Shown: positions 1 through 64,000 of the stretch, one piece after another
How the letters are laid out: each line of letters starts with the position of its first letter
Numbering within the stretch: the stretch's first letter is position 1
Source: an uncultured Pseudothermotoga sp.
Lineage (GTDB): Bacteria; Thermotogota; Thermotogae; Thermotogales; DSM-5069
DNA length: 64,000 bases
NCBI GenBank assembly: GCA_937995655.1
Contig: CALKJI010000001.1
Location: 95,613 to 159,612, forward strand
Reading direction: 5' to 3'
Program-made: the position numbers and the translations under genes
The notes under the pieces: generated by a model
The model's input: only the letters and a program-made list of their open reading frames with translations
Databases searched by the model: none
What the model was told of the DNA's origin: nothing

Positions 1-492
1 CCTTGCACCTATGACAAGCCAGGGGTTTTCAGAATTTCTTGCATCGACAGCAGCCTTTATCTTGCTGACCATCTCTTCAAGGCTCACTATGCTTTTACCC
101 TCCATGTGTCCACATCTCTTTGGCCAAATCTGATCTTCAAGTCGTACACCTGCAGCTCCAATCCTGGCAAAATTCTTGACAGCCCAAAAAGCGTTGAGAG
201 CATTCCCATAACCTGTATCTATATCGGCATCGACTGGTAAATTTGTGGCGTTGACTATCGTTCTAACCCTTTCCAACATCTCTGCATACCCAACCAATCC
301 AATATCTGGTTGGCCTATCAGGGATGCCGAAATCCCATAGCCTGTGGTCCCCACAACCTCAAATCCAGCTCTTTCTATGAGTAGAGCGGAAAGAGCGTCA
401 TAAGCACAAACCCTGAGTGTCAAAGTATTCTCTCGGGCAAGGTAACCTCTGAACCTCTTTGCCTTTTGAACGGCGCTTTCAACAACGTCCAT
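1..492 (-). CDS. Isocitrate lyase/PEP mutase-superfamily enzyme (partial, 3' end missing)
   Basis: The visible 164 codons form the N-terminal part of a TIM-barrel enzyme of the isocitrate lyase/phosphoenolpyruvate mutase superfamily, which makes or breaks C-C or C-P bonds of 2- to 4-carbon acids (2-methylisocitrate lyase, dimethylmalate lyase, oxaloacetate decarboxylase and similar). I see the metal-site stretch DADIDTGYGN (residues 88-97), VRLED (116-120) and the signature KRCGH at 125-129, which carries the catalytic cysteine loop in lyase members. The ATG start is preceded by GGAGGTG. The gene runs off the left edge, so the C-terminal specificity region is not seen. It diverges from the tctCBA transporter and probably acts on the acid that this transporter imports. 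Family is secure; exact substrate is unknown. Confidence 0.85.
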   Translation of the reverse strand, partial: MDVVESAVQKAKRFRGYLARENTLTLRVCAYDALSALLIERAGFEVVGTTGYGISASLIGQPDIGLVGYAEMLERVRTIVNATNLPVDADIDTGYGNALNAFWAVKNFARIGAAGVRLEDQIWPKRCGHMEGKSIVSLEEMVSKIKAAVDARNSENPWLVIGAR

Positions 493-565
493 CCAAACAC
501 CTCCTTGATTGTGTCGTGTCTTGCTTGATTAATCATGTAACAATGTGTATAATGTATCATGTCAC

Positions 566-588
566 ATATCATATATGATATCATATAT
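566..588. promoter_or_regulatory. Overlapping AT-rich palindromes in the divergent intergenic region
   Basis: Two overlapping perfect palindromes are visible between the divergent lyase-like gene and tctC: a 16-bp one at 566-581 (core TATCATATATGATA) and an 18-bp one at 571-588 (core ATGATATCAT). Their place between divergent genes fits an operator, and the GntR/FCD regulator encoded at 3660 is the natural candidate to bind it. This is inference; low-complexity AT sequence can form palindromes by chance. Confidence 0.45.
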
Positions 589-635
589 CACAGACTCCGA
601 GTCAAATTTAAACCAAATTCCTTGGAGGTGGTATT

Positions 636-1610
636 GTGAAGGTAAGGTTAACGGCAGTTTTGCTACTAGGTTTGCTGATGCTGTCAGTTTTCGGGGCAAC
701 TTATCCTGACAAACCGGTCACCTTGATCGCACCTGGCAGTCCAGGCGGTGGCTGGGATACCACGGCAAGGGTCGTCGCACAAGTACTGAAAGAAACAGGT
801 TTGGTTACTCAAACGATTGTAGTCACAAATATGCCTGGTGGAGGCGGTGGAATAGGCCTGGCACACATGCAAACAAAGGTGGGGGACCCCTACACGATAA
901 TAGTCTTCTCTCCACCACTCTTACTCATCAATTTGACCGGACAAACCAAGTACTCCTTTAAAGATCTTACTCCCCTTGCAATGGTTTTACACGATTACGG
1001 CGCTTTCGCTGTATCAAAGAAATCAAAGTATACCAGCATCAAAGAAATTATGGAAGCGTTGAAGACAAACCCAAAGAGCGTCAAAGTTGGCGGAATATCA
1101 GCATACGGTTCAATGGACCACATTCAGTTCCTAATAGCTGCAAAAGCCGCGGGTGTTACCAGTTTAAAGGACATAACCTATGTATCCTTTCAAGAAGGTG
1201 ACCACTTGGCCGCGTTACTGGGTGGGCACATTGATGTATTGTCCACTGGTCTTGCGGAAACTGTGAACGCTGTCCAGGCAGGTGCGGCCAGGGTTCTTGC
1301 TGTAACAGCACCACAACGCGTAGCAGGACTTCTTTCGATGGTTCCAACTCTCAGAGAAGAAGGTATAGATGCAGAATTTGTCAATTGGAGAGGATTTTTC
1401 GGGCCTCTCAACATGCCCTCTCACGCAGTCGAATACTGGATAAGCACCTTCAAAAATATGGTTGAAACTCCCACCTGGGAAAATAAGCTCGCAAACTACG
1501 GTTGGGGTAGGGCGTTCGTGGCAGGAACCGATTTTAAAGCATTCCTTGAGAAAACAAATGATTTATACAAGGAGATACTCTCAGAACTTGGATTATACAA
1601 AGGCGAATAG
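636..1610 (+). CDS. tctC: TctC/Bug-family tricarboxylate-transporter solute-binding protein
   Basis: This is the periplasmic binding component of a tripartite tricarboxylate transporter. It begins with a signal peptide (about residues 1-20, ending near FGATYPD), followed by the family hallmark YPDKPVTLIAP and the glycine-rich GSPGGGWDTTARVV. The 324-aa length is typical. The GTG start is chosen because GGAGGTG lies 8 bases upstream. It is the first gene of tctC-tctB-tctA and is followed directly by a strong hairpin. Substrate is not readable; the adjacent isocitrate-lyase-family enzyme suggests a di- or tricarboxylate. Family assignment is secure. Confidence 0.92.
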   Translation: MKVRLTAVLLLGLLMLSVFGATYPDKPVTLIAPGSPGGGWDTTARVVAQVLKETGLVTQTIVVTNMPGGGGGIGLAHMQTKVGDPYTIIVFSPPLLLINLTGQTKYSFKDLTPLAMVLHDYGAFAVSKKSKYTSIKEIMEALKTNPKSVKVGGISAYGSMDHIQFLIAAKAAGVTSLKDITYVSFQEGDHLAALLGGHIDVLSTGLAETVNAVQAGAARVLAVTAPQRVAGLLSMVPTLREEGIDAEFVNWRGFFGPLNMPSHAVEYWISTFKNMVETPTWENKLANYGWGRAFVAGTDFKAFLEKTNDLYKEILSELGLYKGE

Positions 1611-1625
1611 CGCTCGCAATACTTT

Positions 1626-1650
1626 ACCCGCAGAGGTTTCCTCTGCGGGT
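1626..1650 (+). promoter_or_regulatory. Intercistronic hairpin between tctC and tctB
   Basis: A perfect 11-bp inverted repeat (ACCCGCAGAGG and its complement) with a 3-base loop sits 15 bases after the tctC stop. There is no long T tract after it (TTATTTGG), so it is more likely a partial terminator or 3'-end stabiliser of tctC mRNA than a full terminator. Similar hairpins follow the other two binding-protein genes at 8428 and 61521. Confidence 0.7.
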
Positions 1651-1668
1651 TATTTGGAGGGCTCGAGA

Positions 1669-2106
1669 ATGTACAAAGTAGAAAGGATTTTCAACGTTCT
1701 TGCTCTTGCCTTTGGTATCATCTACACCATTGCATCTTTGAAATTGCCAAGGGCACCTGTGGGGGACCCAATGGGTCCAATCTATTTTCCCCTCGGCCTT
1801 GGAATCTTCATGGCTGTTTTAGGTGCACTGATGTTGATAACTAGCAAAAAAGACGACTCGGCCCGACATGAAAACTTTCAGAAAAAGAATTTTACAATAG
1901 TTATCATCATAGTTGCCCTTGGAATCGCTTACAGCTTCCTTTTTAACAAGCTCGGTTTTATCGCCTCGACATTGTTATTTCTCTTGGCACTACTTTTCTT
2001 GATTAATGGTCCTAAGAGCTGGCTCAAGAACATCTTGATAAGTGTCATCTTTACCGTTGGCATTTGGCTCTTGTTTGAAAGAGTCTTTTTAATCACCCTG
2101 CCATGA
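1669..2106 (+). CDS. tctB: TctB-family small membrane subunit of the tripartite tricarboxylate transporter
   Basis: A 145-aa protein with about four hydrophobic segments (VLALAFGIIYTIASL, LGLGIFMAVLGALMLI, the stretch around IIIVALGIAYSF, and FIASTLLFLLALLFL) matches the poorly conserved TctB subunit in size and topology. The open frame extends further upstream into tctC, but the ATG at 1669 is chosen because TTTGGAGG precedes it and because it gives a normal N-terminus just after the hairpin. It ends 13 bases before the tctA start. TctB assists TctA in sodium- or proton-coupled uptake. Assignment rests mainly on context and topology. Confidence 0.85.
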   Translation: MYKVERIFNVLALAFGIIYTIASLKLPRAPVGDPMGPIYFPLGLGIFMAVLGALMLITSKKDDSARHENFQKKNFTIVIIIVALGIAYSFLFNKLGFIASTLLFLLALLFLINGPKSWLKNILISVIFTVGIWLLFERVFLITLP

Positions 2107-2119
2107 AGGAGTGGTTTTC

Positions 2120-3616
2120 ATGGAGACATTGCAGTACTTACTTTACGGACTCGAAGTTGTTTTGAGACCATCCACCTTTCTTTGGTTAACCATCGGGAGT
2201 TTTCTTGGAACTGTCATAGGTATGATACCAGGTCTGGGACCGGCAACTGGCATAGCTTTGCTGCTACCATTGACTTTCGTCCTTAAGCCAGAGACTGCAC
2301 TCGTTGCCATGGCTGCCATATATTTCGGAGCCATGTTCGGTGGTTCTCGAAGCGCCATACTTCTCAACATTCCTGGCGACGCTTCAGCAGTTGCAACTTG
2401 CTTTGATGGCTATCCAATGACACTGAAAGGGGAAGCTGAAGCCGCACTTGCTATCTCCGCAATCGCTTCCTTCGTAGGTGGGTTCATCGCCGCCATAGCT
2501 TTTGTGTTTCTGGCTGTCCCACTTTCAAAGATTGCACTTTTGTTTGGACCACCAGAGTACTTCGCATTGATGGTCTTAGCTCTTACAGCTACCGCGTCAT
2601 TGTCAGAAGGAAAACTTCTTAAGGGTTTGTTTGCAACTGCGATCGGCTTGATGACTACAGCTGTTGGATTAGATCCTCAGACCAGTGTGTCAAGGTTCAC
2701 CTTTGGAAATTTGGAACTTCAAGGCGGAATTGACTTTCTGGTCGTAATAATGGGGGTCTACGGCCTGGGAGAAGTTTTCAAAAGTGTAGAAAAGACCTTG
2801 AATAAGAGCTCAGCAAAATCTATTCAAAGGCAGTTCAAAAAAATATGGATAACAAAGGAGCAATTCAAAAGAACTCTTATACCTATGCTGCGGGCAACAC
2901 CCATCGGGTTCATCATAGGTCTTTTGCCGGGTACCGGTGGGACGATAGCTGCATTGATGTCATACAACGTGGAGAAAAAGCTATCGAAAGAACCTGAAAA
3001 ATTTGGGAAAGGAGCCATAGAGGGTGTCGCAGCACCAGAGGCAGCAAACAATGCATGCAGCATCGGAGCAATGATACCAACATTCACATTGGGAATACCT
3101 GGATCTGGAACGGCAGCAATTATGCTTGGCGCGTTGATGATGTATGGACTCCAACCAGGGCCACTTCTGTTTGAGTTTCGTCCAGAGGTAGGATGGGGAA
3201 TAGTTGCCTCTCTGTTCGTTGGTAATTTCATTTGTGCGGTGTTGAACATACCCCTTGCGAACTTGTTAGTTCGAGTTTTGATGGTTCCGGAAAAAATTCT
3301 CTATCCCTTGGTAATCGCGCTATGTTTCATAGGTGTTTACGCTGCCGAGATGAGCGTTGTAAACCTTTACCTTCTTGTCTTCTTTGGGATCTTGGGATAC
3401 CTTATGCGAAAGCTCGATATTCCCACAGCACCCATGATACTAGCGAGTGTTATAGGAACAAAACTTGAACAGTCTTTGCGAAAATCTTTGATGCTCTCCG
3501 ACGGAGACTTTTCCATATTCTTCAGATCGACGATCTCACAAATACTCATTGCGCTAACCATTCTTTCTCTGCTTTACCCAATGATTTCAAAAACTCTTAA
3601 GCGCAGAAGAACTTAA
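2120..3616 (+). CDS. tctA: TctA-family large membrane subunit of the tripartite tricarboxylate transporter
   Basis: This 498-aa protein with about 11-12 membrane segments is the transport channel of the TTT system. It contains the duplicated family motifs GMIPGLGPATG near the N-terminus and GLLPGTGGTIAAL in the middle, which in this family line the substrate path. The frame is open from a GTG at 2111, but the ATG at 2120 is preferred because AAGGAG lies at 2106-2111, a proper spacing. It is tightly coupled to tctB. The run of adjacent glycines and prolines and the length match TctA closely. Confidence 0.93.
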   Translation: METLQYLLYGLEVVLRPSTFLWLTIGSFLGTVIGMIPGLGPATGIALLLPLTFVLKPETALVAMAAIYFGAMFGGSRSAILLNIPGDASAVATCFDGYPMTLKGEAEAALAISAIASFVGGFIAAIAFVFLAVPLSKIALLFGPPEYFALMVLALTATASLSEGKLLKGLFATAIGLMTTAVGLDPQTSVSRFTFGNLELQGGIDFLVVIMGVYGLGEVFKSVEKTLNKSSAKSIQRQFKKIWITKEQFKRTLIPMLRATPIGFIIGLLPGTGGTIAALMSYNVEKKLSKEPEKFGKGAIEGVAAPEAANNACSIGAMIPTFTLGIPGSGTAAIMLGALMMYGLQPGPLLFEFRPEVGWGIVASLFVGNFICAVLNIPLANLLVRVLMVPEKILYPLVIALCFIGVYAAEMSVVNLYLLVFFGILGYLMRKLDIPTAPMILASVIGTKLEQSLRKSLMLSDGDFSIFFRSTISQILIALTILSLLYPMISKTLKRRRT

Positions 3617-3659
3617 TCAAATGTATAATCAAAGATGAACCATCGAGGAGGAATTCACC

Positions 3660-4319
3660 TTGACCACAATAGCACGCAAATCTCTCAAAGAAGAGGTTCT
3701 GGAAAGAGTTAGAGAATATATTCTGAAAGGGTACGTGTCTCCTGGTGAGAGGATAGTCATAGATGAACTTGCAAGGAGACTCGGTGTAAGCATTACACCT
3801 GTTAGAGAAGCATTAAACTGTCTTGCCGCCGAGGGTTTGTTGACCTTCCAACCTCACAAAGGTTTCACCGTCAAGAAATGGACCAAGAATGAGATCGAGG
3901 ATCTATTACTTTTGAGAATTTCCCTTGAAAAATTGGCAGTCAGATTGTTCATCGAAAGAGGTTACGAAGCAAACTTACCCCTTTTAAGGACAACCTTGGA
4001 AAAAATGTGGCAGACCCTTCAAAAGGAGGATGTTGAAAGACTCGCAGAGTTGAACGCAGAATTCCACAAGATAATAGTAATGGGTTCAAAAAATGAGGAG
4101 TTAGAAAAAGTCATGAACACCTTACGAGACAAGCTTCAAAGAGTTAGGATACTCTCGCTATCCAATCCGCACCGGCCAAAGCAATCTTATGAAGAACACT
4201 TTGAAATCTTCCAAGCGATAGAAAAGAAGGATATAACCCTTGCAGAAAAAGCAGTAGAAAAACATGTCTTAAGTATCAAAGACACCCTGTTAAACCAACT
4301 TCCAGAAGATTTCCTGTAA
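3660..4319 (+). CDS. GntR-family transcriptional regulator, FCD subfamily
   Basis: A 219-aa regulator with an N-terminal winged helix-turn-helix (about residues 5-70; LARRLGVSITPVREALNCLAAEGLL) and an all-helical FCD ligand domain (about 80-210; metal-type histidines in ELNAEFHKIIV and the HFEIFQAI region). FCD members often sense organic acids. The start is a TTG with GAGGAGG 8 bases upstream; no ATG in frame gives a complete HTH. It is the last gene of the TTT transporter group, so it probably regulates that transporter and the divergent lyase-like gene. Ends at an intrinsic terminator. Confidence 0.9.
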   Translation: MTTIARKSLKEEVLERVREYILKGYVSPGERIVIDELARRLGVSITPVREALNCLAAEGLLTFQPHKGFTVKKWTKNEIEDLLLLRISLEKLAVRLFIERGYEANLPLLRTTLEKMWQTLQKEDVERLAELNAEFHKIIVMGSKNEELEKVMNTLRDKLQRVRILSLSNPHRPKQSYEEHFEIFQAIEKKDITLAEKAVEKHVLSIKDTLLNQLPEDFL

Positions 4320-4336
4320 GAAACCAGTTATTCTTT

Positions 4337-4366
4337 AAAAAAGCCAGCATGAGCTGGCTTTTTTAA
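4337..4366 (+). terminator. Rho-independent terminator after the GntR gene
   Basis: AAGCCAGC and GCTGGCTT pair around an ATGA loop, preceded by an A tract and followed by six Ts. It ends the tctCBA-gntR transcript. The A tract also makes it usable from the other strand. Confidence 0.88.
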
Positions 4367-4765
4367 TTTGAGTAGCAAGTGGTATATCCACACATCGCGA
4401 CGATCTTAAGTTGATTGAGGAAAGGTTGTCATGGAAAAATATCTATACCATCTCATGCTCTACCTGCTCTTCCAATTTCTTGCGCACAAGAGTTGCTGCA
4501 AGAATTCCTCTGAATATTCCATCCTATCTAACCACAAAAGCTGAAGTTTCGTGTTGAGGAATTTCCTTTGATTTTCTGGTTTTAAGTCTTTCAGTCACAA
4601 AGATTATGATTATGAAAGCAAAGAGCAGAAAAATATATATTTCCAAAAGAGGAATCTAAGCAAAATGAAGAACAATGCCAACACACAATGAAACTATGAT
4701 TATCAATTTGACCCACCACCTATTGGCAGAACTATGTAAAGTACTCTATCTTGTAGAAACACTGA
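4367..4765 (-). pseudogene. Possible decayed membrane-protein gene (gap between gntR and glgX)
   Basis: No intact gene is visible in these 400 bases. Read on the minus strand, one frame gives protein-like sequence interrupted by stops: a hydrophobic stretch (IPLLEIYIFLLFAFIIIIFV) followed by a charged tail (TERLKTRKSKEIPQ), then further fragments such as ILAATLVRKKLEEQVEHEM between stop codons. This looks like the remnant of a C-terminal membrane segment with a cytoplasmic tail, now broken by at least three stops. The parent family is not recognised. It could also be chance coding-like sequence. Confidence 0.3.
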
Positions 4766-6916
4766 TCACATTCCAAGCAAGATTACAGTGCTTCTTGGCT
4801 GTGCAACGTAGGTGTATCCAACGGACTCTGGCTCATCAAGGAAATCTTCAGGGCACTCTTTGGATGTATCAACAACCCTATACCATTTCTTATTGTGGAG
4901 ATAGGGCAACACAAATTTTAAAGGTTCGCGCCACTGATTCAAAATGACGTAGATATCACTATCTTGTTCTGCATCGGAACTAGAATGTCCACTTATCATG
5001 AAGGCTATTGAGTGGGAGTAGTAGGAAAAATCTGGTTCAAAGGGTTCAACTCCATGCCACGTAAGATCTGGGACCCCCGATTGTGTTGGCATTCCCGTAA
5101 AAAAATGAGTTCTTCTGAGAGCCGAATGAGACTTTCGAAAGTGAATCATTTTTTTGAAAAATCGAAAAACATCGGCATGCTTTTCCTTCAAACTCCAATC
5201 GAGCCAAGTTGTTTCATCATCGTGGCAATATGCATTGTTGTTACCTTTCTGTGTTCTGTACATCTCATCACCCATCAAGATCATAGGAGTCCCGTGAGAG
5301 ACCATTAAGATCGTTATAAAATTTTTCACCTGCTGTTTTCTCAAACGAATTATCTGGGGATCACTTGTTTCACCCTCGACGCCATAATTAGAACTGAAAT
5401 TTTCATCGCTACCATCCCTGTTATCTTCACCGTTTGCTTCGTTGTGCTTGTAGCGATAGCTGACTAAATCTCTCAATGTGAATCCATCATGACAAGTGAC
5501 AAAATTTATACTGGCATGAGGTGACCTTGTACCATACAAATCCTGACTACCAGCTATTCTCATAGCAAGATCCTGTACCGTACCTTCGTCTCCCCGTACA
5601 AACCTTCTGACCGTATCTCTATATCTTCCATTCCATTCTGCCCAACCCTGGGGAAACTGTCCTAAGAAATATCCACCCGCGGCATCCCAACCTTCCGCAA
5701 TGAGCTTTAAATCATGTAATATGGCATCTTCCGAAATATCTTTCAGCAACGAGAAATCTCCAATCCATCTACCATCTGGTGTTCTGCCAAGAATCGATGC
5801 AAGATCAAAGCGAAAACCATCTACATGCATCTCCGTTGCCCAATACCTAAGGCTATCTATGATCATCTCTTTCACAACAGGATGATTACAGTTGAGAGTA
5901 TTGCCACAACCAGAGTAATTCAAGTAAAAGCGCTTATTGTTAGGGTTGAGCATGTAATAGATCTCATTATCTATTCCCCTGAAAGAAAGTGTTGGACCAA
6001 GTTCATTGCCTTCACCGGTGTGATTGTAAACAACGTCTAAGATCACCTCAAAACCGTTTCTGTGCATCTCTTTGACAAAATCCTTGAAGAGAAAGACCTG
6101 TTCACCAAGCTTCATACCGACTGAGTAGTTGCCTGTCACAGCAAAAAAACCCAAAGGGTTATAGCCCCACATGTCCTTGAGCCTCTTGTTTGTGAAGGGA
6201 TCAACATTCGTGTTGGCATTCGCACAGAACTCAAAGATTGGCATCAACTCGATCGTAGTTACGCCAAGCTCCTTAAGATGGTCCAACTTCTCGAGTATAC
6301 CCAGAAAAGTACCCGGAAACTTTGTTCCTGATGTAGGACTAATTGTGAAAAATCGCACGTGCATCTCATAGATGATGGTATCTTTCCAAGAGATCATAGG
6401 TTTTCTATCTTTAGACCAATCGTACTTTGAATCGTCTATGACTATAGATTTTGTAGGACTTTGTGCTGAATCGATCGTTGAAAAGGAAAGATCCTTCTTT
6501 GGCGAGTTTCTGTCATAACCATACACGCTGTCTTCATCCCATTCGTAGGACCCAGATACCGCCTTTGCATAAGGATCAGTCAATAGTTTGTAGACATTAA
6601 ACCTTTTTCCATCCTGCGGATCGTATTCTCCATCTATTCTCCAACCGTAATACTGTCCATGACCAACGCCATAGACATATATGTGCCATATATCACCCGT
6701 TCTGTTATGTAAGGGATCAAGCACAAACCTGTGTGATGGTTTTTCATCGTAGTAGTTCTGATAAAGCTCAAGGATCACACGACGACCATTCCTAGAAAAG
6801 ATACCAAAGTTCACACCGGTATCATCTGGGGTTGCACCGAACCTCGGGTAACCCCTTTTTATTTTCAGCTCTACCTCTGGGCCTGGATTGTTATACTGTG
6901 CAGGATAGTCTGGCAA
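4766..6916 (-). CDS. glgX: Glycogen debranching enzyme GlgX-type (GH13 isoamylase family)
   Basis: This 716-aa cytoplasmic enzyme hydrolyses alpha-1,6 branches of glycogen or limit dextrin. It starts with a CBM48-like beta-sandwich (about residues 20-170), then the GH13 barrel. The conserved regions are visible: DVVYNH (294-299), DGFRFDL with nucleophile Asp371, AEGWD with acid/base Glu408, and TCHD (His476, Asp477). The start is TTG at 6916 with AAGGTGAT just upstream; no nearby ATG fits. The gene is alone on the minus strand, diverging from the sulfoquinovose cluster, and seems unrelated to it. A pullulanase-like specificity cannot be excluded, but the domain order and length favour GlgX/TreX. 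Confidence 0.92.
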   Translation of the reverse strand: MPDYPAQYNNPGPEVELKIKRGYPRFGATPDDTGVNFGIFSRNGRRVILELYQNYYDEKPSHRFVLDPLHNRTGDIWHIYVYGVGHGQYYGWRIDGEYDPQDGKRFNVYKLLTDPYAKAVSGSYEWDEDSVYGYDRNSPKKDLSFSTIDSAQSPTKSIVIDDSKYDWSKDRKPMISWKDTIIYEMHVRFFTISPTSGTKFPGTFLGILEKLDHLKELGVTTIELMPIFEFCANANTNVDPFTNKRLKDMWGYNPLGFFAVTGNYSVGMKLGEQVFLFKDFVKEMHRNGFEVILDVVYNHTGEGNELGPTLSFRGIDNEIYYMLNPNNKRFYLNYSGCGNTLNCNHPVVKEMIIDSLRYWATEMHVDGFRFDLASILGRTPDGRWIGDFSLLKDISEDAILHDLKLIAEGWDAAGGYFLGQFPQGWAEWNGRYRDTVRRFVRGDEGTVQDLAMRIAGSQDLYGTRSPHASINFVTCHDGFTLRDLVSYRYKHNEANGEDNRDGSDENFSSNYGVEGETSDPQIIRLRKQQVKNFITILMVSHGTPMILMGDEMYRTQKGNNNAYCHDDETTWLDWSLKEKHADVFRFFKKMIHFRKSHSALRRTHFFTGMPTQSGVPDLTWHGVEPFEPDFSYYSHSIAFMISGHSSSDAEQDSDIYVILNQWREPLKFVLPYLHNKKWYRVVDTSKECPEDFLDEPESVGYTYVAQPRSTVILLGM

Positions 6917-7088
6917 TATATCACCTTAGTAATAGTATACTTCTTAATATCAACTCAACACAACCTGATTTCAGTTGAAACTCTTCGAAAGATAGCGTAA
7001 ATCGGTAAGTGATTCTAGAAATCTTAACTCTTTTGCCCTTTTCTTCAATTTTCTTATATTTTTAAGTAAAATCAATGTGACTTCATTC

Positions 7089-7117
7089 TTGACAAATAAT
7101 CTTTGGTGTCTTTTAAT
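7089..7117 (+). promoter_or_regulatory. Strong sigma-70-type promoter of the sulfoquinovose cluster
   Basis: TTGACA at 7089-7094 (perfect -35) and TTTAAT at 7112-7117 (-10) are separated by exactly 17 bases. The LacI-type operator starts 3 bases further on, so transcription would begin inside the operator. This is the only clear promoter upstream of the 7154-18051 gene run. Confidence 0.8.
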
Positions 7118-7120
7118 TGA

Positions 7121-7138
7121 TGTGGTAACGTTACCACA
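7121..7138. promoter_or_regulatory. LacI-family operator
   Basis: TGTGGTAACGTTACCACA is a perfect 18-bp palindrome with the central CG typical of LacI/GalR operators. It covers the expected transcription start, so a bound repressor would block initiation. The regulator is probably the LacI-family protein at 17059, the last gene of the same cluster. Inducer is likely a pathway sugar, by inference. Confidence 0.85.
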
Positions 7139-7153
7139 CAAGGGGGTGTTTTT

Positions 7154-8425
7154 ATGAAGAGGTTTTTCCTGGCTTTAATCCTTCTCATTGCTCTATGCAT
7201 CTTTGCCGCTCCTTACAACACAAAGATAAAGGTGCTACTGTGGGACGATGCGCTCACTCAGGCTTTGAAAGCTGGATTGCCAGATTTTGAAAAGGCTACA
7301 GGCATCAAAGTCGATTTAGAATTGGTACCAAGTGGCACTCTGCTTCAAAAAACCTTAATAAGTGTCACAGCCAAGAGTTCAGATTACGATCTGATAGCAG
7401 TCGATGAACCAAATATACCCATGGTAGGCCCGTTGCTCACTGGATTCTCTGATTGGCCACAGACACAGGTTTACACCAGACCCAGTATGGCTGATATTAT
7501 GCCTCTTGCCTTTGCCGCGGGCCAGTGGAAGGGAGAATTTAAGGGTCTCCCCGTGAACGCAAACATCTACGTATGGCTTACGAGAAAGGATATAGTGGAG
7601 AAGTACAAAGAGGAATTCAAAAAAGAATATGGTTATGAAATGAGGGTTCCCAGAACTTTACAGGAATTGCTCGATATGAGCAAATTCCTCTCAAAGAAGG
7701 GTATCTATGGTTGGGCTCCATTCACCAAACCTACCGAAGGTGCTACGGCAGAAGCCGTATGGATCTTCGAAAGCTTTGGTACAAAGATCCTAGAACCCGA
7801 CGCCAATGGTTACAAAGTCGTGTTAGACAAGAAGAAGGCCATTGAGGCTATCAACTTTTATAAAGAACTTCTAAAATATGCACCCCAAGGCGCTCTTGAC
7901 TTTGGACATGCAGAGCGTGTTGCAGCCTTTTCCCGTGGAGAAGTCTTCTCAATGTTCAACTGGCCAGCATTGATACCTGACCTTGAAAATCCTGAAAAAT
8001 CTCTTGTCTATGGCAAAATCGAGTACACAGAGCCACCTTCTGGCCCAGCGAAAACCGCTGCTGTTCGAGGCGCCTGGATCGTCGCCATACCGGTGGCATC
8101 TAAAGAAAAACAGGCAGCTGCCGAGTTCGCCTATTGGTGGATGAGCGTTGAAACGGGGAAAAAGCTGATACCCAAAGGTTTGACACCAGCCAGAGAGTCT
8201 TTGTTAAAAGATCCAGAGTTCCTCAAAGACAGGCCTTGGTTCCTTGGTATTTACAAATCCATGCAGTATGCCGTTGAAAGACCAAGGTTTGAAAAGTATC
8301 CGGAGGTCTCAGCCGTAATCAGAACACACTGGTTGGATGCAATCTCAGGAAGGATTGCCCCAGAAACTGCCGTTGACAGGATGGTGAACGAGATAAATGA
8401 CCTCCTCAGGAAGTATGGTTACTAA
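7154..8425 (+). CDS. ABC sugar transporter, extracellular solute-binding protein (probable sulfoquinovose/sulfoquinovosyl ligand)
   Basis: A 423-aa family-1 binding protein with a clear signal peptide (residues 1-18, ending CIFAAPYNT). Typical features of maltose/sugar-binding type proteins are present: TKIKVLLWDDALTQALKAG, a hinge-region GLPVNANIYVWLTRKD, and a C-terminal helical region with YPEVSAVI. ATG start with AGGGGGTG upstream. It is the first gene after the promoter and operator, so probably the most strongly expressed. A hairpin follows its stop codon. The ligand is inferred from downstream genes (sulfoquinovosidase, sulfo-lyase), not read from the binding site. Confidence 0.88.
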   Translation: MKRFFLALILLIALCIFAAPYNTKIKVLLWDDALTQALKAGLPDFEKATGIKVDLELVPSGTLLQKTLISVTAKSSDYDLIAVDEPNIPMVGPLLTGFSDWPQTQVYTRPSMADIMPLAFAAGQWKGEFKGLPVNANIYVWLTRKDIVEKYKEEFKKEYGYEMRVPRTLQELLDMSKFLSKKGIYGWAPFTKPTEGATAEAVWIFESFGTKILEPDANGYKVVLDKKKAIEAINFYKELLKYAPQGALDFGHAERVAAFSRGEVFSMFNWPALIPDLENPEKSLVYGKIEYTEPPSGPAKTAAVRGAWIVAIPVASKEKQAAAEFAYWWMSVETGKKLIPKGLTPARESLLKDPEFLKDRPWFLGIYKSMQYAVERPRFEKYPEVSAVIRTHWLDAISGRIAPETAVDRMVNEINDLLRKYGY

Positions 8426-9293
8426 GAAAAGGGGCGTACGCCCCTTTCTTGGTTTCATCTTTCCCGGTATAACACTCTTGACCATGATATTGATCTTTCC
8501 CGTGAGTTTTGCCCTAGTCCTTTCTTTCACAGACAGGCAGTTGATCTATCTTGGCTCGACCAATTTTGTTGGTTTATCCAATTACATTGAGATGGTTAGA
8601 GATAAAGGCTTTTGGAGTTCACTTCTACTACAGTTTGGTTTCATAACGATCGCTATACCAATAGAACTCGTAATAGGCTTTTTTGTTGCCTTGCTTTTCA
8701 ACAATGAATTTCCATTGTGCAAACTTCTGAGATCTCTGTTGATGTTACCCGTTTTCATCTTGCCGGTACTGTCAGGTCTAACCTGGCGGTTGATGCTGCA
8801 ACCACGTTATGGTATCTTGGCAAGTTTTTTTAGCTCTATTTCTCTGGGACCTTCTGCCTGGTTAGCCGACAGGAAATACGCTTACTTGGCTATCTTATTA
8901 CAGGATATATGGAGAATGTGGCCCTTCATCTTTATGATCATTTATGCGGGGCTTTCTTCTATGTCTAAAGAGTACTTAGAAGCGGCACAAATAGATGGAG
9001 CAAGATTTTGGCAAAAGTTATACTATGTGATAATTCCATGTTTGAAACCAGTTATAGCCATGGCATTTCTGCTGAGGTTGATAGACGCACTTAGAATCTT
9101 TTCCGAGGTCTATGTGATGACCTACGGTGGACCATCCAATGCCACAATGCTTTTATCTTTGTACATACACAAACAAGCCTTTGAATTTGGAAAGATATCT
9201 TACGCATCTTCTATAGCGATCTTTCTTTTGATTATTTCTCTTGGTCTCTCTTACTTTGTTGTAAAAAAAGGCTTGAGGAGTGACATTGTGTGA
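8415..9293 (+). CDS. ABC sugar transporter permease (MalF-type)
   Basis: A 292-aa inner-membrane permease with about six transmembrane helices and the cytoplasmic EAA loop EYLEAAQIDGARFWQKLYYVIIPCLKP that contacts the ATPase. The N-terminus overlaps the end of the binding-protein gene. Two starts are possible, ATG 8397 and ATG 8415; 8415 has AGGA close upstream and is used here, with moderate certainty. The first codons lie in a 20-bp palindrome, so translation may depend on opening of that hairpin. It pairs with the permease at 9290. No ATPase gene is present in the cluster. Confidence 0.9.
   Translation: MVTKKRGVRPFLGFIFPGITLLTMILIFPVSFALVLSFTDRQLIYLGSTNFVGLSNYIEMVRDKGFWSSLLLQFGFITIAIPIELVIGFFVALLFNNEFPLCKLLRSLLMLPVFILPVLSGLTWRLMLQPRYGILASFFSSISLGPSAWLADRKYAYLAILLQDIWRMWPFIFMIIYAGLSSMSKEYLEAAQIDGARFWQKLYYVIIPCLKPVIAMAFLLRLIDALRIFSEVYVMTYGGPSNATMLLSLYIHKQAFEFGKISYASSIAIFLLIISLGLSYFVVKKGLRSDIV
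8428..8447 (+). promoter_or_regulatory. Perfect 20-bp palindrome after the binding-protein stop codon
   Basis: AAAGGGGCGTACGCCCCTTT begins 3 bases after the TAA of the solute-binding gene and lies within codons 5-11 of the permease gene, followed by CTT. As RNA it forms a GC-rich hairpin with a short U-rich tail, so it may act as a partial terminator that lowers expression of the membrane and enzyme genes relative to the binding protein. Confidence 0.7.
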
Positions 9294-10108
9294 GAAAGAA
9301 AGTCTTTCATTGGATAATCTTTGTAGTTGCCCTATTCATAGTTATGGTTCAACTCTTTCCAATCATGATTGTTGTATTCAACAGCTTCAAAAGAGATATC
9401 GACATATGGAGCAAGAACCCTTTTTATTTCAAACCAACGTTGCGAAGCTATGAACTCATATTTCAAAGCAAAGACTTCATCAATTCGTTAAAGAATTCCT
9501 TCTTTGTGGCACTTCTCTCAACGATTGTTTCCGTATTTTTTGGCTCCATGATGGCCTTTGGGCTTGTTAGATTCCAATTCAGGATCAACAACCTTGTTAT
9601 CATGATTATTCTAATGCTCAGAATGATTCCGCAGATAACTATGGTGCTACCTTTCTACATACTTTTCAGGGTTTTTTCTTTGAACGATACTATCTACGGT
9701 CTATCCTTGGCACACGTGAGTTTTAACCTGCCGTATATTGTGGCATTGCTATTACCGTTCTTTTCCTCCATACCGAAAGATTACGAAGAAGCAGCAAAGA
9801 TTGATGGTTGTAAAAGTTTTGGCATCTATTGGAGAATCTTTTTACCACTCGCATCAGCTGGCATTGTAGTGGCTGCCGTTTTGGGATTTCTGATGTCCTG
9901 GAATGAGTTCATGTACGCTTTAATTCTAACCAGTTCAAGAGCAAAAACAGCACCGATAACGGTGAACGCCTTTCTGGGTCAGTATGCACCGCTTTGGGGT
10001 CAGCTTTCTGCAGCGGGAACGGTGATGTTAATACCAGTTTTTGCGATCACCTTGAGTTTACAAAAGTACATTATAAAGGGTTTATCTGCCGGTGGATTAA
10101 AAGGTTGA
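9290..10108 (+). CDS. ABC sugar transporter permease (MalG-type)
   Basis: A 272-aa permease with six membrane helices and the EAA loop DYEEAAKIDGCKSFGIYWRIFLPLA. The GTG start overlaps the stop of the previous gene by 4 bases (GTGA) and has AGGAG upstream. This is the second half of the heterodimeric channel. The ATPase must come from elsewhere on the chromosome, as is common for family-1 sugar transporters that share one MsmX/MalK-like ATPase. Confidence 0.92.
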   Translation: MRKKVFHWIIFVVALFIVMVQLFPIMIVVFNSFKRDIDIWSKNPFYFKPTLRSYELIFQSKDFINSLKNSFFVALLSTIVSVFFGSMMAFGLVRFQFRINNLVIMIILMLRMIPQITMVLPFYILFRVFSLNDTIYGLSLAHVSFNLPYIVALLLPFFSSIPKDYEEAAKIDGCKSFGIYWRIFLPLASAGIVVAAVLGFLMSWNEFMYALILTSSRAKTAPITVNAFLGQYAPLWGQLSAAGTVMLIPVFAITLSLQKYIIKGLSAGGLKG

Positions 10109-10123
10109 GAAGGAGTGATAAAA

Positions 10124-10783
10124 GTGCTGTTTTTCCTTGATAGTGCAAAGCTTGATGAGATCGAATACGCCATCACAAGATGGAAGATCGATGGTGTTAC
10201 AACCAACCCACGACACTTAATGAACGCTGGAATGAAAGTGGAAGAATTTGCACAAAAGATAATAAAGATGATACCTTCCTTGGATTTCACAGTGAGTTTA
10301 GAGGTAAATCCCCATCTAAAGGAATCTGAAGAAATATTCCAAGAGGCCGTGAAACTCTCTAAGCTTGGAGAAAACTTTGTCATAAAGGTCCCAGCAACGG
10401 AAGCTGGGTTTGAGGCACTTGTGAAACTCAAAAAGGAAGGTGTCAAAGTCAACGTGACTTTGGTATTCAATCTTGTACAAGCACTCCAAGCTGCCAAATT
10501 GGGAGCTTTTTATATCAGCCCGTTTGTTGGCTGGAAGGAAGAAAGAGGTGATATCGATCCAAACTTCATACCAACAGTTGTGAAGGCAATAAAGAACTAC
10601 CATTACGATTCCAAAATCTTAGTGGCTGCTACGAGATCTGTCAGACATATCGCAGATGCCGCCCTTTGCGGAGCCGATATAGTTACTTGCTCCTTCGATC
10701 TTTACAAGAAAGCCTTTGAAAATCCTTACACCGAGATGGGGTTAAAGATCTTTTCAGATTCGTGGGACTCAATCTACAGATGA
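10124..10783 (+). CDS. Small transaldolase family protein, probable 6-deoxy-6-sulfofructose transaldolase
   Basis: A 219-aa member of the short transaldolase/fructose-6-phosphate aldolase family. Visible active-site elements are FLDSAKLDE (Asp6), GVTTNP (residues 24-29) and the Schiff-base lysine Lys88 in FVIKVPAT. In place of the usual serine after TTNP there is Arg30. The GTG at 10124 is chosen because AAGGAG lies 8 bases upstream and the N-terminus then matches the family; a GTG at 10115 overlaps that site. In transaldolase-type sulfoglycolysis this enzyme splits 6-sulfofructose, giving sulfolactaldehyde and moving a three-carbon unit to glyceraldehyde 3-phosphate. Family is secure; substrate is inferred from the cluster. 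A plain fructose-6-phosphate aldolase is the alternative. Confidence 0.85.
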   Translation: MLFFLDSAKLDEIEYAITRWKIDGVTTNPRHLMNAGMKVEEFAQKIIKMIPSLDFTVSLEVNPHLKESEEIFQEAVKLSKLGENFVIKVPATEAGFEALVKLKKEGVKVNVTLVFNLVQALQAAKLGAFYISPFVGWKEERGDIDPNFIPTVVKAIKNYHYDSKILVAATRSVRHIADAALCGADIVTCSFDLYKKAFENPYTEMGLKIFSDSWDSIYR

Positions 10784-10795
10784 GGAGGTATTGGC

Positions 10796-11077
10796 ATGGT
10801 CGATTTCTTAGTCCACAAAAAGGGCGATTATGTTGGTGTGGCTACAACAGATTTAAAGAAGGGTATCATAGCACAAGGCTGGACAGTTGATAAAGATCTT
10901 AACTATGAAATCGAAGTTCTCGAAGATATACCACTTGGACATAAGATAGCTTTAAGAGATATAAAAGGCGGCGAAAAGGTTATCGAGTACGGCGAAACAA
11001 TAGGAGTCGCTACCAAAGACATCAAAATGGGTGAGCACGTTCACATCCATAACATAAAGAGTTTGAAATGGGGGTGA
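10796..11077 (+). CDS. suyA: SuyA-like (2R)-sulfolactate sulfo-lyase, small subunit
   Basis: A 93-aa protein of the UxaA N-terminal/SAF-domain type. The start FLVHKKGDYVGVA, then DIPLGHKIAL and the end GEHVHIHNIKSLKWG match what I recall of SuyA, the small subunit of sulfolactate sulfo-lyase, better than the fused altronate dehydratase. ATG start with GAGGAGG upstream. Four bases separate it from the large-subunit gene. SuyAB removes sulfite from (R)-sulfolactate to leave pyruvate. A split altronate/galactarate dehydratase is the alternative, but no uronate isomerase or reductase genes are nearby. Confidence 0.82.
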   Translation: MVDFLVHKKGDYVGVATTDLKKGIIAQGWTVDKDLNYEIEVLEDIPLGHKIALRDIKGGEKVIEYGETIGVATKDIKMGEHVHIHNIKSLKWG

Positions 11078-11081
11078 GAAT

Positions 11082-12236
11082 ATGCAAAGGCAAGTCATTG
11101 CTTATAGAAGAGAAAACGGAACGGTTGGGGTACGAAATTATGTCCTTTTGATTCCCGTTGATGATATATCCAATGCCGTTGTGGAAGCTGTTGAAAAAAT
11201 TGTCAACGGAACTTTAGCAATACCTCATCCTTATGGCAGGTTACAATTTGGAGAGGACTTGGAACTGTTTTTCAAAACAATGATAGGAACCGGGAAAAAC
11301 CCCAATGTAGCAGCTGCTATTGTTGTTGGAATTGAACCAAATTGGACACACAGGATAGCAGACGAGATATCCAAAACTGGCAAACCAGTTGAAGGTTTCT
11401 GGGTCGAGGGAAATGGTCAAATCAAAACGATAGAGAAGGTAGCAAGAACCGCTGTAAAATTTGTTGAAGATGCGACGAACTTAAAAAGAGAACCCGTTGA
11501 TATAAATGAGTTAACTATCAGTCTTAAATGCGGCGAATCTGACACAACATCTGGTTTAGGATCAAACAAAGTTGTTGGTAGATTTACAGAAAGATTCCTA
11601 CAAATCGGTGGAACAGTTCTTTTTGGTGAGACAACGGAGTTAACAGGTGCAGAACACATAGTAGCCTCAAAGTTCAAAGATAAAAACGAAAAGGAAAAGT
11701 TCCTGAAAATCTTCCAAGAGTACCAAGATTTGGTTAAATCAAAAGGTGTAGATCTGCTTGGCTCACAACCGACCCAGGGCAATATTGCCGGAGGACTCAG
11801 TACTATCGAAGAAAAGGCATTGGGAAATATACAAAAAATCGGAGATGCCATGATTGATGGAGCACTCGATTTTGCTGAGCCGGCTCCAGGTAAAGGACTT
11901 TACTTTATGAACACCTCGTCGGCAGCAGCCGAAGCAGTCACATTGTTCGCTTCAGCCGGTGCTGTTATTCATCTATTCCCAACCGGTCAAGGAAACCCCA
12001 TAGGAAATCCCATCGTTCCCGTTGTGAAAATAACGGCGAATCCCAAAACCGTTCAGTCCATGAAGGAACACATAGATGTAGATGTCTCTGCCTTGCTCAG
12101 AGGTGATATAAACCTTGATCAAGCCGCAGAGACACTTTGGAATAGGGTCGTCGAGACAGCCAATGGACGACTTGTAAAAGCAGAGATACTCAGACACAAT
12201 GAATTCGTTTTGACAAAACTTTACAGAAGTGCATGA
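11082..12236 (+). CDS. suyB: SuyB-like (2R)-sulfolactate sulfo-lyase, large subunit
   Basis: A 384-aa UxaA C-terminal-domain protein. It carries GYRREN-like AYRRENGTVGVRNYV, AIPHPYGRLQFGEDL, KCGESDTTSGLGSN, FGETTELTGAEH, GNIAGGLSTIEEKALGNI, FPTGQGNPIGNPIVPV and HIDVDVS, ending LTKLYRSA; length and end match SuyB as I recall it. Its cysteine-containing KCGESD motif is the probable metal-binding region. Together with SuyA it would cleave the carbon-sulfur bond of sulfolactate, releasing sulfite and pyruvate in the cytoplasm. Start ATG, GGGGTGAG upstream. Sequence relation to altronate dehydratase is real, so substrate rests on motif memory plus context. Confidence 0.85.
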   Translation: MQRQVIAYRRENGTVGVRNYVLLIPVDDISNAVVEAVEKIVNGTLAIPHPYGRLQFGEDLELFFKTMIGTGKNPNVAAAIVVGIEPNWTHRIADEISKTGKPVEGFWVEGNGQIKTIEKVARTAVKFVEDATNLKREPVDINELTISLKCGESDTTSGLGSNKVVGRFTERFLQIGGTVLFGETTELTGAEHIVASKFKDKNEKEKFLKIFQEYQDLVKSKGVDLLGSQPTQGNIAGGLSTIEEKALGNIQKIGDAMIDGALDFAEPAPGKGLYFMNTSSAAAEAVTLFASAGAVIHLFPTGQGNPIGNPIVPVVKITANPKTVQSMKEHIDVDVSALLRGDINLDQAAETLWNRVVETANGRLVKAEILRHNEFVLTKLYRSA

Positions 12237-12247
12237 GGTGATAAAGG

Positions 12248-13663
12248 ATGAAGATGATCATAGCCGGCCGTTGGACCGATAGATCCCAGAAAATCGAAGT
12301 TCTCTATCCCTACGATGAAAACGTAGTTGATACCGTACCACAGGCAACCGAAGAAGACATAGAAACCGCATTGAAGGAATCAGTCAATGGTGCACGACTG
12401 ATGAAACAAATGCCTGCTTGGAAAAGATCTGAAATACTTGAAAAAACATCAAAAATTCTTTTGAAAAGGAAAGATGAGATGACGAACATATTGGTAAAAG
12501 AGGTAGGCAAAACCATCAGAGAAGCCCGAGCCGAGGTTGAAAGAACCGTGGAGATATTCAAGTACGCTGCAGAGGAATCAAAGAGAATTTACGGTGAAAC
12601 CTTACCTTTTGATTCATCCATTACCTCCGAAACAAAGATTGGTTATTTCCTTCGCGAACCATCGGGCGTAGTCGTTGCAATTGTCCCGTTCAATGTACCC
12701 TTAGCCCTTTGTGCACACAAAGTTGCACCTGCAATTGCTGCAGGAAATTCCGTTATAGTTAAACCGGCATCCAAAACGCCGTTGAATGCCATTATCCTGG
12801 GAGAGATCTTACTGGAAGCTGGGATGCCTCCAGAAGCCTTGAGTGTTGTAACCGGCTCGGGAAGCAAGATTGGTTTGATGCTCGTACAAGACAAAAGAGT
12901 TAGAATAGTCAGTTTCACTGGGAGTGTCAGCACAGGTGAGGTCATAGCCAAGGCTGCAGGAATCAAGAAACTGTGTTTTGAACTTGGCTCAAACTCTCCA
13001 ATGATTGTCTCTAAGACTGCCGATCTTTCAAAAGCTGTAAAGGCTGCTGTAAGCGGTGGCTTTTCAATCGCCGGACAGGTCTGTATATCAGTCCAGAGAG
13101 TCTATGTTCACAAAGAGATATATCAAGATTTTCTTGACAGATTGTACAACGAAGTAAGCAAAATGAGATTTGGAGATCCTTCTTCCGAAGAAACTCATAT
13201 GGGCCCAGTTGTAGATAGATCCAATGCAGACAGAATAATCCAGTGGATAGATGAAGCAGTCACCAAGGGTGGAAAACTTTTAATAGGCGGTGGTAGAAAC
13301 AAAAACCTGATAGAACCAACTGTTCTCACTCAAGTGCCCAAGAGCACTAAGATTATGACAGATGAACTTTTTGGGCCTGCCATTGCGGTTAATCCCTTTG
13401 AAACCTTTGATGAAGCTATAGAAGAAGCTAATTCTACAAGGTATGGACTTCAAGTGGGTGTATTCACAAAAGATCTTCAAGAAGCTCTCAAAGCTATAAA
13501 GGAATTGGAGTTTGGAGGTGTCATGATAAACGAAGGTCCAAGATTTAGAGCAGACTTTATGCCTTATGGTGGCTACAAGGACAGCGGAATCGGTAGAGAA
13601 GGAATAAGATTCACAATAGAAGAGATGACAGAAATAAAAACTGTTTCCTTTGATCTTCTGTGA
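12248..13663 (+). CDS. NAD(P)-dependent aldehyde dehydrogenase, probable sulfolactaldehyde dehydrogenase
   Basis: A 471-aa aldehyde dehydrogenase. Catalytic residues are visible: Asn149 in PFNVPL, Glu245 in FELGSNSP and the nucleophile Cys279 in IAGQVC; the cofactor region shows FTGSVSTG. It resembles the lactaldehyde/glyceraldehyde-type ALDH subgroup. Lying between suyB and the sulfoquinovosidase gene, it would oxidise sulfolactaldehyde from the transaldolase reaction to sulfolactate, the SuyAB substrate, giving NAD(P)H. ATG start after GAGGTGATAA. Specificity is inferred from context; non-phosphorylating glyceraldehyde-3-phosphate or lactaldehyde dehydrogenase are alternatives. Confidence 0.85.
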   Translation: MKMIIAGRWTDRSQKIEVLYPYDENVVDTVPQATEEDIETALKESVNGARLMKQMPAWKRSEILEKTSKILLKRKDEMTNILVKEVGKTIREARAEVERTVEIFKYAAEESKRIYGETLPFDSSITSETKIGYFLREPSGVVVAIVPFNVPLALCAHKVAPAIAAGNSVIVKPASKTPLNAIILGEILLEAGMPPEALSVVTGSGSKIGLMLVQDKRVRIVSFTGSVSTGEVIAKAAGIKKLCFELGSNSPMIVSKTADLSKAVKAAVSGGFSIAGQVCISVQRVYVHKEIYQDFLDRLYNEVSKMRFGDPSSEETHMGPVVDRSNADRIIQWIDEAVTKGGKLLIGGGRNKNLIEPTVLTQVPKSTKIMTDELFGPAIAVNPFETFDEAIEEANSTRYGLQVGVFTKDLQEALKAIKELEFGGVMINEGPRFRADFMPYGGYKDSGIGREGIRFTIEEMTEIKTVSFDLL

Positions 13664-13681
13664 AATTAGGGATGTGAGACT

Positions 13682-15652
13682 ATGCAAATGGAAATAACTT
13701 CAAGTGGTTTTAAATTGAGATACAAAGATCTTATGATAATTCACCAGAAAGATAATCCACTGGTTTTCTGTGGCAGTGGAAAATCGAATTTTCAGATGAG
13801 TCATGGAAACTTTCAGATCACAGATGATCTTTTTTCCAAGATACCTTTAAGGCAATTTTCTATTCAAGGGGGAAACATAATCTTCGAGAACCTCATAACT
13901 TTGAACTTCGAAGAATCAGACGATCTTCTTCAGATTCACTTTGAACCTCTGGACAAAACTCTGAACAGGTTATGGGTAACTCTACCGTTACAACCAAATG
14001 AGCACATATACGGTTGTGGCGAGCAATACTCGCATTTTGATCTCAGAGGGAAGAGGGTTCCTATCTGGGTGAGTGAACAGGGTGTTGGTCGAAACAAGAA
14101 AGACTTAATAACAATTTTTGCCGACTTTTTCTCCAATGCCGGTGGTGATTGGTACACAACCTATTTTCCACAGCCAACCTTTGTTTCTTCTAGAATGTAT
14201 TTCTGTCATGTTGAAACATCTTCATACACTGTCTTTGATTTCACCAAAGACCATCTTCAGATAGAAATCTGGCAGTTACCAGTGACTGTGAAGATCTACT
14301 GTGCTGAAAGCTGGCAGGATCTTTTTGCCAAAATGACTACAATCCTTGGAAGACAACCTAAGATTCCAGAATGGATCCTAGATGGAGCCATATTGGGAAT
14401 ACAGGGTGGCACTCAAATAATGCTTGAGAAAACAGAGAAAATGAGAAACAAAGGATTGAAGATAGCCGGTGTCTGGATCCAAGATTGGGAAGGTAAGAGA
14501 ATAACCACCTTTGGAAGGCAATTGATGTGGAACTGGCAGTATTCTGAAGAGCTTTATCCAAATTTGCCAAAGACAATTGAAGTACTACAGAAAGAGGATA
14601 TACGAGTCTTAGGTTATATAAATCCCTTTCTCGCACTGGAGGGAAATCTATACACAGAAGCAAGCGCTAAAGGTTTTCTTGTAAAAAACAAGAATGGTGA
14701 TGAATACCACGTTGTTGTGACAACCTTCCCGGCAGCAATTGTCGATTTGACAAACCCATTGGCTTGCGAATGGTTGAAGAATGTGATAAAGAAGAATATG
14801 ATAGGCATAGGTCTTTCAGGTTGGATGGCAGACTATGGCGAATACCTACCCACCGATGCTGTTCTTTACAGTGGCGAATCTGCCGAATTGGTTCACAATA
14901 AATTCCCTGTTCTTTGGGCAAAGGTGAATTATGAAGCAGTTAAAGAATCTCAAAAAGACGATGTTGTCTACTTCATGCGTTCTGGCTATACAGGTAGTGC
15001 AAGATACACACCTTTATACTGGAATGGTGATCAATTGGTGAACTGGTCCAAAGATGATGGCTTGGCGAGTATAATACCAGCAACCTTGTCTCTCGGTATG
15101 AGTGGTGTCGCTTTTACTCATTCAGACATTGGTGGTTACACCACTTTGGCAAAAAATGTTCCAGATATGATAAAGACAGTGAGATCAAAGGAAGTGTTCC
15201 TAAGATGGACAGAAATTGCTGCTTTCATGCCTGTTATGAGAACACATGAAGGAAATTGGCCAGATGAAAACTGGCAATTCGATTCAGACGAAGAGACAAT
15301 CGAACATTTTGTAAAGATGACTGAACTTCACAGAAGACTTAAAAATTATTTCTTAAAGTGTGTACATGAATATTACGAGACGGGTTTACCAATTATAAGA
15401 CCTCTCTTTCTTCATTATGATGAACCGTTTTGTTATACCGAACAATACGAATTCTTGGTTGGTAGAGATATACTCCTTTGCCCCGTCTTAGAAAAAGACG
15501 TGACACAGATGACTGTCCATCTGCCCGACGATCTGTGGGTTCATTACTGGACAGGAAAGGAATATTATGGTGGAGAATACAGAATTCCTGTTCCCCTAGG
15601 GGAACCTGCATTTTTCATAAGGAAGGAAGGCGAAAAACCTTGGAAAGATTAA
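13682..15652 (+). CDS. yihQ: GH31 sulfoquinovosidase (YihQ-like)
   Basis: A 656-aa GH31 enzyme that can be aligned by eye along its length with E. coli YihQ, as I recall its sequence. The nucleophile is Asp384 in WMADYGEYLPTD and the acid/base Asp450 in WNGDQ. Sulfonate-pocket positions: Gln241 (IQGGT), Gln267 (WIQDW), Trp283 (LMWNW) and Tyr486 (SDIGGYTTL) match YihQ Gln262, Gln288, Trp304 and Tyr508, but the position of Arg301 is Gln280, with Arg279 next to it. No signal peptide, so it acts in the cytoplasm on imported sulfoquinovosyl glycerol or similar. An ordinary alpha-glucosidase is much less likely given these motifs. Confidence 0.88.
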   Translation: MQMEITSSGFKLRYKDLMIIHQKDNPLVFCGSGKSNFQMSHGNFQITDDLFSKIPLRQFSIQGGNIIFENLITLNFEESDDLLQIHFEPLDKTLNRLWVTLPLQPNEHIYGCGEQYSHFDLRGKRVPIWVSEQGVGRNKKDLITIFADFFSNAGGDWYTTYFPQPTFVSSRMYFCHVETSSYTVFDFTKDHLQIEIWQLPVTVKIYCAESWQDLFAKMTTILGRQPKIPEWILDGAILGIQGGTQIMLEKTEKMRNKGLKIAGVWIQDWEGKRITTFGRQLMWNWQYSEELYPNLPKTIEVLQKEDIRVLGYINPFLALEGNLYTEASAKGFLVKNKNGDEYHVVVTTFPAAIVDLTNPLACEWLKNVIKKNMIGIGLSGWMADYGEYLPTDAVLYSGESAELVHNKFPVLWAKVNYEAVKESQKDDVVYFMRSGYTGSARYTPLYWNGDQLVNWSKDDGLASIIPATLSLGMSGVAFTHSDIGGYTTLAKNVPDMIKTVRSKEVFLRWTEIAAFMPVMRTHEGNWPDENWQFDSDEETIEHFVKMTELHRRLKNYFLKCVHEYYETGLPIIRPLFLHYDEPFCYTEQYEFLVGRDILLCPVLEKDVTQMTVHLPDDLWVHYWTGKEYYGGEYRIPVPLGEPAFFIRKEGEKPWKD

Positions 15653-17055
15653 AGGTAGGACTTTTGGGCTTGATGCAACCAAATTTCAGAGGAAATAAAC
15701 AACAGGTCTTCGATAGATGCCTCAAAGGTTTATCTGAACTTTCAAAAGAACTGGATTTTGATCTATACCATGTGAGGAATCTGGTCTCTGATGTTGAACA
15801 TACCAGGAGTTCTTTGAAAGAACTTGAATCCCACGGTATAGATTTACTTTTGATCTTGAATGCCTCCTTTGCTTCCGGTTATCTTGTACAGGCTCTCTTT
15901 GATTTCAACGGTTTTCTTGGTTTTTGGGCAGTCCCCGAAGAGGGAGAAAAAGGTCCTTTACCACTAAATTCGCTATGTGGTATGAATTTGAACATTGGTT
16001 TGCTCAGAAAGAAAAGGCCACACAGGAAGTTCAAATGGTTTTATGGGTATCCAGATCAAGAGATCTTCAAAAAACGCCTCTTTCTTACTGTAAAAACCTT
16101 AGGTACTATCAAGAGATTGAAAGGCAAAAGGATATTACAAGTAGAGGGTTGGGCTCCTGGGTTTGATAATCTGTCCTACGAGTCAAGCGATTTGTACAAT
16201 CACTTTGGTGTAATTGTAGAAAGAATTAGCTTTGAAGAGTTCAAAAAGATGATTCTGTCTCAGAGATCTTTTGATAAAACCATCGATCAGATGAAAAAAC
16301 ACTTCATCGCTATAGATGATCTTTCCAAACAGAGCCTGCCAAAGGCAGCAGCATTGGTAGACGTGGTTAAAGAGCTCCATGAAAAAGGTTATGAGGCTTT
16401 TGCAGTAAGTTGTTGGCCATACTTTAGATCACATCTTTCAATGGTACCTTGCGCATCCTTTGGCTTTTTGAACGATCTTGGTATAACGGTTGCTTGTGAA
16501 GGAGATATCTATGGTGCTTTAAGTATGCTCATTTTGAGATATTTGGCCGAATGTCCATCTCTAATATTTGATATATCACACATAGATGTTGATGAAGATC
16601 TTTTACTATTTTGGCATTGCGGGCTTGGTAGTAAATGTTACTCCGATAAACTTTGGATGGAAAGACATTTCAACCCAGGACCCTTCGATCCTCAAAAGGG
16701 ATGGCTTACTATGGCACCAGTTGCCAGTATGGTTATAGATAAAATGCCGGCAACTGTGATGAGAATTTGTGGTGACGGCGATAAAATAATCTTTTTCAAA
16801 GGTGAATTTTTCGGTGATTCTAAACCATCATTCGATGGCAGTCGTGGCTGGTTTGGTAAGATGAGCTTCGCTGGAAAAAAGCTGGGTGTGATGGATCTTA
16901 TTAACACAATCATGACATATGGGCTTGAACATCATTTTTGTGTTGTAAAAGAAGACTGGGAAGAAGAACTATTTGAATTTGCTTACTGGTCCGATTTAAA
17001 GATCCTGGAACCACTTTCATATGAGAATTATCCATCAAAGATTGAAGGGGTGTGA
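15640..17055 (+). CDS. L-fucose/L-arabinose isomerase-superfamily protein, probable sulfoquinovose isomerase
   Basis: A 471-aa protein with the fold signatures of the L-fucose isomerase superfamily: Glu287 in ACEGDIYGA, Asp311 in IFDISHID and Trp-His-Cys at 325-327 (WHCG), the expected metal and sugar ligands. The start is TTG at 15640, overlapping the sulfoquinovosidase stop by 13 bases, with AAGGAAGG about 9 bases upstream; the long open frame further upstream is read in another frame of the GH31 gene. In the pathway it would convert sulfoquinovose to 6-deoxy-6-sulfofructose, the step between the glycosidase and the transaldolase. Substrate is inferred from context. Confidence 0.8.
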   Translation: MERLKVGLLGLMQPNFRGNKQQVFDRCLKGLSELSKELDFDLYHVRNLVSDVEHTRSSLKELESHGIDLLLILNASFASGYLVQALFDFNGFLGFWAVPEEGEKGPLPLNSLCGMNLNIGLLRKKRPHRKFKWFYGYPDQEIFKKRLFLTVKTLGTIKRLKGKRILQVEGWAPGFDNLSYESSDLYNHFGVIVERISFEEFKKMILSQRSFDKTIDQMKKHFIAIDDLSKQSLPKAAALVDVVKELHEKGYEAFAVSCWPYFRSHLSMVPCASFGFLNDLGITVACEGDIYGALSMLILRYLAECPSLIFDISHIDVDEDLLLFWHCGLGSKCYSDKLWMERHFNPGPFDPQKGWLTMAPVASMVIDKMPATVMRICGDGDKIIFFKGEFFGDSKPSFDGSRGWFGKMSFAGKKLGVMDLINTIMTYGLEHHFCVVKEDWEEELFEFAYWSDLKILEPLSYENYPSKIEGV

Positions 17056-17058
17056 ATT

Positions 17059-18051
17059 TTGAAGACGAACCAAGTCACCATAAAAGATATTGCCAAACTC
17101 AGTGGTTACTCTATAAATACTGTTTCAAGGGCTTTGAACGGTAACGGATACGTCAGTAAACAGGCAAAACAAAAGATCCTGGAGGTCGCAAAAAATATCG
17201 GTTATTACAAAGACAGAACGGCTCTCTCTTTGAGGCAAAAGAAGACCAAGATCATCGGTGTAATAATAGTAGATAACTCAAACCCATTTTATGCAGACGT
17301 ACTGAGTGGTGTAGAAGATGCTGCTTATGAAAAAGGTTTTGAAACGATATTGGTGAACAGCTACAGAGATCCCGAACGTGAAAAAAAAGCAGTAATCAAG
17401 ATGATTGAAAGAAGGGTTGATGGTTTAATAATCACTTCTACCCAACAGAACTGGGAGTTATTACTGAGTGCCAAGCAAAAGACAAATGTTGTAGTAGTCG
17501 GATCACACTATCGGGGTTTGAAATCTGTAAGACCTGACGATCAAAAGATCGGTTATATCGCCACGAAATACTTAGTCCAGATGGGACACAGAAATATCGT
17601 CATGTTCAATTCTTTACCTGAGAAATTTACTTCCCAGTTCCGTCAAAAGGGTTATCAATTGGCGATGGAAGAGGCAGGACTGCGAAGTCATATAATAAAT
17701 TCTGCGGAAGGTTTCGAAAACTCCTACGAAAGATTCAAAGAGTTTTTTCAAGAAAAGAACTCACGAAAGTTCACGGCCGTTCTTTGTTATAACGACATTT
17801 TTGCCTATGCAGTAATAAAAATTGCCAAGGACTTAAAGATAGATGTACCAAACCAACTCAGCGTCATGGGAATAGATGATCTGGTTTTCTCTGCCATAAT
17901 TGATCCCCCACTCACCACTGTTCACATAGATAGACGAGAACTGGGTAAATTGGCCTTTCTGTCGGTCATTGGTGAAAACAACGCCGAAGAAACTGTGATA
18001 GATGTACATCTTGTAGAGAGGTCGAGTGTTGCTCGAAAGACCTCTGTCTAA
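17059..18051 (+). CDS. LacI-family transcriptional regulator of the sulfoquinovose cluster
   Basis: A 330-aa LacI/GalR regulator: N-terminal HTH with hinge (residues 1-60; VTIKDIAKLSGYSINTVSRALNG) and a periplasmic-binding-like sugar domain (SNPFYADVLSGVEDAAYE onward). TTG start, GGGGTG upstream, three bases after the isomerase stop. The consensus operator of this family is found at 7121 in front of the cluster, so it probably represses the whole cluster and responds to an intermediate such as sulfoquinovose. Its 3' end overlaps the convergent thiP gene by 4 bases. Confidence 0.9.
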   Translation: MKTNQVTIKDIAKLSGYSINTVSRALNGNGYVSKQAKQKILEVAKNIGYYKDRTALSLRQKKTKIIGVIIVDNSNPFYADVLSGVEDAAYEKGFETILVNSYRDPEREKKAVIKMIERRVDGLIITSTQQNWELLLSAKQKTNVVVVGSHYRGLKSVRPDDQKIGYIATKYLVQMGHRNIVMFNSLPEKFTSQFRQKGYQLAMEEAGLRSHIINSAEGFENSYERFKEFFQEKNSRKFTAVLCYNDIFAYAVIKIAKDLKIDVPNQLSVMGIDDLVFSAIIDPPLTTVHIDRRELGKLAFLSVIGENNAEETVIDVHLVERSSVARKTSV

Positions 18052-19598
18052 CTCCATTGTCCTGTCTGTTCTGAAAGGAAAAACAGTGCCAAAACAACCA
18101 ACATCAAAATTGAATTCAGTGCCTGAGCTTCACCAACATGCCGCGTACTAAAGAGCTTGTAAGTCGCAACAGATAGCGTGGTCATTTGACCGTTCGAAAG
18201 GATTATCGTTGCTGTAATCTCACCAAGTGCTATAGCCGTAGAAAAGGCAAAGGTACCGAGCAATTCTCTTTTGAAAATAGGCAGTGTTATCCTGAAAAGC
18301 CTCTTTGTAAAATTACAACCATCAATTTTGCTGGCCTCTTCTATCTCCCTTGGAAAACTCCTCCAGACATTTTGAAGAGAGTTGTGAACCAAAGGCAAAG
18401 AGATCAACATGTAAACAGTACTCAGCTTCAATATCTGAGGTATATTGTCAAAAAGAATCATACCAAATGCCATCGTTGCAGGCGAAACAGCTATCGGCAA
18501 ATATGTCAGCGTCGACAAAGAATTTTTCAACCTCACTGAAGCGTAAGAACTCACTAATCCAAGAGCACATACACACATCCCTACCAGAGAACCCAAAACA
18601 ATGCTGTAGACTATCACAGACAATACATTTGCTCCAATTATCCACTCAACACCCTGATTGAACAATCTTTTGAAATTTTCAAGCGTAAAAGTGCCTCCAT
18701 ACCTAAAGAATCCTCCCAGTGAAGCCATACTCAATGGAAGGAAGACAAATAAGCCCATAACTGCTATGTAAAAGTATGCCCATTTTGGCCTCCTTTCTTT
18801 GAGTGTTTCACCAAAAAATTGCTCAGACTTGTTGGATAAGATCAAGAAAATAAAACTTGCTATAGCTACAAAAATCATTTGAAAGAGTGTCAAAGATAAT
18901 GCGCTTTCAAAGTCTAAAAGGATTCTCAAATACATGTAGATACTCACTTCGATAGTTGAATATCTAATGCCTCCCAAGATCAGAACGACAGCAAAACTCG
19001 TGAAACAATAAAGATAGGAAAGCGCAAAAGCCGAACCAACAGCCGGTGTTACCAAAGGAAATTCTATGTACCAAAATCTTTTAAACCTTGAGATACCTTC
19101 AAGGTTAGCCATTTCAAGAATGTTCCTATCTATTCTTTCAAAAGCATCTCCCACAATTCTTATGAAAAGTGGAAAATTATAGAAGACATGACCTATCAAG
19201 ACGGCAGCAAATGTATAAAGTATTCTAAACCTCAGTCCAAACAACGATAGGAAGGAGTTTATCAAACCGTTATTTCCGAAGGTCAGCAAAAATCCTATGG
19301 CCATTGATATCCCCGGGAGCACAAAGGGTACCATGCTTGCTGCCTTTAAAAGGCTTTTTAAACTGTTTGGTAGTTTTGCCCTTGCCAGCAGATAAGCCCC
19401 TGGTATCCCCAAGAGCATAGTCAAAACAGCTGAAATAAAGGCCTGAAAAATAGTGAAGCGTATGATCGACGAATTTCTGGACACAGTTTGAAAAAAATTC
19501 ATCTCTGGAAACCTTGAAAATAACAGAATCAAAGGGAAAATCAAAAAGGTGCCGATAAAGATTACCGGCACCAGAATTAGGATCCTTTGCCTTTTCAT
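18048..19598 (-). CDS. thiP: Thiamine ABC transporter permease (ThiP-type, fused double permease)
   Basis: A 516-aa membrane protein with two copies of a six-helix permease domain, each with an EAA-type loop (EMANLEGISRFKRFWYIEFPLV and EEASKIDGCNFTKRLFRITLP). This fused arrangement is typical of ThiP and iron(III) permeases. ATG start overlaps the thiB stop (ATGA). It shares the TPP riboswitch with thiB, which points to thiamine or its phosphates rather than iron. No ThiQ ATPase gene is present next to it. Confidence 0.88.
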   Translation of the reverse strand: MKRQRILILVPVIFIGTFLIFPLILLFSRFPEMNFFQTVSRNSSIIRFTIFQAFISAVLTMLLGIPGAYLLARAKLPNSLKSLLKAASMVPFVLPGISMAIGFLLTFGNNGLINSFLSLFGLRFRILYTFAAVLIGHVFYNFPLFIRIVGDAFERIDRNILEMANLEGISRFKRFWYIEFPLVTPAVGSAFALSYLYCFTSFAVVLILGGIRYSTIEVSIYMYLRILLDFESALSLTLFQMIFVAIASFIFLILSNKSEQFFGETLKERRPKWAYFYIAVMGLFVFLPLSMASLGGFFRYGGTFTLENFKRLFNQGVEWIIGANVLSVIVYSIVLGSLVGMCVCALGLVSSYASVRLKNSLSTLTYLPIAVSPATMAFGMILFDNIPQILKLSTVYMLISLPLVHNSLQNVWRSFPREIEEASKIDGCNFTKRLFRITLPIFKRELLGTFAFSTAIALGEITATIILSNGQMTTLSVATYKLFSTRHVGEAQALNSILMLVVLALFFLSEQTGQWS

Positions 19599-20581
19599 CT
19601 AGCAATCATTACCTGTACCCATTTTTCAAGCCATTCTTTGCCTTTTTGATCAAAGATGGTGTAATCAAAAGACAATACTTTGTCTATCTGCGATGCGTAT
19701 TTGTAAGCTTCTGGAAGTTTTGTTTCTATGACCGGATACATCCACTGATTCAAAGGCACTTGAGATTGAAATTCCTCACTCAGAACAAACTCGACGAATT
19801 TCTTTGCGAGTTCAATATTCTTGCTCCCATTCACTATGGCAACATATTCTATTTGGACAAATGCTCCTTCTTCCATCACTACCGGCAGATATTTAAGACT
19901 CCCATATTCATGGTAGCTGTAAGCACCATCGGTTGCGTAACTGACCATGATATCTGCCTCTCCCGTCTCGAGCATACTGAATGATTCATCCCAACCCGGT
20001 GTTATAGTTAAAATGTTGCTTTTCAAATTTTTCCAGTACTCCGCAAACCCGTCCTCACCGAAGACTGCCACCGTCCAGAGCATGAAAGAAAGTCCCGTGC
20101 TGGAGGTACGAGGATCTTGAACGACCAGTTTCTTTCTGAATCTTTCATCAAGTAGCTCTTTAAAAGATCTTGGAGGATTTTTGATCTTCTCCGTATTGTA
20201 GACTAATGCAATTGCACCATAATCAAAGGGTGTACCGTAACCTTGCTCATCGAGTAATTTTTCTTCTTTGACCTTAGAGATGTTCTGTGGAGTGAATGGT
20301 ACCAAAAGTCCTTCAGAGATCGCTCGTCTCAAAAGTGGTTGATCCAGCCCAATTACAACGTCAGCCTTTGGTTGTCCCTTTTCAATTATCAACCTGGCAA
20401 GTACATTACCAGCGTCTCCAAAGGATTGTACTCTGACTTTAACACCATTCTGCCTTTCAAAAATAGGTATGACCTTTTGTGCGATGCCTGCGGCAAAACT
20501 ACTGTAAGTGTAAACAACTAATTCTTGAGCGAGTATTGACATTGTCAGAATTAGTGATAAGATAAATAACAACTTTCTCAT
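19595..20581 (-). CDS. thiB: Thiamine-binding periplasmic protein (ThiB/TbpA)
   Basis: A 328-aa binding protein with signal peptide (about residues 1-18, LLFILSLILTMSILAQ) and TbpA-type motifs: ELVVYTYSSFAAGIAQKV, a VVIGLDQPLLRRA segment, PFDYGAIALVYNTEKI and the C-terminal VNGSKNIELAKKFVEFVLS. The ATG at 20581 is chosen because GGGGAGG lies 8 bases upstream; the open frame extends slightly further through two GTG codons. It is the first gene behind the TPP riboswitch, which supports thiamine as ligand. Confidence 0.9.
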   Translation of the reverse strand: MRKLLFILSLILTMSILAQELVVYTYSSFAAGIAQKVIPIFERQNGVKVRVQSFGDAGNVLARLIIEKGQPKADVVIGLDQPLLRRAISEGLLVPFTPQNISKVKEEKLLDEQGYGTPFDYGAIALVYNTEKIKNPPRSFKELLDERFRKKLVVQDPRTSSTGLSFMLWTVAVFGEDGFAEYWKNLKSNILTITPGWDESFSMLETGEADIMVSYATDGAYSYHEYGSLKYLPVVMEEGAFVQIEYVAIVNGSKNIELAKKFVEFVLSEEFQSQVPLNQWMYPVIETKLPEAYKYASQIDKVLSFDYTIFDQKGKEWLEKWVQVMIAR

Positions 20582-20600
20582 ATACACCACCTCCCCTAAG

Positions 20601-20625
20601 TTAAAACCCCGCCACCGGCGGGGTA
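20601..20625 (-). terminator. Intrinsic terminator controlled by the TPP riboswitch
   Basis: On the minus strand ACCCCGCC and GGCGGGGT pair around GGT, followed by TTTAA. It sits between the riboswitch and the thiB ribosome-binding site, so it is the expected expression platform: ligand binding would favour this terminator. Confidence 0.85.
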
Positions 20626-20641
20626 ATTGATTTTCAATTTG

Positions 20642-20726
20642 CTCCCTACGCCGGCATTACCCGGATCAGGTTCAAGGGTCGAGGACTTCCGTCCTCCTCT
20701 CAGCCTCGGATTAGAAGCTCCCCTGC
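20642..20726 (-). ncRNA. TPP riboswitch (THI element)
   Basis: Read on the minus strand this contains the invariant pieces of the TPP riboswitch: GGGGAGC at the 5' arm, CTGAGAGG, then ACCCTTGAACCTGATC, GGGTAATGCCGGCG and the closing TAGGGAGC. It binds thiamine diphosphate and would shut off thiB-thiP when the vitamin is plentiful, through the terminator just downstream. Confidence 0.95.
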
Positions 20727-20846
20727 ACAGATATTCACTTACGTTTTTATTGTATCATAAGTAAAAGACTTGGATCAATATCAAAAATGGCTAACTGTGA
20801 AAAGATGCTGTAAAATTGTTTTGTGCCACGAGAGGAGTGAAAGACT

Positions 20847-21890
20847 GTGAAACTTGGTGATAAGATCCCTAAAGATCTTTTCAACGAGTTCGGGGTCAAT
20901 GCCTTTTCTAATCTTCCGTTCATCCAACAACTCAATCAAAAATTGAATGAAAATGTTGAAATCATAGCTAAAGTGTCGAGTAAGAAGTTACAAGAGGCAA
21001 AAGATCAAAAGAAATTTCTCCTGATGACCTTAACCGACAAGACCGGAAGTATAAGAGCCGTTGATTGGTACAACGCCGATAAGAACTTCGCCAAAGTCAA
21101 CGAAGGTGACGTCGTCTTAGCAAAAGGGAGAATTGTTTACTTTGAGGACCACGCTCAACTCAATTTGGACAGAGAACCAGATTCCCTGCGATGTCTTTCT
21201 GATTCCGAGTATGATTTTCAAAGGTTCGTCGATGTGACAAGCCAAGATGTGGGCAAAATGTATGAAAAACTGACGATATTTGTGAAAGAAATACGAGACG
21301 ATGATCTAAGAAGGTTATTATTGAATCTTTTTGTAGAGGACGAACAGTTCGTCAAGGAATTCATTCGAGCCCCCGCCGGAGTCAACGTTCACCACGCTTA
21401 TATTGGTGGATTGCTTGAACATACTGTGGATGTAGCAAGTTCATGTAAAAAGATCTCGACCGTGTATGAACAATTCCTCAACAGAGACATTCTAATTGCT
21501 GGCGCGATATTGCACGACGTAGGAAAGGTAAAGGAATACAGAGTGACTCAAAAAGGTTTTGAGGTGACAGATGAAGGTGAACTCATTGGGCACATAGTTC
21601 TCGGTACACAGATACTCAGAGAACATACCGTTAAAATATCCTTAAGCAAGAACAAATTAATGCAACTTGAACACATTATTCTTTCTCATCACGGAGAACT
21701 TGAGTGGGGTTCTCCTGTAGTTCCAAAAACGGCAGAGGCCTTTGTTATACACATGCTTGAGAACATGGATGCAAAACTTGCACGTTTTAGAACCATAGGC
21801 GAAAGGGAAAGGAAAAATGGCACAGAAAAACTCTGGAGCGAGTATGACAAGCACCTTCAAAGGCGTCTCTGGCTGGGAGGGATGGAATGA
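20847..21890 (+). CDS. yhaM: YhaM-type 3'-5' exoribonuclease (OB fold + HD domain)
   Basis: A 347-aa protein with an N-terminal OB-type nucleic-acid-binding domain (about residues 30-110, with KTGSIRAVDWYNADK) and a C-terminal HD phosphohydrolase domain (HHAYIGGLLEHT about 187-197 and GAILHDVGKVKEY about 220-232). This order is that of YhaM/CBF1, a manganese-dependent 3'-5' exonuclease of RNA ends. GTG start behind AGAGGAGTG. It overlaps the next gene by 4 bases, forming a yhaM-pgm-topA operon. Confidence 0.88.
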   Translation: MKLGDKIPKDLFNEFGVNAFSNLPFIQQLNQKLNENVEIIAKVSSKKLQEAKDQKKFLLMTLTDKTGSIRAVDWYNADKNFAKVNEGDVVLAKGRIVYFEDHAQLNLDREPDSLRCLSDSEYDFQRFVDVTSQDVGKMYEKLTIFVKEIRDDDLRRLLLNLFVEDEQFVKEFIRAPAGVNVHHAYIGGLLEHTVDVASSCKKISTVYEQFLNRDILIAGAILHDVGKVKEYRVTQKGFEVTDEGELIGHIVLGTQILREHTVKISLSKNKLMQLEHIILSHHGELEWGSPVVPKTAEAFVIHMLENMDAKLARFRTIGERERKNGTEKLWSEYDKHLQRRLWLGGME

Positions 21891-23314
21891 TGAAAATAAA
21901 GTTCGGTACATCTGGTTGGAGAGCCATCATAAGTGATCAGTTTACATTCAGCAATGTGAAAATAGTGAGTCAAGCAATCGCTGAATATGTCAAAAAGACA
22001 GGTGGGAAGACCCTAATTGTAGCTCGAGATACTCGTTTCATGACAGAGCATTACGCACAGTTAGTAGCCCAAGTTCTTACAGCAAACGGAATTAAGGTTC
22101 TGATGCCTGAAAATCCCACGCCCACACCTGTTGTCTCTTTTGCCATAAGGCATTATAAACTTTCTGGTGGTATAAACATTACCGCATCACACAACTCACC
22201 CGAATACTGTGGAATAAAATTCAACCCGGCAGATGGTTCACCCGCTCCGCCAGAGGTAACAAAAGAAATAGAAACTTTGATCGAGAAGATAGACGAAAAG
22301 AAGATACCCACGATCAGTATACGTGAAGCAAGCAGTAAGGATCTTTTTGAGATCTTCGAACCAAAGGCACAATATATAAAAGCGATTGCACAAAAAGTAG
22401 ACCTGGAAAGAATCAAATTGGCTGGTTTAAAGGTCATTGTCGACTTACTTTACGGAACTTCAACAGGTTACTTAGATGAATTGTGTAGGTCAACTTGCGG
22501 TGAGATCGACATTGTTCACAATTACAGGGATCCATATTTTGGAGGCTATAGACCCGAACCAGATGAAGACAGGTTGAGAGAGCTTGCTGAGAAAGTGAAA
22601 AATCGTGGTTGGGACATCGTCTTAGCAACAGACGGTGATGCGGACAGATTTGGAATTGTGGATGACAACGGCGAATATGTCAAACCAAACGAGGTGATAG
22701 CCCTCCTTGCACAACATCTGTATACACACCGAAAATTGAAGGGCCCTGTGGCCAGAACAATTGCCACATCCCATGCAGTTGATTCGGTAGCACAGACCTT
22801 CAATCAAAAAATCTTGGAGACACCTGTTGGATTCAAATTTCTCGCAAACATGTTGCTCTCAGAAAATGTAGTCATCGCAGGAGAAGAGAGTGGGGGACTC
22901 ACCATACAAGGTCACACACCGGAAAAAGATGGGATTCTAGCATGTCTGCTTGTGCTTGAGATGATCGCATATGAGAGAAAAAGTCTCTCACAGATAAGGA
23001 AAGATTTTCGCAAAAATTATGGTGAATTCTTCAATACGAGGATAGATTTTCAATTATCAAGTGAAGAAGAGAAGCAAGAACTACTCTCAAAATTTAAAAA
23101 TATGAAAGATTATCTGTCAGGTATCAAAATAGTCAACCAAGACTCAATCGATGGCACAAGATACTTCTTTGATAAACCAGATGCCTGGGTGCTCGCCAGA
23201 GCTTCTGGGACAGAACCAGTTGTGAGAATATATCTTGAGGCAAAAGATCTTCAAACATTTCAGTCAATGCTTTTAGCAATACGCAAGATGAGTAGACAGG
23301 AAGGGAAAGCATGA
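21887..23314 (+). CDS. Phosphoglucomutase/phosphomannomutase family protein
   Basis: A 475-aa alpha-D-phosphohexomutase that moves phosphate between C1 and C6 of a hexose. The four domains are recognisable: FGTSGWRA at the start, the phosphoserine loop TASHNS with Ser101, the metal loop DGDADRFG in the middle, the sugar loop GEESGGL, and the C-terminal phosphate-binding RASGTEPVVRIY. The phosphoserine motif has Ser104 in place of the usual Pro. ATG at 21887 overlaps the previous stop (ATGA). Glucose or mannose specificity is not decided. Confidence 0.92.
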   Translation: MMKIKFGTSGWRAIISDQFTFSNVKIVSQAIAEYVKKTGGKTLIVARDTRFMTEHYAQLVAQVLTANGIKVLMPENPTPTPVVSFAIRHYKLSGGINITASHNSPEYCGIKFNPADGSPAPPEVTKEIETLIEKIDEKKIPTISIREASSKDLFEIFEPKAQYIKAIAQKVDLERIKLAGLKVIVDLLYGTSTGYLDELCRSTCGEIDIVHNYRDPYFGGYRPEPDEDRLRELAEKVKNRGWDIVLATDGDADRFGIVDDNGEYVKPNEVIALLAQHLYTHRKLKGPVARTIATSHAVDSVAQTFNQKILETPVGFKFLANMLLSENVVIAGEESGGLTIQGHTPEKDGILACLLVLEMIAYERKSLSQIRKDFRKNYGEFFNTRIDFQLSSEEEKQELLSKFKNMKDYLSGIKIVNQDSIDGTRYFFDKPDAWVLARASGTEPVVRIYLEAKDLQTFQSMLLAIRKMSRQEGKA

Positions 23315-25464
23315 AAAAAATCATAATCGTTGAATCACCTGCAAAGGCAAAGACGATAAACCAAATCCTCAAAGGTGAGTATGAAGTGATTTCCTCAAAA
23401 GGACATGTTCGTGATTTACCTGAAAGAGAATTCGGTGTAAATATACAAAAAGATTTTGAACCAGAATTCAGGATTATCGATGGAAAGGAAAAGGTTGTGC
23501 AGGAACTCGCTACCAAAACAAAGGATAAGGAAGTCTTGCTGGCATCAGATATGGACAGAGAGGGTGAAGCAATAGCTTGGCATCTTGCAGATATTCTTGG
23601 AATCTTGGGCAAGAAGAACAGGATCGTCTTCAGTGAGATCACGCCACAAGCTATAAAAAATGCCGTCAAATCACCAAGGTACATAGATATGAAAAAGGTT
23701 CAAGCACAATTGGCAAGACGCATTCTCGATCGCATAGTTGGGTACAAGATAAGTCCTCTGCTCTGGAAGATGCTCAAGGCAAATCTGAGTGCTGGTAGAG
23801 TCCAATCGGCGGCGTTAAAGATCATTTGCGAAAGAGAAATTCAAAGGCACAGATTCGTTCCAAGAAAATTCTGGAAGGTTCAGGGTTATGTTGGCACGTT
23901 GAGGTTCTATCTGACACACATAGATGGAAAAAAAATAGAGATGCAAGATATTACAAAGAAAATAGCCCAGGATATAGAAAATAATGTGAAGAAACTGAAG
24001 TTGAAGCAGATCAAAAAAAGACAGGTCTACAGAAAACCACCTTTACCCTTTATAACTAGTACACTCCAACAAGAAGCAGCCAATAAATTAGGATTTTCTG
24101 TAGGAAAAACTATGCAAATTGCACAACAACTTTATGAAGGAATCGACACACCCAATGGACACAGAGCCTTCATAACCTACATGAGAACGGACTCCACAAG
24201 AATTTCGGAGTACGCAAAAAAGATGGCAAAGGAATACATATTAGACAAGTATGGTGAAAAGTATCTGGGAGAGCAGAATACTTCTCAGAAAAAGGGACAG
24301 AATGTTCAAGATGCACATGAAGCAATCAGACCCGTTGAAGTTACTCTCAGCCCAATAGAAGCCGACAAAGAACTATCAAAAGACCACGCCAAGCTCTATA
24401 GACTCATCTGGGAAAGGTTTGTCGCATCACAGATGAGCGAGGCAGTTTATGAAGAGACAACAATACTTTTTGAGTCTGGAAGGTATACCTTTGAAGCAAA
24501 GATAGAACAAAGAATCTTTGATGGTTTTGAAATCCTTTTCAAGAAAGAAAAGGAACAGCATTTTGAATTGCCCTCTTCAGAGGTCTCGGTCACCAAGTGG
24601 CAAATAGAAGAAGATGAAACAAAACCTCCATCTAGATACTCTGAAGCTACAATGGTTCGGGCACTCGAAGCGAGAGGCATAGGTAGACCAAGTACATACG
24701 CCACCATAATCTCGACTCTCATTGAAAGAAAATATGTCGTCAAAAAAGCTCAAGAACTTGTTCCAACGGTCATGGGTTTTGTCGTAAATCATTATATGGA
24801 AAAGAGATTTCCCCAGATCATAGATCTGGAGTTCACAGCACGCATGGAGGAGGCCTTAGACAAAGTAGAACAAGGTGAAAAAGATTACAAGCAATTGCTC
24901 AGAGATTTCTACGAGCAGTTTTCCAAATACTTAACCCAAGCCCAGAATCAATGGCTCTCAATAGACATTCCAACAAATCTAAAATGTGATTGCTCTGAAG
25001 AATTTCATCTCAAAGTTGGTAGATATGGATTGTACCTTTCTTGTCCTAACTGTTCCAATACAAGCTCGATATCTTTAGATCTGCCAGCAGTACTCGATCA
25101 GAAGATGTATCTTCAAATTGAAAAAGACGAAACACAGGTACCATGTCCGGCCTGTGGTGGTGAACTACAGCAGATGGATGGAAAGTTTGGAAAATATCTA
25201 AAATGTAAAAACTGTGGCAAGACTTATACGGGTTTTGCAAGGGGTAAATGTCCGAAATGCTCTTCAATAGTTGAAAAAAAGGTCTCTAAGAATAAGAAAG
25301 TATTTTTCAAATGCACCAACCCAAACTGCGATTTCATAAGCTGGCTTGAACCGTCTGATGAAAAATGTCCCGAATGTTCCCAAAAGCTTTTCTATAAAAA
25401 AACCAGATCAAAGGAGTTCTTGTACTGTCAAAGTTGCAAAAAATCTTTCACTATCAAAAAATAA
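23311..25464 (+). CDS. topA: DNA topoisomerase I (type IA)
   Basis: A 717-aa type IA topoisomerase that relaxes negative supercoils. The N-terminal Toprim domain (KKIIIVESPAKAKTI, DMDREGEAIAW), the catalytic tyrosine in YMRTDSTRIS (about residue 290) and the helix-rich gate are complete. The C-terminus carries several zinc ribbons with CxxC pairs (about residues 555 to 715), typical of Thermotoga-type TopA. ATG overlaps the previous stop. The operon ends at the terminator at 25465. Confidence 0.96.
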   Translation: MKKIIIVESPAKAKTINQILKGEYEVISSKGHVRDLPEREFGVNIQKDFEPEFRIIDGKEKVVQELATKTKDKEVLLASDMDREGEAIAWHLADILGILGKKNRIVFSEITPQAIKNAVKSPRYIDMKKVQAQLARRILDRIVGYKISPLLWKMLKANLSAGRVQSAALKIICEREIQRHRFVPRKFWKVQGYVGTLRFYLTHIDGKKIEMQDITKKIAQDIENNVKKLKLKQIKKRQVYRKPPLPFITSTLQQEAANKLGFSVGKTMQIAQQLYEGIDTPNGHRAFITYMRTDSTRISEYAKKMAKEYILDKYGEKYLGEQNTSQKKGQNVQDAHEAIRPVEVTLSPIEADKELSKDHAKLYRLIWERFVASQMSEAVYEETTILFESGRYTFEAKIEQRIFDGFEILFKKEKEQHFELPSSEVSVTKWQIEEDETKPPSRYSEATMVRALEARGIGRPSTYATIISTLIERKYVVKKAQELVPTVMGFVVNHYMEKRFPQIIDLEFTARMEEALDKVEQGEKDYKQLLRDFYEQFSKYLTQAQNQWLSIDIPTNLKCDCSEEFHLKVGRYGLYLSCPNCSNTSSISLDLPAVLDQKMYLQIEKDETQVPCPACGGELQQMDGKFGKYLKCKNCGKTYTGFARGKCPKCSSIVEKKVSKNKKVFFKCTNPNCDFISWLEPSDEKCPECSQKLFYKKTRSKEFLYCQSCKKSFTIKK

Positions 25465-25486
25465 GGTGGGCGAGAGCCCACCTTTT
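25465..25486. terminator. Bidirectional terminator between topA and nhaC
   Basis: GGTGGGC and GCCCACC pair around GAGA. TTTT follows on the plus strand and TTATTTTTT on the minus strand, so it can end both convergent transcripts. It overlaps the last bases of nhaC. Confidence 0.88.
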
Positions 25487-27029
25487 ATGCATAATTCTTC
25501 ATAGACATCCTGTTGAAAACCCTGGCAAGAAGAGCCAACAGAACTATGCCAATTGGTAACAATACAAATGGAGATATCTTGAAAAGACCATAAGCAAGAT
25601 ACATGATTAGAGCAATGAATGCACAAGTTAAGGCATAGGGTATTTGGGTGTTAACATGGTCGATGTGGTCACTTCCAGAGAAGATGGAAGCGAGAACGGT
25701 CGTATCTGAAATGGGTGAACAGTGATCACCAAAGATGGCACCCGCAAAGACTGTGCCAGCCATTACTGTAACGGAAAGCCATGCATCATTCGTGATATTG
25801 TAAGCTATGGGTATAGCGATCGGCGTAAGAATAGCCATAGTTCCCCAAGAGGTTCCTGTAGCGAAAGAAATCAACATGCCAACAACAAAAATAATGGCCG
25901 GAACAAAGACAAAGGAAAGATTCTTTCCCACCACAGAAACTACATACCCTGCAAGATTCATATCCTTTGTCACAGTTCCTATAGACCAAGCAAGTACCAA
26001 GATAGCGCACGCAAGCAACATGAGTTTAAATCCTTCCAATATGGTCTTCATCGTTTCTGCTACCGTCATCAGTTTGAAACCTAAGGCAATTACTACACCA
26101 GTGAGAGTCATTGCAAAGGCACCCCAGAGCAAAGCTGTAGCAGCATCTGCATTTCCGAGTTTCTCAATGAGACTTTCTCCTCCAACTTTTGCACCAGTGT
26201 AGTAGAAGCCAACTATCGTGACGACAACCAATGCCAGGATCGGCAACACGAAAGTTAATATCATCGGCTTCTTTTCTATAGGCTTTCCAAGCTCAAAATC
26301 TACATTCAACATTGGTGAAGCACCCATTCTTGAAGTTTTACCTTCCCTTTGAGCCCTCATCTCTGCTTTCAACATACTTCCAAAGTCCCAATTTGTAATG
26401 GCAATGATCCCAACAAAAATAACTGTGAATATACAGTAAAAGTTGAAAGGAATGCTACCCAGGAATGCTCTCAAAGGTGTGATATTTGTTATGCCTGCCC
26501 CGTCCATTCCATTTTGAATCATGGCCAGTTGATAGGCTATCCAGTCAGAGATGAAAAAGGTCGCAACAGGAGCTGACGTCGAATCAAGTATGTAAGAAAG
26601 CTTTTCTTTTGATATTTTATGTTGCTCGAAGATATCCCTTGTGACATTTCCAACTATTGCGGCATTGATATAATCATTGAAAAAAACAATAATTCCCAAA
26701 AGCCAAGCCCAAACACTCGCAGATCTCTTGGTCTTTATCTTCGTTCTAGCCCAGTCTGCCAACGCTTTACTTCCACCAAGGCGCCATATAAAAGCTATAC
26801 CAGCGCCCATGAATAGGTTGAACAAAAGCAACTTTGCGTTCCATTCATCAGCCATTGAACCTATAATCTTCTCGAGAGAGTAACCAACTCCGGCAATTGG
26901 GTTAAAAGAATTCAACAGCATCCCGCCTGTGAAGATTCCTAAGAACAGAGACAGCAAAACGTTTTTGGTGACAAAACAAAGAACAATGGCAATAAGTGGT
27001 GGTATTATTGACCAGATAGTGCTTTCCAC
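25485..27029 (-). CDS. nhaC: NhaC-family Na+/H+ antiporter
   Basis: A 514-aa polytopic protein (about 11-12 helices) of the NhaC/ion-transporter family. Motifs typical of the family are visible: SDWIAYQLAMIQ, ATGTSWGTMAILTPIAIP and GAIFGDHCSPISDTTVL with charged residues in membrane segments. The GTG at 27029 is chosen because GGGGG lies 8 bases upstream; a GTG nine bases earlier is inside the ribosome-binding site. It exports sodium, or exchanges an organic substrate, in line with the sodium-based energetics of neighbours. Confidence 0.88.
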   Translation of the reverse strand: MESTIWSIIPPLIAIVLCFVTKNVLLSLFLGIFTGGMLLNSFNPIAGVGYSLEKIIGSMADEWNAKLLLFNLFMGAGIAFIWRLGGSKALADWARTKIKTKRSASVWAWLLGIIVFFNDYINAAIVGNVTRDIFEQHKISKEKLSYILDSTSAPVATFFISDWIAYQLAMIQNGMDGAGITNITPLRAFLGSIPFNFYCIFTVIFVGIIAITNWDFGSMLKAEMRAQREGKTSRMGASPMLNVDFELGKPIEKKPMILTFVLPILALVVVTIVGFYYTGAKVGGESLIEKLGNADAATALLWGAFAMTLTGVVIALGFKLMTVAETMKTILEGFKLMLLACAILVLAWSIGTVTKDMNLAGYVVSVVGKNLSFVFVPAIIFVVGMLISFATGTSWGTMAILTPIAIPIAYNITNDAWLSVTVMAGTVFAGAIFGDHCSPISDTTVLASIFSGSDHIDHVNTQIPYALTCAFIALIMYLAYGLFKISPFVLLPIGIVLLALLARVFNRMSMKNYA

Positions 27030-27089
27030 TAAACACACCCCCTAAGTTAGTTTGTGCCACCCGACAAGGATCAATACATATAATAAAAC

Positions 27090-27118
27090 AAAAAGCAGGG
27101 TTTAAATCCTGCTTTTTT
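27090..27118. terminator. Bidirectional terminator-type hairpin upstream of nhaC
   Basis: AAAAAGCAGG and CCTGCTTTTT pair around an 8-base loop, with T runs on both strands. No gene on either side obviously needs it: it lies in the 282-bp gap between the divergent nhaC and START-domain genes. It may be an attenuator in the nhaC leader or mark a short unrecognised transcript. Confidence 0.65.
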
Positions 27119-27311
27119 AATTATATCAGAAAAACAAAGCTTGTTCAACCGAAATTTTTTAAGTCTCTCACCTTCCGTTTTGAGTATGACACACTTTCAA
27201 AGATCGTGTACAATTATCTTGCAAGCAAGAAACGTTTGCACAGGTTCGCCTTCAAATAGATTTTTGGTACCGACAAATTTGGGCAAAAGATTCGACTGAG
27301 GTGATCCAAAA

Positions 27312-27755
27312 TTGATTGAAATACCCAAAATGGAATTCATTGAGTATTTCAACGCACCGATTCAAAAGGTGTGGAAAGTTTTCGTCAATCCGAACGGTTG
27401 GGATCCATGGTTCACCGATGGTATGGAAATGGAACTTAGAAAGGGTGGAAAAATTTTCTTTCGTTGGGTTAGGATGACCCAAGGCGAAGAAGTTGAAGAT
27501 ACAGGTATCACAATAGTACTCGATCCATACAAAGAATGGGAGTTTTGGTGGTATGAATATGAAGACGGTTTTAGATCGCATGTAAAGATGTGTTTTCAAG
27601 ACAATGCAAACAACGGTACATGGGTGAGAGTACAAGATAAAGTATTCGTGTCCAATTTAGATGAAATTTCCATAGCCTTCGGTTGTGCCTTTGGTTGGGG
27701 ACAAATGCTCTGTCTTGCGAAGGCTTACATTGAAAAGAACACAATATTGATTTAG
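27312..27755 (+). CDS. START/AHSA1 (SRPBCC) domain protein
   Basis: A 147-aa single-domain protein of the SRPBCC fold. The beginning FIEYFNAPIQKVWKVFVNPNGWDPWFTDG-type pattern (hydrophobic strand, helix, then tryptophan-rich loop) and the middle EWEFWWYEYE resemble AHSA1 proteins, which bind hydrophobic ligands. TTG start with GAGGTGAT 8 bases upstream. It is 11 bases before the alcohol dehydrogenase gene and probably co-transcribed. Ligand unknown. Confidence 0.75.
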   Translation: MIEIPKMEFIEYFNAPIQKVWKVFVNPNGWDPWFTDGMEMELRKGGKIFFRWVRMTQGEEVEDTGITIVLDPYKEWEFWWYEYEDGFRSHVKMCFQDNANNGTWVRVQDKVFVSNLDEISIAFGCAFGWGQMLCLAKAYIEKNTILI

Positions 27756-27766
27756 GAGGTGAGCTT

Positions 27767-28924
27767 ATGTTTAACATTTTCTTGCCGACAAGGATTGTTT
27801 TCGGTGAAGGTGCACTGAACAAACTGCCCTTGCTCGTTAAGGACCTTGGCAAAAAGGCAATGATTGTCACAGGCAAAAAGAGCACAAAACAAAGTGGAGT
27901 ACTGGATAAAGTAACAAAATTGCTGGAAGAAAAAGGCATGGAAACCATTGTTTTTGACAAAGTTCAACCAAACCCAGTTAGTGACGATGTTGACGAAGCT
28001 GCTCAGATTGCGATCAAAGAAAAGGTTGATTTTCTAATCGGTCTTGGTGGAGGGAGTGCCATAGATTCATCAAAAGCGATAGCCATAACTGCAGCCATGG
28101 GTGGTAACTTCTGGGATTATGTAGAAGTGGGTGGAGGCAAAAAGCCAGACAAAGCTTTACCGGTAATTGCAATACCAACAACCCACGGGACAGGTACCGA
28201 AGCCGACCCATTTGCCGTTATAACCAATCCAAGGACAAAGGAAAAAGTTGGTATAGGATACAACATCATTTTTCCAAGGGTTTCAATAGTTGATCCAACC
28301 TTGATGATCACACTTCCTAAAGATCAAACGGCCTATACATCCATGGATGCCTTTTACCACTCTCTTGAAGCCTTTCTAAACATAGGGGCAAATGTTTATT
28401 CAGACACATTAGCTTTAGACTCTATGAAAAGGATAGTTGTAAATCTTCAAGCTGCTTACGAAAATGGGAACGATATTTACGCGCGCACCAACCTCGCTTG
28501 GGCGAGCACAGAAGCAGGTATCACCGAAACTCTCACAGGTGTAATTGCAAATCACGCCATAGAACATGGTCTGACTGGCTTCAATCCACAATTGCCCCAT
28601 GGATTGGGTTTGTGTATAACAGGGCCATACTTGCTTGAGTACATCTTTGATGATTGTTATGAAAGACTCTCAGTTTTGAGCAAAGAAGTCTTCAACGTAG
28701 AGGAATACGATGTAAAAAAGTCAGGAAGGCTTTTCATTGAAAAACTTTATGAGTTTCAGAACAGATTTGAACTGAACCAAAAGTTATCGACCTTGGGATT
28801 CAAGGAAGATCAACTTGAACAAATCGCACAGGTCGCCTATAAAACAATGAAAGGTGTCGTTGTAAAGTCACCAAAGAGAATGAGTGAAAACGATCTGTAT
28901 CAGATAATCAAACGCGCATTTTGA
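27767..28924 (+). CDS. Iron-containing alcohol dehydrogenase
   Basis: A 385-aa group III alcohol dehydrogenase. It has the nucleotide loop GLGGGSAIDSSKA, TTHGTGTEADP, and the metal ligands in MDAFYHSLEAF (Asp and His) and in HAIEHGLTGFNPQLPHGLGL (two His). Reduces aldehydes or ketones with NAD(P)H in fermentation. ATG start with GGAGGTGAG upstream. Substrate (butanol, propanediol, lactaldehyde) cannot be told from sequence. Confidence 0.92.
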   Translation: MFNIFLPTRIVFGEGALNKLPLLVKDLGKKAMIVTGKKSTKQSGVLDKVTKLLEEKGMETIVFDKVQPNPVSDDVDEAAQIAIKEKVDFLIGLGGGSAIDSSKAIAITAAMGGNFWDYVEVGGGKKPDKALPVIAIPTTHGTGTEADPFAVITNPRTKEKVGIGYNIIFPRVSIVDPTLMITLPKDQTAYTSMDAFYHSLEAFLNIGANVYSDTLALDSMKRIVVNLQAAYENGNDIYARTNLAWASTEAGITETLTGVIANHAIEHGLTGFNPQLPHGLGLCITGPYLLEYIFDDCYERLSVLSKEVFNVEEYDVKKSGRLFIEKLYEFQNRFELNQKLSTLGFKEDQLEQIAQVAYKTMKGVVVKSPKRMSENDLYQIIKRAF

Positions 28925-29001
28925 CCAATTTTAACAGTTTTGCAACTTGTTGAGGTTAAGATATGACTGTGAAGTTACTAATCGACGCGGGAGGTGACAG
29001 G

Positions 29002-29235
29002 ATGCCATTTTACAGATATGTGTGTGATAACTGTGGATCACAGAATACTATTCTTCACTCAATTAGTGAAAATCCCGTTGTCCATTGTGAAAGCTGTGGT
29101 ACACAGATGAAAAGAACTATCTCAAGAGTTGGAATTCTCTTCAAGGGTAGCGGTTTCTACTGCACCGATAATAAGAAAAACGGTTCAACTTCGAGTGAAA
29201 CTACATCAAAATCCGAAAAGGAAAAAGTAGCATAA
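29002..29235 (+). CDS. FmdB-family zinc-ribbon protein
   Basis: A 77-aa protein starting MPFYRYVCDNCG with CxxC pairs at the start (CDNC) and at about residue 30 (CESC), the regulatory-protein FmdB zinc ribbon, and a low-complexity serine/lysine tail. ATG 29002 has GGGAGGTG upstream; the open frame reaches back to 28963 but that part looks non-coding. Its role is unknown; it lies before the methylmalonyl-CoA genes but is separated by a terminator-like hairpin. Confidence 0.82.
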   Translation: MPFYRYVCDNCGSQNTILHSISENPVVHCESCGTQMKRTISRVGILFKGSGFYCTDNKKNGSTSSETTSKSEKEKVA

Positions 29236-29238
29236 AGA

Positions 29239-29264
29239 TGGGGCGTTATGCCCCAGATTTTTTC
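29239..29264 (+). terminator. Terminator-type hairpin after fmdB
   Basis: TGGGGC and GCCCCA pair around GTTAT, followed by GATTTTTTTC. It lies 4 bases after the fmdB stop and upstream of the mce ribosome-binding site. Confidence 0.75.
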
Positions 29265-29282
29265 AAGTTGGGAGGTGCCGAT

Positions 29283-29690
29283 GTGTTTACGAAAAAAATA
29301 GATCATATAGGTATCGCTGTAAAAGATGCTTCTTCAAAACTTTCATTGTACCAGGGGTTTCTTGGCTTAAAGGATGTCCATGTGGAAGAATTAGTATCAA
29401 GAGGAATCAGAGTTTACATGATAAAAGTTGGTGAGAGTAAGATAGAGTTGCTCGAGCCAATGAGTGAGCAATCAGAGATAAGCAAATTCCTTGAAGCAAA
29501 AGGTGAAGGAATACATCACATAGCTTTCAGTGTCGAAGGAATTGATCAGGCAGTAGAGTTTGCCAAACAAAATGGCTTACAACCGCTCTCAGATGCTCCT
29601 AAGCCTGGTGCTGGTGGTGCTAAAGTTTTGTTCCTTCACCCCAAAACAACTGGTGGTGTTTTGATAGAACTTGTTGAAGGTAGTCACTGA
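29283..29690 (+). CDS. mce: Methylmalonyl-CoA epimerase
   Basis: A 135-aa vicinal-oxygen-chelate protein that interconverts (R)- and (S)-methylmalonyl-CoA. It starts FTKKIDHIGIAVKD with the metal His, and continues with IELLEPM, EGIHHIAFSV and VLIELVE, all typical. The GTG at 29283 is chosen because GGGAGGTG precedes it and the protein then has the normal length; the frame reaches back to 29238 through the hairpin. Neighbours encode the methylmalonyl-CoA decarboxylase, confirming the role. Confidence 0.92.
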   Translation: MFTKKIDHIGIAVKDASSKLSLYQGFLGLKDVHVEELVSRGIRVYMIKVGESKIELLEPMSEQSEISKFLEAKGEGIHHIAFSVEGIDQAVEFAKQNGLQPLSDAPKPGAGGAKVLFLHPKTTGGVLIELVEGSH

Positions 29691-29703
29691 TGGGGGGATA
29701 AAA

Positions 29704-31245
29704 ATGGATGAATTGCTAAGAAAGCTACAACAACTGAATGAAAAGATGGAGCAAGGTGGTGGTAGTGAAAAAATAGAGAAGCAACATGCCCAAGGTAAAC
29801 TCACAGCACGCGAGCGAATCAACCTTCTGGTTGATGAAGGTTCTTTTGTCGAAACCGACAAATTTGTCAAACACAGAGCCACACTCCTCGGAATGGATAA
29901 AGAAGACCTACCTTGTGACGGTGTTGTCACAGGTATAGGTAAGATCAAGGGAAAACCAGCTGCTATTTTTTCACAAGATTTCACAGTTATGGGTGGTTCT
30001 TTGGGCGAGATGCATGCAAAGAAGATAATGAAGATAATGGACCTTGCCATGGAACTTGGTATTCCACTCATCGGTATCAACGATTCGGGTGGTGCGAGAA
30101 TACAAGAAGGTGTAGATTCACTGTATGGTTACGGTGGCATTTTTTACCGAAATACCATTGCATCGGGTTTGATACCACAGATAACTCTGATCGCAGGACC
30201 ATGCGCAGGTGGAGCTGTTTATTCACCAGCTATAACTGATTTCGTCGTTATGATAGATAAGAGTGCCAAGATGTTCATAACAGGTCCCAATGTTATAAAG
30301 GCAGTCACCGGTGAAGATATAAACCAAGAAGACCTAGGTGGTGCATATGTGCACAACACAAAGAGTGGTAATGCACACTTCTTAGCTTCAGATGAAGAAG
30401 ATGCGGCAATTTTAATTAAAAAACTTCTCTCTTATATACCTCAGAACAATTTGGAAGAACCTGATTACATTCCTGGAGTCTACGATCTTTCAACAAGTGA
30501 TCAGATTCTCTCAACCGTACCCGTTGAACCCAATAAGGGATACGACGTTAGAGATGTCATAAAATTGGTGGTTGACCAAGATACTTTCTTCGAAGTCCAT
30601 AGACATTATGCAAGAAATATAGTTGTAGGTTTTGCAAGAATCGCTGGTAGAAGTGTTGGAATAATTGCAAACCAACCATCTGTTCTGGCTGGTTCTCTTG
30701 ACATAGATTCCTCAGACAAAGCCGCAAGATTCATAAGATTTCTTGATGCCTTTAATATTCCCATCGTGACCTTCGTCGACACACCGGGATACCTACCTGG
30801 CGTCCAGCAGGAACATGGGGGAATCATAAGGCATGGTGCAAAATTATTGTATGCGTACAGTGAAGCTGTCGTACCAAAAATAACGGTAATTCTGAGGAAG
30901 GCATACGGTGGAGCCTACATCGCGATGGGCAGTAAACACCTTGATGCTGACTTTGTCGCTGCTTGGCCTACAGCAGAGATAGCCGTTATGGGACCCGAGG
31001 GGGCTGCAAACATCATCTTCAGAAAAGAAATCGAAGGAGCTTCAAACCCTGAGGAAAGGAGAAAAGAGTTAGTACAACAATACCGTGACACCTTTGCAAA
31101 TCCTTATGTCGCCGCAGCTAGAGGTTATATAGATGCGGTGATAGACCCAAGACAAACGCGCGAATGGATCTCAAAAACACTCGATATATCTAAGACAAAA
31201 GTTAAATCCAGCCCAAAGAAAAAACATGGTAACATACCTCTGTGA
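29704..31245 (+). CDS. mmdA: Methylmalonyl-CoA decarboxylase/propionyl-CoA carboxylase carboxyltransferase subunit
   Basis: A 513-aa biotin-dependent carboxyltransferase of the crotonase fold. Motifs include GQDFTVMGGSLGE-like SQDFTVMGGSLGEMH, the CoA-site GINDSGGARIQEG and GGAYIAMGSKHL. It moves CO2 between methylmalonyl-CoA and biotin. ATG 29704 has GGGGGA upstream. With the gamma and biotin-carrier genes it resembles a sodium-pumping methylmalonyl-CoA decarboxylase, but the membrane beta subunit is not in this window, so a propionyl-CoA carboxylase or transcarboxylase role stays open. Confidence 0.92.
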   Translation: MDELLRKLQQLNEKMEQGGGSEKIEKQHAQGKLTARERINLLVDEGSFVETDKFVKHRATLLGMDKEDLPCDGVVTGIGKIKGKPAAIFSQDFTVMGGSLGEMHAKKIMKIMDLAMELGIPLIGINDSGGARIQEGVDSLYGYGGIFYRNTIASGLIPQITLIAGPCAGGAVYSPAITDFVVMIDKSAKMFITGPNVIKAVTGEDINQEDLGGAYVHNTKSGNAHFLASDEEDAAILIKKLLSYIPQNNLEEPDYIPGVYDLSTSDQILSTVPVEPNKGYDVRDVIKLVVDQDTFFEVHRHYARNIVVGFARIAGRSVGIIANQPSVLAGSLDIDSSDKAARFIRFLDAFNIPIVTFVDTPGYLPGVQQEHGGIIRHGAKLLYAYSEAVVPKITVILRKAYGGAYIAMGSKHLDADFVAAWPTAEIAVMGPEGAANIIFRKEIEGASNPEERRKELVQQYRDTFANPYVAAARGYIDAVIDPRQTREWISKTLDISKTKVKSSPKKKHGNIPL

Positions 31246-31254
31246 GGTGATCCG

Positions 31255-31605
31255 ATGTCCATACTGTCAATAGTTCTAACGGGTATCAGTATAGTTTTTT
31301 TGGTCTTTGTGATTCTATATATTATTTTTATCTTGATGGAGCTTATCTTCCATCAGAAAAGACCGCCAAAGCAGAGGAACACAACAGTTAGGGAAGGGGT
31401 AAAAACAGTTGTTCAGACTCAAGAAGAGGAAGATGAAAACCATATTGCGGTGATAGGTGCTGTGATCAGTGAGATAATTGGGGAACCTGTTTTAGTGAAA
31501 AGTGTCTATACTGGTAGAACATACGATATGCAAGATAGAATAACAGAATGGAGAAAAAGTGGCTGGAAAGGAGCGAGAGGATGGCGCGCAAGTTCAGGGT
31601 GGTAG
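31255..31605 (+). CDS. OadG-type sodium-pump decarboxylase gamma subunit
   Basis: A 116-aa protein with one N-terminal membrane helix (about residues 4-28, IVLTGISIVFLVFVILYIIFI) and a soluble tail with HIAVIGAVISEII. This is the layout of the gamma subunit (OadG/MmdD) that anchors the decarboxylase complex. ATG start with GAGGTGATCC upstream. Its last 25 bases overlap the biotin-carrier gene. Confidence 0.83.
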   Translation: MSILSIVLTGISIVFLVFVILYIIFILMELIFHQKRPPKQRNTTVREGVKTVVQTQEEEDENHIAVIGAVISEIIGEPVLVKSVYTGRTYDMQDRITEWRKSGWKGARGWRASSGW

Positions 31606-32003
31606 TCAATGGAAAAGAATACACAGTTGAGGTTGAAGAGCTCGGTGGTTCAACAATCAATCAGAGTCCTCCTGTATCTGTTCCTACTGAAAAACCTGTA
31701 GAAAAACCAAAAGAAGAGAAACCAAAAGAACAACCCAAGGCAGCTGAACAGCCAAAACAGGTTATCTCTAAACCATCGACTCCCACAGGTGGAATCGAAG
31801 TGAAATCACCAATGTCAGGTTTGATAATCAAACTACATGTTAATGAGGGCCAGCAAATAATACGAGGTCAGAAGCTTTTGGTACTCGAGGCAATGAAGAT
31901 GGAAAACGACATTATCTCTGAGCACGATGGAAAAGTTTCAAAAATATTTGTCAAGGAAGGAGACACCGTTGAAACGCAACAAACACTTTTATTGATAGAG
32001 TGA
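31581..32003 (+). CDS. mmdC: Biotin carboxyl carrier protein of the decarboxylase
   Basis: A 140-aa carrier: an N-terminal strand region (KFRVVVNGKEYTVEVEEL), a proline/lysine-rich flexible linker (about residues 35-70) and a biotinyl domain with EAMKMEND, whose first lysine carries biotin. ATG 31581 follows GGAGCGAGAGG. The carrier shuttles CO2 from the carboxyltransferase to the membrane subunit. Confidence 0.92.
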   Translation: MARKFRVVVNGKEYTVEVEELGGSTINQSPPVSVPTEKPVEKPKEEKPKEQPKAAEQPKQVISKPSTPTGGIEVKSPMSGLIIKLHVNEGQQIIRGQKLLVLEAMKMENDIISEHDGKVSKIFVKEGDTVETQQTLLLIE

Positions 32004-32013
32004 GGTGATTGCT

Positions 32014-32472
32014 GTGGAATTGAAGGTGGTTAGTTTTTTACTTTCTGAAGAGAAGTTCGCACTCGATATCATGAACGTCGATAGTATTGTCGAACTAGGT
32101 AAGATCGTAAAAATACCAGAATCCGCTGATTATGTTGAGGGAATCATGAACTTAAGGGGAAATGTCATACCGGTTATAAACCTCAAGAAAAAGTTCAAGA
32201 TGAGAGACACTGAAAGAAAGTCCTCTTCAAAGATCATTGTCATCAATCTAGATGACAGAAAGGTTGGGCTGTTGGTTGATCAAGTTCACGAAGTTCTCAC
32301 CATTACAGACAAGCAGATTGAGCAACCACCAACAGATGTGAGCAAATCAAAAACGAATATTGTCTTGGGAATAGCCAAACTTGATCAAGATCTGTTGATC
32401 ATACTCAATGCGAAAGAGTTGCTCACTGCCCAGGAGCAGGTTCAACTCGAAGGTTTGACGAAACTGGCGTGA
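32014..32472 (+). CDS. cheW: CheW chemotaxis coupling protein
   Basis: A 152-aa CheW domain that links CheA to receptors. The patterns LSEEKFALDIMNVDSIVEL, GIMNLRGNVIPVINL and the end ILGIAKLDQDLLIILNAKELL are family-typical. GTG 32014 is preferred over GTG 32005, which lies in the GAGGTGAT ribosome-binding site. It starts 10 bases after the biotin-carrier gene, so it may be co-transcribed with the decarboxylase operon. The 3' end overlaps the convergent gene by 50 bases. Confidence 0.9.
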   Translation: MELKVVSFLLSEEKFALDIMNVDSIVELGKIVKIPESADYVEGIMNLRGNVIPVINLKKKFKMRDTERKSSSKIIVINLDDRKVGLLVDQVHEVLTITDKQIEQPPTDVSKSKTNIVLGIAKLDQDLLIILNAKELLTAQEQVQLEGLTKLA

Positions 32473-33682
32473 ATCTGACAAACCATATATCTGGTTCATA
32501 GTTGCCTTCGTAGACACTGAAGGCGATGAGTTTACCATCATGGGAGAAAGCTGGATAAAAGGCGTCGTGGGGTATATCCTTCGTGATACACCATTTCTCT
32601 TGGGTCTGTAGATCTTTGACCCATATTGTGTAATACCCAGTGGAATTACAAGAATAAGCAAGATACCTTCCATCTGGCGAGATGGCAGGGTCGTGTTCGT
32701 TGAAAAAACTGTTTTCCACCGTCACAACTGTTCCTTCTGGTGTGAGTGCATATATGCCAAAATCAGAGTCTCTGAGACCGACAAAGTAGATTGTACCTCT
32801 GTGAGCAGTTGGTGAAAAGACCATATCAAATTGCAAGGGTAAATTTATTTTTGTTCTTCTTCTTGCCAATGTCGCTGAGTATAGGGCGTTGGAAGTCTCC
32901 GTATCTTGAACATAAAGAATAGTATTCTCATCATACCAATTGGGACAGTAAGCCGGATTGTTCCCAGCAGAAATCAACAGGATATTCCTTGAGTAGTTTT
33001 CGATGGGCATCGAATAGACGTTCCAAAAACCATGCAGTGAACCTTGAAAAGCTATTCTCTTGCCGTCGGGTGAAAACCTTGGAAAATATTCACTGCTACC
33101 AGATATTGGTAAAACATTTATCCTACCTTCCATTAGATCGAGCAAAGCGATATTTCTGTTTCCAGATAACCTGTCTGTTATGAAAGCTAGGTATTTACCG
33201 TCTGGACTGAAACTTGCATACTCATCAACCGAAGGATGATAAGTAATCCTAAGATATCTCTCATACTTATTATTTTTCAAGAGCCATAGGGAAGCCTTCT
33301 CCAGTGGATAATGGGAACACTCTCTGATGAACTCTGAGTATGGTCTTTGTTCCTTCTTAGAATAAGAACAAGAATAAACTCGCAGGTTTTCTTCAATCCA
33401 TTGCGCCTCAAATCTTTCTTGAGTAGCATCGTAAGTAACACTGAAAGTCAGTTCATACCATTGTTCTTTTTGTGTTTCAAATGGCGATATGAAAGTTATT
33501 GTGTCATCTATTTTCAACTGTAGATAGACACCTGCTGGCAACAAAGAAATCAGGGACTTTGCCACATCATCGATGAGTTTCTTGGTCTCCTGCGAAGTTG
33601 TCATATTAATTCGGAGTCCCACTGTCGCAAAGATATATATGGGTAACAAAAATAATGATAAGATTAGTGCAAGAGGTTTCAT
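32423..33682 (-). CDS. TolB-like beta-propeller (PD40 repeat) exported protein
   Basis: A 419-aa exported protein with a signal peptide (residues 1-22, LALILSLFLLPIYIFA) and repeated SPDGKYLAF / SPDGKRIAF / SPDGRYLAYS / SHDGKLIAF motifs in the C-terminal half, the PD40 propeller repeats of TolB. The N-terminal part (about 25-150) looks like the TolB N-terminal alpha/beta domain. Probably periplasmic. No Pal or TolA genes are nearby, so a Tol-Pal role is not implied. Confidence 0.82.
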   Translation of the reverse strand: MKPLALILSLFLLPIYIFATVGLRINMTTSQETKKLIDDVAKSLISLLPAGVYLQLKIDDTITFISPFETQKEQWYELTFSVTYDATQERFEAQWIEENLRVYSCSYSKKEQRPYSEFIRECSHYPLEKASLWLLKNNKYERYLRITYHPSVDEYASFSPDGKYLAFITDRLSGNRNIALLDLMEGRINVLPISGSSEYFPRFSPDGKRIAFQGSLHGFWNVYSMPIENYSRNILLISAGNNPAYCPNWYDENTILYVQDTETSNALYSATLARRRTKINLPLQFDMVFSPTAHRGTIYFVGLRDSDFGIYALTPEGTVVTVENSFFNEHDPAISPDGRYLAYSCNSTGYYTIWVKDLQTQEKWCITKDIPHDAFYPAFSHDGKLIAFSVYEGNYEPDIWFVRFTPVSSNLRVEPAPGQ

Positions 33683-33763
33683 ATTTTGATTTTATCATAG
33701 TTAAAGGATTTACTCAAACAGACGATTAATAATATAGAAAATGGATGTTCAGGGGTGATGAAA

Positions 33764-34111
33764 ATGAAAGTCGATCCGATGGACCGGATAATAAATGTCA
33801 ATGATACTCAAAAGATCTCAAACAGACCTGAGGTCTTTCGTGTTGAAAAACATGTCAATGAAAATCAAGAAAATCAACCCAAGAACATAGAAAACACACT
33901 AGATGATCTGAAAAAATCTCTTGAAAAGATCAAGACATTCCTAAGATCGGAAGCCGAGTTCAAAATAGACAGAGACTTGAATATGATCATCATTAAAATC
34001 AAAAACGTTGATACGGGAGAGGTGATAAGACAGATTCCCCCAGAGGTTGCAGTGAAGATAGCCAAAAATCTCCAGGAGTTGATAGGTATTCTCTTTGATG
34101 AAAGGGCGTGA
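33764..34111 (+). CDS. flaG: FlaG-family flagellar protein
   Basis: A 115-aa protein whose C-terminal half carries the FlaG pattern: FKIDRDLNMIIIKIKNVDTGEVIRQIPPE followed by an amphipathic helix (residues about 60-115). ATG 33764 is preferred to the GTG and ATG just upstream because AGGGG then lies 8 bases away. It directly precedes fliD, the usual place of flaG, and probably affects filament length. Confidence 0.85.
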   Translation: MKVDPMDRIINVNDTQKISNRPEVFRVEKHVNENQENQPKNIENTLDDLKKSLEKIKTFLRSEAEFKIDRDLNMIIIKIKNVDTGEVIRQIPPEVAVKIAKNLQELIGILFDERA

Positions 34112-34116
34112 ACAAT

Positions 34117-35925
34117 ATGGACCTTTCTTCAATAGCCAATACTATAAATTATAAATATCAGAACTCTTCCAATAGAATTCAGTTTGGAGGAGCCTTTTCT
34201 GGTTTGGATACTTCATCCATAATTGAAGCCATGCTATCGAAAGATGTTCAGAGGGCTAACAATCTAAGTAACAAGTACAAACAACTTGACCTGAAACAGA
34301 AGCTCTATCAGGAGCTCGATGACAAGTTAGAAAGTTTCATGAATTTTTTGAGCACCTTCAAACTTCAAAGCACACTCATGGCAAAGAAAGTCGAAACTGA
34401 TTCTCAAATTCTGACGGTCTCTGCCAATCCTGCATCAGTAAATGCAACATATTCTATCAAGGTTTTTTCAACAGCTACGAAAAGCTCTTTTTCAAGTGGC
34501 AGAACGATTGGTCCAGACAATATATCTGGTTCAACCACCTTTGGGAGTCTGAATTACAGATACACCGCCACAGATTCCCAAATAAGGATCCAGAAAGGTG
34601 CAAACACTTATACGATTTCAGTAAACACGAGTGAAACAATCGATGACATCGTTGCAAAACTTGAAACTGTTTTTGGTGCGGGAGCTGTTTCATTCAGCAG
34701 CGGAAAACTTTCGATCCAAAGCAATGAAGCCTTCGCTATAAGACAAATAGGCGGTACTTTCATGCAGGTCTTCAATCTGGCAGGTGCACCAATAGTTCAA
34801 AATGGTTCAACATATTCAATCCAAAGTACGGCACATGTTGGAGCAATATCTCCAGCTAAGACTTTGTCTGAAATTGCATCATATCGTGGAATTACTTTAG
34901 CAAACGGGGAACTGAAAATCAATGATGCAAGTATATCTTTTACGAACTCTATGACCTTGACGCAGTTGGTCAATGCGATAAACAACAGCAACGCCGGTGT
35001 TGTTGCAAGATACGACGCGAATTCTGACAAAATTATTCTAACATCGACAGCAACGGGACAAACAACCATATCTGTTGACGACAACTCCACAGGGCTTTCT
35101 CAACTGCTCGGTCTTGACGTAGGAAACTTCAGTGTTGGAAGTTCTGCGCATATTCAAATCAGTGACGATGGTTTAAACTGGACAGATCTTTATTCTTCTT
35201 CTAACACCTTTAGCTACAACGGTTTGAGTATCACCGTAAAGGATATATCACCTTCAACACAAACGGTGAGTGTGACAAACAATATCAATGAGATCGTCGA
35301 ACAAGTGAAAGAATTTGTCAATAACTGGAATGATCTTATGAATTACATGTACACAAGATTGACCGAAAGCGCAGTTACCGGTAAAAAGGAAGATGAAATG
35401 ACAGATCAAGAAAAAATGCAAGGACTGTTGAAAAATGATCCTTTTCTGAGAAGGATATTCAACAATATGAGGGATTACATCACCAAAAGCATCTCTGGGA
35501 ATATCAAATATCTGCGGGAACTTGGTATAAGCACAGGTTCTTACGGCTATCGGAATATGATGATGGGAAAACTTGAATTAGATGAAGGTACACTAAGATC
35601 AAAGATCCAGCAAGATCCTGAAGCGGTCTGGGCCTTTTTCGGCAATACCGAGGCAAGTTCACAAGGTCTCGCCCAACAGATTCAGCAATATTTAAGAGAA
35701 GTGACAAAATACGGTGGGCAAATAGACTCAGTTGCGGGACTTACTGGAAGTATAGCAAGAGAAAAGCGTGTTCTTGCCCTACAGTTGGTAGATTGGGTAA
35801 ACAGAATACAAAAGAAGGAACAAGATCTTTGGAGAAAGTTCTCAGTTCTAGAAGAAGTAGTTGCAAGAATGCAGTCTACAAGTTCCTACCTGACTCAAAT
35901 AACTACTAAAAGGAACAACTCTTAA
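34117..35925 (+). CDS. fliD: FliD flagellar filament cap protein
   Basis: A 602-aa hook-associated protein 2. The N-terminal FGGAFSGLDTSSIIEAML and coiled region, the Ser/Thr/Asn-rich middle domains, and a C-terminal helical D0 segment (about 540-600, MQSTSSYLTQI) are typical. ATG 34117 with AAAGGG about 10 bases upstream is preferred to the GTG at 34108 that overlaps the flaG stop. It caps the growing flagellum and helps flagellin assemble. The 3' end overlaps the convergent rng gene by 4 bases. Confidence 0.9.
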   Translation: MDLSSIANTINYKYQNSSNRIQFGGAFSGLDTSSIIEAMLSKDVQRANNLSNKYKQLDLKQKLYQELDDKLESFMNFLSTFKLQSTLMAKKVETDSQILTVSANPASVNATYSIKVFSTATKSSFSSGRTIGPDNISGSTTFGSLNYRYTATDSQIRIQKGANTYTISVNTSETIDDIVAKLETVFGAGAVSFSSGKLSIQSNEAFAIRQIGGTFMQVFNLAGAPIVQNGSTYSIQSTAHVGAISPAKTLSEIASYRGITLANGELKINDASISFTNSMTLTQLVNAINNSNAGVVARYDANSDKIILTSTATGQTTISVDDNSTGLSQLLGLDVGNFSVGSSAHIQISDDGLNWTDLYSSSNTFSYNGLSITVKDISPSTQTVSVTNNINEIVEQVKEFVNNWNDLMNYMYTRLTESAVTGKKEDEMTDQEKMQGLLKNDPFLRRIFNNMRDYITKSISGNIKYLRELGISTGSYGYRNMMMGKLELDEGTLRSKIQQDPEAVWAFFGNTEASSQGLAQQIQQYLREVTKYGGQIDSVAGLTGSIAREKRVLALQLVDWVNRIQKKEQDLWRKFSVLEEVVARMQSTSSYLTQITTKRNNS

Positions 35926-37334
35926 GATGTCTTTTTACTCAAAATCAAGCTGAAATCCCCAGGATTTGGTGTATCGAAACTGAAAATGACTTTCTTGGCA
36001 ATAGATTCTGAGAGAGACTGCCTGATTTTTTCTACGTAGCCAGAAAGCCTTTGATGTAGTGATACTTTCACTGCACTGTATTGATTTATATCCCCTATTT
36101 TCGAAAGCTCATTCACTACTCTTCTGACAACCACCAGTGGCGAGATCACCTTTCCAGTTCCCCTGCATGTAGGGCAGGAAGTGAACAAAATTTGATCGAC
36201 AGAGGGAGATTTTCTTTTTCTGGTCATCTCAAACAGACCAAGTCTCGTGAACCCAACCAACTCGATGTGGGCAGAATCCCCTCTAACTGCGCCTTGTAGT
36301 TCTTTCATGAGTTTGTCGTAATAATCTTTCGAAGGCATGTCTATAAAATCTATTATTATTATTCCCCCGATATTTCTCAAACGTAGCTGTCTTGCTATTT
36401 CGTGAGCAGCTTCTACATTTATTCTGTAGGCTAACTCTGCATGGCTCTTCTCGGCCACAAAGCTGGCTGAATTCACATCGAATACTGTCAAAGCCTCTGT
36501 GGTATCCAAGGCTATATAGCCACCACTTGGCAAGTCGATCGTCCTTTCCTGCATCTGGCCCAACTGATTGTAAACACCCAGTTTATCAAACAAATCTTCC
36601 TTCACCAAATTGATTATGGGCTTCCTGGGAATCTTCTTGCAGGCTTCTTTCACTTTATTATAGACTGTTTCATCATTAACATAGATCTCGTCAATGCCTT
36701 TGTTCAATCGTTCCCTAATGATATAGTCCGCTACCGTTGGTTCGCTTCTAAGAAGCTTTGATTTTCTAGCTCTTTTGAAATCCTTAAGTATTTCGTCCCA
36801 TTCTTTCTTAAGTTCTTCAAACTCTTCAACAATAACCTCTTCAGGAACAAACTCTGCTGCGGTTCTTACAACGATCCCTCCGTTTTTTGCAAAACTCTTG
36901 GCTAATCTTTTAAGCCTCTCACGTTCTTTTGAATCAAGTACCTTTTTTGAAACACCCTTCGCACGAGAGAGTGGGAAATAGACTATAAACCTGCCTGCAA
37001 GAGATATTTTCCCAGTGACCTGCGGGCCCTTCGAACCTACGGCATCATGCTTCACCTGGACTAAAATTTTCAACCCTTCTTTGAGTACTTCGGTACCTAC
37101 AATCCGCTTTAAATATTGTTTTGAAAGGTCACTCAACTTCAAAAAAGCATTCTTACCTTCTCCTATGTCAACAAAGGCTGCGTTCAAACCTGTTATTATC
37201 TTCTGGACATGACCCACATAAATGTTTCCAGATAAGAACTCGTTTTCTTCGGTAAAAAATTCTTGTAGAACTCCGTCCGAGAGTATTGCACCGTTCACTC
37301 TTTTTTCTTGGATATTTATTATCAACTGATTCAC
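35922..37334 (-). CDS. rng: RNase E/G family endoribonuclease
   Basis: A 470-aa RNase G-type enzyme that cuts single-stranded RNA in rRNA maturation and mRNA decay. It has an S1-type RNA-binding region (about residues 30-130; GNIYVGHVQKIITGLNAAFVDIG), the catalytic DNase I-like subdomain with metal aspartates in TVFDVNSASF and IIDFIDM, and the zinc-link CPTCRGTG near residue 400. There is no long RNase E-type C-terminal scaffold. GTG start with GGTGAG upstream. Confidence 0.93.
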   Translation of the reverse strand: MNQLIINIQEKRVNGAILSDGVLQEFFTEENEFLSGNIYVGHVQKIITGLNAAFVDIGEGKNAFLKLSDLSKQYLKRIVGTEVLKEGLKILVQVKHDAVGSKGPQVTGKISLAGRFIVYFPLSRAKGVSKKVLDSKERERLKRLAKSFAKNGGIVVRTAAEFVPEEVIVEEFEELKKEWDEILKDFKRARKSKLLRSEPTVADYIIRERLNKGIDEIYVNDETVYNKVKEACKKIPRKPIINLVKEDLFDKLGVYNQLGQMQERTIDLPSGGYIALDTTEALTVFDVNSASFVAEKSHAELAYRINVEAAHEIARQLRLRNIGGIIIIDFIDMPSKDYYDKLMKELQGAVRGDSAHIELVGFTRLGLFEMTRKRKSPSVDQILFTSCPTCRGTGKVISPLVVVRRVVNELSKIGDINQYSAVKVSLHQRLSGYVEKIRQSLSESIAKKVIFSFDTPNPGDFSLILSKKTS

Positions 37335-37348
37335 AAAATTCTCACCAG

Positions 37349-37876
37349 CTAATCAACAAACTCAAACAGCCCTATTTTGCCATCTTTTCGTATGTAGAGC
37401 ATGTTTATTTCGTTCGTATCGGAATTACGAAAAACAAAAAACTGCCTATTCATCGTCTTAAACTGTAACATCGCTTCTTCTAAAGGCATCAATGACAATG
37501 GTATCCTCTTTGTCTCTGATATATCGGACTCTTCTTCTAAGGAAGCTGGCGATACTGCGGGAGCCTTTTGGGTCGGAACACGATGTTTCTCGCGAATGGT
37601 AGATTTGGTTTTTTTCACCTTTTTTTCCAAGGCATCTGACATTTTATCGATAGCGGTATACAAATCAGGATCCTTTTCCTGAACGACGACTATATTTCCT
37701 TTTAAGTTTATGTTTGCCTTCAGTACGTAATTAATGGCATCTTTCTCTGCCTTTATTTCCGCAGAGATTACATCACTATCTTTTAAAATTCGATCAACTT
37801 TTTCCAATCTCTTTGAAAGATATTGTTCTACAGCCGGTGAAGAATCAAATCCCCTGGTAGTGAATTTGTAATTCAC
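37349..37876 (-). CDS. hpf: Long-form ribosome hibernation promoting factor (HPF)
   Basis: A 175-aa protein with the S30AE domain (residues 1-100, NYKFTTRGFDSSPAVEQYLSKRL) and the C-terminal dimerisation domain (about 120-175; TNEINMLYIRKDGKIGLFEFVD). It pairs 70S ribosomes into inactive 100S dimers in stress. The GTG start overlaps the stop of the upstream membrane-protein gene (GTGA). Confidence 0.93.
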   Translation of the reverse strand: MNYKFTTRGFDSSPAVEQYLSKRLEKVDRILKDSDVISAEIKAEKDAINYVLKANINLKGNIVVVQEKDPDLYTAIDKMSDALEKKVKKTKSTIREKHRVPTQKAPAVSPASLEEESDISETKRIPLSLMPLEEAMLQFKTMNRQFFVFRNSDTNEINMLYIRKDGKIGLFEFVD

Positions 37877-38520
37877 GGCTTCACCTCCTCAATTAGATCT
37901 GCTTTTTTCTTTACGTATTCATCAATTGCAGAGAAATATTCATCTTGGTGAAGCATAAAATAGCCAAAAAGGGTTATCATAGTATACAAAAGTGTGTTTG
38001 TGTCTAACTCAAATTTGAAAGATAGTTCTACATTCTTGTTCAGTCCAGAAAAGAACTTGGCCTCTTCTTCTTCGAGATTTTTCATTGATTTCAGGAAGAA
38101 ATGATAAGCCAAGGCGAGTCCTACAACAATGACAGCAAAACCAAAGACAACAAAAAAATTGATGATTAACCCTGCGGCAGCAATTGCTATTCCAACAAGA
38201 AAAAGCGTCTCATCCGTTTTCAAAACAACGGTTGCATAGTTTGGGAATTTCTCTACCATTTTGCGTTGCAACTCTTTTACCACAGAGCGCCATCTCATCA
38301 GCACAAAGATGAGCATAAGGCCAGACACAAGGCACATACCTTCGGTGATACCGAGAAATCGTGAAGCCGATAAAGCCACAATGAAATTAGCTGCAATGAA
38401 AACTATAGAAGCTATCAATTCGAGTACACTTCCTACAAAAAATATAATCAGTCCGTAAGAATAAAAATCTCTTGATGGTAACTTTGACTTATCAAGGAAC
38501 GGTGCCAAAAATTTATCCAT
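37873..38520 (-). CDS. Membrane protein of unknown function
   Basis: A 215-aa protein with about four hydrophobic segments (YGLIIFFVGSVLELIASIVFIAANF region, GMCLVSGLMLIFVLM, LFLVGIAIAAAGLIINFFVV, FAVIVVGLALAYHF) and a charged C-terminus. No family is recognised. ATG 38520 is chosen because AAAGGGGGG is just upstream; the open frame extends further through the small gene before it. It lies between the ATP synthase operon and the hibernation-factor gene and overlaps the latter by 4 bases. Confidence 0.75.
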   Translation of the reverse strand: MDKFLAPFLDKSKLPSRDFYSYGLIIFFVGSVLELIASIVFIAANFIVALSASRFLGITEGMCLVSGLMLIFVLMRWRSVVKELQRKMVEKFPNYATVVLKTDETLFLVGIAIAAAGLIINFFVVFGFAVIVVGLALAYHFFLKSMKNLEEEEAKFFSGLNKNVELSFKFELDTNTLLYTMITLFGYFMLHQDEYFSAIDEYVKKKADLIEEVKP

Positions 38521-38522
38521 AG

Positions 38523-38678
38523 TTATCCCCCCTTTAAAGATGATATCAGAACTGAAATGAAAAACAGCAACAGACATAACAAGATCAGGTAAAGTGAACT
38601 CCTTGATAGATCCGATGAAGATCTTCTAACGAAAAAAATTGAGAATATCATTAAAGAAACACCCGATATCATGAGCAC
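38523..38678 (-). CDS. Small two-helix membrane protein
   Basis: A 51-codon frame, not obvious from a length cutoff, starts with GTG behind AAAGGTGATATAT and encodes MLMISGVSLMIFSIFF, a charged loop RRSSSDLSRSS and a second helix LYLILLCLLLFFISVLI, ending SSLKGG. It begins 12 bases after atpC and its last codons form the ribosome-binding site of the next gene, so it fits neatly into the operon. Function unknown. Confidence 0.6.
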   Translation of the reverse strand: MLMISGVSLMIFSIFFVRRSSSDLSRSSLYLILLCLLLFFISVLISSLKGG

Positions 38679-38689
38679 ATATATCACCT

Positions 38690-41289
<2,600 letters not shown>

Positions 41290-41290
<1 letters not shown>

Positions 41291-42801
41291 TATTCATGCC
41301 ATCCCTTCAAAAACTCTTGAATGGCTTGTTTTAACTCATCTTCAATCTCTTGCGTCAGTTCCTTTTTCTGCGCAATTGCCTTTAGTAAGGAACTGCGTGT
41401 AGTTCTCATGTATTTTAAGAACTCTGCCTCGAACCTTTTGACGGATTCAACGGCGAGTTCATCCAGGTATCCTCTAATACCTGCATAGAGAACAACTATC
41501 TGCTCCTCAACTGGCATTGGATTATATTGATCTTGCTTGAGAAGTTCCTGCAACCTCTGCCCGCGAATGATTTGAGCTCTTGTAGCCGGATCAAGTTCTG
41601 AAGCAAATTGTGCGAATGTTTCCAGCTCTCTAAACTGCGCAAGGTCTATTCTCAACATACCAGCTACTTGTTTCATAGCCTTGATCTGTGCAGAACCACC
41701 CACTCGGGAGACAGAAAGACCCACGTTGATTGCTGGTCTAAATCCAGAATAGAAGAGTCCAGGTTCAAGATAGATCTGTCCGTCCGTAATGGATATCACA
41801 TTCGTTGGAATATAAGCCGAAACATCATTTGCCTGCGTTTCAACTATTGGAAGTGCTGTTAGAGAACCTCCACCAGCTTTCTCGTCGAGCTTTGCAGCCC
41901 TTTCAAGAAGTCTAGAATGGAGATAGAATATATCACCAGGGTATGCCTCTCTTCCAGGCGGTCTCCTCAAAAGCAAGGAAAGCTGTCTATATGCTGCAGC
42001 GTGTTTTGAAAGATCATCGTATATCACAAGGGCATCACGTGAACTGTACATAAAATATTCACCCATAGCACAACCTGCGTACGGGGCAAGGTACTGAATT
42101 GGCGCCGGATCTGATGCCGAAGCAACAACAACAGTTGTGTAATCCATCGCACCGAACTCTCGCAATTTATCAACAATACGAGCAACAGAAGCTATTTTTT
42201 GTCCAATAGCCACATAGATACAGTAGACACCTTTCCCCTTTTGATTGATGATTGTATCGATTGCTATAGCAGTCTTTCCGGTCTGCCTATCGCCTATGAT
42301 CAATTCACGCTGCCCCCTACCTATGGGAATCATGGCATCTATAGCCTTGATACCAGTCTGTAGCGGCGTGTTCACAGGCTTTCTATATATAACTCCTGGT
42401 GCTTTTATTTCCACCCTCCTTGTATTTTTTGAATTCACTGGCCCAAGACCATCGAGTGGTTCTCCCAATGGATTGACCACTCTTCCAAGCAATTCTTCAC
42501 CAACAGGGACCTCTATGATTTTCTTCAACCTGCGAACGATGTGCCCTTCTTTGATTTGGGAATATGGCCCAAGTAAGATCACACCTACATTGTCTTCCTC
42601 AAGATTGAAAGCAAGCCCCTTTACACCTGTTTCCACAAACTCGACAAGCTCGTTTGCCATAACGTTGTTTAGACCATACACGCGTGCTATACCGTCACCA
42701 ACTTGCACAACTCTACCAGTTTCCTGAAGGTCTATTTCTTCAGCAAATTCTTTAATTCTTTCCTCCAAAACCCTTGTTATTTCACCTGGGCTAATTCGCA
42801 A
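41290..42801 (-). CDS. atpA: ATP synthase F1 alpha subunit
   Basis: A 503-aa non-catalytic nucleotide-binding subunit with P-loop GDRQTGKT, and [15 protein letters not shown] and [17 protein letters not shown] near the end. Full length and typical. Its ATG follows atpH by 5 bases. Confidence 0.98.
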
Positions 42802-42806
42802 CTACA

Positions 42807-43349
42807 TCACCCCTTTTGAAAAACAGAACGAACTATATTTCGCATCCTCCCAGATATGGAAACATCGAAAGTTTTACCTTCGTACTCTATTACCGCACCA
42901 GCCAAAAGTGAATGATCAAGCTTTGTTTCAAACACAGGTTCTTTCTTCGTATAATGTCTCACGAAATCTACTATTGCCTTCACTTCTTCGTCAGACAACT
43001 CATAGCCAACAGTCAAACTAACGGGCACCTTCATCTGAGACTCTATTTTCATATTCTTGTAGTAACGCAAAATCACCGGTAAAGAGGCCTGTCTTTTCTT
43101 TTCAAAAATAATCTTCAGAAAGCTCCAAAAGGGCTTGTCCACTATTATACCCATCTGGCTTAGAAATTTGACGATCCTTTCAACTTGTTTTGCTGAACTT
43201 TGAGTAGGATCATCAAGAAATAATTTCGTTTTTTCATAAAGTTCGACGACGACCCCAAGAACTTGTCCATATTCTTCTTGCTTTCCAAGCTCGATCGCAA
43301 CATTGAGCAAGGCTCTGGCATACTTGGAAGCTATGTGAGAGTATCTCAT
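42807..43349 (-). CDS. atpH: ATP synthase F1 delta subunit
   Basis: A 180-aa peripheral-stalk subunit. The start IASKYARALLNVAIELGKQ and the C-terminal DHSLLAGAVIEYEGKTFDVSISGRM pattern are typical of OSCP/delta. It overlaps the atpF end by 4 bases. Confidence 0.95.
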   Translation of the reverse strand: MRYSHIASKYARALLNVAIELGKQEEYGQVLGVVVELYEKTKLFLDDPTQSSAKQVERIVKFLSQMGIIVDKPFWSFLKIIFEKKRQASLPVILRYYKNMKIESQMKVPVSLTVGYELSDEEVKAIVDFVRHYTKKEPVFETKLDHSLLAGAVIEYEGKTFDVSISGRMRNIVRSVFQKG

Positions 43350-43834
43350 TGATTCTGTCCCTTCTTCAATACGTTTATAAGATATTCTTTCTTAGCCTTT
43401 TCATCAAGGACCCCCTGAAGGATCTTCATAGCAAGCGTAACAGCGATCTCTCCAGCTCGCTTTTCCACTTCATCCAGCGCTGCTTGTTTTTCTCGCTCGA
43501 TCTGCGCACGTGCTGAATTCATGATTCTATCTGCTTCCTCACGAGCCTGATTCTTGGCTTGTGTGATCAGTTCATCACTTTTCTGTTTAGCATCAGATAC
43601 GATTCTCTCCGCGATTTGCCTTGCGTTAGCCAAGATCTGCTCAGCCTCTTTTCTCATTTCTTGAGCTTCCTTTCGTTCCTTTTCAGCTTGAGCTAATTCT
43701 GATTCAACTTTTTCACGTCTTTTATCCATGATCTGAGTGAATGGTTTGTATAAAAGCTTGTATAGAACGAACAAGAGTATAAAGAAATTCAAGAGCTGTA
43801 TAATGCCCGTGAGGTTGAGTTCGACAAATCCCAT
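43346..43834 (-). CDS. atpF: ATP synthase Fo b subunit
   Basis: A 162-aa subunit with one N-terminal membrane helix (about residues 8-28, IIQLLNFFILLFVLYKLLY) and a long charged coiled coil (about 35-140). A single b gene is present, so the stalk is probably a homodimer. ATG with GGAGGAC upstream. Confidence 0.95.
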   Translation of the reverse strand: MGFVELNLTGIIQLLNFFILLFVLYKLLYKPFTQIMDKRREKVESELAQAEKERKEAQEMRKEAEQILANARQIAERIVSDAKQKSDELITQAKNQAREEADRIMNSARAQIEREKQAALDEVEKRAGEIAVTLAMKILQGVLDEKAKKEYLINVLKKGQNQ

Positions 43835-43846
43835 CTTCTGTCCTCC

Positions 43847-44119
<273 letters not shown>

Positions 44120-44977
44120 TCACGATAGTGCTGATGATATATAAGCGATGGCAAGCACTGTAAAAACAAGTGCTTGAATTACACCCACAAAGATACCAAA
44201 AAATCCCCAAAGTACTACAGGTAGAAACAGATATTTTGCCATGTATGCCAGTAGATATGTTAGCAATGCCCCACCAGCTATGTTTCCAAAAAGCCTTAGC
44301 GAATGGGATATTGGTTTTGAAAGTTCTCCTATGACATTCATTGGAAACATAAATGGTATGGGTTCAAACCAAGATTTTGCCCACGCTTTGAGACCTTTTG
44401 ACTTGATTGCAAAAACCTGGCTTATAAGGAAGACGAAAACAGCAAGGAATGCATTTGTGTTTATATCTGCGGTAGGTGAAAACCAAGTGTCAGAAAACAA
44501 ATGAATCTTTTCTATATTTCCCTGTGCATTTGCTTCAATTGAAATACCAGGAATAGCACCACCTAAGATGTTAGAAAGGACGATGAAGAGGAAAAGTGTA
44601 CAGGCGATATAGAAAGTTGGTCTTACAAAGCGTTGATCCGGTATAGCATCTTCTACCATCTGATAAACAAAGTCCATCACAGATTCCAACGCAGCTTGTT
44701 TTCTATCGGGTATCAATTTTGGTTTTCTAAATCTATATACTACTATTATTATTACAAACATTATGATCCAAGTCATGAAAATTGTAAGTGGATTGACTCG
44801 TGAAAAGATCCCTTGTCCGAATGGAAGCTTCAAAACCCATCTGTTTGCAACATTTTTAAATGCTTCACTCATACTCTGTTTTGAAAGATAGATTGCATTC
44901 AAAATTCCTAAAAAGATGTAAATCAACAAAAATACGACCAAGAGTACCTTTGTCTTCCTATCAAGACTCAGTTTCAC
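44120..44977 (-). CDS. atpB: ATP synthase Fo a subunit
   Basis: A 285-aa membrane stator subunit with about six helices. The essential arginine is in SLRLFGNIAGG, and VIQALVFTVLAIAYI closes the last helix. GTG 44977 is preferred to the TTG three bases upstream since GGAGG then lies 7 bases away. It forms the ion half-channels next to the c ring. Confidence 0.94.
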   Translation of the reverse strand: MKLSLDRKTKVLLVVFLLIYIFLGILNAIYLSKQSMSEAFKNVANRWVLKLPFGQGIFSRVNPLTIFMTWIIMFVIIIVVYRFRKPKLIPDRKQAALESVMDFVYQMVEDAIPDQRFVRPTFYIACTLFLFIVLSNILGGAIPGISIEANAQGNIEKIHLFSDTWFSPTADINTNAFLAVFVFLISQVFAIKSKGLKAWAKSWFEPIPFMFPMNVIGELSKPISHSLRLFGNIAGGALLTYLLAYMAKYLFLPVVLWGFFGIFVGVIQALVFTVLAIAYISSALS

Positions 44978-44981
44978 CAAG

Positions 44982-45314
44982 TCACCTCCAGGACAAGAAG
45001 GCAGCTAATTTAGCATTAAAAAGCCCAAAAAATGCACCAAAAACAGCTTGTACAGATAGAGTAACTGCACAAAAAGCCATGATAGCTCCACTTAGAGTAT
45101 ACCTTGACAGATAACCAACTACTGACATCTTTTTATTTGTTGAAACACATTTTTTAACATCACGCCAAAGAGCCAATATATTGATGCACGCACCACATGT
45201 CCCAAGAGCTACACCCAGGGCCCCTTTATAACCAAAGAGGAACCAAAACAAAAATACCTCAACTGTGCCCAGTGTCATTATGCTTTTCAACATCTTTTTT
45301 ATCGTGTTTGTCAT
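44982..45314 (-). CDS. atpI: AtpI-like small membrane protein
   Basis: A 110-aa protein with about four hydrophobic segments in the usual place of atpI, just before atpB. Sequence conservation in this family is low; position and topology carry the call. The start used gives a 56-base overlap with the preceding atpZ-type gene; internal ATGs at 45293 or 45278 are possible true starts. Confidence 0.7.
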   Translation of the reverse strand: MTNTIKKMLKSIMTLGTVEVFLFWFLFGYKGALGVALGTCGACINILALWRDVKKCVSTNKKMSVVGYLSRYTLSGAIMAFCAVTLSVQAVFGAFFGLFNAKLAAFLSWR

Positions 45315-45519
45315 ATTTATCGGCTTCTCTCAAAAGATATTTAAAGCCATTGTACAAACCAGACGCAATACCAAGTAATATAAAGACTACGAATATTACA
45401 CCATTTTTCAATGTCCATTTGTCAATGTAATAGCCAATAAAAGCTCCAACGGCAATATTAGAAAGGACAGTTACACCAAAATTCAAAATAATACTGTATT
45501 TACTCAAGCCTTGGTGCAC
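45259..45519 (-). CDS. atpZ: AtpZ/AtpI-family ATP synthase accessory protein
   Basis: An 86-aa protein with two membrane helices; IAVGAFIGYYIDKWT and LGIASGLYNGFKYLL match the ATPase gene-1 (AtpZ) pattern. The tail is rich in Lys, Asp and His. GTG start overlaps the end of cheX by 16 bases. Thought to help assembly or ion supply of Fo. Confidence 0.82.
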   Translation of the reverse strand: MHQGLSKYSIILNFGVTVLSNIAVGAFIGYYIDKWTLKNGVIFVVFILLGIASGLYNGFKYLLREADKYDKHDKKDVEKHNDTGHS

Positions 45520-45983
45520 TTGACCGTTCCCTTCACCGACAGAATTGTTTCAACATCGCCTTCGCTCATAAACCCAACAGGCAGTTGAAGAACAAGGCCA
45601 TCGACAGACAATCTCAGATCACGTCCGGTGACAACTGTCGGTGGAGTTATGGTGATTTTGCAATTGATCTTCTCAAGATTCATAGCAAGCGCACCAGCGA
45701 TCATATTCCCAAGTTCTCCAATGGCGCTCATAGCAAGATCATCTAAAGAATCATATGGCATGTTCATCATCTTTGAAACAACCTGTACTGCCGTTTTCGG
45801 GTTGAAAGAATATATCAGATTGCCTTCAACTCCACCTGCAAAGCCTATGACCGTTACAAGGTCATACTGTGGCCTGACCTCTTTGAGCACACCAGGTTTA
45901 CCTATCAACGGTTTTGTACCGAGCAAAACTTCTACCGTGTTGACTATCGCTGCAACTAAGGCATTCAAAACTCTTGCATCCAA
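45504..45983 (-). CDS. cheX: CheX-type CheY-P phosphatase
   Basis: A 159-aa protein of the CheC/CheX/FliY fold with the phosphatase signature AIGELGNMIAGALA (Glu about residue 96 and Asn about 99). It dephosphorylates CheY-P. I recall the same gene order (polA, cheX, atp operon) from Thermotoga maritima. ATG start with GGAGGTAT upstream. Confidence 0.9.
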   Translation of the reverse strand: MDARVLNALVAAIVNTVEVLLGTKPLIGKPGVLKEVRPQYDLVTVIGFAGGVEGNLIYSFNPKTAVQVVSKMMNMPYDSLDDLAMSAIGELGNMIAGALAMNLEKINCKITITPPTVVTGRDLRLSVDGLVLQLPVGFMSEGDVETILSVKGTVKCTKA

Positions 45984-45995
45984 GTTTATACCTCC

Positions 45996-48674
45996 TCATT
46001 CCCAGTTTTCAGACACATTTATATCGACTCTCAGTGGTACCGATAATTTTACCACACCTTCCATAGATTGTTTAATCATTATTGATATCTCTTGGACTTC
46101 TTCATTGGGTACTTCTAAAACAAGTTCATCGTGAATTTGGAGTATCATTTTAGAATTCATTTTCCTCTTTTTCATTTTATTGTACAAATCTATCATAGCA
46201 AGCTTCATAATATCTGCTGCTGTACCTTGTATAGGCGTATTGATAGCTATTCGTTCACCTTCCTGTCTGACCGTTGCATCCTTTGATCGTAATTGTGGCA
46301 CCTCTCTTTTTCTTCCAAACATCGTTCTCACATGACCATATGTTTTAGCATATGCAACGGTCTTACCGAAGTATTCCCTGACAGCTGGATACAATGAAAA
46401 ATATTCGTTTATAAAACGTTGAGCCTCTTCATAGGCAAGCCCTGTTCGTTGAGCCAATCCATAGGGCGATACCCCATAAATTACAGAGAAATTGACCATC
46501 TTCCCGACAGCTCTCATCTGGGCCGTAACCTGATCTTTCTCAACTTTAAAGATCCGAGATGCTGTAAATACATGTATATCTTCATCCTTTTGAAACGCCT
46601 CTATCAACTTCTGATCTGCACTCAAATGAGCCAAAACTCTTAGTTCAATCTGTGAATAATCCGCACTTACTATTTTCCAGTCATTTCTTTGTGGGACCAC
46701 AGCTCTTCGTATTTCTTTTCCTTCCTCTTGTCTGTTTGGCAAATTCTGAAGGTTTGGATCGCTGCTACTCAATCTTCCCGTAGCAGTACCAGTTTGGTGA
46801 AATGAAGTATGAATCCTGCTTGTTCTTGGATGAACAAGTTTTGGCAGTACATCCAAGTAAGTAGATTTGAGTTTTTGATATTTTCTGTATTCAAGAATTA
46901 GTGGAACAATAGGATGCTCATCAACTAATTCTTCAAGCACATCGGCTCTAGTTGAGAGATCACCGGTTGGAGTTTTCTTAGACCCCTGGATTTTGAGTTT
47001 TTCAAATAGTATGTAAGCCACCTGTTTTGGTGAATTCACATTGAATCTTTCTTTCGCATATTCAAAGATCTGCTGGGAAAGTTCGTTCATTTTGCTCGCG
47101 TATCTCATTGAAAGATCCCTCAAGTAATCCACATCCATGTATACACCTGTTAGCTCCATATCTACCAAAACAGGTATTAAGGGCATTTCGATCTTCTCAA
47201 AAACATTCTCTAAATCAAATTCGTGCAGTTTCAGGTTAAGAATATCGTACAATCTGCGAGTTACATCGGCATCTTCTGCAGAGTACCTTGTTGCATCTTC
47301 AACAGATACATCGGCAAAACTCAATGAACTGAACAAAGGCGAATTGTCCTTGACAACCTCATCAAAACTGATCATTTTGTAATTCAAAAACCTCATAGCC
47401 AGCTCATCCAAATTAAATCTTTTCTCATCTGGATTGAGTAAATAAGCTGCTATCATTGTATCAAAGGCAGGATCGACTGGATCGATTCCGAACCTTTTCA
47501 AAACGCTATAGTCATATTTGAGGTTCTGCCCTACGATCTTTGTACCAGGCTGTTCTAATACTTGTTTCAAACTATTTATTGCCAGGTTCATGTCAATGTT
47601 GGGACCACCTTTATGTGCCAAGGGAACGTAATAACTACTCCTGTCTGGTAAAGAAATTGAGAAACCAACTATCTTAGCATCCAAAGGTGATAAAGAGTCC
47701 GTTTCAAGATCTATCACAATATACTGGCTTTTTTTCATCTTATTCATTAAATCCGTGAAACCATTTTCGTCTTTTATAGTTATATAATTGCTCTGTACAC
47801 TTTGTTGAGAATAAAGTCCAAGTTCCTTCATTATACTCGAAAATTCCATTTGTTTTAGAAATTCAACCAGTTCATTTTCTTTGTAGCCTATGTACTCCAG
47901 TTCTTTCCACTCTATTCCAAGGTGTAGATCTTTCATGAGAGTCACCAATCGCTTACTTTTGAAAGCATCTTCCTTACCTTCAATCAATAATCTTCCTATT
48001 CGACTATTTTCATCAATATTCTTGTATATGTTCTCAAGATCACCATACTTTTGGACCAACTCTATAGCAGTCTTCATTCCTATACCCTTAACTCCCGGCA
48101 CATTGTCAACGGCATCACCCATTAACGAAAGTACATCGACTATCTGTGAAGGTTTTACTTGAAATTTTTCCCTAACTCTGAGCTGATCGTACAACTCAAG
48201 TTCACTGATACCCTTCGTTGGACGCCATACCTTGATTCTTTCACTGACCAACTGCAACATATCTTTATCGCCCGTGACTATAAAGATCTCTTCAAAAACA
48301 TTTTCACCATTTTTGGCTAAGGTTGCTATAACATCGTCTGCTTCACATCCCTCGTACTCAAGTACCTTCACTCCAATAGCCTCTACACCTTTTTTTATGT
48401 AAGGCAACTGTTGTATCATTGCATCTGGCGCTTGTGGGCGTTGTGCTTTGTAATCTCTAAGCAATTCATGTCTGTAAGTATGAGTCTTCTTATCCATGGC
48501 AAATGCCACACAGTCACCTTGTTTTATATGTTCTTTCAGAAACTTAATTAGCATTCTCATAACCCCGTAGATTGCATTGGTTGGTAAACCAGAGCTGGTA
48601 GAAAGTGACTGATCTACCGCGTAGTAAGCTCTGTAAGCAAGCCCTGTACCATCAAAGAGAAATAGTCTTACCAT
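45996..48674 (-). CDS. polA: DNA polymerase I
   Basis: An 892-aa three-domain polymerase. The 5' nuclease (residues 1-290; FDGTGLAYRAYYA, GDKDMLQLV), a 3'-5' exonuclease that keeps its acidic residues (VIDLETDSLSP, GQNLKYDYSVLKRFG, YSAEDADVTRRLY), and the polymerase domain (SADYSQIELRVLAH, RAVGKMVNFSVIYG, QIHDELVLEVP) are complete. Proofreading is therefore expected, unlike Taq polymerase. Fills gaps in repair and replication. Confidence 0.97.
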   Translation of the reverse strand: MVRLFLFDGTGLAYRAYYAVDQSLSTSSGLPTNAIYGVMRMLIKFLKEHIKQGDCVAFAMDKKTHTYRHELLRDYKAQRPQAPDAMIQQLPYIKKGVEAIGVKVLEYEGCEADDVIATLAKNGENVFEEIFIVTGDKDMLQLVSERIKVWRPTKGISELELYDQLRVREKFQVKPSQIVDVLSLMGDAVDNVPGVKGIGMKTAIELVQKYGDLENIYKNIDENSRIGRLLIEGKEDAFKSKRLVTLMKDLHLGIEWKELEYIGYKENELVEFLKQMEFSSIMKELGLYSQQSVQSNYITIKDENGFTDLMNKMKKSQYIVIDLETDSLSPLDAKIVGFSISLPDRSSYYVPLAHKGGPNIDMNLAINSLKQVLEQPGTKIVGQNLKYDYSVLKRFGIDPVDPAFDTMIAAYLLNPDEKRFNLDELAMRFLNYKMISFDEVVKDNSPLFSSLSFADVSVEDATRYSAEDADVTRRLYDILNLKLHEFDLENVFEKIEMPLIPVLVDMELTGVYMDVDYLRDLSMRYASKMNELSQQIFEYAKERFNVNSPKQVAYILFEKLKIQGSKKTPTGDLSTRADVLEELVDEHPIVPLILEYRKYQKLKSTYLDVLPKLVHPRTSRIHTSFHQTGTATGRLSSSDPNLQNLPNRQEEGKEIRRAVVPQRNDWKIVSADYSQIELRVLAHLSADQKLIEAFQKDEDIHVFTASRIFKVEKDQVTAQMRAVGKMVNFSVIYGVSPYGLAQRTGLAYEEAQRFINEYFSLYPAVREYFGKTVAYAKTYGHVRTMFGRKREVPQLRSKDATVRQEGERIAINTPIQGTAADIMKLAMIDLYNKMKKRKMNSKMILQIHDELVLEVPNEEVQEISIMIKQSMEGVVKLSVPLRVDINVSENWE

Positions 48675-49020
48675 TTTTCTCGTGCTCCCTCAATTCCTCA
48701 AGGGCTTCCACTGCCTTTCTCAAATGAGGTATGACTATCGACCCTCCTACAATGAGAGCAATATTGAAGACTTCAAAGAATTCGTCATCCGTTGTCCCCA
48801 ACTGGAATAATCTTATGATGTGATAAATGATGCAATCATTACACCTCAAAACCATTGAAGCTACGAGCCCTAACATCTCCTTAGTTTTTTCACTCAAGGC
48901 GCCTCCTTCGTAAATCTGTGAATCAAGATTCATGAATCTTTTTGTATGAATGTTACCTTTCTCGTTTATCAACTTGTTCAATCTTGCCCTGTAGTTCACA
49001 AATTCTTCAATCAAATTCAT
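48652..49020 (-). CDS. Carboxymuconolactone decarboxylase (CMD/AhpD) family protein
   Basis: A 122-aa helical protein with the CMD redox-type motif CNDCIIYH (about residue 60) preceded by KTKEMLGLVASMVLR. AhpD-like members use the CxxC pair for peroxide or disulfide chemistry. ATG 49020 overlaps the upstream stop (TGATG). It overlaps polA by 23 bases. Function not known. Confidence 0.82.
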   Translation of the reverse strand: MNLIEEFVNYRARLNKLINEKGNIHTKRFMNLDSQIYEGGALSEKTKEMLGLVASMVLRCNDCIIYHIIRLFQLGTTDDEFFEVFNIALIVGGSIVIPHLRKAVEALEELREHEKNGKTISL

Positions 49021-49643
49021 CACCTCACAAGTTCTAAAGGCTCGTCATGAGTGAAAACTACCCAGTCACACCCTTTTGAAATCTCCCTGACAAAAGTTGC
49101 TGCTTCGTCATTCTTATAACCCTTCATCGCTTCAAAGTATTCAATCTTTGTATAGCATATATCACCTGGCATGAATATTTTACCCATATTCTCTGTCTCA
49201 ACTAACAGAGATATGTGATCAGATGAATGATAGGGCGTATAAAAGACCTCAATACATCCAAAGAGTTTTTCTCCACCCTTTAATGTGTGCACCTTCTTCC
49301 AACTGGAAATCACTAAAGTGTAAAGCTGACCAGCGATCGGTCCAAACGATGAATAATCTCTCAATCTATACTTTTCATGCACATATACCGAAGCATCTTT
49401 GAAAAAGATCGAAGAAAAAATATGGTCCATATGTACATGGGTGAAAACAATATCAGTTATCCTTTCAGGTGCAATATTTTTGATCTTCAAAGTTTTTTCG
49501 AGTGCCTCCCACGTTACAAAGCTTCCAGGATCGATTATTATCCTTCTGCTTTCATCATGTAACAGTACCACTGTAGAATAGGGAGCCACAACATAAGGTG
49601 CAGCACGTAAAGTCCCACCAACAACAAGAATTTCAATATTCAA
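49020..49643 (-). CDS. MBL-fold metallo-hydrolase
   Basis: A 207-aa metallo-beta-lactamase-fold protein with the zinc motif THVHMDH (about residues 68-74), a second His in TPYHSSDHISL and Asp in MPGDICY. The third metal His is in VFTHDEPLE. Hydrolyses an ester-type bond; substrate unknown. ATG start with GAGGTGATTTAG upstream. Co-transcribed with the CMD gene. Confidence 0.85.
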   Translation of the reverse strand: MNIEILVVGGTLRAAPYVVAPYSTVVLLHDESRRIIIDPGSFVTWEALEKTLKIKNIAPERITDIVFTHVHMDHIFSSIFFKDASVYVHEKYRLRDYSSFGPIAGQLYTLVISSWKKVHTLKGGEKLFGCIEVFYTPYHSSDHISLLVETENMGKIFMPGDICYTKIEYFEAMKGYKNDEAATFVREISKGCDWVVFTHDEPLELVR

Positions 49644-49648
49644 CTAAA

Positions 49649-50365
49649 TCACCTCACAAAAAACGAGATGAAACCGATTATCAAACAATAAGAAGAAAAA
49701 GCTTTTAGTTTGTTAGACAAAACAACCTTTTTCAATAAAAACAGTGCGACCAATCCCACAAGAAACGAAATTATACCCAGGTAAAACCATTGAAAGTCCA
49801 TCTGAGGGATTTCTAAGACTCCAGCCCCCGCGATCACAGGGAGTGCCAGAAGAAATGAATAGGCTAAAGAATCTTCTTTTCTAAAACCCAGCAACAAAGA
49901 TCCAGCTATCGTTGCGCCACTTCTTGAGACCCCAGGAAAAATCGCTATTGTTTGAAAAACGCCAATGATCAAAGCATTTAGAAAAGACATCTCTTCAAGG
50001 CTTTTTCTGCCATTCTTGAGTGAAGCAATTATCAATAGAAAACTTGTTATACAAAAAAAGATCGGTAGAAATTTCGTATCATTGAAGGTCATTTCAATCT
50101 TTTCGTTGAAGCTAAATCCAACAACAACGGCTGGAATTGTGGAAGTGATAAGATTCAAAAGTATTCTCAAGTTTCTCAACGCCCTCATCAGTGATTTGAA
50201 GGAAAACAAAAAGACAGCAAATAATGTCCCAAGATGGAGCAAAGCGGCAAAAGAAATATCCATTTTGGTATCCATTAATTTTGAAAACAAAACAAGGTGT
50301 CCCGAACTTGATACTGGCAAAAATTCAGTTAAACCCTGCAAGATAGCAAGAAAAATCTCGCTCAG
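49649..50365 (-). CDS. uppP: Undecaprenyl-diphosphatase (UppP/BacA)
   Basis: A 238-aa membrane enzyme that recycles undecaprenyl diphosphate for cell-wall synthesis. Motifs QGLTEFLPVSSSGHL and the later GVSRSGATIAGSLLLG are complete. No ATG, GTG or TTG gives the normal N-terminus; the CTG at 50365 (or ATT at 50368) does, yielding MSEIFLAILQGLTEF, and GGAGG lies 7 bases before the CTG. The next standard codon, a TTG at 50341, would remove most of the first helix. The CTG overlaps the stop codon of the upstream gene by 3 bases. Confidence 0.88.
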   Translation of the reverse strand: MSEIFLAILQGLTEFLPVSSSGHLVLFSKLMDTKMDISFAALLHLGTLFAVFLFSFKSLMRALRNLRILLNLITSTIPAVVVGFSFNEKIEMTFNDTKFLPIFFCITSFLLIIASLKNGRKSLEEMSFLNALIIGVFQTIAIFPGVSRSGATIAGSLLLGFRKEDSLAYSFLLALPVIAGAGVLEIPQMDFQWFYLGIISFLVGLVALFLLKKVVLSNKLKAFSSYCLIIGFISFFVR

Positions 50366-50964
50366 AATCCTTCCTCCTTTGCTATTTTGTCATACTTGAT
50401 GCCATAGACATTTAAGACCTTCGCAACCTCTTCTGGATCTAAGATATCTACCTTTATTGAAACTCTCCTATAAGTGTTATCTTTAACGGTATTCACAGCA
50501 AGTACGTTCATTTTGTTTTGTGCGAGAACATCGAAAATACTTTTCAGTTGTCCTGGTTTGTCTTCAAGTTTCAGAAGAATCCTTGATCCCGGTTCATCCA
50601 TTGCTGTAATGGCAACAAAGGCTTCGAGAATCTCCGTAAGAGTTATCACACCCTTCACTGTAAGATCATTATCAACAACAGCCAAGCATGCTTCCTGTGA
50701 CTCTCTGAAAGTCAGAGCAGCTTCTTCGATGTAGCTATCTTCAAATACATAAAAATCAGGGAAGATAACATAATCACCCACAGTACTGTCAAATTGCAAG
50801 TTTGCCAAGCTGTTTTTGTAGACCAGTCCCTCAAATTTGTTTTCTTCATCTGTCACCACACAATAATCAACTCTGTACTTTCTCATAACTGACAAGACTT
50901 CTTGAACAGTAGCACTGACCGTCACTTGTGGAAAATCTGTGTTCATCCAATTTCTTGCAAACAT
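50362..50964 (-). CDS. CBS-domain and ACT-domain protein (AcuB-like)
   Basis: A 200-aa protein with two CBS motifs (about residues 5-120; VQEVLSVMRKYRVDYCVVTD and DNDLTVKGVITLTEIL) and a C-terminal ACT domain (about 130-200; ILLKLEDKPGQLKSIFDVLAQ). Such proteins bind adenine nucleotides and amino acids as regulators. It is the first gene of the minus-strand block left of the probable origin. Confidence 0.85.
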   Translation of the reverse strand: MFARNWMNTDFPQVTVSATVQEVLSVMRKYRVDYCVVTDEENKFEGLVYKNSLANLQFDSTVGDYVIFPDFYVFEDSYIEEAALTFRESQEACLAVVDNDLTVKGVITLTEILEAFVAITAMDEPGSRILLKLEDKPGQLKSIFDVLAQNKMNVLAVNTVKDNTYRRVSIKVDILDPEEVAKVLNVYGIKYDKIAKEEGF

Positions 50965-50984
50965 ATTTTCGCCTCCCTTATATA

Positions 50985-51375
50985 CTATATATCTATATAT
51001 ATCTTATCTTAGTAGTAGATATATTATATAGGGGTGGTAGATTCTGTAACATTACAATCGAAAAACCGCATCTGATCAATAAAAAACATCATTAGGGGGG
51101 TGGTAGAAAAAGTGGTAGAAAAGTGGTAGAAAAGTGGTAGATAACTTCTAAAAACCTTTCTAAAAGCTAATCTCAAGGTGGTAGAAAGTTTAAAAGCCCG
51201 ATCCTTACTTAAATAGATAATTTTTAGATCAAAAAACTCTATATTAGGTGACAGCATTTTTTTATTGATTTAATGAGTTTTTAGAGTTTTCTACCACCTT
51301 TTTATTCTTTATTGATGAGGCTTTTGGAAGTTTTCTACCACCCCTACAATATGTTGTATGGAGTTATCTACCACA
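50985..51375. other. Probable chromosomal replication origin (oriC)
   Basis: Nine copies of a 12-mer close to TTTTCTACCACC are present. Six read GGTGGTAGA-type on the plus strand (51033, 51099, 51111, 51122, 51133, 51177), three of them spaced exactly 11 bases; three read CTACCAC-type (51287, 51331, 51364). The Thermotoga maritima DnaA box, as I recall it, is AAACCTACCACC, so the last eight bases agree. A run of almost pure A/T lies at 50985-51031, suited to unwinding, with TAGTAGTAG inside. Genes lead away on both sides: minus strand to the left, plus to the right. dnaA itself is not here. Confidence 0.85.
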
Positions 51376-51385
51376 CAATTTGTTG

Positions 51386-51511
51386 ATGGAACTGAAAGGT
51401 GACAAGCAAGGGAACGAATTCGAAGGCTTGTTCATTCTTAATGAAGAATGGTGCCCAAATCACAATGTAAACCCAATAAGCGATGTACATGGAATATCAC
51501 TTTCGTTCTGA
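51386..51511 (+). CDS. Short ORF between oriC and glnA
   Basis: A 41-codon frame from ATG 51386 (MELKGDKQGNEFEG..., ending HGISLSF) fills the space between the last DnaA-box-like element and a terminator-type hairpin. It lacks a clear ribosome-binding site. It may be a real small peptide, a remnant, or a non-coding leader. No family recognised. Confidence 0.25.
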   Translation: MELKGDKQGNEFEGLFILNEEWCPNHNVNPISDVHGISLSF

Positions 51512-51514
51512 TCT

Positions 51515-51540
51515 GGAATTGAAATATTCCCTTTTTTTTA
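51515..51540 (+). terminator. Terminator-type hairpin before glnA
   Basis: GGAAT and ATTCC pair around TGAAAT, followed by C and eight Ts. The stem is short, but the T tract is strong. It would end any transcript that crosses the origin region from the left before glnA is reached, or act as an attenuator for glnA. Confidence 0.5.
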
Positions 51541-51619
51541 TCTTAACTCTATCATTATTTGTACTTCAACAAGTGCTATATATGATATTGCTATAAATTT
51601 TTTTATTGGGGGGAAATCA

Positions 51620-52939
51620 ATGAATCAAGGCGAGATCTTTGATTTGATAAAAGGTGAGCAGGTACAATTTATAAGGCTCCAGTTTTCAGATATCAATGGA
51701 AATCTGAAGAATGTCGAAATTCCGTCTGCGGAGATTGAAAGAGCTTTAAGTAGAGGTATCATGTTTGATGGTTCCTCCATCGAAGGATTCGTAAGAATTG
51801 AAGAGTCTGACATGTACCTCAAACCAGATCTTTCAACCTTTGCCATTCTTCCATGGTCAACAAATGGTGCAAGGAGTGCCAGGATAATCTGTGACGTATA
51901 CAAGCCAGATGGGACCCCCTTTGAAGGAGACCCTCGCTATCGGTTAAAACTGGTTGTTGAAAGAGCCAAGAAGATGGGCTTTGAGGCTTTCGCCGGTCCT
52001 GAGATTGAATTTTTTGTCCTTCCAAAGGATGAAAAAGGTTTTCCGAAACCAGAGTTACTTGATCATGGTAGCTACTTTGATTTACTTCCACTCGATGAAG
52101 TAGAGTCTCTAAGGAGTGAAGTTGCCGTGGCTCTAAAAACCATGGGGATTGATGTGGAAGCTTCTCATCATGAAGGAGCACCTTCACAGCATGAAGTTGA
52201 TTTTCGTTATGCAGAAATTTTAAGAGCAGCAGATAATACTCAGACTGTGAAACTGGTGCTCAAAACAATAGCCGTAAAGCACAAACTGCATGTCACTTTC
52301 ATGCCAAAGCCATTTTTCGGCATCAATGGCTCAGGTATGCACACACACATAAGCTTGTTCAAAAATGGTGACAATGCCTTCTATGATGAAAACTCATCAG
52401 ATGGCCTTTCAAAGACTCTCAACTACTTTGTAGGAGGTTTACTAGCTCACGCGAGAGAAATAACGGCCATAACAAGTCCAACTGTGAACAGTTACAAAAG
52501 ACTCGTTCCAGGCTATGAAGCTCCTGTCAATATTGCTTGGTCGAAAGCGAATAGATCTGCCCTTATAAGGATTCCTGCAGCACGTGGCAGATCGACTAGA
52601 GTTGAGTATCGTGCCCCAGATCCTTCATGCAATGCTTATCTGGCATTTGCCGTGATGCTCGGTGCAGGACTTGATGGGATAGAAAAAAAGATCGAGCCAC
52701 CTTTACCTATCGAAGAAAATATCTATTCCATGTCTGAAGAAAAGCGTGCACAGTTTAAAATCGACTCCCTGCCCGGTTCTCTCAAAGAAGCTTTAGATGA
52801 GACAAGAAGGTCAGATCTTGTCAGAGAGATTTTGGGTGAGCATATTTTCAAAAAGTTTATAGAACTCAAAAGGAGAGAATACAGAGATTTCAGCATATCG
52901 GTGACAGATTGGGAAATAAGAAGATATCTCAATTCTTAG
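51620..52939 (+). CDS. glnA: Glutamine synthetase type I
   Basis: A 439-aa short (GSI-alpha-like) glutamine synthetase. Motifs FDGSSIEGF, the metal and ATP sites EIEFFV, GINGSGMHTHIS, NSYKRLVPGYEAPVNIAWS and RIPAARGRSTRVEYR are complete. There is no obvious adenylylation-loop tyrosine region of the beta type, in line with its short length. ATG behind GGGGGG. Assimilates ammonia. First gene right of the origin. Confidence 0.97.
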   Translation: MNQGEIFDLIKGEQVQFIRLQFSDINGNLKNVEIPSAEIERALSRGIMFDGSSIEGFVRIEESDMYLKPDLSTFAILPWSTNGARSARIICDVYKPDGTPFEGDPRYRLKLVVERAKKMGFEAFAGPEIEFFVLPKDEKGFPKPELLDHGSYFDLLPLDEVESLRSEVAVALKTMGIDVEASHHEGAPSQHEVDFRYAEILRAADNTQTVKLVLKTIAVKHKLHVTFMPKPFFGINGSGMHTHISLFKNGDNAFYDENSSDGLSKTLNYFVGGLLAHAREITAITSPTVNSYKRLVPGYEAPVNIAWSKANRSALIRIPAARGRSTRVEYRAPDPSCNAYLAFAVMLGAGLDGIEKKIEPPLPIEENIYSMSEEKRAQFKIDSLPGSLKEALDETRRSDLVREILGEHIFKKFIELKRREYRDFSISVTDWEIRRYLNS

Positions 52940-53053
52940 ACTTATTTTCTGCCCATAATATTTTCATTGTTGTTGATCCTACGAAGAAAATCTCTCTGGG
53001 GCTCATCCCCTTTTACCCTTTTTTGCGCTATAATATTAATTAGAGGTGAAAAA

Positions 53054-53917
53054 ATGAAACGACAAAAAATTATAAATCCTAGGCTCAGTGAATTTGAAAA
53101 ACATGTCATCTTCGACAAAGGGACCGAACCGCCTTTTACTGGGGAGTACACAGACTTTTTTGGAAAGGGCATCTATGTTTGTAAAAACTGTGGTATTCCT
53201 TTGTACAGATCGTCGGATAAATTTCATTCAGGCTGTGGATGGCCCAGTTTTGATGACGAGATTCCTTCTGCAATAACAAGACAAATAGATAGAGATGGTG
53301 TAAGAACAGAGATCACTTGCAGTTATTGTGGGGCACATCTTGGACATGTCTTCTACAATGAAGGGTTTACACCCAAAAATGTACGGCACTGTGTCAATTC
53401 AGTTTCACTCCAATTCATTCCAGAAGATGGGAAACCTAAAATCGACAGAATATATTTCGCAGCAGGCTGCTTTTGGGGTGTTGAACACCTATTTAAAGAA
53501 CTTGAAGGTGTCGTCGATACAGACGTAGGATACATGGGAGGTCATAGGAAGAATCCAACCTACGAACAAGTTTGTACAGGTACAACAGGTCATGCCGAAA
53601 CTGTGAGAGTAATCTTTGATCCATCAAAGATAGATGTTGAGCAACTGGTCAAATATTTCTTTGAAATCCACGACTTTACCCAGTTTGGTGGTCAAGGTCC
53701 AGATATAGGTGATCAGTATAGAAGTGTTATTTTTTACACAAACGACGAGCAAAAAATCATTGCAGAGAAGCTCAAAGCTGAGCTCAGTAAAAAATATACC
53801 GTTTCTACATCGATAGAAAAAGCCAAAGAATTCTATATGGCAGAGGAATATCACCAAGATTATTACCAAAAGACTGGCAAGATGCCTTACTGCCATTTCA
53901 GAAGGAATGTGTTTTAG
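53054..53917 (+). CDS. msrBA: Fused methionine sulfoxide reductase MsrB-MsrA
   Basis: A 287-aa fusion that reduces both methionine sulfoxide epimers. Residues 1-130 are MsrB: zinc cysteines in CKNCG and CSYCGAHLGH, catalytic Cys in RHCVNSVSLQFIP. Residues about 133-287 are MsrA: catalytic Cys in FAAGCFWGVEHLF, then GYMGGH and the end AEEYHQDYYQKTG. The B-A order is the less common order. ATG 53054 has AGAGGTG upstream; the open frame extends back to 52967 but that part is not MsrB-like. Confidence 0.95.
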   Translation: MKRQKIINPRLSEFEKHVIFDKGTEPPFTGEYTDFFGKGIYVCKNCGIPLYRSSDKFHSGCGWPSFDDEIPSAITRQIDRDGVRTEITCSYCGAHLGHVFYNEGFTPKNVRHCVNSVSLQFIPEDGKPKIDRIYFAAGCFWGVEHLFKELEGVVDTDVGYMGGHRKNPTYEQVCTGTTGHAETVRVIFDPSKIDVEQLVKYFFEIHDFTQFGGQGPDIGDQYRSVIFYTNDEQKIIAEKLKAELSKKYTVSTSIEKAKEFYMAEEYHQDYYQKTGKMPYCHFRRNVF

Positions 53918-53939
53918 CAACAAAAAAACAGAAACCTAT

Positions 53940-54052
53940 GCCTTCGCAACAAGGCAACGTTAACCTGAAGGACCTCAAAGTACAAACAGGGTCCCATATT
54001 GCCTAGAGGCTTGGACTCAATAAAAACTTATTGTAAGCCGCTTCTAGATGGC
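53940..54052. ncRNA. Candidate structured RNA between msrBA and the convergent exported-protein gene
   Basis: Three consecutive stem-loops can be drawn in this 150-base convergent gap: GCCTT/AAGGC at 53940-53955, GGACC/GGTCC at 53970-53994, and a nested hairpin at 54001-54052 with GCC/GGC, TAGA/TCTA, GGCTT/AAGCC and CAATAA/TTATTG pairs. No known RNA family is recognised and there is no T tract. It could be a small RNA, a 3'-UTR structure or coincidence. Confidence 0.3.
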
Positions 54053-54067
54053 CAGGCTCAAAGAAAA

Positions 54068-54580
54068 TCACTTTTCATGAAAAGATTTAATACGCCGAAT
54101 CATCTCTGGTAATTTGATTATATCCATGATACCGAATCTCTCGATTTTTCCAACGGCTACCCAGAACTTTCCAGCCTCGTCGTACTCCACTATCAATCTG
54201 TATTTCCCTGGCACCGTTTCAAAATGATCTTCAAAATATATCCATTCGTACGTGCCTACAAAACCTTCGTAATAAACCCTCGGTACAACTTTCTCTGTAC
54301 TGAATTCTACTATCACATTGCCTTCTGGCCCAACCAATTTGAATCTTGGACGGAACTCCTTGAGCCTCTCAATCTTCGGTACGGCAAAGGTTAAATAAAG
54401 TTTCTCTCCGTTGGACACCAATGTGATCTCTTTCTCACCTGCTGAAGTCACTTCGTAATAATGTACCTGGGAGATCGCGATGTCCTTTATAACTTCACTC
54501 TCAAAAAAAGGCACGTGTGCCAGGGCGATGAAAGGGAAAAACAGAACTGTAATTGTGATTCCCTTGGCTAAAAGACTCAT
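54068..54580 (-). CDS. Exported protein of unknown function
   Basis: A 170-aa protein with signal peptide (residues 1-22, LAKGITITVLFFPFIALAHVP) and a beta-rich mature part (EITLVSNGEKLYLTFAVP, RFKLVGPEGNVIVEFS, VPGKYRLIVEYD) that resembles an immunoglobulin-like sandwich, ending in a short basic helix. ATG 54580 is preferred, with GGAGGGCGAG upstream, over a start 5 codons earlier. It precedes nothing obvious; the HD-GYP gene lies upstream on the same strand with a 48-base gap. Function unknown. Confidence 0.7.
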   Translation of the reverse strand: MSLLAKGITITVLFFPFIALAHVPFFESEVIKDIAISQVHYYEVTSAGEKEITLVSNGEKLYLTFAVPKIERLKEFRPRFKLVGPEGNVIVEFSTEKVVPRVYYEGFVGTYEWIYFEDHFETVPGKYRLIVEYDEAGKFWVAVGKIERFGIMDIIKLPEMIRRIKSFHEK

Positions 54581-54628
54581 CTTCTCGCCCTCCATAAAGT
54601 CGGCTTAGAAATTCTTAGCACAAAGTCA

Positions 54629-56326
54629 TTAATCTTTGAGTTCTTCATACACCTTTCTTACATCTTCGATCTTTGTCAAGAATGCTTCGACTATCTTTGG
54701 ATCAAAATGAGTCCCATTTTCACTCACGATTACTTCTAAAGCCTCTTCGAAAGACATGACTTCTTTGTAAGGTCTCTTCGTCGTCAGAGCATCAAAGACA
54801 TCGGCAAGGGCAACGATTCTACCTTCGATACTTATCTGGTCGCCTTTTTTTCCAACGGGATACCCTTTTCCATCGAACCTTTCGTGATGATCTGCTATGA
54901 TGTTTTTGATGGTCAACAGACTACTTTCTTGGATGATAGATCTAACTTGTTTTTCAAAGTTTTCTATTATCATCAAGCCGTAGGTAACGTGTTTTTTCAT
55001 AACTTCCCATTCTCTTGAATCGAGTCTCGAAGGTTTTAAGAGTATTGAGTCTGGAATTCCTATCTTTCCAATATCGTGGAGTGGTGAAAACTCAAATATT
55101 TCTCTAACCTTTTTTGGATGCAAATTCAACTGTTGAGCTATTATCTTAGAATAATTTGCAACTCTTTTTATATGGTTTCCTGTCTCGCTGTCTTTAAACT
55201 CCACCAAATTGACCAAACTGTTTCCAAAATAGGCAAAAGCTCTTTGAATCGTGAGAGAGTAAAATAATCGATAAGATATAACGGTAGAGATCGAAGCAAA
55301 AAGCTTTGCATCCTTCTCAGTGTAGTTATAGTTTTTATCGGAGGCAAGAAACAAAAATCCAAAGGGTCTGCTGTTTATACTTAACATCTGTGTTATATTA
55401 GAATTGAACCCCTCTTCGAGAAGTAACTTCAAACTCAAAGATCCAGTTTTTTCCTGTCTTTCTTTGAAGTTGTTTATTATCCTTGTCGTTTCGTTCTTCG
55501 CAACCATTTCTCCGAGAGAGGTTTCATTCAGTTTCTGGGAAAAGCCCTCTGTAAGCTTGGGGACCACACCAGGCTTTGATATGTAGGCTACCTCTGCAAT
55601 AACATCTTGACTCTCCCAGTCTATGAAAGCGACAGAAAATCTCTGAGAGTTAAAGATGTTACATAGATAGGGACCCACGCCGTATATAAAGTCTTCGACA
55701 GAGTAGTTCATCGGCATGTGTTTGAAGGTTTCGTAAATAGAGAGAATATCATTTATATTGCTGATCGATCTGTTCAATTGTACATCTTCTTCAAAGCGAG
55801 GTTCCTCAAGAGGAATTTTTGATATGTACATATTCTCTGACATGTACGAAACCTTTTTCAAGATCTTATCTATAGAATACAAGAACAATCTCCCACTCTT
55901 GAAAAGCTTCACTATGAGGAACAGAGAGGCGATCACCAAAAAGGCGTATGTCCAACGTATCTGACTTATTTGGCTTTTGATAAACCTTGCTTCATAACTT
56001 CTAAGAAATTCTGCGAAGACTCTTATTTGAGAAACCAGTTTTTCTCTATCTAACAAACCCCTTTGGTAATTTTCCAGTGAGCCCGTGTACTCCTTTGTGT
56101 CATATCCATATTTTTCCATCACATCTAACAAGACCTTCGGCTCAGAGCGGTTAGCTATGACATCGTTTATTTGGTTGAAGTCTTTACGCATCTGCAAATA
56201 ATTGTTGTTGAAGACATAAATTTCAAAAATTGTCCAGGCAAAGATAATCAAGTACAGCAGCACCAACGATATAACATAAACAACTATACCCTTAAGTTCA
56301 AACCTGATGCTTCTAATTCTTTTCAC
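54629..56326 (-). CDS. Membrane-bound GAF/HD-GYP cyclic-di-GMP phosphodiesterase-type protein
   Basis: A 565-aa protein. Two N-terminal membrane helices (about residues 13-35 and 127-150) flank an extracytoplasmic sensor loop; a GAF-like region follows (about 200-360); the C-terminus is an HD-GYP domain with SPLHDIGKIGIPD and ADHHERFDGKGYP, all metal and GYP residues present. It probably degrades cyclic di-GMP in response to an external signal. GTG 56326 is preferred because GGGAGG lies upstream; the open frame begins 14 codons earlier. Confidence 0.88.
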   Translation of the reverse strand: MKRIRSIRFELKGIVVYVISLVLLYLIIFAWTIFEIYVFNNNYLQMRKDFNQINDVIANRSEPKVLLDVMEKYGYDTKEYTGSLENYQRGLLDREKLVSQIRVFAEFLRSYEARFIKSQISQIRWTYAFLVIASLFLIVKLFKSGRLFLYSIDKILKKVSYMSENMYISKIPLEEPRFEEDVQLNRSISNINDILSIYETFKHMPMNYSVEDFIYGVGPYLCNIFNSQRFSVAFIDWESQDVIAEVAYISKPGVVPKLTEGFSQKLNETSLGEMVAKNETTRIINNFKERQEKTGSLSLKLLLEEGFNSNITQMLSINSRPFGFLFLASDKNYNYTEKDAKLFASISTVISYRLFYSLTIQRAFAYFGNSLVNLVEFKDSETGNHIKRVANYSKIIAQQLNLHPKKVREIFEFSPLHDIGKIGIPDSILLKPSRLDSREWEVMKKHVTYGLMIIENFEKQVRSIIQESSLLTIKNIIADHHERFDGKGYPVGKKGDQISIEGRIVALADVFDALTTKRPYKEVMSFEEALEVIVSENGTHFDPKIVEAFLTKIEDVRKVYEELKD

Positions 56327-56368
56327 CCTTTGACCTCCCAATTTTGAGACAATCTTGTGTAAATACAA

Positions 56369-56897
56369 CTTAAGATATCTTTCATCATGTTCACAATAAT
56401 ATTATGACATAAAAGTTTGTAGTGATATCATTTCATTTCAAAGAAGTTTCATACTTAATGGCGGTGGAGGTGTCTTTTTGTGGCTTTTACCAAACACTAC
56501 CATTTATAATAACAACATTTTGTAACTAACACATCGAAACCAGGTTTCGTTTTTACAAATTACCCTGTGAGCAGCGATTTTTCATGAGAAAGGAGACACT
56601 TTTTTGATTTAAGACTTCTCGAGATCTATCCCGAATTCAAGCATCAAAGATGATTTGGCAGCAAGGGGCAACCTTTTTTGAAAAGCCCAATCCTTTCCAG
56701 TCTTTTTTGAAATAGGTTTCAAACCTGCGGCTCGAGAACTTTTCATCTCCATCTCACTGTTTTTTTCACAGACTAGACAAAATAACAACACTGGGGGACA
56801 TCACAGATACCGGGCTCAGAGCCTCCATATTTGAGAAAGTTGTACCTCGGTGATCTTTGAGTTTCTCGCTCTCTTTGTCTCAAAGATTCAACAAAAA
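56369..56897. other. Non-coding gap of about 530 bases with one doubtful short ORF
   Basis: No recognised gene. The only sizeable frame is 56609-56791 on the minus strand (60 codons, ending LEFGIDLEKS, with a CxxC near its start). It has no clear ribosome-binding site; an internal ATG gives 47 codons. It may be the tail of a decayed gene. The left part (56400-56560) is AT-rich and could hold the promoter of the HD-GYP gene. Confidence 0.35.
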
Positions 56898-57875
56898 CTA
56901 GACGTACTTGACCACCTCTTCCAAAGGCTGTCTATCTCTTTGAGACAACTCGGTAGCTTGGTGCTTTTCAGAAAGTTGTGAAAGATCTCCAGTGGGATAA
57001 CCAACGGCGATGATGGTTATCACTACATTTTCTTGGGGTATGGAAAGTATGTTTTTGATAACTATGGGATCGAACCCGGCTACAGGATGTGCAACTAGAC
57101 CCATTTGTGTTGCTTGAATCTGTAAGAACGCAACAGCTTCACCTAAATCAAACAGGAAATAATCCCTACCATCTGAAAGCTGACAAGCCATATCCTTTTT
57201 TGCGTGGACTATTATCAGAACTGGTGCCTTCTTCATCCAGTAATTTCCTCCCGAGAGTGCCTCATGAACCTTGCTTAAAACATCTTTCGATCTAACAACG
57301 ATGAACCTCCATGGCTGTTTATTCGCACAAGATGGAGCAAGATGTGCAGCATATAAGAGTGTTTTCAACAGCTCATCTGAGATTTCATCCTCTCTCAAAG
57401 CTCTCCTAGCCCTTCTGAGTTCTATCCAATGGTTTAAAGAATTGTCTTCTTTAATGATCTTTTCCAACTGTGATTTGACTTCATCGACATGTCCGGTAAC
57501 TTTCACATTATAAGAACTCCATCTGATGAAATTCCACCGATCCAAGATGAATGTGGAACGAACAGTTACACCATATTTTTGAGCATTCAAAGATCTTATG
57601 AACTCTCCATCCCCGTCGGACAAAAAGTTAACCTTCAGTTGATGTTTTTCTTTGAATTTCTTAAGTGATTCTGGACGATCCCTCGAGACACCATAAACAT
57701 TTGTTCCATGTGACTTAAACCATTCCAGAGCATTTGAGAAATCTTGCGCTTCCTTTGTACAACCCATCGTTCCAGCTTTTGGAAACAGGTACACGACAGA
57801 GTACTTACCAAGCAAATCAAACTCAGTAACCTTTTTACCATTCTCGTCCAAAAGATCGAATTTTAACCTTTGCAT
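56898..57875 (-). CDS. Peroxiredoxin (BCP-type)-nitroreductase fusion protein
   Basis: A 325-aa chimera. Residues 1-145 are a thioredoxin-fold peroxiredoxin with the peroxidatic site PKAGTMGCTKEAQDF; the usual second cysteine five residues on is Gln, so it is 1-Cys-like. Residues about 150-325 are an FMN nitroreductase (RRARRALREDEISDE, HLAPSCANKQPWRF, VAVGYP). I recall such a chimera from Thermotoga maritima, where the flavin domain reduces the peroxidase. ATG 57875 has GAAGGAGGTGAG upstream; the 78 extra codons of the open frame are not coding. Confidence 0.9.
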   Translation of the reverse strand: MQRLKFDLLDENGKKVTEFDLLGKYSVVYLFPKAGTMGCTKEAQDFSNALEWFKSHGTNVYGVSRDRPESLKKFKEKHQLKVNFLSDGDGEFIRSLNAQKYGVTVRSTFILDRWNFIRWSSYNVKVTGHVDEVKSQLEKIIKEDNSLNHWIELRRARRALREDEISDELLKTLLYAAHLAPSCANKQPWRFIVVRSKDVLSKVHEALSGGNYWMKKAPVLIIVHAKKDMACQLSDGRDYFLFDLGEAVAFLQIQATQMGLVAHPVAGFDPIVIKNILSIPQENVVITIIAVGYPTGDLSQLSEKHQATELSQRDRQPLEEVVKYV

Positions 57876-58165
57876 ACACTCACCTCCTTCACTATTAATA
57901 ATACCTGAGCAAGAGTTATCTGGGTGTATAATAATCTTGAATGAATTCTTGTAACATTGCACATTAAATAGTAAATTATGAATAGTCCAAAATTTCTGAG
58001 AACTTTTCCGACATTTTGCCCAAGGCATATATGTGGAATCTCTAAAATATAAGGCACTAAAGTTTTTAGAAATGAACCAGCTAGTCCAAAAACACGACCA
58101 AACTCTCATTTAGATTAGCACATTTTCATCCAATTGATCTTTCTTTGTTAGTTTGTATTCAAATC

Positions 58166-59497
58166 TCATACCGAGATTGCCAGGGCTCTCATGTATCCCA
58201 TGGATGTGGCATACTGAATGGATCTTGTCCAGCCAGAACAGTCACCAATGACATGTAGGTTTTCAACAATGTCATTATTGAACTTGTTGGAATAGAACTT
58301 TACTTCCACAGCATAAAGAAGGTTATCGAAATATGCAACACCTTTTATGACATCGTCTAACCTGTCGATAAAGTCTACCAAAGATTCTCTGATCTTTGAA
58401 GGAAAGACCAAGTTCGCATCTCCCAGAATGAAGCTATCATTGTTCAAGGTTGGATAAACTCTTCCAAATCTTTTAGTTCTTCTATATTCTTTAAAATCTC
58501 CGTACGTTTGAAGTATTATCTTTTCCTGATCCCCAGCCAATATGTTTGCAAGTTTTGCAAGGTTTTTGCCGTAACCTGTGGGATCTTTGAACGGTTCGGT
58601 GAATCTTGTTGTAACAAGGACTGCAAAGTTTGTATTTTCGGTTTTGTGATAAGTGTCTGAGTAGCCATTGACGGTGGTGAAATCTTCATATTTCTCTAAT
58701 GCCACCTTGCCCGAAGGATTTTGGCAGAACAACCTACACATATATCCTGTTCTTGCCTTGTATCTAACTTTGACTTCATACATATCGAAGAACCTTTCCA
58801 TCACATGGTTGGGAAGTTCATACCTTATACCTATATCTACATAATAATTCTCTTTAACAAGGTGTGGATATTTTTCTTTGATACGGTCCATCAGTTTGTG
58901 TCCGCTTCTTCCAACGGCTATCACAACTTCGTCAAAGACAAATTCTCCTTTGTTTGTATAGATCTTATGTTTTTGTGAAAGTTCTATATCTTCCACCGTT
59001 GTATCAAAGTAAAATTGAATGTTCTTGAAAGATGAGAAATAGGCAAAGAGGTTGTCATTTGTTTCTCTCAGAACATCTGTGCCTAGGTGAAAAAAATACG
59101 ACTTGATAGGCTCAAACCCTTTGTCATAAAAGTTTCTGTAGGACTCTTCATCGCAGAAAGATTCTCCAAACTCTATCTTCTTTCCATCTTTTTCAAAGGA
59201 TTTCAGATAGTCTATCATCTTCGCCTTCTCCTTCATCTGGGGTATGTATCCAGAATGAGTGAGATAGAATTCCACTATCCTTTGCTGTACTTCTATGGGT
59301 ATATCCAGCTCTCCACCCATGCCTTTGCTTATGAAGATCTTTCCGTCCATCCTGACACCGGAGATCGTGTTATGAGTGTGGTCTTTACCCTTTTCAAAGA
59401 CTGTGATCTCATATTGGTCTATTCTCCCGCTCTCTATAAGCCCTTGCATAAACCCAATAGCTGCAGCACCAAAGCCAACGATAGCCAATTTTTTCAT
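58166..59497 (-). CDS. FAD-dependent oxidoreductase (COG2509-like)
   Basis: A 443-aa flavoprotein with an N-terminal dinucleotide fold (KLAIVGFGAAAIGFMQGL) and a second FAD motif EVVIAVGRSGHKLMD near residue 190, and a C-terminal GDCSGWTRSIQYATSMGYM loop that closes the flavin site. Similar uncharacterised dehydrogenases occur in many anaerobes. ATG 59497 follows GGAGG. Substrate unknown. It stands alone on the minus strand. Confidence 0.8.
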   Translation of the reverse strand: MKKLAIVGFGAAAIGFMQGLIESGRIDQYEITVFEKGKDHTHNTISGVRMDGKIFISKGMGGELDIPIEVQQRIVEFYLTHSGYIPQMKEKAKMIDYLKSFEKDGKKIEFGESFCDEESYRNFYDKGFEPIKSYFFHLGTDVLRETNDNLFAYFSSFKNIQFYFDTTVEDIELSQKHKIYTNKGEFVFDEVVIAVGRSGHKLMDRIKEKYPHLVKENYYVDIGIRYELPNHVMERFFDMYEVKVRYKARTGYMCRLFCQNPSGKVALEKYEDFTTVNGYSDTYHKTENTNFAVLVTTRFTEPFKDPTGYGKNLAKLANILAGDQEKIILQTYGDFKEYRRTKRFGRVYPTLNNDSFILGDANLVFPSKIRESLVDFIDRLDDVIKGVAYFDNLLYAVEVKFYSNKFNNDIVENLHVIGDCSGWTRSIQYATSMGYMRALAISV

Positions 59498-60554
59498 CAC
59501 CAATACCTCCACAGTTTATTTAACCATATTGCAGAATGCCCCAATTTTAACCTAAACTAAGTTCCATCTGCAGCTTGTCAGTAGGAAGATTGAGATTTTA
59601 TTAACTAAAAGTGGTATAACAAGCGCCTTTGTGAATTTTTCTATTCATCCCATTTTCGTATTATATATTATGGAGGGTACCCACGAAAGAGTAGACAGGC
59701 GTAAACTGCCATAGGTCTAATCTGTCAGATCTTGCCCTAAAGTTTTCACCAGATCTTGGGTAGATCTTAACCTTTCAAGATCACTTCATAGTCAAGGGTG
59801 ACTTTGATGAAAGATCGCCTATCCCATTGCCACCTATTATGAACCTCATCTTTGAAGGATTTCACGGTCCTGTGCATAAAATTCAAGACTTTTTGAACTG
59901 ACAGTTTCAAGACGAAACTTACAAGTGACTCAACCTTTCTCTATCAGAAGATCTATGGATTTCACCTAATTAAAGATTTATAAAAAGGTTGAACTGGCCT
60001 AGCCAAAGGTTGAGTCGCAAATTGGTACGGCAGGGAAAATTCACAAAGTCATGGTCTCAACGGTAAATTATTCACAACCTTCTTCATCTTAAAAAGTTCT
60101 CTTTCACAGAAAACTCAGAAATATCGCACAAAACCAATCTCTCTTACAAGTTTTATTTTCACCCCTTCATCCTTCGGTCAACTGGTTGTGTTGAACATTT
60201 AATGTTTGTACTATCTTCATGTGCAAAACAATTCAACTAAATAGGGCAGAGTTTTCTGCCCTTTTTTGTTGTTCCATACCACGTCGAAGTTTTTGGTGTG
60301 GTCATCCAACTTTTTCAAACCCTTTTCGTGATCGGTGTAGGCATTCTTTGTAAAATTCACTGTAAAGAGTATAATTTTACATCGGAGCCAAAATGTCGTT
60401 AAAAGATTTCGCAGTTGGTGTCGAAAGTCTCTACGCTACCTCATGGTCAAAAAGATAGAACACCCCTTCTCAGTTTATATTAAGAAGCCTTGTACGATGT
60501 AAATTGTTATATAATAGTGACGAATACTTGTCTCACTTTGAGGAGGTGTTGTCT
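59498..60554. other. Gene-poor gap of about 1.05 kb ending in an orphan terminator
   Basis: No gene could be supported. A 47-codon minus frame (59767-59910, TTG start) reads MKLSVQKVLNFMHRTVKSF and ends YEVILKG, but has no ribosome-binding site. The plus strand carries a convincing terminator at 60244 without any plus-strand gene before it. 60270-60554 is the leader and promoter region of dctP; TATAAT occurs at about 60510-60515. The stretch may hold a non-coding RNA or a decayed gene. Confidence 0.4.
60244..60267 (+). terminator. Rho-independent terminator without an upstream gene
   Basis: GGGCAGA and TCTGCCC pair around GTTT, followed by six Ts. On the plus strand it is a strong terminator, yet the nearest gene to its left is on the other strand. 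It points to an unannotated plus-strand transcript in 59.6-60.2 kb, or insulates dctP. Confidence 0.85.
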
Positions 60555-61514
60555 ATGAGGAAGCTGGTGGTCGTAGTTCTTTCTCTGTTAGTTGTCGTAG
60601 CCATTTCTGCCACCGTAACGTGGAGAATGGCAGAGGTTCATCCGCTCAATTATCCCACAACCCAAGCCAATATTTTCTTTGCTGAAACGGTCAGAAAAAT
60701 GACAAACGGCAGGATCAACATCCAGGTTCTCTATGGAGGTCAACTCGGAGGAGAGACCGAGACCATTCAACAGACAATGGCGGGAATTATCCAGGTCAAC
60801 AGGACAAACGCTGCGCCTCTTGCATCGTTCGTCGATACTCTGAGCGTTTTGTCATTACCGTTCTTGTTTAGAGACAAAGAACATTTCTGGAAAGTACTGG
60901 ATGGTCCAATTGGAGAACAGCTCCTTGAGTCTATGAAATCTTCTGGCTTGATCGGTCTAACTTTCTATGATTCTGGAGCAAGGAGCTTCTATACGACTAA
61001 AAAGCCTATCTTGAAGGTTGAGGACGTAAAAGGTTTAAAGATAAGGGTTCAAAATGCACCTGTTTTCGTAGAAATGATAAAGCTACTCGGGGGAACACCC
61101 ATAGTTATGGAATACGGCCAAGTTTACAGTGCACTCCAAACTGGTGTAGTCGACGGTGCAGAAAACAACATTCCTTCCTATGAATCTTCAAGCCATTACG
61201 AGGTAGCGCCCCACTATACTTTCAACAGACACACGATGGTGCCAGAGATACTGTTCATGAATTTGGCAACCTGGAACTCTCTATCAAAGGAAGATCAATT
61301 GATAATCAAAACAGCTGCGTACGCTGCTTCTTTGTATGAAAGAAAACTCTGGGAAGAACGTGAAAAAATCAGTCTTGAAAAGGTCAAAGACAGAGTCAAT
61401 CTGTACAATTTAACGCCCGAAGAACTAAAGCGATTCCAAGATGCAGTTCAACCAATTTATAAACAATACGAGAAGCATAAGGCTATCATTGATTCAATCA
61501 TCAATACTAAGTGA
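60555..61514 (+). CDS. dctP: TRAP transporter solute-binding protein (DctP)
   Basis: A 319-aa periplasmic binding protein with signal peptide (residues 1-20, VVVVLSLLVVVAISATV). Family motifs: GRINIQVLYGGQLGGETETIQQ, KIRVQNAPVFVEMIKLLGGTP (with the arginine that binds the carboxylate of the ligand) and DGAENNIPSYES. ATG 60555 follows GAGGAGGTG. Probably binds an organic acid. It is followed by a 9-bp-stem hairpin before dctQ. Confidence 0.93.
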   Translation: MRKLVVVVLSLLVVVAISATVTWRMAEVHPLNYPTTQANIFFAETVRKMTNGRINIQVLYGGQLGGETETIQQTMAGIIQVNRTNAAPLASFVDTLSVLSLPFLFRDKEHFWKVLDGPIGEQLLESMKSSGLIGLTFYDSGARSFYTTKKPILKVEDVKGLKIRVQNAPVFVEMIKLLGGTPIVMEYGQVYSALQTGVVDGAENNIPSYESSSHYEVAPHYTFNRHTMVPEILFMNLATWNSLSKEDQLIIKTAAYAASLYERKLWEEREKISLEKVKDRVNLYNLTPEELKRFQDAVQPIYKQYEKHKAIIDSIINTK

Positions 61515-61520
61515 ATGTAA

Positions 61521-61542
61521 AGAGGGAGGAATACCTCCCTCT
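61521..61542 (+). promoter_or_regulatory. Intercistronic hairpin between dctP and dctQ
   Basis: AGAGGGAGG and CCTCCCTCT pair perfectly around AATA, 6 bases after the dctP stop. Only TCC AATTT follows, so no strong T tract. Likely shields dctP mRNA from 3' decay or causes partial termination, as for the hairpins at 1626 and 8428. Confidence 0.7.
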
Positions 61543-61562
61543 TCCAATTTGGTGAGCGAGCT

Positions 61563-62039
61563 GTGGGTAAGGTGAAGAAAATCCTAAACTTGATAGATAA
61601 ATCGATAAGATGGTTTGGAACAGTATCTTTGGTAACTATGTTGTGTGTAGCACTGCTTGATTTGTTCTTCCGGGATATTCTTTTAAAACCGATTTCTTGG
61701 TCTTTGGAGTTTATTCTCTTGATCATGCTTTGGCTTGCCATGTTAAACAGTGCTGTTGGAGTGAGAAATGATCTTCACATCAGCATGGGACTTTTTGCAT
61801 CGAGTCTTTCGAAACGTGCAAAAGATATCTTGGGCATATCTATAAATCTGTTGATAGTTTACTACGCATGGATCACGATCAAAGGTTGTTTATACATGGC
61901 AAAGCTACCGGGAAGAATGTCAATTCTGAGGCTTCATTATGGTTGGATGTACTATTCGGGTGTTGTTTGTGGTATTCTTCTGATACTATTTTGTGTTGAA
62001 AGGATTATTCAAACCATTATGAGGTGGTTTAAGAAATGA
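61563..62039 (+). CDS. dctQ: TRAP transporter small membrane subunit (DctQ)
   Basis: A 158-aa protein with four membrane helices. The motifs WSLEFILLIMLWLAMLNSAVGVRNDLHISM are characteristic of DctQ. GTG start, GGTGAG upstream. It overlaps dctM by 4 bases (ATGA). Confidence 0.92.
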   Translation: MGKVKKILNLIDKSIRWFGTVSLVTMLCVALLDLFFRDILLKPISWSLEFILLIMLWLAMLNSAVGVRNDLHISMGLFASSLSKRAKDILGISINLLIVYYAWITIKGCLYMAKLPGRMSILRLHYGWMYYSGVVCGILLILFCVERIIQTIMRWFKK

Positions 62040-63430
62040 AGAATTTGGTGAAGATGGTTGCAATTTTTGCGATAATTTTTATTCTCACAACCCTTTGGTT
62101 AAAAGTTCCTTTCTATGACACTCTTATGTCAAAACAGGCACAACAGATAATTTTTCTATGGTTGAGCTTGAGCTTTTTTATTTTGATAGGAATGCCTATC
62201 TCCATAGCAATTGGTCTATCGGCAGTTTTTACAACGCTTTTTCTTGGTATACCGATAATGGCAGTTTATCAAAGATTGATCTTTGGTATAAATTCTTTTG
62301 CCTTTGCTTCAATAGCCTTTTTTATTCTTCTTGGACAAGCCGTTAACTACACAGGACTATCAGACGATTTGATTCAGCTTTCAAACCTCGTCGTAGGCAA
62401 GTTCAAAGGTGGGTTCGCTTATGTAAACGTCTTGGCAAGCATGCTTTTTGGTGGAATATCTGGGTCAGCTGTTGCAGATGTGGCTTCATTAGGAATCGTG
62501 GAAATACCTATGATGGAAAAACAAGGGTACTCTAAGGAATTCTCTACCGCTTTGACTGTAACTAGTTCGATTCAGGGAATTGTGATTCCACCAAGCCAGA
62601 ACATGATTATTTATGCCATGGCAGCGGGTGGAGTCTCGGTGGGTGCACTGTTTGCGGCGGGTTACTTACCAGGAATAATACTTGGCTTGAGCCAAATGCT
62701 GGTCATTTTCGTATTGGCCAGGCTGAAAAACTTTCCAAAGGGAGAAAATATTCCAAAAGAGAAAATACCTGGAATATTGGCAAGGGCTATACCCGTATTG
62801 CTCGTAGGTTTGATAACAGCAGGTGGAATCATCTTTGGATGGTTCACGGCGGCTGAAGCTTCAGCTTTCGGAGCTTTTCTGGCGTTGCTTTTCGGATTGA
62901 TTTTCCATAAACAAGGACGATCTTGGAAGACAGTAATAAACATATTCAAAGAATCAGCGCAGACTTCCGCAATGGTATTGTTTTTGATAGCCAATGCCAG
63001 CGCATTCAGCTACATAATGGCATATCTTCAGATACCGAGTTACCTTGCACGTGCCATTTTCTCGATAAGCACCGATAAGGTAACAGTACTTTTGATGATA
63101 AATCTGTTGCTCCTTGTCCTTGGATTGTTCATGGACATGGCTCCTTTGATCGTGATCATGACACCCATACTGCTTCCGATTGTCAGGAGTTTAGGTATGT
63201 CTTCCGAACAGTTTGGGATAATAATGATGATAAATCTTGGCATTGGGTTATGTACTCCACCAGTAGGTAACGCGTTGTTCACTGGCTGTGCGGTCGGTAA
63301 GACGAGCATCGAGAGGACGGCAGTGGCAATGATTCCTCTCTATGCTGCCATGATTGGTGCATTAATTTTGATAACCTATGTTCCAGCCATAACGATGGCT
63401 GTGCCAAGGCTGCTAGGACTGGTCAGATAA
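62036..63430 (+). CDS. dctM: TRAP transporter large membrane subunit (DctM)
   Basis: A 464-aa protein with about 12-13 helices that forms the sodium-coupled channel. Motifs MLFGGISGSAVADVASLG, VTSSIQGIVIPPSQNMIIYA, GWFTAAEASAFGAFLAL and GIGLCTPPVGNALFTGCAVG are typical. An extra helix-rich N-terminus of about 35 residues precedes the standard start. The operon ends about 70 bases before the first CRISPR repeat relic. Confidence 0.94.
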   Translation: MKNLVKMVAIFAIIFILTTLWLKVPFYDTLMSKQAQQIIFLWLSLSFFILIGMPISIAIGLSAVFTTLFLGIPIMAVYQRLIFGINSFAFASIAFFILLGQAVNYTGLSDDLIQLSNLVVGKFKGGFAYVNVLASMLFGGISGSAVADVASLGIVEIPMMEKQGYSKEFSTALTVTSSIQGIVIPPSQNMIIYAMAAGGVSVGALFAAGYLPGIILGLSQMLVIFVLARLKNFPKGENIPKEKIPGILARAIPVLLVGLITAGGIIFGWFTAAEASAFGAFLALLFGLIFHKQGRSWKTVINIFKESAQTSAMVLFLIANASAFSYIMAYLQIPSYLARAIFSISTDKVTVLLMINLLLLVLGLFMDMAPLIVIMTPILLPIVRSLGMSSEQFGIIMMINLGIGLCTPPVGNALFTGCAVGKTSIERTAVAMIPLYAAMIGALILITYVPAITMAVPRLLGLVR

Positions 63431-63498
63431 ACGAAAAACCAATTCCATCTCAGATTCTAGTAAGCAAAATACAAGGACTTTTCCAAAGCTACAGGGGA

Positions 63499-64000
63499 TT
63501 TCACATTTCTTCCAAGTCGGATTGAAACTATGTATGTTACATTTGTAGGCTCTAGGGCCGGTTGTCCACATTTAATTTACAATGGATTGAAACATGGATA
63601 TACCTACTGGCGATTAAACTGTACTTCTCGCTTCCATTCCTCTTAGATTCGATTGAAACTTGTTCACATTTGTATACTATGCGCAAAAAATTCTCGTTTC
63701 CATTCCTCTTAGATTCGATTGAAACTATTTTCAAAAACACCGTTACGGTGGTCATTATATTGTTTCCATTCCTCTTAGATTCGATTGAAACTTTTTCATA
63801 ACGGTGCCATATACGGCACCGAAGAAGGTTTCCATTCCTCTTAGATTCGATTGAAACAGGACTTGTAACGAAAAAATATTATGTAATGACGGAGTTTCCA
63901 TTCCTCTTAGATTCGATTGAAACTTGGTTGAAGGAACGTTGTTTGATAAGGTTTTTCATAAGTTTCCATTCCTCTTAGATTCGATTGAAACCATTATCTG
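63499..64000 (+). CRISPR. CRISPR array, left end (continues beyond the window)
   Basis: Six good 30-bp repeats start at 63630, 63696, 63762, 63828, 63894 and 63962; they begin GTTTCCATTCC and end GATTCGATTGAAAC (the first has one mismatch). Spacers are 36 bases except the last complete one (38). Two degenerate repeats at 63499-63528 and 63564-63593 keep only GGATTGAAAC and scattered bases, with 35- and 36-base spacers. The 3' octamer ATTGAAAC resembles the crRNA 5' tag of type I-B/III systems. No leader is visible to the left and no cas genes are in the window, so type and array direction stay open. Confidence 0.95.

What the first reader, a model, noticed from the sequence alone, without database searches (positions are those of the whole stretch)
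7089..18051. A complete transaldolase-type sulfoquinovose degradation cluster in a thermophilic Thermotogota-like genome
Seen: a promoter and LacI operator followed, on one strand and mostly with overlapping or near-touching genes, by binding protein, two permeases, small transaldolase, SuyA- and SuyB-like subunits, aldehyde dehydrogenase, YihQ-like GH31, fucose-isomerase-like protein and LacI regulator. Established: YihQ releases sulfoquinovose; in sulfoglycolysis by transaldolase it is isomerised to 6-sulfofructose and split to sulfolactaldehyde; SuyAB cleaves sulfolactate to pyruvate and sulfite. Inference: every step from import to carbon-sulfur cleavage is present. Plant and algal sulfolipid would thus be a carbon source at high temperature. 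I know of no described thermophilic Thermotogota sulfoglycolysis.
Basis: partly seen in the sequence, partly recalled or inferred. Interest (0 to 1): 0.95.

Follow-up and report, generated by a model that had tools for sequence, protein, structure and literature searches.

The report
Thermophile operon for plant sulfosugar breakdown
A Pseudothermotoga-like bacterium carries ten same-strand genes that are predicted to import sulfoquinovose, a sulfur sugar of plant membranes, and break it down to pyruvate and sulfite; seven related genomes carry, beside the matching predicted sulfur-releasing enzyme gene, a LarA-family gene that likely encodes the mirror-image (racemase) step which this pathway should need and which this genome's block lacks.

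Summary
In detail: ten genes at 7154-18051, one strand, behind a perfect 18-bp LacI-type palindrome. The enzymes fit the reading: the GH31 matches sulfoquinovosidase YihQ (714 bits; first GH31 outside that group 156), the transaldolase matches sulfofructose transaldolase best, the isomerase has the arabinose/fucose-isomerase fold, and SuyB relatives are named sulfolactate sulfo-lyase.

It is not undescribed: a 2022 review already reports sulfo-TAL clusters with SuyAB in Thermotogae and Chloroflexi. And not every step is present. The block has no transport ATPase. SuyAB is reported to be (R)-specific while this route should give (S)-sulfolactate, and the inverting partner ComC is absent from all 15 genomes tested, this one included.

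What seems new lies in relatives. In 7 of 14 Thermotogota genomes with SuyB, a LarA-family racemase gene lies directly beside SuyB. It carries the signature of LarAH5 'malate racemase' Mar1, whose native substrate its discoverers doubted. I propose a nickel-pincer sulfolactate racemase replacing SlcC/ComC. Against: five of the eight genomes with it (one a fragment) lack recognisable cofactor-synthesis genes, and the window's own family lacks the gene, so its own (S)-to-(R) step is unexplained.

The parts
7089..7117 (+). promoter-like TTGACA-17-TTTAAT
   Evidence: read from sequence; not listed by the consensus scan, so a reading only
7121..7138 (.). perfect 18-bp palindrome, predicted LacI-family operator just downstream of the -10 hexamer
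   Evidence: identical at the start of the binding-protein gene in the 3 relatives with the same ten-gene order, and not found with up to 5 mismatches in the stretches scanned of 3 relatives of the other SuyAB arrangement (L022, L024, L030)
7154..8425 (+). ABC sugar-type solute-binding protein (predicted sulfoquinovose/sulfoquinovosyl-glycerol binder)
   Evidence: SBP_bac_8 86.5 bits; best PDB MalE3 104 bits, SmoF only 57 bits
8397..9293 (+). ABC permease 1
   Evidence: BPD_transp_1
9290..10108 (+). ABC permease 2
   Evidence: BPD_transp_1
10115..10783 (+). small transaldolase, predicted 6-sulfofructose transaldolase (SftT/SqvA type)
   Evidence: best PDB BmSF-TAL 228 bits, next kind T. maritima transaldolase 142; Lys91 aligns with Lys89
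10796..11077 (+). SuyA-like small subunit
   Evidence: SAF domain; a SuyA-like gene directly before SuyB in the relatives read
11082..12236 (+). SuyB-like large subunit, predicted (R)-sulfolactate sulfolyase
   Evidence: GD_AH_C 287 bits; relatives at 62-85% named (2R)-sulfolactate sulfo-lyase subunit beta by one source; 59% to the SuyB of a SuyAB-SlcC-ComC-type cluster
12248..13663 (+). aldehyde dehydrogenase, predicted sulfolactaldehyde dehydrogenase
   Evidence: Aldedh 536 bits; best NCBIfam model lactaldehyde dehydrogenase 527.5 bits, below its cut-off 650
13682..15652 (+). GH31 sulfoquinovosidase (YihQ type)
   Evidence: 883 bits against NF007746, cut-off 553; YihQ 714 bits; catalytic D384 and D450 kept, R301 replaced by Q280
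15640..17055 (+). predicted sulfoquinovose isomerase (divergent SftI/SqvD type; TTG start assumed)
17059..18051 (+). LacI-family regulator
   Evidence: LacI and Peripla_BP domains

Best explanation
The ten genes at 7154-18051 lie on one strand behind a perfect palindrome and are predicted to form one operon that imports sulfoquinovose or its glycosides, releases and isomerises the sugar, splits it by transaldolase transfer, oxidises the sulfolactaldehyde and likely cleaves the sulfolactate to pyruvate and sulfite. Predicted order: LacI lets go of the operator; the binding protein and two permeases, powered by an ATPase encoded elsewhere, bring in sulfoquinovosyl glycosides; GH31 releases sulfoquinovose; the fucose-isomerase-like enzyme makes 6-sulfofructose; the transaldolase moves the three-carbon unit to glyceraldehyde-3-phosphate, giving fructose-6-phosphate and (S)-sulfolactaldehyde; the dehydrogenase makes (S)-sulfolactate; SuyAB cleaves sulfolactate. 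Sulfite would have to be exported, since no siroheme sulfite reductase was found. SuyAB is reported to be (R)-specific, so one inversion step is missing from this block. In sister operons the gene next to SuyB is a LarA-family racemase, which I take to supply that step. In this genome the step is either done in trans by the LarAH6-type protein on contig C3, or this SuyAB accepts the (S) form.
Against: Isomerase far below its curated cut-off (145.7 of 700). Arg301 of the YihQ sulfonate pocket is Gln here and in 19 of 20 Thermotogota GH31s compared (Tyr508 is Phe in 2 of 20, not here), but Arg in the four closest kinds of solved GH31. Binding protein only weakly like SmoF. The dehydrogenase passes no curated cut-off among the 25 models shown. 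No ATPase gene in the block and none sought elsewhere. No ComC and no in-block racemase. Own-genus genomes G001-G003 have no full-length isomerase of this type and no SuyB of 70% or more.
Confidence: 0.85

Rival explanations
1. In this genome the (S)-to-(R) step is done in trans by the LarAH6-type racemase on contig C3 (L087 9611-10882), acting on sulfolactate as an analogue of malate.
For: The gene scores 564 bits against the LarAH6 malate racemase model, cut-off 500; its NPN-binding and catalytic residues are intact; no ComC competes.
Against: It sits in its own group of genes with a malic enzyme and a distant SuyAB-like pair, and orthologues occur in G001 and G003, which lack the sulfosugar cluster. 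LarB, LarC and LarE are not found over cut-off in this genome.
Confidence: 0.3
2. SuyAB of the Pseudothermotoga-type operons accepts (S)-sulfolactate directly, so no racemase is needed.
For: All 7 own-family genomes with SuyB of 70% or more lack a LarA beside SuyB (in G010 the dehydrogenase follows SuyB directly), yet SuyB is well kept. Desulfovibrio DF1 SuyAB was shown to work on sulfolactate made as a racemate, and the main text there holds no mention of SlcC or ComC.
Against: No position separates SuyB of the 7 operons without LarA from the 7 with LarA by fixed residues (0 fixed differences; 6 positions with non-overlapping but variable residues), so a specificity change is not visible.
Confidence: 0.35
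3. The operon degrades another sulfonated sugar or a related acidic alpha-glucoside, not sulfoquinovose.
For: Arg301 to Gln in the sulfonate pocket of GH31; isomerase below its cut-off; binding protein closest to a maltose binder.
Against: GH31 scores 714 bits against YihQ and 156 against the first GH31 outside the YihQ group; W304, Y508, Q262 and Q288 are kept; a SuyAB pair and a sulfofructose-type transaldolase share the operon.
Confidence: 0.08

Closest known systems
Sulfo-TAL (sulfo-SFT) pathway of Bacillus megaterium / B. aryabhattai (SftG-SftI-SftT-SlaB)
   Same: sulfoquinovosidase, isomerase, small transaldolase and aldehyde dehydrogenase in one cluster
   Different: ABC importer instead of the Bacillus transport set (recalled), divergent isomerase, and SuyAB added
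Extended sulfo-TAL clusters with SuyAB in Thermotogae and Chloroflexi (PMC9594981, section 11 read; it cites its reference 21, not read)
   Same: the same gene set; this block is a member of that reported kind
   Different: the section read does not mention a racemase, its absence, a LarA gene, or the isomerase and GH31 subtypes
SlcC-ComC-SuyAB sulfolactate pathway (Chromohalobacter, Paracoccus, Taurinivorans; passages)
   Same: SuyAB lyase with an inverting step; racemisation genes often lie near SuyAB
   Different: no ComC in any of 15 Thermotogota genomes; a LarA-family gene beside SuyB in 7 of 14
LarAH5/Mar1 nickel-pincer malate racemase of Desulfitobacterium hafniense (PMC7583248)
   Same: the in-operon LarA of G023 scores over the LarAH5 cut-off; all 7 long copies carry Gln at position 175 and His-Lys at 358-359
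   Different: genomic place between SuyB and the aldehyde dehydrogenase; Mar1 itself was tested on malate (KM 55 mM in the paper's Table 2), and a 2024 paper still treats it as a malate racemase with side activity on tartrate

Membership tests
GH31 sulfoquinovosidase (YihQ) | overall similarity above other GH31 | tested here: met
   714 bits to YihQ, 156 to the first GH31 outside the YihQ group; NF007746 883 over cut-off 553
GH31 sulfoquinovosidase (YihQ) | catalytic Asp405 (seen) and Asp472 (recalled) | tested here: met
   D384 and D450
GH31 sulfoquinovosidase (YihQ) | sulfonate pocket Gln262, Gln288, Arg301, Trp304, Tyr508 (list recalled) | tested here: inconclusive
   4 of 5 kept; Arg301 is Gln280
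sulfofructose transaldolase (SftT/SqvA) | Schiff-base Lys89 (named) and closest kin among FSA/transaldolases | tested here: met
   Lys91; BmSF-TAL 228 bits against 142
sulfoquinovose isomerase SftI/SqvD | NCBIfam NF048012 curated cut-off | tested here: not met
   145.7 of 700 bits: works like, not filed as the same subfamily
sulfoquinovose isomerase SftI/SqvD | L-fucose/L-arabinose isomerase fold | tested here: met
SuyAB sulfolactate sulfolyase | SuyB closer to SuyB than to UxaA/GarD | tested here: met
   59-85% to SuyB-type, 36-40% to UxaA-like in Thermotogota
SuyAB sulfolactate sulfolyase | releases sulfite from (R)-sulfolactate | not testable with these tools
   needs an assay
sulfolactaldehyde dehydrogenase (SlaB/GabD) | sulfonate-binding Arg171/Arg289 or His164/Asn280 pair | tested here: inconclusive
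   judged by eye from the printed motifs: His at the first place, Ser at the second; no alignment with SlaB was made
LarAH5 nickel-pincer racemase (in-operon gene of relatives) | NCBIfam NF052595 cut-off 462 | tested here: inconclusive
   L030 483 (met), L082 423 (not met); the other in-operon copies were not scored
LarAH5 nickel-pincer racemase (in-operon gene of relatives) | catalytic and NPN-binding residues and the MAR signature | tested here: met
   D72 R75 H108 H174 K184 H200 Q295 K298, Q175, H358, K359 in 7 of 7 long copies
LarAH5 nickel-pincer racemase (in-operon gene of relatives) | cofactor synthesis LarB, LarC, LarE in the genome | tested here: not met
   recognisable in only 3 of 8 genomes with the gene: G023 and G025 over cut-off for all three, G011 with all three in pieces (LarB pieces below cut-off); not in G049, G084, G085, G098, G099

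The most novel reading that the evidence does not exclude
The LarA-family gene wedged beside SuyB in Thermotogota sulfosugar operons is a one-enzyme, nickel-pincer sulfolactate racemase that turns (S)-sulfolactate from sulfoglycolysis into the (R) form that SuyAB cleaves. It replaces the two-dehydrogenase SlcC/ComC route of Proteobacteria. The 'malate racemase' Mar1 of the sulfolactate-respiring Desulfitobacterium is the same kind of enzyme, with sulfolactate as its real substrate. The window's family has lost the gene and must solve the step another way.
Probability: 0.55. Interest if true: 0.75.

Novelty: new variant of a known kind. Interest (0 to 1): 0.55.

Why it matters
If right, anaerobic thermophiles could take all six carbons of the plant sulfosugar in one cell and release sulfite, instead of passing a C3 sulfonate to partners. 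The stereochemical mismatch between sulfoglycolysis and SuyAB becomes a concrete question with a named candidate gene, a new nickel reaction would be added to the LarA superfamily, and the doubtful native substrate of Mar1 could be tested with one compound.

Tried and rejected
Considered and dropped: plain alpha-glucosidase for GH31; altronate dehydratase for the SuyAB pair; ComC elsewhere in the genome (PF02615: 0 of 1, 0 of 15; the control rang in 4 of 14); sulfite reduction by a siroheme enzyme (PF01077: 0 of 1, control 11 of 14). SlcC-type dehydrogenases were not sought in Thermotogota. A TauE-type exporter is in 14 of 15 genomes including the own one, there on another contig than the cluster, so it proves nothing. 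SuyB residues that would mark a change of enantiomer: none fixed. SmoF-like binding protein: weak. Plasmid records: the in-operon LarA finds 15 records at 27-34% identity, none examined for a SuyB neighbour, so pairing outside Thermotogota is untested.

Rows left out before counts: for the LarA alignment 9 of the 37 LarA-like rows collected (distant ones, the own C4 copy among them), and for the tree also the G049 fragment; 42 of the 120 listed database relatives were used. For alignment A1, 64 of the 120 listed relatives (158 found) were used. The GH31 comparison used 20 genomes, picked from the stretches fetched. In the transketolase-type L017 four proteins were scanned by Pfam (transketolase N-half, Fe-ADH, RpiB-like, EamA; the C-half was not); L025 and L027 matched by BLAST; L018-L021 show only the same gap. 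The 8-kb limit was chosen after seeing the tables.

Papers: PMC9594981 passages and section 11; PMC7583248 passages and section 9; PMC11770544 passages, outline and section 6; PMC12890257, PMC12421959, PMC10599462, PMC11968277, PMC6278857, PMC10755693, PMC9826295, PMC10507020, PMC11131964 and PMC11382572 passages only; all others only as search listings. Denger and Cook 2010 was not read. Statements of absence in print rest.
Full report
What is there. Ten genes run on the + strand from 7154 to 18051 behind a perfect 18-bp palindrome at 7121-7138. Families by profile: ABC binding protein, two permeases, small transaldolase, SAF protein, GD_AH protein, aldehyde dehydrogenase, GH31, fucose-isomerase-like protein, LacI regulator. 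No ATPase gene lies in the block.

Organism. Its SuyB is 93% identical to a protein named Pseudothermotoga sp.. By equal contig lengths, G007 is P. hypogea DSM 11164, G006 P. thermarum, G025 Thermotoga sp. KOL6, G011 Thermotoga sp. and G099 Petrotoga sp. 9PW.55.5.1; this is an inference from lengths. Thermophily is inferred from these names.

Enzyme by enzyme. GH31: 714 bits to E. coli YihQ; the YihQ-like entries 8r56, 6pnr and 5ohy follow (700 to 600 bits), and the next GH31 has 156. Both catalytic Asp residues and four of five recalled sulfonate-pocket residues are kept, but Arg301 is Gln. That Gln is in 19 of 20 Thermotogota GH31s compared, and Tyr508 is Phe in 2 of 20, not here; 8r56, 5aed, 6pnr and 5ohy all have Arg. 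Transaldolase: BmSF-TAL first at 228 bits, T. maritima transaldolase 142; 100 of 197 aligned residues are identical and the Schiff-base lysine is kept. Isomerase: only 145.7 bits to the SftI model with cut-off 700 and no sequence match in the PDB, but a confident model with the L-arabinose/L-fucose isomerase fold. SuyB: relatives at 62-85% are named (2R)-sulfolactate sulfo-lyase subunit beta by one source, others UxaA family hydrolase or D-galactarate dehydratase. It is 59% identical to the Sinorhizobium mexicanum gene whose neighbours are a SuyA-like small protein, a PF03601 membrane protein, a D-2-hydroxyacid dehydrogenase (SlcC type) and an Ldh_2 protein (ComC type). Aldehyde dehydrogenase: family clear, substrate inferred.

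Relatives. In 61 genomes, 10 (own included) carry a full-length isomerase of this type. Three others, G005, G008 and G009, have the identical ten-gene order, and all four share the palindrome without a mismatch; it was not found with up to 5 mismatches in the stretches scanned of L022, L024 and L030, which have the other SuyAB arrangement. In the Fervidobacterium-like L017 homologous importer, GH31, isomerase and LacI genes surround a transketolase N-half, an iron alcohol dehydrogenase, an EamA transporter and an RpiB-like isomerase, matching the sulfo-TK set reported for Thermotogae. A second SuyAB arrangement keeps importer, transaldolase, SuyAB and dehydrogenase but has another isomerase (28% identical; 259.7 bits to the SftI model) followed by GH31. 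GH31-isomerase-regulator thus looks like an exchangeable cassette. Own genus mates G001-G003 lack the full-length isomerase and any SuyB of 70% or more.

Already in print. PMC9594981 says that sulfo-TAL clusters in Thermotogae and Chloroflexi contain SuyAB, suggesting complete use of the sulfoquinovose carbon; PMC12890257 lists Thermotogae for sulfo-TAL and sulfo-TK. The finding as written is therefore a new member of a reported kind. The passages seen give genome evidence only.

The missing step. Sulfoglycolysis gives (S)-sulfolactaldehyde and SuyAB is described as (R)-specific; SlcC and ComC invert in Proteobacteria and in Taurinivorans. The ComC family PF02615 is in 0 of 15 Thermotogota genomes with this cluster or part of it (control 4 of 14). 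Against over-reading this: the Desulfovibrio DF1 work made its sulfolactate as a racemate and its main text holds no SlcC or ComC.

The LarA gene. In G023 and G025 a gene between SuyB and the dehydrogenase carries Lar_N (144-146 bits) and LarA_C. Among 103 Thermotogota genomes, 14 have SuyB at 70% or more; in 7 of these the matched stretches of SuyB and LarA lie 6-20 bp apart on the same strand. In an eighth genome, G049, whose contig starts inside it, a LarA fragment lies just before the dehydrogenase. The 7 without it are the seven own-family genomes; in G010 the dehydrogenase follows SuyB directly. The 7 long copies sit in one 23-row clade with 100/99 support, apart from the own C3 copy. 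Four database relatives in that clade share exact contig lengths with SuyB proteins (P0247/P0157, P0251/P0168, P0254/P0163, P0257/P0162), which suggests the same contigs; P0254 is nearly the G084 protein, so not independent.

Why sulfolactate. The best solved relative is malate racemase Mar2 at 195 bits, and malate is the carboxylate analogue of sulfolactate. G023's protein passes the LarAH5 model (483 of 462); G084's does not (423). All 7 long copies have the catalytic residues, Gln at position 175 and His-Lys at 358-359, the group-5 signature. The founders of that group report a KM of 55 mM for malate with Mar1 in their table (their text gives very high values, over 50 or over 100 mM), doubted malate as native substrate, and named tartrate or 2-hydroxysuccinamate as options. 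A later paper on the superfamily still files Mar1 as malate racemase with side activity on tartrate. D. hafniense is reported to use sulfolactate as electron acceptor and to carry candidate SuyAB genes. No word beginning with 'sulfo' occurs in the main texts of either LarA paper, and 'sulfolactate racemase' occurs in no paper of the library.

Wider pairing. SuyB-family places and LarA places lie within 8 kb of each other, on one strand, in 25 of 34 cases: 7 of 14 SuyB and 18 of 20 more distant UxaA-like ones (nine of the latter are about 5 kb apart). A racemase paired with an eliminating enzyme of this family is thus a recurrent theme in the phylum. This also weakens the point that pairing with SuyB is special to sulfolactate.

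Results against. LarB, LarC and LarE are over cut-off only in G023 and G025; G011 has LarC and LarE matches over cut-off in pieces and LarB pieces below it. They were not found over cut-off in G049, in the four genomes of family f9 (G084, G085, G098, G099), nor in the own genome. LarA is intact in the four f9 genomes (G049 holds a fragment), so either the cofactor comes another way or the reading is wrong for them. The own genome has a LarAH6-type gene on C3 beside a malic enzyme and a distant SuyAB-like pair, but orthologues exist in genomes without the sulfosugar cluster. No fixed SuyB difference tracks presence of LarA.

Verdict. Observation confirmed; pathway assignment likely; completeness and novelty claims not upheld; the racemase candidate in sister operons is the part worth testing.

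Noticed in passing
window 18048-20734, - strand: An ABC-type permease gene (18048-19598) and a binding-protein gene (19595-20590), likely for thiamine (by eye), behind a TPP riboswitch (74.9 bits), converging on the sulfosugar operon with a 4-bp overlap.
   Followed up: no
window 8425-8447: A perfect GC-rich stem (AAAGGGGCGTACGCCCCTTT) just after the binding-protein stop, inside the start of permease 1; stem-like G/C-rich sequence stands at the same place in the 4 relatives printed. Possibly it keeps the binding protein expressed above the permeases.
   Followed up: partly
L087 6836-10882 (own genome, contig C3): Malic enzyme, SuyA-like (45%), SuyB-like (39%) and LarAH6-type racemase in a row; the SuyB-like/LarA pair recurs in 7 other genomes of the family. 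A second, non-sulfo lyase plus racemase set.
   Followed up: partly
L098 (G076, family f11) 5563-16213: Genomes of family f11 hold UxaA-like and LarA-like genes about 5 kb apart; in G076 several other ORFs lie between them; substrate unknown.
   Followed up: no
own-family genomes G000-G010: LarA homologues, most with intact catalytic residues (not G002's copy), but no LarC (0 of 11), and no LarB or LarE over cut-off in the 9 tested: how the nickel-pincer cofactor is obtained is unexplained.
   Followed up: partly
GH31 column of YihQ Arg301: Gln in 19 of 20 Thermotogota sulfoquinovosidase-type GH31s, in transaldolase and transketolase operons alike; always preceded by Arg or Lys.
   Followed up: yes
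L085 (G099, Petrotoga sp.) 6211-6925: The transaldolase gene is split into two ORFs while the other operon genes look full-length; sequencing error or decay not told apart.
   Followed up: no
L022 13911-15107 (P. hypogea-type): A sodium:dicarboxylate symporter gene follows the sulfosugar operon and a GntR gene; it might carry sulfolactate or DHPS.
   Followed up: no
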